A stretch of DNA of 33,158 bases, from positions 1-33,158 of the forward strand of contig JACIZP010000199.1 of the NCBI GenBank assembly GCA_014359355.1, read 5' to 3'. The stretch is from Calditrichota bacterium (GTDB taxonomy: Bacteria > Zhuqueibacterota > Zhuqueibacteria > JANLFK01 > Oleimicrobiaceae). Below the pieces are notes generated by a model, which was given only the letters and a program-made list of their open reading frames with translations, did not search any database and was not told the origin of the DNA. The position numbers and the translations under genes were made by a program. Each line of letters starts with the position of its first letter. Position 1 is the first letter of the stretch. Shown here piece after piece: positions 1-33,158 of this stretch.

Positions 1-810
1 ATCGCGCAGCATCACGGGCACTCGGGCGGTGCTGCCTGTGCTCGTCGCCTCTGCCAGGGTCGGCTGTCGATAGGTGAGCACCGTGTTGCCAATGTCTTCC
101 AGGGATTGGAACGCGCCCACGCCCTTGATGACGTATTGCCGCCCCATCTCTACGATCGAACCGCCGGAGACATTGCGGTTGTAAAGGTTCAGACGGCTTG
201 TCACTGCATCGGGGGTGAGGCCGTAAGCCTCCAGGAGGTAGGGGTCGGTCTCCAACACCACCTCCTTCTCCTCCTGCCCAGAGATTTCCACCTCGGCCAC
301 CCCCTCCAAACGGATGAGCTCGTTGCGGATATAGTTCTCCGCCACCTTGCGCAGCTCGTCCATGTCCTCCACCTGGGGGTGCGACAGGGCAATGAGCATG
401 ATGGGCGCGGCATTCGGATCGTGCTGCGTGATGGTGAGCTGGTCGATGGCGGCATTCTGACCGAAACTGGTGAGGCTCTTCTGCAGGTCGAGAAACGCCT
501 CGTCCATGTCCGTGCCCCAGGCATATTCCACCGTAATCTGGGCCGAGCCCACACGACACACGGAGGACACCTCGACCACATGGCGCTGGCGAATGGCCAG
601 CGATTCGATGCCGTCCACGAACTGCTTCTCGATCTCCTCTGGCGGGCGTTCTCCTGCCTTCAGCTCTACATAGATGCGCGGATTGTTCAGGTCAGGAAAG
701 AGATCGACCCCCAACTTGCCAAAGGAGATGTACCCCAACAAGAGAATGGCCAGGACCAGCATCAAGACCGTGATGGGGTAGTCGACGGAGAATTGCGTCA
801 GCTTTCTCAT
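1..810 (-). CDS. RND-family efflux pump inner-membrane subunit, N-terminal part (runs off window edge)
   Basis: An open frame starts at ATG 810 and continues through base 1, giving 270 codons without a stop, so only the N-terminus is present. The protein begins MRKLTQFSVDYPITVLMLVL, a single membrane helix after a short basic start, followed by LGVDLFPDLNNPRIYVEL and a PPEEIEK segment. This is the usual opening of AcrB/MdtB/CzcA-type RND transporters (first transmembrane helix, then the porter domain). Such pumps use the proton gradient to move drugs, metals or lipophilic compounds through an adaptor and a TolC channel. Both partners lie immediately upstream (841-1905 and 1933-3435), 30 bases separating this gene from the adaptor, so one operon is likely. 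The substrate cannot be told from this fragment. The long plus-strand frame over the same bases is an antisense shadow. Confidence 0.93.
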   Translation of the reverse strand, partial: MRKLTQFSVDYPITVLMLVLAILLLGYISFGKLGVDLFPDLNNPRIYVELKAGERPPEEIEKQFVDGIESLAIRQRHVVEVSSVCRVGSAQITVEYAWGTDMDEAFLDLQKSLTSFGQNAAIDQLTITQHDPNAAPIMLIALSHPQVEDMDELRKVAENYIRNELIRLEGVAEVEISGQEEKEVVLETDPYLLEAYGLTPDAVTSRLNLYNRNVSGGSIVEMGRQYVIKGVGAFQSLEDIGNTVLTYRQPTLAEATSTGSTARVPVMLRD

Positions 811-840
811 TGCTCTGCTTTCTCGTTGCGGCCAGAGCCC

Positions 841-1905
841 TTAGCGGACAATCTTGACTCGGGAGCGGTTTTGCAAAGTCTCGAAGCCTTTGACCACCAG
901 CCGCTCGTTCACGCGCAGTCCCTGCACGACCTCCACCTCGTTGGGGTTTTCCAGGCCCGTGGCAATCACCCGCTCCTGGGCGGCGCCGCGTTCTACTACG
1001 AAGACGGTCTTGCCCTGGCGCTTGGCGAGAATCACGTCCTTGGGCACGACAATGGCCGAGTCGTTGCGCGCCACCACGATTTCCGCCTTCACAAACATCC
1101 CCGGGCGCAGGAGCCACTGCGGATTGTCGATGAGCAGCGCCGCCTTGAAGGTGCGCGTGCTGGCATCGATGGCCGGCGACACCTGCGAGACCTTCCCGTA
1201 CAGGGTATCCTTGGGCATGGTGTAGTTCATCACCCGCACCGGCTGGTTAACCTGAACGCGGCCCAAGTCCACGCCTGGCAGGTTCGCTTCCATGTAGAGC
1301 TGGCTGTAGTTCATAATCCTGACCATCGGCTGGTTGGCAGCCACCCGCACGCCAGGCGTGTAGTAAGGCAGTTCGACAATAACCCCATCAAAGGGGGCCA
1401 CTACCTTGAGTTTTGCCAGTTGCAGCAGGGCGTTCTCGTAGGCGTATTTTGCCTCAACGTAGGCGCGCTCCGCGTTCTTCAGCTCGCGCAAGGTCACGCC
1501 ACCCTTCTCGTACAGCGACTGCTGCTTCTCATATTCCCGCTTGGAGATGTCCAAGTTCAGTTCCTGCGACTCGATCTTGATGCTTGTCTCCAGCTCCGGG
1601 TTGTCCAGATGGATAATCTCCTGCCCTTTGCTGACCCGATCGCCCAGGGCAAAGGGCCTCCCGGTCTGCGGGTTGGTCAGCAGGCGGTAGTAGCCGGCGG
1701 TCTCGGAGTTCAGCAGCGCCTCTTTGATGGCGCTTACCGTGCCGGTAGTGACGATGAACTCCTCAATCGGCCGCAAAGTAATCTCTTCCACCGACACCGG
1801 CACGGCAATGTCCGTCTCGCCGCCGGTATCTCGCCCGCCACATCCCACCAGTAGCAGCAGGCCCAACATCAGCAACAATCTTGTCTTCACCTCTTGCTCC
1901 TTCAT
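841..1905 (-). CDS. RND efflux periplasmic adaptor (membrane fusion protein), lipoprotein
   Basis: This 354-residue protein is an HlyD/AcrA-type adaptor linking an RND pump to an outer-membrane channel. The start at 1905 (MKEQEVKTRLLLMLG) is preferred over a start 24 bases upstream because it gives a compact lipoprotein signal, LLLLVGC, with the lipid-modified Cys at about residue 20. A heptad-rich hairpin follows (ESQELNLDISKREYEKQQ to NALLQLAKL). Next come the lipoyl-like half motif VVAPFDGVIVEL, beta-barrel segments (VNQPVRVMNYT, VSQVSPAIDASTRTFKAAL) and a membrane-proximal end with VEVVQGLRVNERLVVKGF. Length and domain order are normal for the family. It lies 27 bases after the TolC-like gene and 30 bases before the RND gene. 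Confidence 0.95.
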   Translation of the reverse strand: MKEQEVKTRLLLMLGLLLLVGCGGRDTGGETDIAVPVSVEEITLRPIEEFIVTTGTVSAIKEALLNSETAGYYRLLTNPQTGRPFALGDRVSKGQEIIHLDNPELETSIKIESQELNLDISKREYEKQQSLYEKGGVTLRELKNAERAYVEAKYAYENALLQLAKLKVVAPFDGVIVELPYYTPGVRVAANQPMVRIMNYSQLYMEANLPGVDLGRVQVNQPVRVMNYTMPKDTLYGKVSQVSPAIDASTRTFKAALLIDNPQWLLRPGMFVKAEIVVARNDSAIVVPKDVILAKRQGKTVFVVERGAAQERVIATGLENPNEVEVVQGLRVNERLVVKGFETLQNRSRVKIVR

Positions 1906-1932
1906 CCACTCCGACCTTCGGGTAGCCACCTG

Positions 1933-3435
1933 TTACGAGCGCAACCTGAGCAGCTCCTGGGGCACCACCGATTCGTTCCGCTCAAAGTCCCATAGGGACT
2001 GGATTTTCATGTTCAACAACTCGATCTTGTAGCTGATCAGGGCATCCACCAGCGAGAGTTTCTTTTGCGACAGCTGATTCTGGTAGAGCTGCAGGTCCAT
2101 GCTGGTCAGGTCGCCGTTCTTGTACCGCTCCAGGTTGATGTCGTAGGTGAGCTGTGCGTTGCGCACATTCTGGCGCGCGATCTCGATCTGGCTTTCCAGG
2201 TTCTGCAGGTTGCGGTAGACCTGCCGGATAGCGATGATGATGTTGTTCCGTTCTTCCTCCAAAGAGAGCTCACGCGTCTTCACCACCGCTTCGGCAGATT
2301 TGATGCGCGACTTCTTCTCCCCCCAGTCCCACAAGGGGATTTCCAGGGAAAGGGAGAAGCGCTGGTTCTTGGTCGGCACCTCATAGACGTTGGCCAGCCG
2401 CTCGTCGGTGCCGATCACGCCGTAGGAAACGGTGACATCGCCACGGAACTCATTGGTAGCCGAGGCCTGGATGAGATCGAACTGCGAGGTCTCGATGTCG
2501 ATGCGCGCCTGGCGCAGCTCCATGCGCCACTGCAGGCCGTGATCCAGGGCCTTCTGCAGGTCCACCTGCACCGGCTGATGGGTAATGTCCGCCTGCACGG
2601 CGATCTCCTCAAACAGCGACATGCCGATCAACTGCTTGAAATTGTCCAGCGAGTTCTCCAGCGCCACCTGCTTGTTCTGCACGTTCGACTTGCTCGTCGA
2701 CAGGTTCAGTTCGGCCTGGTAGAGCTCCTCGAGGGCAGAAAGCCCGGCGTCGACCTTGTTCTTGATGATCTGGTAGCTCTGTTCCTGATTGGCCAGCTCC
2801 TCGCGGGCGATCTCCAAGCTCATCTTGTTCCTGTAGACATCAAAGAAGGCCTGCGCCACGCTCCGCTCCAAGGCCAGCTTGCGAATGGCGTAACTGAGTG
2901 CCGCATCCTCCAGGTCGAGCTCCAACCGGCGCAGGGCGATCTCCGTGCGATTGTAGGTGAAAATGGGCTGCTGCAGGCTGAGGTAGAGGTTGTTGCTGAA
3001 CGTCTTGCTGCGCGTGTGCTGGAACTCGCTGTAGGCATCCTGCCAGGCGAAGCGATTGATCAGCGCCAGCGTCCCGTCAGTCCACTTTATGGGCTGCGAG
3101 ATGGTGAACGTGCCCGAGGAGGTCTTGGTCTCGTTGGTGTTCCAGCGGGAAAAGAACGAGTTGAACACGCGCTCGTTGCGGTAGTCTGCCGGCGTGATCG
3201 ACAGACTGAACTGCGATTTGAGTGCCGCCTTCTGCGCATTGAGCGATTCGCTGCTGCGCTGCAGGTTCAACTGCGAGCGCTGGATGTCCGGGCTCTTCTG
3301 CATGGCGATTTCCAGCGCCTCCTGCAGCGTCAACACCCGCTGGGCGAGGGCTGCCTGGCTAAGAGCACCCAACACCAGCACTGCAGCAAGGCACCACATC
3401 CCCCGAGACGAATAACGCGAGCTCTTCACCTGCAT
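1933..3435 (-). CDS. TolC-like outer-membrane efflux channel
   Basis: The 500-residue product has a signal peptide (MWCLAAVLVLGALSQAALAQ) and then RVLTLQEALEIAMQKSPDIQ, the standard first helix of outer-membrane efflux proteins. Two long alpha-helical repeats follow with typical segments (SYQIIKNKVDAGLSALEELY; YDINLERYKNGDLTSMDL), which form the periplasmic tunnel of the trimeric channel. The start at 3435 is supported by GGAGAGAAAG just before ATG; a longer frame extending upstream to 3597 overlaps the preceding gene and has no signal peptide at its start. It sits 47 bases downstream of the ABC permease gene and 27 bases before the adaptor, so it probably serves the RND system, the ABC system, or both. 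Confidence 0.95.
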   Translation of the reverse strand: MQVKSSRYSSRGMWCLAAVLVLGALSQAALAQRVLTLQEALEIAMQKSPDIQRSQLNLQRSSESLNAQKAALKSQFSLSITPADYRNERVFNSFFSRWNTNETKTSSGTFTISQPIKWTDGTLALINRFAWQDAYSEFQHTRSKTFSNNLYLSLQQPIFTYNRTEIALRRLELDLEDAALSYAIRKLALERSVAQAFFDVYRNKMSLEIAREELANQEQSYQIIKNKVDAGLSALEELYQAELNLSTSKSNVQNKQVALENSLDNFKQLIGMSLFEEIAVQADITHQPVQVDLQKALDHGLQWRMELRQARIDIETSQFDLIQASATNEFRGDVTVSYGVIGTDERLANVYEVPTKNQRFSLSLEIPLWDWGEKKSRIKSAEAVVKTRELSLEEERNNIIIAIRQVYRNLQNLESQIEIARQNVRNAQLTYDINLERYKNGDLTSMDLQLYQNQLSQKKLSLVDALISYKIELLNMKIQSLWDFERNESVVPQELLRLRS

Positions 3436-3482
3436 CTTTCTCTCCACCGCATGAGACCGACTCGTACCTGCGCTCCCACGTG

Positions 3483-6400
3483 TCATTCCTTGACCCACTT
3501 GACGGCGTCGGCAAAGATGACGCGCGCGTCGCTCTTGTTGGTCAACTCCACCTTGGCGCTGTCGCCTGAGAGGTAGTAGCGGCCAAGGAAGTTCCACCCT
3601 TCCTCCGCCTCGCCCCGGTCGAAGACCACTTCATCCACACCGTCGTCATGGTGGATGCGGAAGTGGTACTGTCCGCGATCGCGGGGGCGTTCGCCTGGCC
3701 GGCCACCGCCCCCAGGGCCAGCTCGGAACCGCATAAAGCCCGGCATGGCACCGCCGCTGTAGTAGTAGACACCGTAGTAGCCTGGGGCAGGCAAATGGGT
3801 CGTCCAGGCCACCACTTTGTCACCGCCGCCCGGCTTGGTAAAGTAAGCCGAGCGCACATACTGGCCGTAGAAGTCGGCCTGCACGGTTGCCTTCCACTCC
3901 GAGGGGAGGCGCCAGAACTGCATGGCCACGTAGCGTTCCTGGTTGTTGGCAGAGCCTGCGCCGAGCAGACGCCGCAGCGGGCTCCCGGCGGCACTTCCCG
4001 TGACACGACACCCCGGATCCTCATTGTCCACCACCAGCTCGCCGGGATTGGCCAGGGCGACCGGTTCACTGACGATGCGCTCCCCTTCGAACGGCACCGC
4101 CTTCTTGTTCTCCTGAAACTCATCAAACGGCCTGCTGATGACCGAGGGCAGGTTGCGCGACGTCAAGGTGTTGATGGTCACCATGCGCGGCTGGTCGTCC
4201 AGCACAATGCCGACCTCTTTGGTCTGATTGCCCCCCAGCACGATGGTGCGCTGCACCTCGTTCGCTTGTCCGAAGCCCGGCGGCCCAAAGCCGAATCCCG
4301 GGCCCCCTCCGGCGACACGGAACGTGAGCACCAGCAGCCCTTGAGCCGGCTCGAGATTGGAGACCTTGAACCGCACCTGATAGCGTGTCCGCTCGCCGTC
4401 CAGCACCTTGTACCCTTCGATGTTGCTCAGCAGGAAGCCTGGGAGCTGCCGGCTGGTGGACCACTCCGCCAGCAGGCTCGTCAGGTCCACGCCAAAGCGG
4501 TCGCGCAGCTCGGCCACCAATTCCTGGGCATCGACTGCCTTGAACCGCTTGGCCGCAAGCCATTGGCGCAGGAACTCATTGAACCGCTCCGTGCCAATGT
4601 GGTGTTGCAGATAGGTAAAGAGAAAGGTCCCTTTCAGCTTGATGGCATCGGCGACAAGATCCTGGTAACGCGCGTCGGCAAGGAGCTCCTCGAGGCTCTT
4701 CTCCTGCAGGGCCTGGTTGACCTTCTCTTCCTGCGTCAAACCGGAGAAGAAGCGGAACGGCGGCGCGAAGCCGGTCTCTGCCCGCGCGCGCAAAAACGAT
4801 TCCATGGCCAAATTGAGGAACGGCCACTGCGATGAGCGCACCGCGGTGGCAAAGGCATAGTAGTTGGGGAAGACGTTGTAGCCCGCAGTATTGAAGGGGT
4901 CGCCGCCCCTGCCGATGCGAATCATGGACATGCCGGAGACCAGCGTGGTGCCCACAAACTGGCGGAACAGGCGCGTCTGCGTCTCCTTGGGGGTGCTGAT
5001 CTGGTTGGTGCGCTGCGCCCGCCAGCGCTCGCGCCGCATGGCCTCGCGAAAATCCGCTGCCGGCAGGAACACACCCTTTTCCGGCAAGAAGACCATTTGC
5101 GGCTGCACGGTCTCCTGCGCTCCTCCCCAAGCGCGGGGGTAAGCATAGAACTGCACCGGCGCTTCCACCAGGAAGAGGCGACGGTAGGGGTACTTCATGT
5201 CCACCCGCACCTCATAGTCCTGCTTGATCTCTCGAATCAGGGCGGCCAACGTGTCGCTTACCTCGGTGAAGTAGGAACGGAAGTAGTCGTGACGAGGCCA
5301 CGTGTAGAGCGCATAGTGGACCGAGTCGACCGTAATGCTCCGCTGCTCGTACGGCCCGATGACCAGCGACATGCTGGGCAGCGGCACCTCCGGCCGGAAC
5401 ACGAATGTGCCCGGCGCTACGCTGGTCACTTCCCCCTGCGAGACAGCCTGCAGGCCTGGAGAGGTGCTGACCTGCAGCGTAAATCGGGCAAAGTCGGGCG
5501 CGACCACCGCCGGCTGCTGGGGGGTGTAGGTGACCCCCGGTCGCGGATACCAGAGCGCTTCCGGTGTGAGCAGCACAAACTGCTTGGTCACCAGCGCGTG
5601 CCGCTTGTCGATGTTGAAGAGTGCCACGCGGTACAGCGCTTCCCGCTTGGCATTGTCCACATCCAGGTAGCAGGCCACTTCGTCGATGGTCCCGCTGTAG
5701 GCGACGCGCAGCGAGTCCACCCCTCCCGGCTGCAGGGCTTCGGGCAGTGTCAGTTCCAGCAAGTGGCGCCGGCGGTTGACAGCCACCGGTCGTCCGCCTT
5801 GTTCCACCCCCTCAACCTGCAAACCAGGGTTCAACGCCAACACCAGGCGGGAGAGCGGCTGCGAGGTCTCGTTGCGCAATGCCATCGTGGCTTCGCCCTG
5901 CAGCCGGTCACCCCTGTGGTCCACCGCCAGGCGCATGCTCACCAAGCTCGGGCGCGGCAGACTGGCCAGCGAGGTATTCAACTCCACCATCTCTTTGCGC
6001 TGCGCCCGAGCAGCGAAAAAGGCGCGGACATGCACCACGCCCAATGCCACGCCCGCGACGAAGAACAGCACAGCCAAAACTGCCGCCAGGCGCATCATCG
6101 CCATCGATTGCGGGAGGCGCCGCAGAAGGAGTACCGTGGCAGCGATGAAGGAGATGCCCAGACAGAAATAGATGCCGCGGTGGATCAGCACCTTGCCAAT
6201 GTTCCCAAACCCGACAAAGTCCGAATACATGAGCGGCACATTGAAGCTCATGTAGTCGAAAAGCTGATGAGCCTTGCCCCCCAGCACAAAGAGCGTCAAG
6301 CCGATGTAGCCAAGCAGTACGACAAAGGTCACCGCCTGGTTGCGGATGAGGGACATAAGCAGGAATGCCAGACCGAACACATAGAAAAGGGTCGGCAGGC

Positions 6401-6860
6401 TGATGAGCAGCGTGTACAGAAGGTACGGTTTCAGGCCGAAGGGCAGGTCGCTAAAGGCCGCGTGGAACACCCCCGCCACCAAAAGGACCATCACGTTCAG
6501 GCCCAAAAAGACCAAGAATATGCCCAAGGTCTTGCCGAACACATAGTCGCCGTTGGTCATCGAGCGCATGTAGACCACTTCGGTGGTGTCCAGCTTCTTG
6601 TCGCGCTTCAAAAAGTCGGAGGCCAGGAAGACGGCGATCACCGCCTGCACCACATTGAGCAGCGAGAGGTTCATGTAGGGCACCGATGCAGGGAGACCGC
6701 GGAAGATCCACGGCGAATTGCCCACATTGGTCAGCAAGAGCAGGTTCAGGACAAAGAGGCCGATCACCGCCAGCCCGGCGAAGATGCGGAAAAACCAGCT
6801 CCGCAGCAACGTCTTTATCTCAAACCGGGCCACTGTCCAGATATTGTGTATGGATAACAT
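3483..6860 (-). CDS. ABC-2 type permease fused to an M1-peptidase-like domain lacking catalytic residues
   Basis: The start at 6860 (MLSIHNIWTVARFEIKTLL) has GAGGTGAAG upstream and gives 1125 residues; an in-frame ATG at 6881 is possible. Residues 1 to about 285 hold roughly six to eight hydrophobic helices of an ABC-2 permease. The remainder is periplasmic and resembles an M1 aminopeptidase: beta-domain (residues 300-520), catalytic-like domain (530-800), then C-terminal beta segments and a Gly-rich stretch near residue 1050. The GAMEN exopeptidase motif appears as GAQET (residues 580-584, bases 5109-5123). The zinc-binding HExxH is replaced by TRLFR (629-633, bases 4962-4976), directly followed by QFVG where active enzymes have QWFG. 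A possible third ligand glutamate remains in LAMES. This domain should therefore not be an active zinc peptidase. Permease/M1 fusions are known in Bacteroidetes-like bacteria. Its ATPase partner is 39 bases upstream. Confidence 0.88.
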   Translation of the reverse strand: MLSIHNIWTVARFEIKTLLRSWFFRIFAGLAVIGLFVLNLLLLTNVGNSPWIFRGLPASVPYMNLSLLNVVQAVIAVFLASDFLKRDKKLDTTEVVYMRSMTNGDYVFGKTLGIFLVFLGLNVMVLLVAGVFHAAFSDLPFGLKPYLLYTLLISLPTLFYVFGLAFLLMSLIRNQAVTFVVLLGYIGLTLFVLGGKAHQLFDYMSFNVPLMYSDFVGFGNIGKVLIHRGIYFCLGISFIAATVLLLRRLPQSMAMMRLAAVLAVLFFVAGVALGVVHVRAFFAARAQRKEMVELNTSLASLPRPSLVSMRLAVDHRGDRLQGEATMALRNETSQPLSRLVLALNPGLQVEGVEQGGRPVAVNRRRHLLELTLPEALQPGGVDSLRVAYSGTIDEVACYLDVDNAKREALYRVALFNIDKRHALVTKQFVLLTPEALWYPRPGVTYTPQQPAVVAPDFARFTLQVSTSPGLQAVSQGEVTSVAPGTFVFRPEVPLPSMSLVIGPYEQRSITVDSVHYALYTWPRHDYFRSYFTEVSDTLAALIREIKQDYEVRVDMKYPYRRLFLVEAPVQFYAYPRAWGGAQETVQPQMVFLPEKGVFLPAADFREAMRRERWRAQRTNQISTPKETQTRLFRQFVGTTLVSGMSMIRIGRGGDPFNTAGYNVFPNYYAFATAVRSSQWPFLNLAMESFLRARAETGFAPPFRFFSGLTQEEKVNQALQEKSLEELLADARYQDLVADAIKLKGTFLFTYLQHHIGTERFNEFLRQWLAAKRFKAVDAQELVAELRDRFGVDLTSLLAEWSTSRQLPGFLLSNIEGYKVLDGERTRYQVRFKVSNLEPAQGLLVLTFRVAGGGPGFGFGPPGFGQANEVQRTIVLGGNQTKEVGIVLDDQPRMVTINTLTSRNLPSVISRPFDEFQENKKAVPFEGERIVSEPVALANPGELVVDNEDPGCRVTGSAAGSPLRRLLGAGSANNQERYVAMQFWRLPSEWKATVQADFYGQYVRSAYFTKPGGGDKVVAWTTHLPAPGYYGVYYYSGGAMPGFMRFRAGPGGGGRPGERPRDRGQYHFRIHHDDGVDEVVFDRGEAEEGWNFLGRYYLSGDSAKVELTNKSDARVIFADAVKWVKE

Positions 6861-6899
6861 CCTCTTCACCTCGCTATGCAATGGATGACGACGTCATTC

Positions 6900-7811
<912 letters not shown>

Positions 7812-8514
7812 ACATTCCCTCTGATAGAACGGCTCCGCTCAGCAAAACTGGACAGCACTCATGCTCTTTACGGAATTCGGACGCAAGAGTTCCCGCCGCC
7901 GTGTGTAAGCCGGCGGCAGCTGTTCACGGCCTTTGAACACGCAAGAAGGCGAAAACTTGCAGGGCTGGTGTCGCCTGGGCGGCGGGGAAGAAGTTTCCAA
8001 CCTGGCAGACTCCGGGCTAACGCCGGCAAAGCTGAGACATCCCCACCATTTGAGGTCAAAGCGTGAACAATGGGAATCAGGCTGCGCGAATGAGTCGCGC
8101 CCCTTCCCTTGAGACTTCCCCACGCAGCAGAATCGAAGATGCCTCGCTGGTCATGAGCGCATGCGTGAGCCGCACGACCGGCCGGCGAAGGGGGCCAGGG
8201 CTGCCGGCAAAAAATGCGCTTCCTCGACCAGTTAGCGGGTCAATTACAGGTATAGCCTGAGTGTAAATGGGACCGATTTGGGCGAGAACATAACTTGCGA
8301 CAGCGGCAAATCGCGGTCTCAACGGCAGGCCGGCCGGCCAGGATGGGCCTGCCGATGTTCCTGGCGACCACACGCAGCTCCGCCTACCGGCCTGCAGGCT
8401 GCTGTCACACCCCGGGTCACCCACATCGGCATGTCGTACCCTCAGCACGCGCCACAGCTATTTTGCCTGCGGCTCCTCAGCGCCCAGGTGGGAGCTATTG
8501 GTCTGGCCTCGTGT
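7812..8514. other. 703-base intergenic region with no supported gene
   Basis: The short frames here have no recognisable domains, no coherent amino-acid composition and no ribosome-binding site. The region must contain the promoter of the ABC/efflux operon and the end of the transcript from 8515, but I see neither a good promoter match nor an intrinsic terminator. The only structures seen are the hairpin at 7895-7917 and a partial palindrome GTTCA-N7-TGAAC near 7921-7937, which could be an operator. Confidence 0.5.
7895..7917 (-). other. GC-rich hairpin in the leader of the ABC/efflux operon
   Basis: A perfect 7-base stem (GCCGCCG at 7895-7901 with CGGCGGC at 7911-7917) and a 9-base loop lie about 85 bases before the ATPase start. 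There is no U-run after it on either strand, so it is not an ordinary intrinsic terminator. A regulatory role is only a possibility. Confidence 0.3.
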
Positions 8515-9450
8515 TCACTTGACTTGCTTGATCGCTTGGCACTCCGCCAGCCGGGCTAACAACCGCTCCACCAGCACCTTGCCCGCTTCCGGGTCCATGA
8601 CGCCAATGGCGCCCCCCAGCAGACCGCGCAAGGCAAAGACCATCGTCCAGCGGTCGTCGCCCATGCAGGTGACCTGCACGTCGCGCACCTGCGCGGTCAG
8701 CACTTTCTGCCCCTGCGAGCGGGCAAAGTGCACCAGGCGCTGCACCGCCTGCCCGGCCGAGTCGGTCGGCATCAAGAAGAGCTGACACCCCACTGCCCCG
8801 TGCTGGTAGTCAACGCGGTAGGCATCGCGCAAAAACGCCTGCCCCAGAAAGTGGCGCGGAATGTAGCGCTCGCTGTGGGGCACGCGCTGCTCCTCCGGAA
8901 AGCAACTGAACAGCGCCGGCTGGGAGAACTCCCCTGGGATGCGTTGCGCAATGCGCTGGGCCGCCCTGGTGAGCACCTGCGGCACGTCTTCCGCCACGTC
9001 AAACGAAGTGAGCTTGACGTAGAAAGGCCCCTTCCAGAAGTTGAGGGTGTTCTCGCTCAAACGCCCCTGCACGCCCACCGCCACGATGCTGTCCTCTGGG
9101 GAGCGCTCCGCCGCATAGATGCCGAAACCGCCCAGCGGCGTGGCCATGCGGTAGACCTCCACGGTTAGCGAGCGAGCGCTATCGGCAGTCATGTACTCGG
9201 CCGCCACCACCGCCTGGAAGCCGTACTCCAAGTACAGGTCAGCGGCCCCGTCGATGTACTCCCACAAGTTGTCGGGCCCAAAGAATTGCAGCGGCTGGCT
9301 GCGCTCCCAGCCGGGCAGGTCGTCGGCAGTGGGCAACAACCCAACCAGGACTTCGCGCTGCGCACTTCCTTGCGCCATGCAGCCTCCGGCGAGCACAAGG
9401 ACAGCCAGTGCTGCAAACAGCCCCCGCGATAAATGGCGCACACCTCTCAT
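8515..9450 (-). CDS. DUF6599-like exported protein
   Basis: This 311-residue protein starts at 9450 (MRGVRHLSRGLFAALAVLVL) with GAGGTG seven bases upstream; a longer frame to 9603 overlaps the preceding gene and starts outside the signal peptide. The signal ends in LAGGC, so it may be a lipoprotein, although alanine at -3 makes the lipobox imperfect. The segment NLWEYIDGAADLYLEYGFQA, followed by EVYRMATPLGGFGIYAAERS, matches what I recall of the DUF6599 family, whose function is not known. Two similar halves are visible (the second around YIPRHFLGQAFLRDAYRVDY). It is the last gene of the six-gene set, 10 bases after the aldo/keto reductase, so co-transcription is nearly certain. Confidence 0.8.
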   Translation of the reverse strand: MRGVRHLSRGLFAALAVLVLAGGCMAQGSAQREVLVGLLPTADDLPGWERSQPLQFFGPDNLWEYIDGAADLYLEYGFQAVVAAEYMTADSARSLTVEVYRMATPLGGFGIYAAERSPEDSIVAVGVQGRLSENTLNFWKGPFYVKLTSFDVAEDVPQVLTRAAQRIAQRIPGEFSQPALFSCFPEEQRVPHSERYIPRHFLGQAFLRDAYRVDYQHGAVGCQLFLMPTDSAGQAVQRLVHFARSQGQKVLTAQVRDVQVTCMGDDRWTMVFALRGLLGGAIGVMDPEAGKVLVERLLARLAECQAIKQVK

Positions 9451-9460
9451 CGTGCACACC

Positions 9461-10687
9461 TCACACTTCCTGCATTGAGAATTCGGACCCACCTGCGAAG
9501 GCGAGCAGGCCCTGAATCCGTTCACCGATCGGGATGCCGTGCCGGCAGGAGGCGACGCACCGCTCGCAGTCCCGACAAGGCGCGAGTCCCCGCTGGTCGG
9601 CAAACTCCCTTAGGGCCTGGTGCGCCTGCCGGCTATTGCCATAGGCAAAGGCGTACATGGAGGCGCGCATGGCTGTGGGAATCTCCACTTGCTGCGGACA
9701 CGATGCCACGCACGAGCAACAGCCCTGGCAGTAGAACGACCCTGGGCTTGCGGCCGAAAGCTGCAGGTCCTTCTCTTCCTCCTCACTCAGTTTGAGGTTG
9801 GCCATCACGCCCCAATCAAGCTCGAGTTGCTCGAACGTCGTGACCCCGGGGATAGTGGTGCACACGTTTTCGTCGTTGAGCACCCACTTGAGGGCCGCCG
9901 CATGGTTCACGCTCTGCCGTTGGTTCATGCGGGCGCCCGCCTGCGTCTTCATGGCCACTATACCGACGCCCTTCTCCGCCGCGTACTTGATGGCTGCGCG
10001 CACCTCAGCGCGATGACCCTGGAGGTAGTTGTAGGCGGTGAGCACCACGTCCCACACGCCGCTATCCGCTGCCGCGCGAATCACCTCCGGCTCGTTGGCG
10101 TGCGTGGAAATCCCCACAAAGCGCGCCAGGCCTTTCTTCTTGGCGCCCTCGAAGATCTTGAGGAGAGGCTCATAGCTGACCATGCCCGCCGTCTGGCAGC
10201 TGTGCAAGTAGAGGATGTCCACGTAGTCGCTCTGCAGCCTCTTCAGGCTGATGCCCAGCATGCGGTCAAAATTCTCCTGCGTGGCGCCCGGAGAGGGGCC
10301 GCGATCGGCAGTGAGAAAGTTCCCCTCGCGGTCACGGGCAAACCAGAGCTTGGTGCCGATGACCACGCTTTCACGGCACTTGCGCTCGGCCACAACGGTG
10401 CCAATAACCTCCTCGCTCTTGCCGCCCATGTAGCCGTGGGCCGTGTCCAAGTGGCGCACGCCCAGGTCCAGCGCCTTGCGCAGCAGGTCTGGGCTGTCGG
10501 AGTTCATCACCCCAAAGCTGACGATGGGCAGACGAATACCGGTCTTGCCCAGCGGGCGGTAGATCACCTTCGTTGCGGAGGGCTGCTGCATGCCTAACGA
10601 GCGCATGAATGGCCACGCCGTCCCCAGCGCCAGTCCGCCCAACGCTGCGTTGGCCATAAATTCCCGCCTGGTTAGGTTTCGTCTCAT
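9461..10687 (-). CDS. Tat-exported aldo/keto reductase with two C-terminal 4Fe-4S motifs
   Basis: The 408-residue product begins MRRNLTRREFMANAALGG, a twin-arginine signal (TRREFM), so the folded protein with its cofactors is probably exported. GGAGGAGAAG directly before ATG 10687 fixes the start. The TIM-barrel aldo/keto reductase domain (residues 40-300) keeps the usual tetrad: D81 and Y86 in DTAHGY, K113 in IGTKLWF, and H162 in ILYLHSC. The C-terminus carries two CX2CX2CX3C clusters (C320/323/326/330 and C371/374/377/381), typical of two 4Fe-4S centres. Such iron-sulfur aldo/keto reductases are known; their substrates are mostly unknown. Neighbours are a TonB receptor (36 bases upstream) and the DUF6599 protein (10 bases downstream). 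Confidence 0.93.
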   Translation of the reverse strand: MRRNLTRREFMANAALGGLALGTAWPFMRSLGMQQPSATKVIYRPLGKTGIRLPIVSFGVMNSDSPDLLRKALDLGVRHLDTAHGYMGGKSEEVIGTVVAERKCRESVVIGTKLWFARDREGNFLTADRGPSPGATQENFDRMLGISLKRLQSDYVDILYLHSCQTAGMVSYEPLLKIFEGAKKKGLARFVGISTHANEPEVIRAAADSGVWDVVLTAYNYLQGHRAEVRAAIKYAAEKGVGIVAMKTQAGARMNQRQSVNHAAALKWVLNDENVCTTIPGVTTFEQLELDWGVMANLKLSEEEEKDLQLSAASPGSFYCQGCCSCVASCPQQVEIPTAMRASMYAFAYGNSRQAHQALREFADQRGLAPCRDCERCVASCRHGIPIGERIQGLLAFAGGSEFSMQEV

Positions 10688-10723
10688 CTTCTCCTCCAAT
10701 GCAGTTGCCGCGTATTTCCTTTC

Positions 10724-12898
10724 TCAGAAGCCACCTTGCAGACCAACGAAAAAGGTGCGCATGGGCATAAGGTTGCTTTCCATGGGCGCATAGTTGTACT
10801 GCAGCAGGTTGTTCACCCCTGCGCGCAATACGACTTTGCCCAGCTCCACACCAAAACGGAGGTCCACGAACTTCATCGGCACCCGCTCGTTGATGGGGTA
10901 GACCTTGACTTTGTCGATCTTGCTCGCGTAGCGGTAGTCGATTTCGCCTTGCAGCCGGCCCACGCGCAGATCGGCTCTCACCGTGCTGAGCACTTTGGGC
11001 CGGTAGGTGAGCGACTCATTCCACTTGACGTCGCGCGGGTCCATGGCGGTGGTGCTGAGGTGCAGTCCAGCGGTCCATCTGCGGTGCAGGAGGCGAAACG
11101 GCACGCTGGCGTTGGTGGTGGCCTCCACCCCGCAGACCCTGGCACGCGTCACGTTGCGAAACTGGATCTGCCCGCGAATCAGATCCAAGTGCGCCTCGAT
11201 CATGTCCCAGTACTCGTTGTCAAAAAACGAGACGTCCACATTCCAGTCGCGCGTGAGGTATTGGCGGAAGCCGAGGTCATAGGCCCACGAGCGCTCGGCG
11301 CGGATACCGGGATTGGCCTTGATCTTGAAGTTCATCACCGTTAGCTCGAGGTAGCGCTCCACGATAGTTGCCGCGCGGAAGCCGCTCCCTACCGAAGCGC
11401 GCAGGCTGGTGTTCGCCCAGGGCTGCCAGTTCACGCCAAGGCGAGGGCTGAACAGGTCCTCCTTCAGCCCGCCGATGATCTGGTAGCGATCGTAGCGCAG
11501 GCCACCGGTTAGACGGAGGTTGTCGCGCACCCGCCACTCATCCTGCACATAGGGGCCCACGAAAAAGCCCCGATGGCTGCCAAAGTACTTAGTGCTGCCC
11601 GCGTCGTGCTGGTACTGCACGCCGCCGGTAATAGTGTGGCGGTCGTGCGGCAGCCAATCTGCCTGGAGCTCGAATCCCTGTCCCCACGCCGGATTGAAAT
11701 TGGCCTCCGGGCCGAACTGATTGCCCATGAGCGTGCGCACCAACGAGCCTCGCACATGCACCGCCACCCGCGCGGAAAAGGGGACCACCACTTTGGCGTA
11801 ACAGGCCAGCTGGTTGGTTGCCGCCCGATTGCCCAGGTTCGCCTCGTCCACCTCGTAGGGGTCGTTCTGCCCTTTCCACTGGACGAAAAAACCACGCTTG
11901 ATGTAGCTGTAGGCCGCGTAGAGTGTCCACCGTACGTTGTTGCGAAAGCGATAGTCGGCGCGACCGGTGAGGTTGTATTTTTGAAAGTCGCCCAGTTGCG
12001 TGTAGCCGGTGGACATGAAGCGCCCTGCCGAAAGCCTGAGGCCCAGCGGCCCAAAGCTCCGGCTGTAGCTCACGTCTTCGCGCGTGTAGTGCAGCCGGTC
12101 GGGGTCGGTCCAGCGCCACTCATCGTAGTAGGGCCGATCGTATTTGCCTGCGGTCCACGAAAAGAGTAGTTGCCCAGCGGGCGAGGGCGACTTGGTGATG
12201 ACGTTGACCACCCCACCTAAGGCCGAGGCGCCCCAAAGCGTGGAGCCGGCCCCCTTCAGGACTTCGATCTGCTCGATGTCCAAGGGCGGCAACATGTCCC
12301 AGTTGAACTGCCCGGTATCGCTGGCGTAGACCGGAACCCCGTCCAGCAGGAGCAGGACCTTGTTGCCTGCGCCAAAGGTGTAGCCGGTGGAGCCGCGGAT
12401 GTTGATTTGCTCGCCGATAAAATTGACCCCGGGCGCCGTCTCCAATGCCTCGATGAGATTGGTGGCGCTGCGCCGCTGGATGTCGCGCGCGCTCACCACG
12501 GAAATGGACACCGCGGCCTGATCGAGCTGCTGCTGCGCCTTGCCAGCCACCACGACTATGGGGTCGAACTCAATGGTGGCAGGCTGCAGGGAAAAGGTGA
12601 GGCGCGTCTCCTGCCCGTCGACCACCTTCACCCCTTCGCGGGTCACCGCTCGGTAGCCGATCATCGAGGCGCGCACGGCATAAGTGCCAGGTGGCAAGTG
12701 AGCCACAACAAAGTGCCCCTCGCGGTCGGCGCTGGCCCCCCTGGTAGTGCCCAACACCTGCACATTGGCGCCAGGTAGCGGCTTGCCGCTCTCGCTGTCC
12801 ATCACCGTGCCAGCCATGCTCCCCACCCCGGCATGGCCAACACGCACGGCGGCCAAGGCTACACCACACACGAGAAGCAAGCTGTAGAGCGCGCGCAT
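10724..12898 (-). CDS. TonB-dependent outer-membrane receptor with N-terminal carboxypeptidase-regulatory-like domain
   Basis: This 724-residue receptor starts at 12898 (MRALYSLLLVCGVALAAV, signal peptide) after GGGAGAGGGAGAG. Residues about 28-110 form a carboxypeptidase-D regulatory-like beta-sandwich (GTVMDSESGKPLPGANVQVL to LPPGTYAVRASMIGYR). A TonB-box-like FDPIVVVAG leads into the plug (EALETAPGVNFIGEQINIRG, VLLLLDGVPVY, IEQIEVLKGAGSTLWGASAL, GGVVNVITKS). The rest is a 22-strand-type barrel ending in an aromatic (VGLQGGF). It imports a ligand across the outer membrane using TonB energy. No SusD-like partner is present, so a polysaccharide SusCD pair is unlikely; siderophore, cobalamin or another small ligand is possible. 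It lies 19 bases after the upstream lipoprotein gene. Confidence 0.95.
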   Translation of the reverse strand: MRALYSLLLVCGVALAAVRVGHAGVGSMAGTVMDSESGKPLPGANVQVLGTTRGASADREGHFVVAHLPPGTYAVRASMIGYRAVTREGVKVVDGQETRLTFSLQPATIEFDPIVVVAGKAQQQLDQAAVSISVVSARDIQRRSATNLIEALETAPGVNFIGEQINIRGSTGYTFGAGNKVLLLLDGVPVYASDTGQFNWDMLPPLDIEQIEVLKGAGSTLWGASALGGVVNVITKSPSPAGQLLFSWTAGKYDRPYYDEWRWTDPDRLHYTREDVSYSRSFGPLGLRLSAGRFMSTGYTQLGDFQKYNLTGRADYRFRNNVRWTLYAAYSYIKRGFFVQWKGQNDPYEVDEANLGNRAATNQLACYAKVVVPFSARVAVHVRGSLVRTLMGNQFGPEANFNPAWGQGFELQADWLPHDRHTITGGVQYQHDAGSTKYFGSHRGFFVGPYVQDEWRVRDNLRLTGGLRYDRYQIIGGLKEDLFSPRLGVNWQPWANTSLRASVGSGFRAATIVERYLELTVMNFKIKANPGIRAERSWAYDLGFRQYLTRDWNVDVSFFDNEYWDMIEAHLDLIRGQIQFRNVTRARVCGVEATTNASVPFRLLHRRWTAGLHLSTTAMDPRDVKWNESLTYRPKVLSTVRADLRVGRLQGEIDYRYASKIDKVKVYPINERVPMKFVDLRFGVELGKVVLRAGVNNLLQYNYAPMESNLMPMRTFFVGLQGGF

Positions 12899-12917
12899 CT
12901 CTCTCCCTCTCCCGAAC

Positions 12918-13793
12918 CTACGGCTTGGCCTTGGCCCAGTCAACAAAGATATCCACCCCCTTCTTCGTCTCACCGGCCTTGATGCTCAGCTTTCCCGGCT
13001 CACCTGGGGCGCTCGGGTCTTCGTAGATGCCGAGCACGCGATAGTCGGTCAGGCTGGCCCGCTCCGGCAGCCAGAAGACAGCCACGTACTCCACCGTCCC
13101 ATGCCGCACCGGGAGCACGTAATGGTAGGCGTTCTTCTGGGCATCGAACTTCTCGGATTCTGGGCCTACGGAAAAGTCGATGGACTTGAGCAGAGTCAGG
13201 TACTCGACATTCACCTCAGGCTTGCGCACATAGGCGGCAACCGCCGTGGCCAGCGTGTTGCCAGGGAAGGGCCCGTTGAAATAGAGAGTCCCCTCGATGC
13301 TCGCGTCGCGGTCCACCCGACTCCAGTTGGCACGCAGGTCGATTTCAAAGACCGGCTCCTCCTTGGTGATGTCGAATCCCAAGGGCAGCAGGTTGTTGGT
13401 GGCATCCAGGGGCAGGGCAAGGACATCAGCGAGATTTGACTTGGTCTCGGTGTTGTACCACCACAGGCTGATGGCCTCGTAATGGCCGTAAGGGAGACCC
13501 ATCTCCGCCATCACCGTGTCGCGCACGGCATCCCATTTGAAGGGGAGGCTATTGGGGCTGTGGTAGAGCTCATTGATGGCGCGCGGCGGAAACTTGGGGG
13601 CCACAACCAAGTAGATGCCCTGCGTGTTCTTGGGCGGGGGTCCACCGTAGAACAGCACCCTTGCCCGCACCATGCCCGGCAACGGGGCGATGCCGTGCTC
13701 AACCTCACAGGAGAGCGCAGCCAGCAGGGCAGCCACGCCGATGACGGCGCTGGCGAGCACAACGCCCCTGACTGCACCACGGGGGATAGTCAT
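12918..13793 (-). CDS. Exported protein of unknown function, possible lipoprotein
   Basis: I do not recognise a family for this 291-residue protein. It starts at ATG 13793 with an N-terminal hydrophobic segment (VVLASAVIGVAALLAALSC), ending in a cysteine that could be lipidated, although leucine at -2 makes a weak lipobox. The mature part is rich in beta-type sequence: VRARVLFYGGPPPKNTQGIY, LPYGHYEAISLWWYN, and IKAGETKKGVDIFVDW near the end, which looks like a small Ig-like or carboxypeptidase-regulatory-type sandwich. It lies 20 bases after the upstream sorting-domain gene and 19 bases before the TonB receptor, so it may act with that receptor at the cell envelope. Confidence 0.8.
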   Translation of the reverse strand: MTIPRGAVRGVVLASAVIGVAALLAALSCEVEHGIAPLPGMVRARVLFYGGPPPKNTQGIYLVVAPKFPPRAINELYHSPNSLPFKWDAVRDTVMAEMGLPYGHYEAISLWWYNTETKSNLADVLALPLDATNNLLPLGFDITKEEPVFEIDLRANWSRVDRDASIEGTLYFNGPFPGNTLATAVAAYVRKPEVNVEYLTLLKSIDFSVGPESEKFDAQKNAYHYVLPVRHGTVEYVAVFWLPERASLTDYRVLGIYEDPSAPGEPGKLSIKAGETKKGVDIFVDWAKAKP

Positions 13794-13813
13794 GCCTCAC
13801 CCCACCTGGCAGG

Positions 13814-15595
13814 TCAGCGAACGAGTAGCACTTTAGTACTGCTGGACCGCCCGGCACCGCGCAACCAGCACGTGTAGACACCCGGGGGCAGCAGGTTCCC
13901 TTCGGAGTCGCGGCCGTCCCAGTACACCTCGTGCTTCCCTGGGGCGAACTCGCCGGCAGTAACGGTGCGCACGAGACGACCTTTCACGTCCACTACCGTC
14001 AAGGTCAGGTGCTCATATCCGGCCGCCTCAAAGCGCAGTCTGGCGCCCAGCGCGGCAGGATTCGGAAAGGCGGGCAAGAGCCGAAACTGCGCAGGTGTCT
14101 GAGGGGTTTCAGTGGCCACACCGCTGGGATACGACACTGCCCGCGCCGCAACCTTGACCGGGTGCTGGATAATAAAGGCCAACTTCTCCGCCTCGCTGCG
14201 GGGCAAATTGGCCGGCAAGAAGTAGGCGACAAAGCCCAACTCCAAGTTCACGCTATCCTGGCCGCTCCCCCGGAAGACAATGCCATAGTCGCCGTAGGAG
14301 ACGCCGTCACCGGTGTCGCCGCCAGCGGTGCCGTCGGCCACGCCTCCCTGCTGGCTATCGTGGTAGTAGAGGGCAATGCTCTGCCAGGTGGTGTCGCGAA
14401 AAGTGCCCATGGTGAACATGCTGCCCTGCGGGCCGGTGACCAGGCCCCACTCCCGAATGGGGAGTTGGATCTGGCTATTCACCACATCTGGCACCCCGTC
14501 GATCGGCACACCGGCGTTGAAGCGGTTGTGGAAGCGCATGCCGACGGCGTTGGCGTTGAAATCCCACGACTGTCGGAGGAGATCCATTTCGATGTAGATG
14601 TCATTCTCGGTGTGAAACGCGGCCTTTAGCTTCTCCGGATCCAAATTGGCGCCACCCACCACCGCAGCCGAAAACGGGTAGAAGTACCCCTTGACGTAGA
14701 ATGCCACCTCGTGGAGCAGTATCACGCCAAACTTGATCGTCTGCCGAGCGGTGCGCACCAGTCGCACCACCGGTCGCGCAGTGTAGCCAAAGTAGTAGCG
14801 ACCCGCCTCGTGGGCCTGGTAGAGGTGCAGGTTGTCACGCTCGTTGGCAGCTGGGGCTCCGCCGAGACCGACTGTAAACGTCATCAACCCAAAAAAGTCC
14901 ATGTAGCCGACGAAGCGGATCTTTTGCGTATCGAAAAAGTCCACGCCGCTGCCGTACGGAGGCTTGATAGCCACATCCTCCACCATGCCGTTGGTCGAGC
15001 TGAGGCGCAGACGGTACATGCTCGTCTCCACCTGTTGCTGGGCCGGGTCGAAGGCGAAGCCGTAGGGGCTGGGCACCTGCACGTTCAGGGTGGATGACTG
15101 GTAAAGGTAGGCGTAGCAACGCCAGGAGGGGTTCAGTGGGTCGGCGACCTCAATCTCCCAGCGCCGATGCTGGCGCGCGTCCGGGTCGTCCAGCCAGGCA
15201 TCATCCGGGGCACGGTCGCCCATGTCCCCCACCAGAAAGACGAGCTCGTCGTCGGCGTCAAAGGCCGGGTTCGCATCGGCGGCAATCACGTTGGCGCTGC
15301 CCACCTGCACGTAGAAATCGCGGCGGGCCTCTGCCACCTCGGGCTTGCACGGGTCCGCGGTGTTGTAGACTTCATCGATCTGGAAAGGCATCGGCCGCCA
15401 GACGCCGGTCCAGGCATCATAGGCGTACAGGTAGAGCTGCTCGATGGGCAGGTCCTCCCAGATCGGCATTTCGCGATGCTTGATCACCACCGGCTCGTAC
15501 CGCCGCTCCTGATAGAGCTGTTGCCCGCTGAGTTGCGCAACCAGCAGGCCGCATAGCAGCACTCCCACGGCACCCCATACTCTCCACGTGCTCAT
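13814..15595 (-). CDS. Secreted protein with C-terminal FlgD-like/sorting domain (paralogue of 15632-17320)
   Basis: This 593-residue protein starts at 15595 (MSTWRVWGAVGVLLCGLLVA) after GAGG; a GTG two codons earlier is the alternative. A signal peptide is followed by a large domain of unknown family: LYLYAYDAWTGVWRPMPFQI, ELVFLVGDMGDRAPDDAWLD, VGYMDFFGLMTFTVGLGG, YGDYGIVFRGSGQDSVNLEL. The last 90 residues hold an FPNPAALGARLRFEAAG block, then VVDVKGRLVRTV and YWDGRDSEGNLLPPGVYTCW. This is the FlgD-Ig-like C-terminal type common on secreted proteins of FCB and KSB1-like bacteria. The next gene upstream encodes a clear paralogue, 30 bases away, so the pair arose by tandem duplication. Function is unknown; co-transcription with a TonB receptor suggests a cell-surface role. 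Confidence 0.85.
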   Translation of the reverse strand: MSTWRVWGAVGVLLCGLLVAQLSGQQLYQERRYEPVVIKHREMPIWEDLPIEQLYLYAYDAWTGVWRPMPFQIDEVYNTADPCKPEVAEARRDFYVQVGSANVIAADANPAFDADDELVFLVGDMGDRAPDDAWLDDPDARQHRRWEIEVADPLNPSWRCYAYLYQSSTLNVQVPSPYGFAFDPAQQQVETSMYRLRLSSTNGMVEDVAIKPPYGSGVDFFDTQKIRFVGYMDFFGLMTFTVGLGGAPAANERDNLHLYQAHEAGRYYFGYTARPVVRLVRTARQTIKFGVILLHEVAFYVKGYFYPFSAAVVGGANLDPEKLKAAFHTENDIYIEMDLLRQSWDFNANAVGMRFHNRFNAGVPIDGVPDVVNSQIQLPIREWGLVTGPQGSMFTMGTFRDTTWQSIALYYHDSQQGGVADGTAGGDTGDGVSYGDYGIVFRGSGQDSVNLELGFVAYFLPANLPRSEAEKLAFIIQHPVKVAARAVSYPSGVATETPQTPAQFRLLPAFPNPAALGARLRFEAAGYEHLTLTVVDVKGRLVRTVTAGEFAPGKHEVYWDGRDSEGNLLPPGVYTCWLRGAGRSSSTKVLLVR

Positions 15596-15631
15596 AGGCA
15601 CCTCACTGCCAATCGCTGCGCCCCCGTGAGC

Positions 15632-17320
15632 TTAGCGCAACAGCAACATCTTGCGCACCAGGTCTCCACCTTCCGTACGGAGCATCGCCAGGTACACGCC
15701 GGAGGGGACCTCTGCGCCAGCCTCGTCGCGGCCGTCCCACTCCACCGCCTGGGTGGACCCGCCCGCACCGCTCAGCCTGAAGCGGCGCACCAGCCTGCCC
15801 GTGCCATCGAGGATCTGGAGCTCAGCAGAGGCGCGTGCCGGCAGCTCCACTTGCAGCCTGGTCCGCGGATTGAACGGATTCGGGTAGTTCTGGTGAAGCG
15901 CCCAACCCGACGGGACACGGTCCGCTTGCCCAGCGGCTACGCCTGACATGTAGCTCTCCGCCTGCACGTTCACCGTCATGCCGGTCTCGACCCACTCCTT
16001 GAGCGCCGCCGCTACCGTCGGCGACTGATATGCCGGCAAGAAGTAGCAGGCAAATTCGAAGCTGAGCAGCACCGGGAAGGTCTCGCCGATGAAGACGTAG
16101 CCAAAATCGCCGTAGGAGGCGCCATCGCCAGTATCGCCACCGGAGAGATACTCATGCGTGCCGTCTGCGGAGCCGCCTGCGGCATTGTCCCAGTAGTAGA
16201 GCCCCTGTTGAGAGCCGAGGCGAGGCACCTTGGTGACGGTCACGATCGTGCCTTGCTCGCCGGTGACCATGGCCCAATTCAGTCCAGGCGCTTCCACGGT
16301 GGTCACGGCAGTATCGGGCACACCATCCACAACCAGGCCTTCGGAATTGTAGGCGTTGTAGAAGCGCATCCCCGAGGCCTGCGGCGTCAGGTCCAGTGAC
16401 TGGCGCACCAGATCCAGCGTGATGACCACGTCTTCCGGCAGGTTCACGCTGTCGATTGCGCCGCCAAAGCTGACGCTGTACGGATAAAAGTACGTGGTGA
16501 GCGGAAAGCCGACAGGAAGCTGCCACCCCAAGACCACAAGTCCCACCCACTCCCGAACGATCACGCGCACCGGCCCGACAACCACCTTGGTGGAATCCGT
16601 GGCCCTGCGGAAAAAGTCGCGCTCATTGCCAGGAGGGTTGCCGCCTTTCCCCAAGTAGAACGAAAGGGCCTGGTACCTGAAGTAACCCACGATGCGCAGC
16701 TTCTGCGTATCCACCAGGTGCACGCCGGAGCCGCCACCTTCCGGTTTAATCCGTACATCGCCGATCAAGCCGGAGGGAGCAAAACCGACCGCATAGCTGC
16801 TCGTCTCCACCCACTCAGAATCTGGCGCAGCCCACTTCCACGAGTCGACATAAGGAGTCGGCGCGGGCCCGGTGATGGTCGAGCTCACGTAGAGGTAGGC
16901 CCAGGCTCTTTGCGCGGGATCCGCCCCGTCGGCCACCTCTATCGCAAAGCGAGGATGGCTTCTGGACTCCACGTCATCGATCCACGCCTCGGGTGGTGCC
17001 TCGTCACCCAAGTCGCGGACCATAAACACCAGTTGGTCGAAGCCGTCGAAAAGAAGGTTATGGGGAAAAGTGAAAAAATCCGTGGAGTCTTTCTCGTCGA
17101 TCTGGAAAGGAATCCGTTCCCACACGCCTCCTTGGCTGCGATAGGCGAACAGGTACAGGTGTTCAACTGGGGTCCCATGGAGTTCCGGAAAAGAGTTCGC
17201 GTCGACGACCACCGGCTGCCATGGGCGGTCCAGTGTCTTGGCCCTCTGCGCAAATACGGGCAGGGCCGCCGCCACGAAAAGGGCACATGCCCCCACCACG
17301 ACAAATTTTGGCCGTCTCAT
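15632..17320 (-). CDS. Secreted protein with C-terminal FlgD-like/sorting domain (paralogue of 13814-15595)
   Basis: The 562-residue product has a signal peptide (MRRPKFVVVGACALFVAAAL, cleavage likely after VFAQ). ATG 17320 follows GGAGGTCAAGAG, a strong ribosome-binding site. The body aligns by eye with the downstream paralogue: LYLFAYRSQGGVWERIPFQI, QLVFMVRDLGDEAPPEAWID, VDTQKLRIVGYFRYQALSFY, SGGDTGDGASYGDFGYVFIG. The C-terminus contains NYPNPFNPRTRLQVELP, LQILDGTGRLVRRF and EWDGRDEAGAEVPSGVYLAM, the FlgD-like sorting type. It is probably the first gene of the six-gene set extending to 8515, with a 129-base gap to the DUF4870 gene before it. The enzymatic or binding role of the main domain is not recognised. 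Confidence 0.87.
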   Translation of the reverse strand: MRRPKFVVVGACALFVAAALPVFAQRAKTLDRPWQPVVVDANSFPELHGTPVEHLYLFAYRSQGGVWERIPFQIDEKDSTDFFTFPHNLLFDGFDQLVFMVRDLGDEAPPEAWIDDVESRSHPRFAIEVADGADPAQRAWAYLYVSSTITGPAPTPYVDSWKWAAPDSEWVETSSYAVGFAPSGLIGDVRIKPEGGGSGVHLVDTQKLRIVGYFRYQALSFYLGKGGNPPGNERDFFRRATDSTKVVVGPVRVIVREWVGLVVLGWQLPVGFPLTTYFYPYSVSFGGAIDSVNLPEDVVITLDLVRQSLDLTPQASGMRFYNAYNSEGLVVDGVPDTAVTTVEAPGLNWAMVTGEQGTIVTVTKVPRLGSQQGLYYWDNAAGGSADGTHEYLSGGDTGDGASYGDFGYVFIGETFPVLLSFEFACYFLPAYQSPTVAAALKEWVETGMTVNVQAESYMSGVAAGQADRVPSGWALHQNYPNPFNPRTRLQVELPARASAELQILDGTGRLVRRFRLSGAGGSTQAVEWDGRDEAGAEVPSGVYLAMLRTEGGDLVRKMLLLR

Positions 17321-17449
17321 CTCTTGACCTCCGACTTTTCAGCGGCCGCCAGCCGCGGGCGTTCGCATCACACCCAGCGGCTCCGCGCACGAGGCCGAGC
17401 GATCTGCTGGGCCCTCGCCCCCTGCCGCAGCCTCTGCGCCTGCCACGCG

Positions 17450-17803
17450 CTACTTGATGAGGCGCAGGTTCAATGGGTAGCGGAAGCGCTCGCCTTCATT
17501 GGCACGCACGGCCGCGATGATGACCTCCACAAGCCAAAAGACCCCCAGGGCAATGAGGAGAGGGATGCCGATAAGCACTATGCTCAGAATCCCGGCCGCC
17601 ACCACATAGATTGTCAAGCTAATTTGGAAGTTGAGCGACTCTTTGCCCTGGTCATCCACCAGCGGCAGCTCTTCCTTCTTGATGAGCCAAATCACCAGCG
17701 GCGCGATGATGTGCCCAAAGGGGAAGACGAAGCCGGCCAGGGCGCCGATGTGGCAAAACAGTGCCCAAGTTCTCTCGTCCTTGCTTGCGGTCTGCTCGCT
17801 CAT
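17450..17803 (-). CDS. DUF4870-type small membrane protein
   Basis: This 117-residue protein starts with a hydrophilic MSEQTASKDERTWALFCHIG. Three or so hydrophobic helices follow (LAGFVFPFGHIIAPLVIWLI; ISLTIYVVAAGILSIVLIGI; LLIALGVFWLVEVIIAAV), and it ends in a short polar tail. The motif WLIKKEELPLVDDQGKESLN, with the FQISLTIY that follows, is characteristic of DUF4870 (TIC20-like) proteins, whose role is not established. GGGAGGTGCC before ATG 17803 supports the start. It may share a transcript with the genes on either side, but the 99- and 129-base gaps leave room for separate promoters. Confidence 0.9.
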   Translation of the reverse strand: MSEQTASKDERTWALFCHIGALAGFVFPFGHIIAPLVIWLIKKEELPLVDDQGKESLNFQISLTIYVVAAGILSIVLIGIPLLIALGVFWLVEVIIAAVRANEGERFRYPLNLRLIK

Positions 17804-17902
17804 GGCACCTCCCAGGCGCGTGGTTCACTGCCAAATGCAAGGTAGCAAAGCGCACCAAATTGTCATGTGCGTTCCATCACGAAATGGCTTTTTCTCCGCC
17901 CC

Positions 17903-18991
17903 TCAGTCCACCTCGATCAGCTGGTACGCGGTGGTACCTAAGCCGATGGCTTCGGCGTGCGCCAGCTGCACCATGCCGTCCACCTTGGGATAAGCCATCT
18001 GGTGTAGTGGCCTCCCCACCCGTTCGGCAATGAGGTCCAACGCCGCCTTGTCAATGGCCACCGGATCCCGGCTGGCAAGAACGCCAATATCCGCAAACAG
18101 CGGCGCCTGCGCCACGGCCAGGCAGTCGCAGTCTTTGGTCACGGAGATGATGAAGTTGAAACACAGCACCTTGTCCCGCCGCTGGATGACGGCGCCCAGG
18201 GCGTGCTCCGCGATCTTGCGCTGCAGGTCGTCGCCGGCCACCTTCCAGTCGTAGCGGATGGCATCGAAGCGGCAGGTGGTGAGGCATTCGCCGCAGCCGA
18301 TGCACCCCTGGCTGACGATGAAAGCCACCCCGTCGCGCATTTCGATCGTTTGCTCCGGGCACCAGCGCAAGCACTCGCCGCACCCGGTACAGGCTTCTGG
18401 CTTGACCTGCGGTTTCATGGCCGAGTGCTGGCGCAGCTTGCCGCGTCTGCTGGCCATCCCCATTCCCAAGTTCTTGATGGTCGCACCCAAGCCGGCTGCC
18501 ACATGCCCGGTCACGTGGCTGACCACCACCAGCGCATTGGCGCGCATGGCCTCACGGGCTAAGGAAACTTCTGCAAACAGCTTGCCAGGGATAGGGACGG
18601 CTACTTCGCTATCGCCCCACACTCCATCCGCCATCACCACCGGCGCCCCGGTGGCCTCTATGGTAAAACCGTGCGCGTGGGCCAGCTCCAAGTGCGTGAT
18701 GGCGTTGTTCCTTGGGCTTCGGTACAGCACACAAGTGTCCGTGAGAAACGGCCGTCCCCCACACTCCTTGATGGAAGACACTATGGGGCGCACCAGAGAG
18801 GGAGGCAGGTGGGTGCCATTTCCCTCTTCGCCAAAGTGGAGCTTGACCGCCACATAGTCCTTGGGCGCCACCACCTGCCGCATGCCGGCCTCCTGACAGA
18901 GGCGTTGCAGGGTGCCCTCGACAACCGCCGGCGGGTCATCCCTGCGGAGTGGGGCAAAGTAAACGGTGCTAAGGGAAGGTCGTTCGGTCAT
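17903..18991 (-). CDS. DUF362-domain protein with two 4Fe-4S ferredoxin motifs
   Basis: The protein has 362 residues if it starts at ATG 18991 (MTERPSLSTVYFAPLRRDDP), or 373 from ATG 19024; neither has a clear ribosome-binding site, so the start is uncertain. The DUF362 part (KDYVAVKLHFGEEGNGTHLP, PFLTDTCVLYRSPRNNAITH, VVSHVTGHVAAGLGATIKNL) surrounds a bacterial ferredoxin insert. The insert has C201/204/207/211 (CTGCGECLRWCPE) and C230/233/236/240 (CIGCGECLTTCRFD), predicted to bind two 4Fe-4S clusters. There is no signal peptide, so it is cytoplasmic. DUF362 proteins are probable redox proteins without a settled function. The gene begins about 80 bases beyond the 3' end of tmRNA on the same strand. 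Confidence 0.92.
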   Translation of the reverse strand: MTERPSLSTVYFAPLRRDDPPAVVEGTLQRLCQEAGMRQVVAPKDYVAVKLHFGEEGNGTHLPPSLVRPIVSSIKECGGRPFLTDTCVLYRSPRNNAITHLELAHAHGFTIEATGAPVVMADGVWGDSEVAVPIPGKLFAEVSLAREAMRANALVVVSHVTGHVAAGLGATIKNLGMGMASRRGKLRQHSAMKPQVKPEACTGCGECLRWCPEQTIEMRDGVAFIVSQGCIGCGECLTTCRFDAIRYDWKVAGDDLQRKIAEHALGAVIQRRDKVLCFNFIISVTKDCDCLAVAQAPLFADIGVLASRDPVAIDKAALDLIAERVGRPLHQMAYPKVDGMVQLAHAEAIGLGTTAYQLIEVD

Positions 18992-19073
18992 GGAGTCGGA
19001 GCACGCTCTTCGTCGGCTTGCCATGTGGACTGAAAAGGCCGGAGCAAGAGGCGCTCTCGGCCTTCACAACATC

Positions 19074-19432
19074 TGGTGGAGACGGTGGGAATCGAACCCA
19101 CGTCCGAAAGCCCGGTCTTAGAGACCTCTACATGCTTAGCCTGTTGCTTGCTCTCGCCTGCTCCAGGCGCAACCGGCAAGGCCCGGAGCTGGCCAGCTCA
19201 GCGCAGGTTCGCCAAGGACGCCTGAGCATCATCCTCGGCTAGCTCACTGTCAGCGACGCCCCGGCACGGGCCCAGTGGGCCAAGCCCGCAAGGGACGTGG
19301 CTGCACTAATTAGGCAGCCAGAGCATACGCATTGTCTGCGTTTACATTTAGCTTCCAGCGGTTTTACGAGGTACTGGAACCTCGGCATGCAGTCTCTAAC
19401 CCCGCGACTCCCGTCGAAACCATGTCGTCCCC
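19074..19432 (-). ncRNA. ssrA: tmRNA (transfer-messenger RNA)
   Basis: This 359-base RNA rescues ribosomes stalled on broken messages and tags the peptide for degradation. The 5' end reads GGGGACGACATGGTTTCGAC and the 3' end GTGGGTTCGATTCCCACCGTCTCCACCA in two parts: T-arm GTGGGTTCGATTCCCAC, then CGTCTCCACCA. The first seven bases pair with CGTCTCC (one G-U) to form the acceptor stem, and CCA is encoded. The tag frame (bases 19310-19339) reads GCA GAC AAT GCG TAT GCT CTG GCT GCC TAA, giving ADNAYALAA, with TGTAAAC just before the resume codon. The YALAA end is the classic protease-recognition tail. The choice of GCA as resume codon is by analogy with known tmRNAs. Confidence 0.96.
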
Positions 19433-20604
19433 ATGATTAACATGCAGCGAGAGATAACGGGCCGCGTCGGGATTCTCAGCTTGCGACAAAAATATACAAC
19501 GGCGAGGGCAAAGAAGCAAGGTCTTTTTCGGGTGGAGCAGAAAGGCAAGACCCGGGAAGCGTGCACCCCTGCCTCGGTGAGTACTGCTCAGCGACCTCTG
19601 CCATTCTGGTTCTCGTTCCGCGTGCTCAGGTATTGCCGACCCGTCAAGACCGTAGACGCACGGGAGCACCTGCCGCGCAGTGGGTTGGCTCCCCGTGCGA
19701 AAGAACAAGGCGCCATGCCAGCATCTTGTTCCTCCGCGCCGCTGAGTTTTCTTGCTACTCGATGCACAAGAGCCTCCTCACCACCGAGGGAGAGCTGCCC
19801 GGCGGCGGAGATGGCTCCCGTTGCCAGGCCCCTAGCGCCCTGGGGCGGCTCGCACGCGAATGTCTGCCGCCCGAACTTGCAAAAGCCAGCGGCGGAAGCT
19901 GCACCTCAGCGTCCACCAGAAGCACAGGGGTGGAACTCTAACATTTGTCACGCAGAGACATCGACCAGACAGCGGGGCTCTCGGGCCAGATTGCGGAGAG
20001 GCGTGCCAGCATGGTGGTGGGACGAAAGGCGCTAAGCGAGAGGCTGCCGCCGCTGTCCACTGCCGCAACACGGCGCCAGAAGGTCATGCGGGGCACGACT
20101 GACCATACCACATAGGGCCTCCCCAAGCCATAGAACCTCTCCGCGGGCAGCCACTGCTGCCGCCAATGCCTGGCGCGAAAAAAAACGTGCCCTGGGATTC
20201 TGCCGGACCAAAGACAATCACCCTCACCGGCGTAGCCTCGTCTCGGAAAAGCAAACCCGCGACCTGTCGGTGGGCACGCTCCCCTCGCGGCCATGCCAGA
20301 CGCCCATTGCACGGCCCACACCCTCACATCCTCGCATCTTGCAGCCGCAGAACCTATGGCCTGGGTGCGCCGGCCTCGCCCTCTAGAGCTCTCTCTTGGC
20401 CGAAAACCTACTCGGAGAGCTTCGCCACGAAGGGCAACCGAGGAAGCTCCTCCCTGCTTCCTGGCCCCCTCTTGCTGACAAGGCAGAGACGAGCTCCCAA
20501 CCTATGGCTATTCTCACATGCCGAGGCGTTGTTGGTTGGCCACGCGCGGGCGATCCCACTTGTCCAGGTCCACCCACATGAGCCGCGCTGGCGCCATTCT
20601 GGGC
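19433..20604. other. 1.17-kb region without an intact gene; contains a decayed propeller-gene fragment
   Basis: No frame here has a signal peptide, domain or ribosome-binding site. Bases 19870-20110 are a relic of the neighbouring propeller genes (see separate entry). The stretch next to 19432 should contain the tmRNA promoter, but no strong -35/-10 pair is evident. Bases 20115-20604 show nothing I can recognise, although the gene order of the array would predict a decayed S-type gene there. Confidence 0.6.
19870..20110 (-). pseudogene. Decayed fragment of a PQQ-like beta-propeller lipoprotein gene
   Basis: Bases 19911-20110 align collinearly with 21439-21644 inside the intact propeller gene. 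Shared blocks are GTCC-CCAGAAGCACAG-GG, TAACATT-GTCAC-CAGA, GATTGCG-A-AGGCG, GGTGGGAC, and GACCATACCA at the end; the spacing between first and last block is 190 versus 196 bases. The similarity is patchy, with many substitutions and small indels, and no frame stays open, so this is an old inactivated copy. Weaker similarity may extend left to about 19870. Confidence 0.7.
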
Positions 20605-21861
20605 CTACTCAATACAGTACAATCCCCGCTCGCCTAGCACGTAGAGCCGGCCTTCGGCGGAGATGGCGGCCCCTGTGAGCCCAATCCCACGCTCGGGAAG
20701 CTCGCAGGTGAACATGCGGTGACCGGACCGATCGAAAGCCGAGACGAAACGGTTGGGGTAGACGAGATAACATGTCCCCTCACAATCTACCACCACTTCT
20801 CCTCCGTGGCGCCCGAGCCCACTCAACACAGGAACTCTCCATTTCAGGTGCCCCGCGCAATCGAAGCACAGCAGCTCATCTTTCTCCCCACGCACATAGA
20901 GACTCCCGTCCACTCCCAAGGCCAGGTTCGCCCCGGGGAGCACCGGGTAATCACCTTCCCAGCGTAGCACCCCCTGGTCCGTCACGGAACAGAGTACATA
21001 GCCAATCTCCTCCCTCAGCCTGGAATAGTAGAGATTGCCCTCACTATCAACCACTGGATAACAAGAATCCCAGGAGGCGGGTGCCTCCCACAGCCGAGTC
21101 CCAGTGTGGGCGTCCAGGGCGACGAGGGAACCGGGGGAAGCGGAGCCTGTTGTCATCAGGTACACGACATCGCCGGCCGGCGACATGGATACCCACCACC
21201 CTTCGTTCCACTCCCCCAAGGTGAACTGTGTCTCGCTATTGGTCCACAGCAGGTTTCCCCCGCGCTGAACGGCAAGAGCGGGAAAAGGGTAGTAGTAGGC
21301 TACGATGTAGAGGGTCCCGTCGGGCCCCACACCTGGCTTCGTAGTCCTGTTTGCCCCTTCGATTTGATACCTCGAGAGCTCCGTGCCGTCCGAAGCAAAC
21401 TCAATCCCGTACCTCCAAGCCAGCACCAGTACCCGACCGTCCGCCAGAAGCACAGTGGCGGAACTGCCGTAACATTCGTCACACAGATGCCTCGACCACA
21501 TGACGGTGCCGTCGGGTGCGATTGCGTAAAGGCGCGTCTCCTTCGTGGTGGGACAATCTGTGGTAAGGTAGATGGTGCCGTCGCCGCCCACAACCACTCC
21601 GAGGGGGGGCCAGCTCCACCCGCAGAGCACCAGTGACCATACCACCCTCCCTGCCCTGGGTCCAGGATACCTCCCCCGGTGCGTACCCTGAGGATCGGCA
21701 CCCATCACCGGCCAGGGGCTATCCGCTATGCTCGGCCAGGGGATCTCCTGCTGCGGGCACAGGCCAGCACGCTCCACCGGCCCCAAAGGAGTCTTGTCCC
21801 GCGTACATGACACCAGGGCACAGGTCCCCAGGACTGACAACAAGAATGCTACCCTTTTCAC
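20605..21861 (-). CDS. PQQ-like beta-propeller lipoprotein (copy P3)
   Basis: This 418-residue protein has a lipoprotein signal ending ALVSC (Cys19), then TRDKTPLGPVERAGLCPQQ, a block shared almost exactly with the two other P genes. The rest is a series of about 40-residue blades with the pattern DGTIYL... LYAIAPDGTVMW, typical of PQQ/BamB-like propellers: GVGPDGTLYIVA, LVALDAHTGTRLWEAP, VVDSEGNLYYSRL, LALGVDGSLYVRGEKDELLC, AISAEGRLYVLGERGLYCIE. Known relatives bind PQQ or act as scaffolds; tryptophan-docking residues are irregular here, so enzymatic activity is doubtful. It lies 55 bases after the S-type gene at 21917-23140 and probably shares its transcript. It is the last intact gene of the array. 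Role unknown, likely at the outer membrane. Confidence 0.87.
   Translation of the reverse strand: MKRVAFLLSVLGTCALVSCTRDKTPLGPVERAGLCPQQEIPWPSIADSPWPVMGADPQGTHRGRYPGPRAGRVVWSLVLCGWSWPPLGVVVGGDGTIYLTTDCPTTKETRLYAIAPDGTVMWSRHLCDECYGSSATVLLADGRVLVLAWRYGIEFASDGTELSRYQIEGANRTTKPGVGPDGTLYIVAYYYPFPALAVQRGGNLLWTNSETQFTLGEWNEGWWVSMSPAGDVVYLMTTGSASPGSLVALDAHTGTRLWEAPASWDSCYPVVDSEGNLYYSRLREEIGYVLCSVTDQGVLRWEGDYPVLPGANLALGVDGSLYVRGEKDELLCFDCAGHLKWRVPVLSGLGRHGGEVVVDCEGTCYLVYPNRFVSAFDRSGHRMFTCELPERGIGLTGAAISAEGRLYVLGERGLYCIE
21730..21804 (-). repeat. 75-base conserved block in P3 (matches parts of P1 and P2)
   Basis: Encodes the TRDKTPLGPVERAGLCPQQE region. It is essentially identical to 24271-24345 and 26865-26939, while the signal peptide of P3 differs, so the shared tract in this copy is shorter. 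Confidence 0.8.
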
Positions 21862-21916
21862 AGGCCCTCCTCGGCCGGCAAAAGGCCGCGCCTACTCGCT
21901 CCTGCCGCCCGCCAGC

Positions 21917-23140
21917 TCATTTGACCACCGCCACCTTCTGGCTCACCCCCCTGTCCCTAAACACCAGACGCACCACATAGAGACCGGAAGGCAGCGCATC
22001 TAACGAATACGAGACCCGATGCACCCCTGCGCCCTCGACGCCCCGCGCCAGCTCCGCCACCTCAGCCCCTCCCAGGTCGTAGAGCGCAAGCTGCACCCTC
22101 CCCTCACGCGGCAGACAATACCATACCCCCACCACCGCATTGCACGGATTGGGGGAGCACCATAGCCCCACGCTCCGCACCTGCACCTGCCCACTCACAT
22201 CGGCCGCAGGCTCCTCACCCTCTCCAGGCAACACCTTGTACGGGTTGCCCCGCACCGCTACCTCGTCAGAAGGTGGCGACTCCGGCGACTCCCCAGTTGT
22301 GGCCGTGCAGTAGTAGAGGTACCTGCCGCCCCCGGGCCACATCATCACACTGTTGTCGGTCCAGGAAAAAGGCAGCGGCGTGCCAGGCCCGTAGGAGAGG
22401 CCAGAGGCCACATAATAAAAGGGGCCAAAGTTCTCACTGCGGTAGATGCTGTAACTGAAACAGTAAGGCCAGTCCATAAGCTCGTTCGGTGCCTCAGGCC
22501 AGTACCATGTAAACGTGGGATTCTCACCGGCTCGCCCGTTGTTGACGCAGGTAAAGTCCTGCGGGCCGGTTGGCCGAAAGGGCCACTGGTTCGGTGCGCT
22601 TCTCCCCCAGGCGTCCCAGATGTTGCCCTTCAATGGCTGGTACGGACCGTGCTGATGGTGGCTCCACCCTAGGCTCCACTCCCCAGTGCCGGCGGTGTCG
22701 GCATAGCGAATATACAGGTCAGGCTCGGGCCAGTACCCCTCCGCCCAATCAGCGTCCCGCAGGTCGAGGCAAAACTCCGTGTCCGGGTAGCCCTCTGGCA
22801 TGTCCCACCTAAAGTTGTACAATCCCCAGGCGAGGCTATAGCTGTCCATGAGCTTCGGCGACCTGAAGTTGTCTTGTGACTGACTGTTACCAGTGCCCCT
22901 CACCTGCACCCTTGCGAACCCATCGGTCAGCCGACATTCATCCCCGTCCCAAGTCCATCTGATGTTATCGCGCCGATCAATGCTGGCAGTCACACTCCAT
23001 CCCAGGGTGGAGTCCTCAAGCCCCTCTACCACCATCACTATTTCCCCATAAGCGAGTACGGTGACTTGTCCTCTGGTCGGCACCACCGAGCAGGCTACCA
23101 GGCCTGCGGCGATGGCGCGGTAAAGATGTTTCGACAGCAT
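21917..23140 (-). CDS. Secreted protein with C-terminal sorting-type domain (copy S2)
   Basis: The 407-residue protein starts at ATG 23140 (MLSKHLYRAIAAGLVACSVV) and has a signal peptide cleaved near PTRGQ. The N-terminal half (residues 25-200; QVTVLAYGEIVMVVEGLEDS, LTDGFARVQVRGTG, DLYIRYADTAGTGEWSLGWS) has no family I recognise but is shared with the broken S copy at 24592-25736. A fibronectin-like section follows (FTWYWPEAPNEL, YLYYCTATTGESPESPPSDE). The end is a secretion-type domain: WCSPNPCNAVVGVWYCLPRE, LALYDLGGAEVAELARG, LPSGLYVVRLVFRDRGVSQK. It starts 11 bases after the propeller gene P2 stops, so the pair is co-transcribed. Probable surface or secreted partner of the propeller lipoprotein (inference). 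Confidence 0.85.
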   Translation of the reverse strand: MLSKHLYRAIAAGLVACSVVPTRGQVTVLAYGEIVMVVEGLEDSTLGWSVTASIDRRDNIRWTWDGDECRLTDGFARVQVRGTGNSQSQDNFRSPKLMDSYSLAWGLYNFRWDMPEGYPDTEFCLDLRDADWAEGYWPEPDLYIRYADTAGTGEWSLGWSHHQHGPYQPLKGNIWDAWGRSAPNQWPFRPTGPQDFTCVNNGRAGENPTFTWYWPEAPNELMDWPYCFSYSIYRSENFGPFYYVASGLSYGPGTPLPFSWTDNSVMMWPGGGRYLYYCTATTGESPESPPSDEVAVRGNPYKVLPGEGEEPAADVSGQVQVRSVGLWCSPNPCNAVVGVWYCLPREGRVQLALYDLGGAEVAELARGVEGAGVHRVSYSLDALPSGLYVVRLVFRDRGVSQKVAVVK

Positions 23141-23151
23141 GAGAGTGCCTC

Positions 23152-24402
23152 CTACTCAATGCACCAGATTTGTGCGTCCCCTACCACTATCAGACGCCCC
23201 GGGCACGGTATGGCCATGGCGTGCAGTGCCCAAGCATTTCCTGGCATCTCACTCACGAAGAGTCGGCGTCCATCCCGGTCAAAGGCTTCGACACTTCTGT
23301 CCGCCGCGAAGTAGACCACCCCTTCGGAGTCCACCACCAGGGCACCCTCAGAGCACAAGCCGAAAAGCGGCCTCACCGACCACAGCAGATGCCCCTCACA
23401 GTCAAAGCACAGCAGGTCGCCGCCCCGCTCTGCGGGCGCATAGACTCTCCCGTCCCCAGCGATGGCAACGTTTGTGTAAGGGCACACGGGCCGGGAGCTT
23501 TCCCAGCGCAAAGAGCCATCGGGTCCAAAGGAGGCCAGCACTGGCTTGCCGGCATCTCCTTGCTTCACGCAGTAGACGTTGCCATAGGCATCCACTGCCG
23601 GAGAGGCTGCGTGCCAACCAACGGGGACCTCCCAGACAATGACGCCAGTCTGCGCATCGAACGCCGTCAACTGCGGTGGCCCAGAGACCTCCTCTACCAG
23701 GGCGTACAAGCGTTGCCCGTCGGGCGACATACTCAACCAGGTTCCGGTCGCCTTCCGGATGCCGGCCTTCTCCGTGTTCGTCCACACCACCTGCCCCTGC
23801 GGGTTCACGGCCAGGAAGAGGTGGTCCTCCCTCGGGTGAAGATAAATGGTCCCATCCAAACCTACACCAGGTCCCGTCAGCTCGTAGGAGCGACCGAGGC
23901 AGAAGGGAGTGCCTACCTGACCGTCCCGAGTGTACTCATAGAACGCTCCATCCCTACACCCAATGACGAGGACGCTCCCGTGAGCCAAGAGGATGGGGCT
24001 CGAACTGTCCTGGTACTTCGGCCCCAACGGGACACGGGCACGCTCTCTTCCGTCCATGCCTATGACGAAGAGGGTCAATTGCAGCGCCCCGGTAACGCGC
24101 GCGGCCCAGTAGATGGTGCAGTCTCCAGCCACAGCCACATTGACGCACTCGCCGTCCATCCGCACGGGAGCAAAGCCCCACACCACCTTCCCCAGGCGGG
24201 CACCGGGATACTTACCTCTGGCTGTGCACTGCGGGTCTGCCCACATCATCGGCCAGGGGCTATTCGCTATGCTCGGCCAGGGGATCTCCTGCTGCGGGCA
24301 CAGGCCAGCACGCTCCACCGGCCCCAAAGGAGTCTTGTCCCGCGTGCACCACACCAGCGCCCAGGACACGACCACAAACGACAGGAAAACAACCCTCCGC
24401 AT
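23152..24402 (-). CDS. PQQ-like beta-propeller lipoprotein (copy P2)
   Basis: Start at ATG 24402 (MRRVVFLSFVVVSWALVWC) follows GGGGAGG; product 416 residues. Residues 19-44 repeat the CTRDKTPLGP...PQQEIPWPS block of the other P genes. Blade motifs include VAVAGDCTIYWAAR, GVGLDGTIYLHP, LTAFDAQTGVIVWEVPVGWH, AVDAYGNVYCVKQG, VAIAGDGRVYAPAERGGDLL and VVDSEGVVYFAADRSVEAFD. The lipobox position -1 is tryptophan (LVWC), whereas P3 has serine (LVSC), so lipidation of this copy is uncertain. A promoter lies about 55-82 bases upstream and the S2 gene follows after 11 bases. Only the N-terminal block is strongly conserved between P copies; the blades have diverged widely. Confidence 0.87.
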   Translation of the reverse strand: MRRVVFLSFVVVSWALVWCTRDKTPLGPVERAGLCPQQEIPWPSIANSPWPMMWADPQCTARGKYPGARLGKVVWGFAPVRMDGECVNVAVAGDCTIYWAARVTGALQLTLFVIGMDGRERARVPLGPKYQDSSSPILLAHGSVLVIGCRDGAFYEYTRDGQVGTPFCLGRSYELTGPGVGLDGTIYLHPREDHLFLAVNPQGQVVWTNTEKAGIRKATGTWLSMSPDGQRLYALVEEVSGPPQLTAFDAQTGVIVWEVPVGWHAASPAVDAYGNVYCVKQGDAGKPVLASFGPDGSLRWESSRPVCPYTNVAIAGDGRVYAPAERGGDLLCFDCEGHLLWSVRPLFGLCSEGALVVDSEGVVYFAADRSVEAFDRDGRRLFVSEMPGNAWALHAMAIPCPGRLIVVGDAQIWCIE

Positions 24403-24437
24403 AACGCCTCCCCAAGAAAGGCAACCTCCCCCAGCTC
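24271..24437 (-). repeat. Near-identical 167-base repeat at the 5' end of P2 (matches 26865-27031)
   Basis: This stretch covers the leader, ribosome-binding site, signal peptide and conserved N-terminal block of P2. By eye it differs from the P1 copy at only a handful of positions, and both are 167 bases long. About 75 bases of it (24271-24345) are also essentially identical in P3 at 21730-21804. Downstream coding sequence is much less similar. Confidence 0.85.
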
Positions 24438-24456
24438 CTGAGACCATTGCCAATCC

Positions 24457-24484
24457 AATATGAGGAAAATCTCCGCTCTGTCAA
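24457..24484 (-). promoter_or_regulatory. Predicted sigma70-type promoter of the P2-S2-P3 unit
   Basis: On the minus strand TTGACA (24479-24484) is followed after 16 bases by CATATT (24457-24462), or after 17 bases by ATATTG. The -35 is perfect and the -10 matches 4 of 6. It lies between the terminator at 24525-24568 and the start of P2. Confidence 0.65.
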
Positions 24485-24524
24485 GCTCTTTCTCGCCCCA
24501 GGGCTAGCTTCTCCCCCAAAATGC

Positions 24525-24568
24525 AAAACCCCGCCCTTGCCAGGAAGGCCGCCACGGCAAAGGCGGGG
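24525..24568 (-). terminator. Intrinsic terminator after the P1-S1 unit
   Basis: On the minus strand a 13-base stem with 12 pairs (24556-24568 with 24529-24541; CCCCGCCTTTGCC with GGCAAGGGCGGGG) and a 14-base loop is followed by TTTTGCATTTT. It lies 23 bases after the stop codon of the broken S1 gene, which is what a rho-independent terminator would look like. Confidence 0.85.
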
Positions 24569-24591
24569 TGAGCACAAGCCCACCCCCAGCG

Positions 24592-25736
24592 CTATCTCAC
24601 CACCAGCACCTTGGCACTCAGCGCCCGGCCCCCATGCACCATCCGCACCAGGTAGGCCCCCGTGCTCAACGCCCGCCCCTCCAGCTTCACCTGATGCTCC
24701 CCAGCTCGGTGCGGACCCTCTGCAAGGCGCGCCACCTCCCGGCCGCAAAGATCATACAGGCTCACCTTCACCTCCCCCTCCTCGGCCACCACGTACCGTA
24801 CCATGGCCCTGGGGTTGCAAGGGTTGGGGTAGACCACAACCGATTCTCTCCATTCGCCTCCCCCCTGCAGGAAAGCTCCCGAGTCCACCACGCGCTTGCC
24901 TAACTCCCCTACAATACAAGCCTGCTCGGAGTAGCCCGACTCGGGCCACCGATCGCTGGAAGCAGTGGCGCAGTACAGATACTCCACCCCAGAAGATCGG
25001 TTGATGACAACCTCCTCGTCGGTCCACTCCCTCTGGCTGAGCCCGGCAGCTACCCGCCGCCAGGACTGACGTTGTACCAGTAGCTGACCCCAGCCGGCTG
25101 CGGTTCGCCCCAGAAAAAGTGCGGGTTCTGACCATCCTCCCCCGCATTGGTACAGTAGAACCAGGCGGGCGGTGTCGGCTCGAACACCCCCACGACCTCC
25201 GGGCCCGGTCTCCCCACCCCCCAGAGGCCCCAAATGGTGGCCTCCCTGGGCAACTCGACCCACGGCCCCTCGCTTTGCAGCCGGTATTCGAACCTCCTCA
25301 AGTCGTGGTTCCACCTAATGTAAAGGTCAATTGGGGAGGGATACGGAGGCTGCCGCAATGCCCAGCGCGGATCGGTCAGGTCCAGGGCAAACTCCTCCGC
25401 AGTGTCGAGCAGATCCGGGCAACAAAACCTGAATGAGTACCTCCCCCACGCCACATTGTAGGCACCAGGCTGCTCCTGCTCCGGACAATTGATCCCAACC
25501 CTCTGCCGCTCCTTGCTCCTTGCGAAGCCATACAGGTTGGTCAGTCTGTAGTCGGTCCACCACCGGGCAGCATCCCCCTCCCACTCCCACCACCAAGCAT
25601 AGCTGCCGGTCCCGGTGACCTTCAGAATAATCTCCCCGCGGATCCGCTCCCCGGCCGGCACAGTTGCCGGACACAATAACAGCAATCCCACGGACAGCGC
25701 CCACAGCGCTGCCACCCATAGCGAAGCCTAACTCAT
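24592..25736 (-). pseudogene. Broken S-type secreted protein gene (copy S1): TAG at codon 3 and a frameshift
   Basis: AGGAGGGATCC precedes ATG 25736, exactly where the S2 layout predicts a start (12 bases after P1 ends). The frame reads ATG AGT TAG, a stop at bases 25728-25730, and then continues as a good signal peptide (LWALSVGLLLLCPATVPAGE). The body is related to S2: GEIILKVTGTGSYAWWWEWE against GEIVMVVEGLEDSTLGWSVT, and LTNLYGFAR against LTDGFARVQ. That frame ends at TAG 25050-25052. Homology resumes in another frame (VAAGLSQREWTDEEVVI, YLYCATASS) and runs to a sorting-type C-terminus (VVYPNPCNPRAMVRYVVAEE to LSAKVLVVR). The offset fits loss of one base near 25053-25064. Two separate lesions argue for a true pseudogene, although the frameshift alone could be a sequence error. 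Weak restart at GTG 25715 is conceivable. Confidence 0.85.
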
Positions 25737-25748
25737 GGATCCCTCCTG

Positions 25749-26996
25749 TCACTTTATGCAGAGCAGGCGCGTGCCCACCGTGAGGTACATTCGTCCACGG
25801 TCGGATATGGCCCCGCAGACTCCCGACGCCCCACCGGTGGGGCACTCAAACAGGAGCTGACCGTCGCCGCCAAATGCATACATGTAGTGGCTCCCCATGA
25901 GAAGAAAGACGTTCCCCTGGCTGTCCCCCAAGATAGGGGTATTCGGACTGAACACATCGTGATCCGGATAGGCAACCGCCCAGCGCAGCTTCCCCTGGCA
26001 GTCTATGGAATACAGGCGCCACCAGTCGCACACATAGAGGTTCCCTCCCTTGTCCATGTGCATGTCGAGCCCGTAGAAGTATATGCCCTTCACCTCAGGG
26101 ATGTCACACTTCCAGCGCAGTCTCCCCTCTGGGGTGACCGAGACAATGTAGCACTCAAACCTGTCCTCCTCCAGTCCGTAGGAGTAGACGTTGCCCTCAT
26201 TGTCCACCAGCGGGGCCCAGTCTACGTCCCACCCTACCTTCACCTTCCACAGCAGCAAGCCGGTAGCCGCCGCCACCGCGCACAGGGTACTATCCCGTCC
26301 CCCCAGGTAGAGACGAGTCCCTTCAGGGGAGACGGCAATGGATGACCACCATCTGCAGTAGAAGCCGCAGTCCCCCCACGCCTTCCACCGCAGCCTGCCC
26401 GTTTTATCTATCGCGTGCAGGTACCCCTCGCTGTCGGCGAGGTAGATGGTGCCATCCAGCCCAATCGCCGGGCTGAACATCTCGAACATCCCAGAAGTTT
26501 TGTACTCCCACAGCACGTTGCCCTTGTTGTCCAGGGCCCAGAGGTAGCCCCAAATACCCGGCTCTCGATGCGACGTGCCAGCCGCAAAATAGATGATGTC
26601 GCCCGCCCCCACCACCACGCTGCCAAGGCTAATATACCCAGTGGGGAACTCCCACTTCAAGCTGCCGTCGGGATTGACGGCATACAGATGGTAATCGGCA
26701 AGGACGTAGATGGTGCCGTCCTCGCCGATGACCGGCGCGTTGAAAACACGTTCCCTGGTGGGCTGAAACACCCACTCCAGTCTCCCTTCCCTGGGGCCGG
26801 GATATCTTGCCCGGCCTGTGCATTGCATATCTCCATGGGGAGCCGGCCAGGGGCTATTGGCCAGGCTCGGCCAGGGGATCTCCTGCTGCGGGCACAGGCC
26901 AGCACGCTCCACCGGCCCCAAAGGAGTCTTGTCCCGCGTGCACCACACCAGCACCCCCGACACGACCACAAACGACAGGAAAACAACCCTCCGCAT
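25749..26996 (-). CDS. PQQ-like beta-propeller lipoprotein (copy P1)
   Basis: The 415-residue protein starts at ATG 26996 (MRRVVFLSFVVVSGVLVWC) after GGGGAGG; its first 19 residues differ from P2 only at two positions, and the shared CTRDKTPLGP block follows. Regular propeller blades are visible: VIGEDGTIYVLADYHLYAVN, PDGSLKWEFPTG, AIGLDGTIYLADSEGYLHAI, DKTGRLRWKAWG, VAAATGLLLWKVKVGW, LVDNEGNVYSYGLEED, ILGDSQGNVFLLMGSHYMYA and DRGRMYLTVGTRLLCIK. The lipobox again has tryptophan at -1. A strong promoter is 54-82 bases upstream of the start. The gene is followed after 12 bases by the broken S1 gene, so this copy may now act without an S partner from its own unit. Confidence 0.88.
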   Translation of the reverse strand: MRRVVFLSFVVVSGVLVWCTRDKTPLGPVERAGLCPQQEIPWPSLANSPWPAPHGDMQCTGRARYPGPREGRLEWVFQPTRERVFNAPVIGEDGTIYVLADYHLYAVNPDGSLKWEFPTGYISLGSVVVGAGDIIYFAAGTSHREPGIWGYLWALDNKGNVLWEYKTSGMFEMFSPAIGLDGTIYLADSEGYLHAIDKTGRLRWKAWGDCGFYCRWWSSIAVSPEGTRLYLGGRDSTLCAVAAATGLLLWKVKVGWDVDWAPLVDNEGNVYSYGLEEDRFECYIVSVTPEGRLRWKCDIPEVKGIYFYGLDMHMDKGGNLYVCDWWRLYSIDCQGKLRWAVAYPDHDVFSPNTPILGDSQGNVFLLMGSHYMYAFGGDGQLLFECPTGGASGVCGAISDRGRMYLTVGTRLLCIK

Positions 26997-27031
26997 AACG
27001 CCTCCCCAAGAAAGGCAACCTGCCCCAGCTC
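26865..27031 (-). repeat. Near-identical 167-base repeat at the 5' end of P1 (matches 24271-24437)
   Basis: Partner of the repeat at the start of P2. It includes the leader with TTCTTGGGGAGGCGTTATG, the signal peptide and the first ~44 codons. Similarity stops abruptly on the promoter side, where P1 and P2 have unrelated spacer sequence but the same type of -35 box. Confidence 0.85.
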
Positions 27032-27038
27032 GTGACAT

Positions 27039-27382
27039 CGTTTTATTCTAATATAACGGAGAAATGGCCACTTGTCAACGCTTTTGTGCTGGCCCCCGGG
27101 ATCGCAAGGCTGGTACCCCCGAGGTGCCGCGGCAGGCGGCCGGCTAGGCGGCAACAGGGCCCGCCCCACGAGGCCCAATCGAACTGTCCTTTCTCACCTT
27201 CGCACTCGGGGGACATTGCCGCCGGGGGCAATGTGTCCAGAACGGAGCAATCGTCACACCTGCCCAGGCTTCAGGCAGCAGAGGATCACGCGTAACGGAA
27301 GGTCTCTCCTGGCCCAGCTCTGGCGGCCATGCGCACAGCATGCTCTTGGAAACGCAAATGACACGGCGCCCGCGACGTCTCT
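27039..27382. other. 344-base intergenic region: P1 promoter, otherwise no gene
   Basis: Besides the promoter at 27050-27078 this stretch holds the 3' flank of the M28 peptidase gene. An imperfect hairpin (GGACATTGCC with GGCAATGTGTCC, 27211-27239) is present but lacks a U-run on either side. Short frames here have no supporting features. Confidence 0.5.
27050..27078 (-). promoter_or_regulatory. Predicted strong sigma70-type promoter of the P1-S1 unit
   Basis: TTGACA (27073-27078) and TATATT (27050-27055) on the minus strand are separated by exactly 17 bases; the -35 is perfect and the -10 matches 5 of 6. The P1 start codon is 54 bases beyond the -10. Confidence 0.8.
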
Positions 27383-28792
27383 TCACGGGCCGAGAGTTGC
27401 AAAGCGGGGCAGGCTCTCGTTGCCGTCACGGTCAACGGCGGCGACGGCAAAGAAGTAGTCGTCGATGCACAAGCCTTTGATGACGGCGACCGTGGCGTTG
27501 CGCACAAATAGTTGCTTCTGCCAAACTGGGGAGGTGGTCTGCCTAACGTAGATCTTGTAACCGGCCAAGTCGTTCATGGGCTCCGGATCGTCCCACCTCA
27601 AGCGGGCATCGTAGCCCTGGCCACGATCCACTGTCACCTCTTGCGGCGGCCTGGGCGACAGCGCCAAGCCCGCGGCCACTGCCCCCACAGCCTTCGTCAC
27701 ACGGGTCAAGTAGCTGTACGAGAGGAACTCCGGTAGATCGCCATACTGCACGCCACCCTCGATGCGCACCAGTTGGTGCTGGTGGCCAAAGTGTTCGTTG
27801 GCCTCGGTGAAGCGCACCGCAGCAAAACCTGCGCGGTTGAAGGAGAGGTGGTCGCCTCCCCGCCCCAAGCGATCGGGTCTGAACACCAGGGACACCGCGA
27901 GGTCGGGAAGATAGGTCTCGGCCTGGGCCTTGGCATAACGAGCCAGTTGGCGGGAGGGCGAGTCGCTTTCACCGCCCATCCGCCACCTTCGCCGCGCCTC
28001 GTCTTCGCTTTCGGTGTAGCTGAGCCCCTCGGAGAAGCAGCGCACGCGCGTGCTATCCACCAGGCCGTTGCCGCCCACGACGTTGCCGATCATGTCCATA
28101 GAAAGTACGGCCATCAGCTCCCACCCCCGCTGCTGGACTTGCTCCGCCAGCCGCGCACTGCCCAGGAGTCCCTGCTCCTCACCGACAACGGCGGCAAAGA
28201 CCAGAGTGGCTTCGAACCTATACATGCCCAGCACGCGCGCCAGTTCCAGCAGCGCTGCCACGCCACTGCCATCGTCGTTCGCTCCAGGAGCAGAGGCCAC
28301 CGGATCCTTTGCCTCCCCGGACCTGGAATCATAATGGGCACAGAGCAGCACCACGCGCGACTGGAGCCGCGGGTCGGGCGCGGGAAGGATGGCCAGCACA
28401 TTCACCAGGCTCGCCATGCCCATGCCGGGTATCTCTTGACTCCAGCGGTCGCACTCCACCTGCAGGCGGCCACCACAGGCAGCCCGGTAGGTGAGAAGGC
28501 GGCGCTCCAACCAGCGCCGTGCTGCGCCTATGCCGCGGTGCTCGGAGGTGGTGTCCGAAAGGGTGTGTCTGGTTTCGAATGAGGCCAACGCGGCCACCAA
28601 GGACTTTAACGTGTCGGGCGAGACTTGGGCCAGCATTTTGGCGATGACCGGGTTGTAGGCCATCTTAGCTTCTGCCAGCTCGGCAAAGGGAGGGGGGACG
28701 ACCTGCTGGACGGTCTTTTCTGCGCGCTTGGCGCATGCGCTTAGGGCAAGGACCACCAATGCCACAAGGGCAAGTCTCTTGGACGTGTTCAT
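27383..28792 (-). CDS. M28-family zinc metallopeptidase lipoprotein with C-terminal fibronectin III-like domain
   Basis: The 469-residue product starts at ATG 28792 (MNTSKRLALVALVVLALSAC) with GAGGTG seven bases upstream; the lipobox LSAC predicts a lipoprotein. The M28 aminopeptidase/carboxypeptidase-type domain keeps the expected metal and catalytic residues: H153 and D155 in CAHYDS, D173 in ANDDGSG, E205-E206 in GEEQG, D233 in SMDMIG, and a late histidine in NEHFGHQHQ (334-339). Residues about 385-469 form a fibronectin III-like domain (YDARLRWDDPEPMNDLAGYK, YFFAVAAVDRDGNESLP), probably for binding or spacing. It should cleave N-terminal or other peptide residues outside the inner membrane. 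It is divergent from the cyanophycinase-like gene, with which it shares a 239-base promoter region. Exact specificity cannot be read from sequence. Confidence 0.93.
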   Translation of the reverse strand: MNTSKRLALVALVVLALSACAKRAEKTVQQVVPPPFAELAEAKMAYNPVIAKMLAQVSPDTLKSLVAALASFETRHTLSDTTSEHRGIGAARRWLERRLLTYRAACGGRLQVECDRWSQEIPGMGMASLVNVLAILPAPDPRLQSRVVLLCAHYDSRSGEAKDPVASAPGANDDGSGVAALLELARVLGMYRFEATLVFAAVVGEEQGLLGSARLAEQVQQRGWELMAVLSMDMIGNVVGGNGLVDSTRVRCFSEGLSYTESEDEARRRWRMGGESDSPSRQLARYAKAQAETYLPDLAVSLVFRPDRLGRGGDHLSFNRAGFAAVRFTEANEHFGHQHQLVRIEGGVQYGDLPEFLSYSYLTRVTKAVGAVAAGLALSPRPPQEVTVDRGQGYDARLRWDDPEPMNDLAGYKIYVRQTTSPVWQKQLFVRNATVAVIKGLCIDDYFFAVAAVDRDGNESLPRFATLGP

Positions 28793-28880
28793 TGCGTGCA
28801 CCTCACATCTCGCTTTTGGCCCCGCGCCCCTGTCGTGTGCGCCGACTGTACGGTACCCCGGACTGTCGACTCGCTGAACT

Positions 28881-28909
28881 ATTATAGCCAAATTGCCGCA
28901 GAGATGCAA
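28881..28909 (-). promoter_or_regulatory. Predicted promoter of the M28 peptidase gene
   Basis: On the minus strand TTGCAT (28904-28909) and a perfect TATAAT (28881-28886) are separated by 17 bases. The start codon lies about 90 bases downstream. Confidence 0.75.
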
Positions 28910-28955
28910 GACAAAAGTGCGGGCAACTGCCAAAATCAGGACGCCAAAAGTTGTG

Positions 28956-28984
28956 TTGACATTGCCACGGGAATTTCATAACTT
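28956..28984 (+). promoter_or_regulatory. Probable promoter of the cyanophycinase-transporter pair
   Basis: A perfect TTGACA (28956-28961) is followed by CATAAC after 15 bases or TAACTT after 17 bases. The -10 is weak, so expression may need an activator. It is about 47 bases upstream of the start codon at 29032. Confidence 0.5.
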
Positions 28985-29031
28985 CGTCGCAACAGAATCA
29001 CGGGTCGAGCCGACTATGGACGGAGGACAAG

Positions 29032-29865
29032 ATGAGAAAGCTCTTGCTCGTGGCCCTTGCGCTTTCGTTTCTGACCGTTCAAGCCTGCGGCGGGAGGGTC
29101 GGCCGCGGTTACCTGCTCATTGTCGGGGGAGGGACCAGGCCGCAGCCGGCAGTAGAGGAATTCGTTCGTCTGTGCCAGGGCGGCCCCATTCTGGTCATCA
29201 CCAGCGCCAGCGCCTCTCCGGAAGAGGCGGGTCCAGCTGTGGTCCGGCAGTTTGAGCAAGCCGGCGGCGAGCGGGTGAGCTGGCTGCACATTGCCGGGCC
29301 CGACACAGCCAACGCCGACTCTACCGTGGCCCGCATCGTCGCTGCGCGCGGGGTGTTCTTCACCGGCGGCGTGCAGACGCGCCTCATGGAGCGCATCGGT
29401 GGCACGCGCACCGAGGCCGCTTTGCGCTCGCTGTACTTCCAACGAGGCGGAGTCATCGGCGGCACCAGCGCAGGAGCGGCAGTGCTCAGCGAGGTGATGA
29501 TCACCGGCGACGGCGAGCTCACCAAGATCGAAGCCGGCAACATCGCCACCGCACGCGGCATAGGCTTTCTCACCAACTGCATCGTGGACCAGCACTTCGT
29601 AGCCAGACAACGCAACAATCGCCTGCTCAGCCTGGTCATCGAGAAACGCCTCATCGGCCTGGGCATCGACGAAAACACCGCCGTCCTCTATTACCCGGAT
29701 GACACCTTTCGCGTCTACGGCGAAGGATCAGTGTTGGTTTACGACCCCCGCTATGCCTCCGTGCCACCGGCGCCTGCATCAAAGCGGCTGACCATGCAGG
29801 GCATCAGGCTGTCAGTGCTCAAGGCTGGACAGAGCTTCGACCTTCGCCGCGGCCGGGTGAGGTGA
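29032..29865 (+). CDS. Exported cyanophycinase-like peptidase (family S51)
   Basis: This 277-residue protein starts at ATG 29032 after GGAGGACAAG. It has a signal-like N-terminus (MRKLLLVALALSFLTVQACG); the Cys at residue 19 could be lipidated, but glutamine at -2 makes a poor lipobox. Family S51 features are clear: LLIVGGGTRPQ, VFFTGGVQTRLME (109-121), nucleophile Ser146 in GGTSAGAAVLSE, and VDQHFVARQRNNRLLSLV (185-202), the conserved block of cyanophycinases. These enzymes cut beta-Asp-Arg linkages in cyanophycin; related S51 members are alpha-aspartyl dipeptidases. An exported form fits scavenging of external polymer. The YfcC-type transporter starts 5 bases after this stop, so the two are co-transcribed and probably work together. 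Confidence 0.92.
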   Translation: MRKLLLVALALSFLTVQACGGRVGRGYLLIVGGGTRPQPAVEEFVRLCQGGPILVITSASASPEEAGPAVVRQFEQAGGERVSWLHIAGPDTANADSTVARIVAARGVFFTGGVQTRLMERIGGTRTEAALRSLYFQRGGVIGGTSAGAAVLSEVMITGDGELTKIEAGNIATARGIGFLTNCIVDQHFVARQRNNRLLSLVIEKRLIGLGIDENTAVLYYPDDTFRVYGEGSVLVYDPRYASVPPAPASKRLTMQGIRLSVLKAGQSFDLRRGRVR

Positions 29866-29870
29866 GCACC

Positions 29871-31268
29871 ATGAGACTGAGCAAGTTCAAGCTGCCGCAC
29901 ACGCTGGTGCTGATTTCCGGCATCATGCTGGTGGTCGCCGCCCTCACCTGGGTGATCCCCGGCGGCCGCTACCAGCGCCACCTCGATGCCAATGGCCGCG
30001 AGGTTGTGGAAGCGGGGACTTTCGCCTTCGTGGAGCGCAAGCCGCAAGGACTGTTTGCCGTGCTCAAAGCTCCGCTGATCGGCATCCGGCAGACCGCCGA
30101 CATTATCGGCTTCATCCTCATCATCGGGGGCGTGTTCGCCATCATCCAAAAGACGCAAGTCATTGACGCGGCGATTGCGCGCGTGGCCACCCGCCTCCGT
30201 CACCGCGGCATGATCGTCATCCCGGCAGGGATGCTCCTCTTCTCGGTCTTTGGCGCGGTCTTTGGCATGAGCGAGGAGGTGATCCCCTTCATCCCCATTT
30301 TCATCCCCTTAGCCATGGCCTTGGGCTACGATAGCATCGTCGGGGTGTGCGTCCCCTTCTTGGGAGCTGGGCTTGGCTTTGCCGGCGCCATGCTCAACCC
30401 TTTCACCATTGGCATCGCCCAGGGCATTTCCGGCTTGCCGCTCTTTTCTGGCATGGGCTATCGCATCGTGGTCTGGCTGGTGTCCACCGGGCTGGGCACC
30501 GGTCTGGTGATGCTCTATGCCGCCAAGGTCAAGAAGCACCCGGAAAGGAGCCCGGTCTATGCCATAGACCAAACGCGGGCGAAAGTGGCTGGCGACAACA
30601 GCGCCGCGGGAGCGCGCCTGAGTGGCCGCCACTGGGTCGTGCTGGTACTGTTCGTCTTGGCGCTGCTGGTGATGATTGTCGGCGTGATGAAATTCAAGTG
30701 GTTCATTCCGGAAATTGCCGCGGTCTTTTTGGGCCTGGGGATCGCCACGGGCCTTGCCGCGCGGCTGTCCGTCAACACCATTGCCGACAGTTTTGTCGCC
30801 GGCGCCCGCGATCTGGTGGGTGCGGCGCTGGTGGTCGGCTTCGCTCGGGCCATCCTCGTGCTGGCCACCGACGGCCAGATTGTGGACACCATCATGTACG
30901 CCCTGTCCAGCGCCATCTCGCGCTTGCACCCGGTCTTTGCTGCGCAGCTCATGTACGTGGCGCAGACCGTGCTGAACTTTTTCGTGCCGTCAGGAAGCGG
31001 CAAGGCAGCTCTCACCATGCCCATCATGGCGCCGCTTGCGGACCTCATTGGCATTACTCGGCAAACAGCGGTGCTGGCCTACCAGCTGGGGGACGGCTAC
31101 ACCAACATGATTATCCCCACCTCGGGGGTGACCATGGCGGTGCTGGGCATGGCCAAGATCCCCTGGGAACAGTGGGCCCGCTGGCTGCTGCCCATCGAAG
31201 TGGCGCTGTTTGTGCTTGGGCTGCTGCTGGTCATTCCGCCGGTGCTGCTCCACTGGGGGCCGTTCTGA
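29871..31268 (+). CDS. YfcC/DcuC-family membrane transporter
   Basis: The 465-residue protein has about 12 hydrophobic segments. Typical family blocks are FGMSEEVIPFIPIFIPLAMA, AGLGFAGAMLNPFTIGIAQG and FFVPSGSGKAALTMPIMAPL, the last followed by LADLIGITRQTAVLAYQLGD. The start ATG 29871 has GAGGTG six bases upstream; GTG 29862, overlapping the previous stop, is a weaker option. Members of this family carry C4-dicarboxylates or are annotated as basic amino-acid carriers. Translational proximity to a cyanophycinase suggests uptake of arginine, aspartate or beta-Asp-Arg dipeptides (inference). Confidence 0.92.
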   Translation: MRLSKFKLPHTLVLISGIMLVVAALTWVIPGGRYQRHLDANGREVVEAGTFAFVERKPQGLFAVLKAPLIGIRQTADIIGFILIIGGVFAIIQKTQVIDAAIARVATRLRHRGMIVIPAGMLLFSVFGAVFGMSEEVIPFIPIFIPLAMALGYDSIVGVCVPFLGAGLGFAGAMLNPFTIGIAQGISGLPLFSGMGYRIVVWLVSTGLGTGLVMLYAAKVKKHPERSPVYAIDQTRAKVAGDNSAAGARLSGRHWVVLVLFVLALLVMIVGVMKFKWFIPEIAAVFLGLGIATGLAARLSVNTIADSFVAGARDLVGAALVVGFARAILVLATDGQIVDTIMYALSSAISRLHPVFAAQLMYVAQTVLNFFVPSGSGKAALTMPIMAPLADLIGITRQTAVLAYQLGDGYTNMIIPTSGVTMAVLGMAKIPWEQWARWLLPIEVALFVLGLLLVIPPVLLHWGPF

Positions 31269-31671
31269 GGGCGGGCGCGCGTGGTTACCTGCCCCGGGCC
31301 GGCGACTGGCAAAGCATAGAAACGCCTTGACGGTGGGCTGGTTTTTTCGTAGAATTCACCAGGCCGGTCGGCGGCGGGTCTCCTACTAACTCCCACGCTG
31401 GTCATGAGGGTGGTCAGACGTCTGAGAACCTTGCTCCCTGCGGCGATGGCAGCTTCCGTGAGCTGGGGTGTGTTGCTCCGCCGCCTGCGCGAGGGGACTA
31501 CCCCTCAGCGGCGCAATAACTGCCTTTCTGCGCCAGAGAACTCGCGCTTTCGATCCCAGCTTGTCCTCCAAACGCGCCTTTTCGCAGGCAGGTCCGTGGG
31601 GCTGCCGCACGATGCAGCTATTTGCTGTATGCTTGCCCAAGTCGCAATGTCGTCACTTTGAGGAGTCGCCC
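31269..31671 (+). other. 403-base intergenic region with promoter and a long possible leader RNA
   Basis: The promoter at 31327-31355 would give a transcript running some 310 bases before the next gene. A frame from 31468 stays open in phase with the acetyltransferase but has no domain or ribosome-binding site, so it is probably untranslated. Short inverted repeats are present (for example AGACGTCT near 31417), but I could not match the stretch to a known RNA family. Confidence 0.5.
31327..31355 (+). promoter_or_regulatory. Predicted strong promoter upstream of the GNAT gene
   Basis: TTGACG (31327-31332) and TAGAAT (31350-31355) are separated by exactly 17 bases; each box matches 5 of 6. Transcription would begin near 31362, about 310 bases before the acetyltransferase start. 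Confidence 0.65.
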
Positions 31672-32265
31672 ATGCCCGCAATGCCAACGTTGAGCACCGC
31701 TCGGTTGATCCTCCGCCCCTTTCGGTTGAGCGACGCCCCCGTTGTCCAAGAACTGGCTGGCGCTTGGGAAGTGGCGGCCACCACCGCTGCTATCCCTCAT
31801 CCCTACCCGGATGGTGTCGCCGAACAGTGGATTGCCACCCACCAGAAGGAGTACGACGAGGGCCACGCCCTCACCCTGGCCATCACCCTCAAGAGCAGCG
31901 GGGAACTCATCGGCGCCATCACTGCGATCATCGATGGCAGCAACAAAGTGGCCGAGCTCGGCTATTGGGTGGGCAAACCCTATTGGAACCAAGGCTACTG
32001 CACAGAGGCGGCCAGGGCCATGGTGGACCATGCCTTTCGCGTCCTGGGGGTGAACCGCGTCCAGGCGCGTCACATGACCAAGAATCCCGCCTCCGGGCGG
32101 GTGATGCAGAAAATTGGCATGCAGTACGAGGGCACGCTCCGGCAATCGCTCTTCCGCTGGGGCACCTTCGAAGACGCGGCGATCTACGCCATCCTCAGAG
32201 AGGAGTGGCCCTCCGGGCCAAGGGGCCAACAGGGGCGTGGCAGGGAAAGGCGAGCGCCGGAGTGA
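31672..32265 (+). CDS. GNAT-family N-acetyltransferase (RimJ/RimL type)
   Basis: The 197-residue product starts at ATG 31672 (MPAMPTLSTARLILRPFRLS) with GAGGAG six bases upstream. The opening TARLILRPFRLSDAP is typical of the RimJ/RimL branch. The acetyl-CoA region is ELGYWVGKPYWNQGYCTEAA (the GxGxxA loop appears as NQGYCTEA), followed by HMTKNPASGRVMQKIGMQYE and LRQSLFRWGTFEDAAIYAIL. It transfers an acetyl group from acetyl-CoA to an amino group, possibly of a ribosomal protein or a small molecule; the substrate cannot be told. The last 20 residues are Arg/Gly-rich and probably disordered. It stands alone between the transporter and the restriction system. Confidence 0.93.
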   Translation: MPAMPTLSTARLILRPFRLSDAPVVQELAGAWEVAATTAAIPHPYPDGVAEQWIATHQKEYDEGHALTLAITLKSSGELIGAITAIIDGSNKVAELGYWVGKPYWNQGYCTEAARAMVDHAFRVLGVNRVQARHMTKNPASGRVMQKIGMQYEGTLRQSLFRWGTFEDAAIYAILREEWPSGPRGQQGRGRERRAPE

Positions 32266-32343
32266 TTGACAGTCTGTGTCAGCTCCTTCCGTTGGAGAGG
32301 CGATCTGCCCCACACCCACAGGGATTTCGTGGAGGAGAGAAAG

Positions 32344-33158
<815 letters not shown>

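Follow-up and report, generated by a model that had tools for sequence, protein, structure and literature searches.

The closest described systems to the locus analysed here are the Rhs and CDI loci, in which a constant part is joined to a variable module that spans the end of a gene together with its partner, displaced modules occur as orphans and the partner is kept once the effector part has been lost (PMC3967940). Rhs main and orphan genes recombine through a block of 522 bp that is 95% identical (PMC3967940). The TANFOR toxins of Bacteroidetes, which have been proposed to be linked to the T9SS, contain Fn3 domains and are encoded next to diverse partner genes; their constant domain is N-terminal and their variable part C-terminal (PMC7073777). 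In the antigenic variation of Anaplasma msp2 by gene conversion, conserved flanks surround a variable centre and broken copies are potential donors (PMC3338850). Exchange of modules is also found in a T9SS-bearing group, in the surface proteins of Porphyromonas gingivalis, where strains differ in the domain alleles of individual proteins (PMC5266723).

The present locus lies in a stretch of 33,158 nucleotides (hereafter, the window), which is contig C199 of a 3.79-Mb Calditrichota genome, G000, assembled in 395 contigs with an estimated contamination of 0.12%. It is an array of two linked genes: P, which encodes a propeller lipoprotein, and S, which encodes a secreted protein with a sorting tail. 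Like the Rhs and CDI loci, the array combines a constant part with a variable module that takes in both the end of a gene and the partner of that gene, contains displaced orphan modules and keeps one partner when the other is lost, and its constant blocks, of about 260-826 bp and about 80-99% DNA identity, compare with the 522 bp and 95% of the Rhs block. By this analogy, the array seems to work like Rhs block recombination. It differs from Rhs and CDI in that a Pfam scan of P and S found no Rhs, CDI or toxin domains, in that P and S are both chimeras, the leader being the constant part of P and the tail that of S, and in that P, a propeller lipoprotein and the candidate protector, precedes S. 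Compared with the TANFOR toxins, S has the inverse arrangement, a variable head at the N terminus and a constant sorting tail at the C terminus, and an NCBIfam scan of S2 and two of its relatives returned no match to the TANFOR domain (TIGR02542) at E<=0.01. The hallmark of gene conversion, that is, conserved flanks, a variable centre and exchange between copies, is present in the array, and broken copies accompany it as in msp2; the differences from msp2 are that one variable module spans two genes, that several units carry promoter-like sites and that no switching was seen. Contrary to the P. gingivalis case, the exchange would take place in a tandem array with a two-gene module. The array belongs to the broad kind of module exchange at surface or antagonism loci and not to a named family. 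Searches of the open-licence literature found no described system of this two-gene composition, and to our knowledge none has been described. The interpretation we favour, and consider reasonably probable, is that the locus is a recombining array encoding a matched surface-protein pair, diversified by the exchange of matched modules.

Gene content of the array beside the tmRNA gene

On the minus strand of the window, the genes follow one another as P1 (25749..26996), a broken S1 (24592..25737), P2 (23152..24402), S2 (21917..23140), P3 (20605..21861) and a decayed P relic (19768..20111), after which the tmRNA gene (19074..19432, minus strand, identified with ARAGORN and Rfam RF00023) forms the boundary of the array. 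A preliminary description of this DNA had given the same order and P-S gaps of 11-12 bases; all the genes that it named are present as stated, and the gaps measure 12 nt between P1 and the ATG of S1 and 11 nt between the stop of P2 and the ATG of S2. The decayed relic that it mentioned is also real, with the correction that it lies outside the interval assigned to the array (20605-26996): in tblastn searches, residues 73-164 of P3 match 20111-19854 (1.8e-8) and residues 376-414 match 19884-19768 (8e-5), and a stretch of 154 bp is 72% identical at the DNA level. S2 is intact, and P3 has no S behind it. The reading frame of S1 is damaged in at least two places. The ATG at 25737 runs into a stop two codons on and does not share the frame of the S1 body, and the frame breaks again in the Fn3 domain near 25060; the head (25715-25050) and the tail (25314-24592) are in different frames.

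Promoter-like sites were found on the minus strand upstream of P1 (TTGACA-17-TATATT, 27050..27078, 11 of 12 positions matching) and of P2 (TTGACA-16-CATATT, 24457..24484, 10 of 12), in both cases in or beside constant DNA. The region contains six sites of this kind against 1.4 expected, and the same scan found none for P3. Because of the sites in front of P1 and P2 and the start of S2 only 11 nt after the P2 stop, every P-S unit is probably expressed as a single transcript.

The P proteins are propellers of the PQQ_2/BamB type, with scores of 50-58 bits (58.3 for P1, 54.1 for P3) against a cut-off of 27.6, and the homology between P2 and P3 (E=1.7e-95) is well above chance. The AlphaFold2 model of P2 (pLDDT 83, pTM 0.83) has its structural matches among propellers with eight blades, for example Cake8, YxaL and BamB. 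The fold of P is the same as that of BamB and other PQQ-type propellers (YxaL), and BamB is likewise a lipoprotein; unlike BamB, P is multicopy, paired with S and provided with a constant leader. The assignment of P to BamB itself was rejected, since the TIGR03300 model gives 16.8 bits against a cut-off of 285.2. The lipobox cysteine is invariant among 31 homologues from several groups, and P is predicted to be anchored in the envelope by its lipid. The dN/dS of P bodies against those of the sister genome G001 is 0.22-0.40, and P has therefore been under purifying selection.

S is a secreted protein whose head is followed by an Fn3 domain and, at the C terminus, a sorting tail of the T9SS type. 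The model of S2 (pLDDT 73) contains a signal helix, an all-beta head, the Fn3 domain and the sorting domain. A Foldseek search with it returned Fn3 chains alone, at low TM, and the head is left without a named fold because only Fn3 structures were recognised. The sorting tail of S1 scores above the cut-off (30.7 against 27 bits) and that of S2 below it (16.1 against 27 in Pfam, 19.3 against 23 in NCBIfam), and two S relatives exceed the cut-off of 23 with 44.1 (L136) and 26.0 (L117). The genome encodes a T9SS translocon protein (SprA_N, 153.5 bits, contig C216), and the presence of SprA together with the sorting tails suggests that S is exported by a T9SS-like system. Genome-wide, G000 has 76 T9SS sorting-tail matches, several of them close to contig ends, and other repeated secreted families may therefore also break this assembly.

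Constant and variable blocks

Comparison of the DNA with itself revealed that the repeated segment is not the P-S gene pair; it consists of the Fn3 domain and tail of S, the spacer and the leader of the next P. These constant blocks alternate with variable blocks, made of the P propeller and the head of the S that follows, in which identity is roughly 42-68%. The block upstream of and within P1 (26844..27100, minus strand) includes the promoter-like site and the P leader, whose coding part is 26996-26844, and is 88% identical to 24503-24250 over 259 bp. A second block (24250..24840, minus strand) extends from the S1 tail through the spacer to the P2 leader, and an alignment of 663 bp between 24840-24209 and positions 2381-3036 of contig C6 of the same genome shows 79% identity. 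The S end and spacer are 93.6% identical across 753 bp between C6 and contig C154. The P leaders of the window share 92-96% of their DNA (P1 against P2 96%, P1 against P3 92%, and the P3 leader, 21861-21709 on the minus strand, 92-95% against the other two), whereas the P bodies share 47-51% (47-50% for P1), values close to the level of unalignable DNA in such global alignments, a floor that we estimated ourselves. S heads within genomes are 41-68% identical, and for some pairs the identity over the initial 120 bp of Fn3 is as high as 93-98%.

The same mosaic was found in at least four unrelated genomes in addition to G000. The median identities of the upstream, leader and body segments are 99/95/50 in ChocPot, 74/90/47 in UBA2242, 81/90/52 in OSL_B.mb.4 and 87/88/48 in ERR2206774, and the contrast between leader and body is weak in TS1B10-2 (L108; 67 vs 46). 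The preliminary description had read the locus as the repeated duplication and decay of a two-gene cassette. What holds of this reading is a conserved linked pair in arrays that expand and decay, with copy number varying between species; what has to be given up is the simple P-S cassette, as the repeat begins in the 3′ part of S and continues into the 5′ end of the P that follows, the constant ends are homogenised and the inner parts differ together.

Short reads might misjoin near-identical constant blocks or mix strains and thereby create such a pattern, and the arrays are indeed often located at contig ends (C6, C154, C124, G043, G054, UBA2242). An assembly artefact is nevertheless very improbable in our judgement: the window is one 33-kb contig from a genome with 0.12% estimated contamination, the pair or array lies inside contigs of 58 kb in the related genome G002 and 308 kb in G001, the pairing of P with S falls within variable DNA, where misjoining of repeats is impossible, and the pattern recurs in independent assemblies. 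Assemblies from short reads tend to break at arrays of this kind, whose number is therefore likely to be underestimated.

Exchange between copies and co-variation of P and S

The two parts of a P gene can have different nearest relatives. The body of P2 is closest to a G001 gene (77%), whereas its leader is closest to those of P1 and P3 (96% and 95%; 84% for G001). Similarly, the body of gene C6a is closest to G001 (83%), whereas its leader is closest to the genes of C154 (97-98%; 84% for G001). In the array of G001, a unit resembling C6 and one resembling P2-S2-P3 meet within a constant block, and three S copies of UBA2242 (L117, L110, L105) have a nonsense codon in Fn3 in common that is absent from two others. 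The discordance of leaders and bodies, the join in G001 and the shared nonsense codon show exchange between copies; judged from these sequences, leaders and bodies have different histories, that is, they have recombined.

The variable parts of P and S change together. In a set of 32 P-then-S units, the distances between P bodies correlate with those between the downstream S heads with r=0.74 overall and r=0.90 within genome or genus (50 within-group comparisons, permutation within groups p=0.0002). This relation is confined to the downstream S head: the P body against the upstream S gives a within-group r=-0.06 (16 comparisons), and when each of these S genes is instead compared with its own P, r is 0.93. 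The co-variation supports the P body and the S head as partners, and a physical interaction of the ligand/scaffold type is suggested by it; it falls short of proof of partnership because the linkage of contiguous DNA alone could produce it. Surface-protein diversification or a ligand/scaffold pair, as put forward in the preliminary description, remains a fair class of explanation.

According to the interpretation that we favour, a unit would start with a constant block that contains a promoter-like site and the P leader, with its lipoprotein signal and linker, would continue with the P propeller body and the following S head as one variable module, and would end with the constant block that encodes the rest of S, its Fn3 domain and its sorting tail. 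Entire variable modules would be swapped within the array through homologous recombination of constant blocks, and incoming DNA is a probable further source of recombination. New combinations of P body and S head would in this way come as a matched set while the parts responsible for anchoring and export are unchanged. With P held in the envelope by its lipid and S exported by a T9SS-like machine, the S head would engage the P body, and the pair may be exposed at the surface and act in cell-cell or phage recognition. A wider proposal, which we put forward tentatively as possible rather than probable, is that the arrays represent a system of recognition or antagonism that is widespread in FCB-group bacteria and has so far gone undescribed. 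Specificity would lie in the pair of the envelope-anchored propeller and the partner exported by the T9SS, and, with a recombination unit that covers the 3′ part of one gene plus the 5′ part of its neighbour, matched specificities would always move together. If the array is a specificity system, it would provide a new route to change matched surface partners while keeping the match, and the exchanged DNA would be the inner halves of two neighbouring genes, with both anchoring ends constant.

A different explanation for the same mosaic is antigenic or phage-receptor variation, in which a changing surface is beneficial in itself, predators, phage or host factors maintain the diversity, broken copies act as silent donors and binding between P and S is not required. 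This explanation, which is possible but somewhat doubtful, agrees with the constant flanks around a variable centre, the many broken copies, the gene conversion between copies, of which the shared S nonsense codon of UBA2242 is an example, and the different modules that sister species carry at one chromosomal site. By itself, however, it leaves unexplained why changes in the P body go along with changes in the downstream S head, and, since the P1 unit and the P2 unit are both preceded by a promoter-like site of their own, a single expression site is not evident.

Copy number, spread and uneven loss of the two genes

The seven P homologues and every S body of G000 are located on three contigs, C199, C6 and C154. 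Contig C6 (5.8 kb) has the succession P, S, P, S, with both S genes flagged in our annotation, and C154 (4.5 kb) carries a P-S-P-S remnant; the ends of the two contigs have an exact overlap of 37 bp. Another contig, C124, begins within an S tail and adjoins a beta-galactosidase gene, and the array of G001 adjoins the same gene. C6 and C154 probably belong at this beta-galactosidase locus, because the G001 array sits there. Behind the last S of C6, at positions 5337-5522 (L042), there is a fragment that resembles the C-terminal end of an outer-membrane receptor.

The tmRNA locus could be compared in three congeners. G000 has three P, two S and the relic, G002 one intact pair and G001 a P relic only, which corresponds to three, one and zero intact P genes. 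The change in copy number expected by the preliminary description is thus found at a single locus, in a comparison between species with one genome per species. The relic of G001 (L086, 9939-10500) contains many stops and the rest of the array is gone; a few kb from this locus, at L086 626-4882, translations indicate type I restriction-modification-like genes and a small transposase.

Homologues of P and S do not occur mostly apart: in 63 genomes of the class, whose named members are MAGs of candidate division KSB1, all strong S-body matches lie beside P or at a contig end, and some P genes occur alone. A wider search of the phylum added one weak match, confined to about 40 positions of Fn3. 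Scanning for the leader motif identified 65 P loci, in MAGs of KSB1, Neomarinimicrobiota, Calditrichota, the Ignavibacteria type and related groups. Many of these loci have an S next to P, and several (L103, L106, L108, L112, L114, L117, L125, L128, L147) have alternating arrays. Alternating P/S arrays are present in KSB1, Ignavibacteria-type and Neomarinimicrobiota genomes, and the array design is not peculiar to G000 but shared with other groups at the phylum level. The P of Ignavibacteria-type genomes often has a sorting tail of its own, and S lies before it. Two loci have tandem P genes and no S, three in succession in L130 and two copies of 92% identity in L121; 141-bp repeats surround these genes. 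The groups that carry the array are mostly uncultured and include MAGs of Melioribacteraceae; because this family has cultured members, the system is testable. A phage origin was rejected, since a search of viral contigs found no relative.

One genome, G041 (L087), has a TonB-type receptor and a PorV/PorQ-family protein after the P-S pair. These neighbours, together with the purifying selection on P bodies, would suit an ordinary substrate-binding pair, for instance a glycan or metallophore surface complex, that was duplicated and specialised, the mosaic being a by-product of gene conversion where the sequences are still alike. This is unlikely, because the TonB neighbour occurs in one genome only, Pfam and NCBIfam scans found no carbohydrate-binding or catalytic domain in P or S, and sister species hold different modules at the same locus instead of conserved specialised copies.

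The two genes are lost unevenly, S preferentially. By our own count, P is intact and S clearly broken in 18 units and the reverse is found in none, a count from which units were excluded if the start of S was uncertain or a contig ended there; outside the genus, the loci had been detected by way of P, and this biases the count toward intact P. Within the genus, where both proteins were used for the search, P is intact in 10 of 12 cases and S in about 3 of 10. Lone P genes are common and lone S genes were not found in the 63 genomes of the class, and in G001 both partners have decayed. With so many S genes broken next to a retained P, S is often dispensable. This and the lone P genes speak against the interpretation that we favour, as do the decay of both partners in G001, the sorting tail of S2 below the cut-offs, a head for which the scans and Foldseek recognised neither fold nor function, and the weak contrast between leader and body in TS1B10-2.

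This asymmetry fits an array of effector and immunity genes, in which S is a T9SS-exported antagonist with an active head, P its cognate immunity protein anchored in the envelope and orphan immunity genes accumulate after the death of S. The intact P genes beside broken S genes, both in the 18 units and within the genus, and the lone P genes would all be accounted for, as would the cognate co-variation of the P body and the S head, and Rhs loci recombine likewise through their 522-bp, 95% identical block (PMC3967940). We nevertheless hold this explanation to be rather unlikely. Pfam and NCBIfam scans recognised no toxin domain in S, neither PADLOC nor the TANFOR model gave a match, propellers of about 370 residues would be unusual immunity proteins, and outside the genus the search through P favoured intact P. 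Antigen or receptor variation is the other main alternative, and the data do not distinguish between these readings. A known anti-phage defence system was rejected as well, PADLOC having returned no match to any known or candidate defence protein at E<=0.01.

Other genes of the window were noted as well. Two neighbouring minus-strand genes at 13814-17320 encode proteins with FlgD_ig tails, about 560-595 aa long, that seem to be a further tandem pair of related secreted proteins. A TonB-dependent receptor with a CarboxypepD_reg domain is encoded at 10724-12973, and the receptor after the P-S pair of G041 (L087) is similar to it. Finally, positions 3483-6881 encode a protein of 1132 aa with a Golvesin C-terminal domain and a weak match to M1 peptidases.
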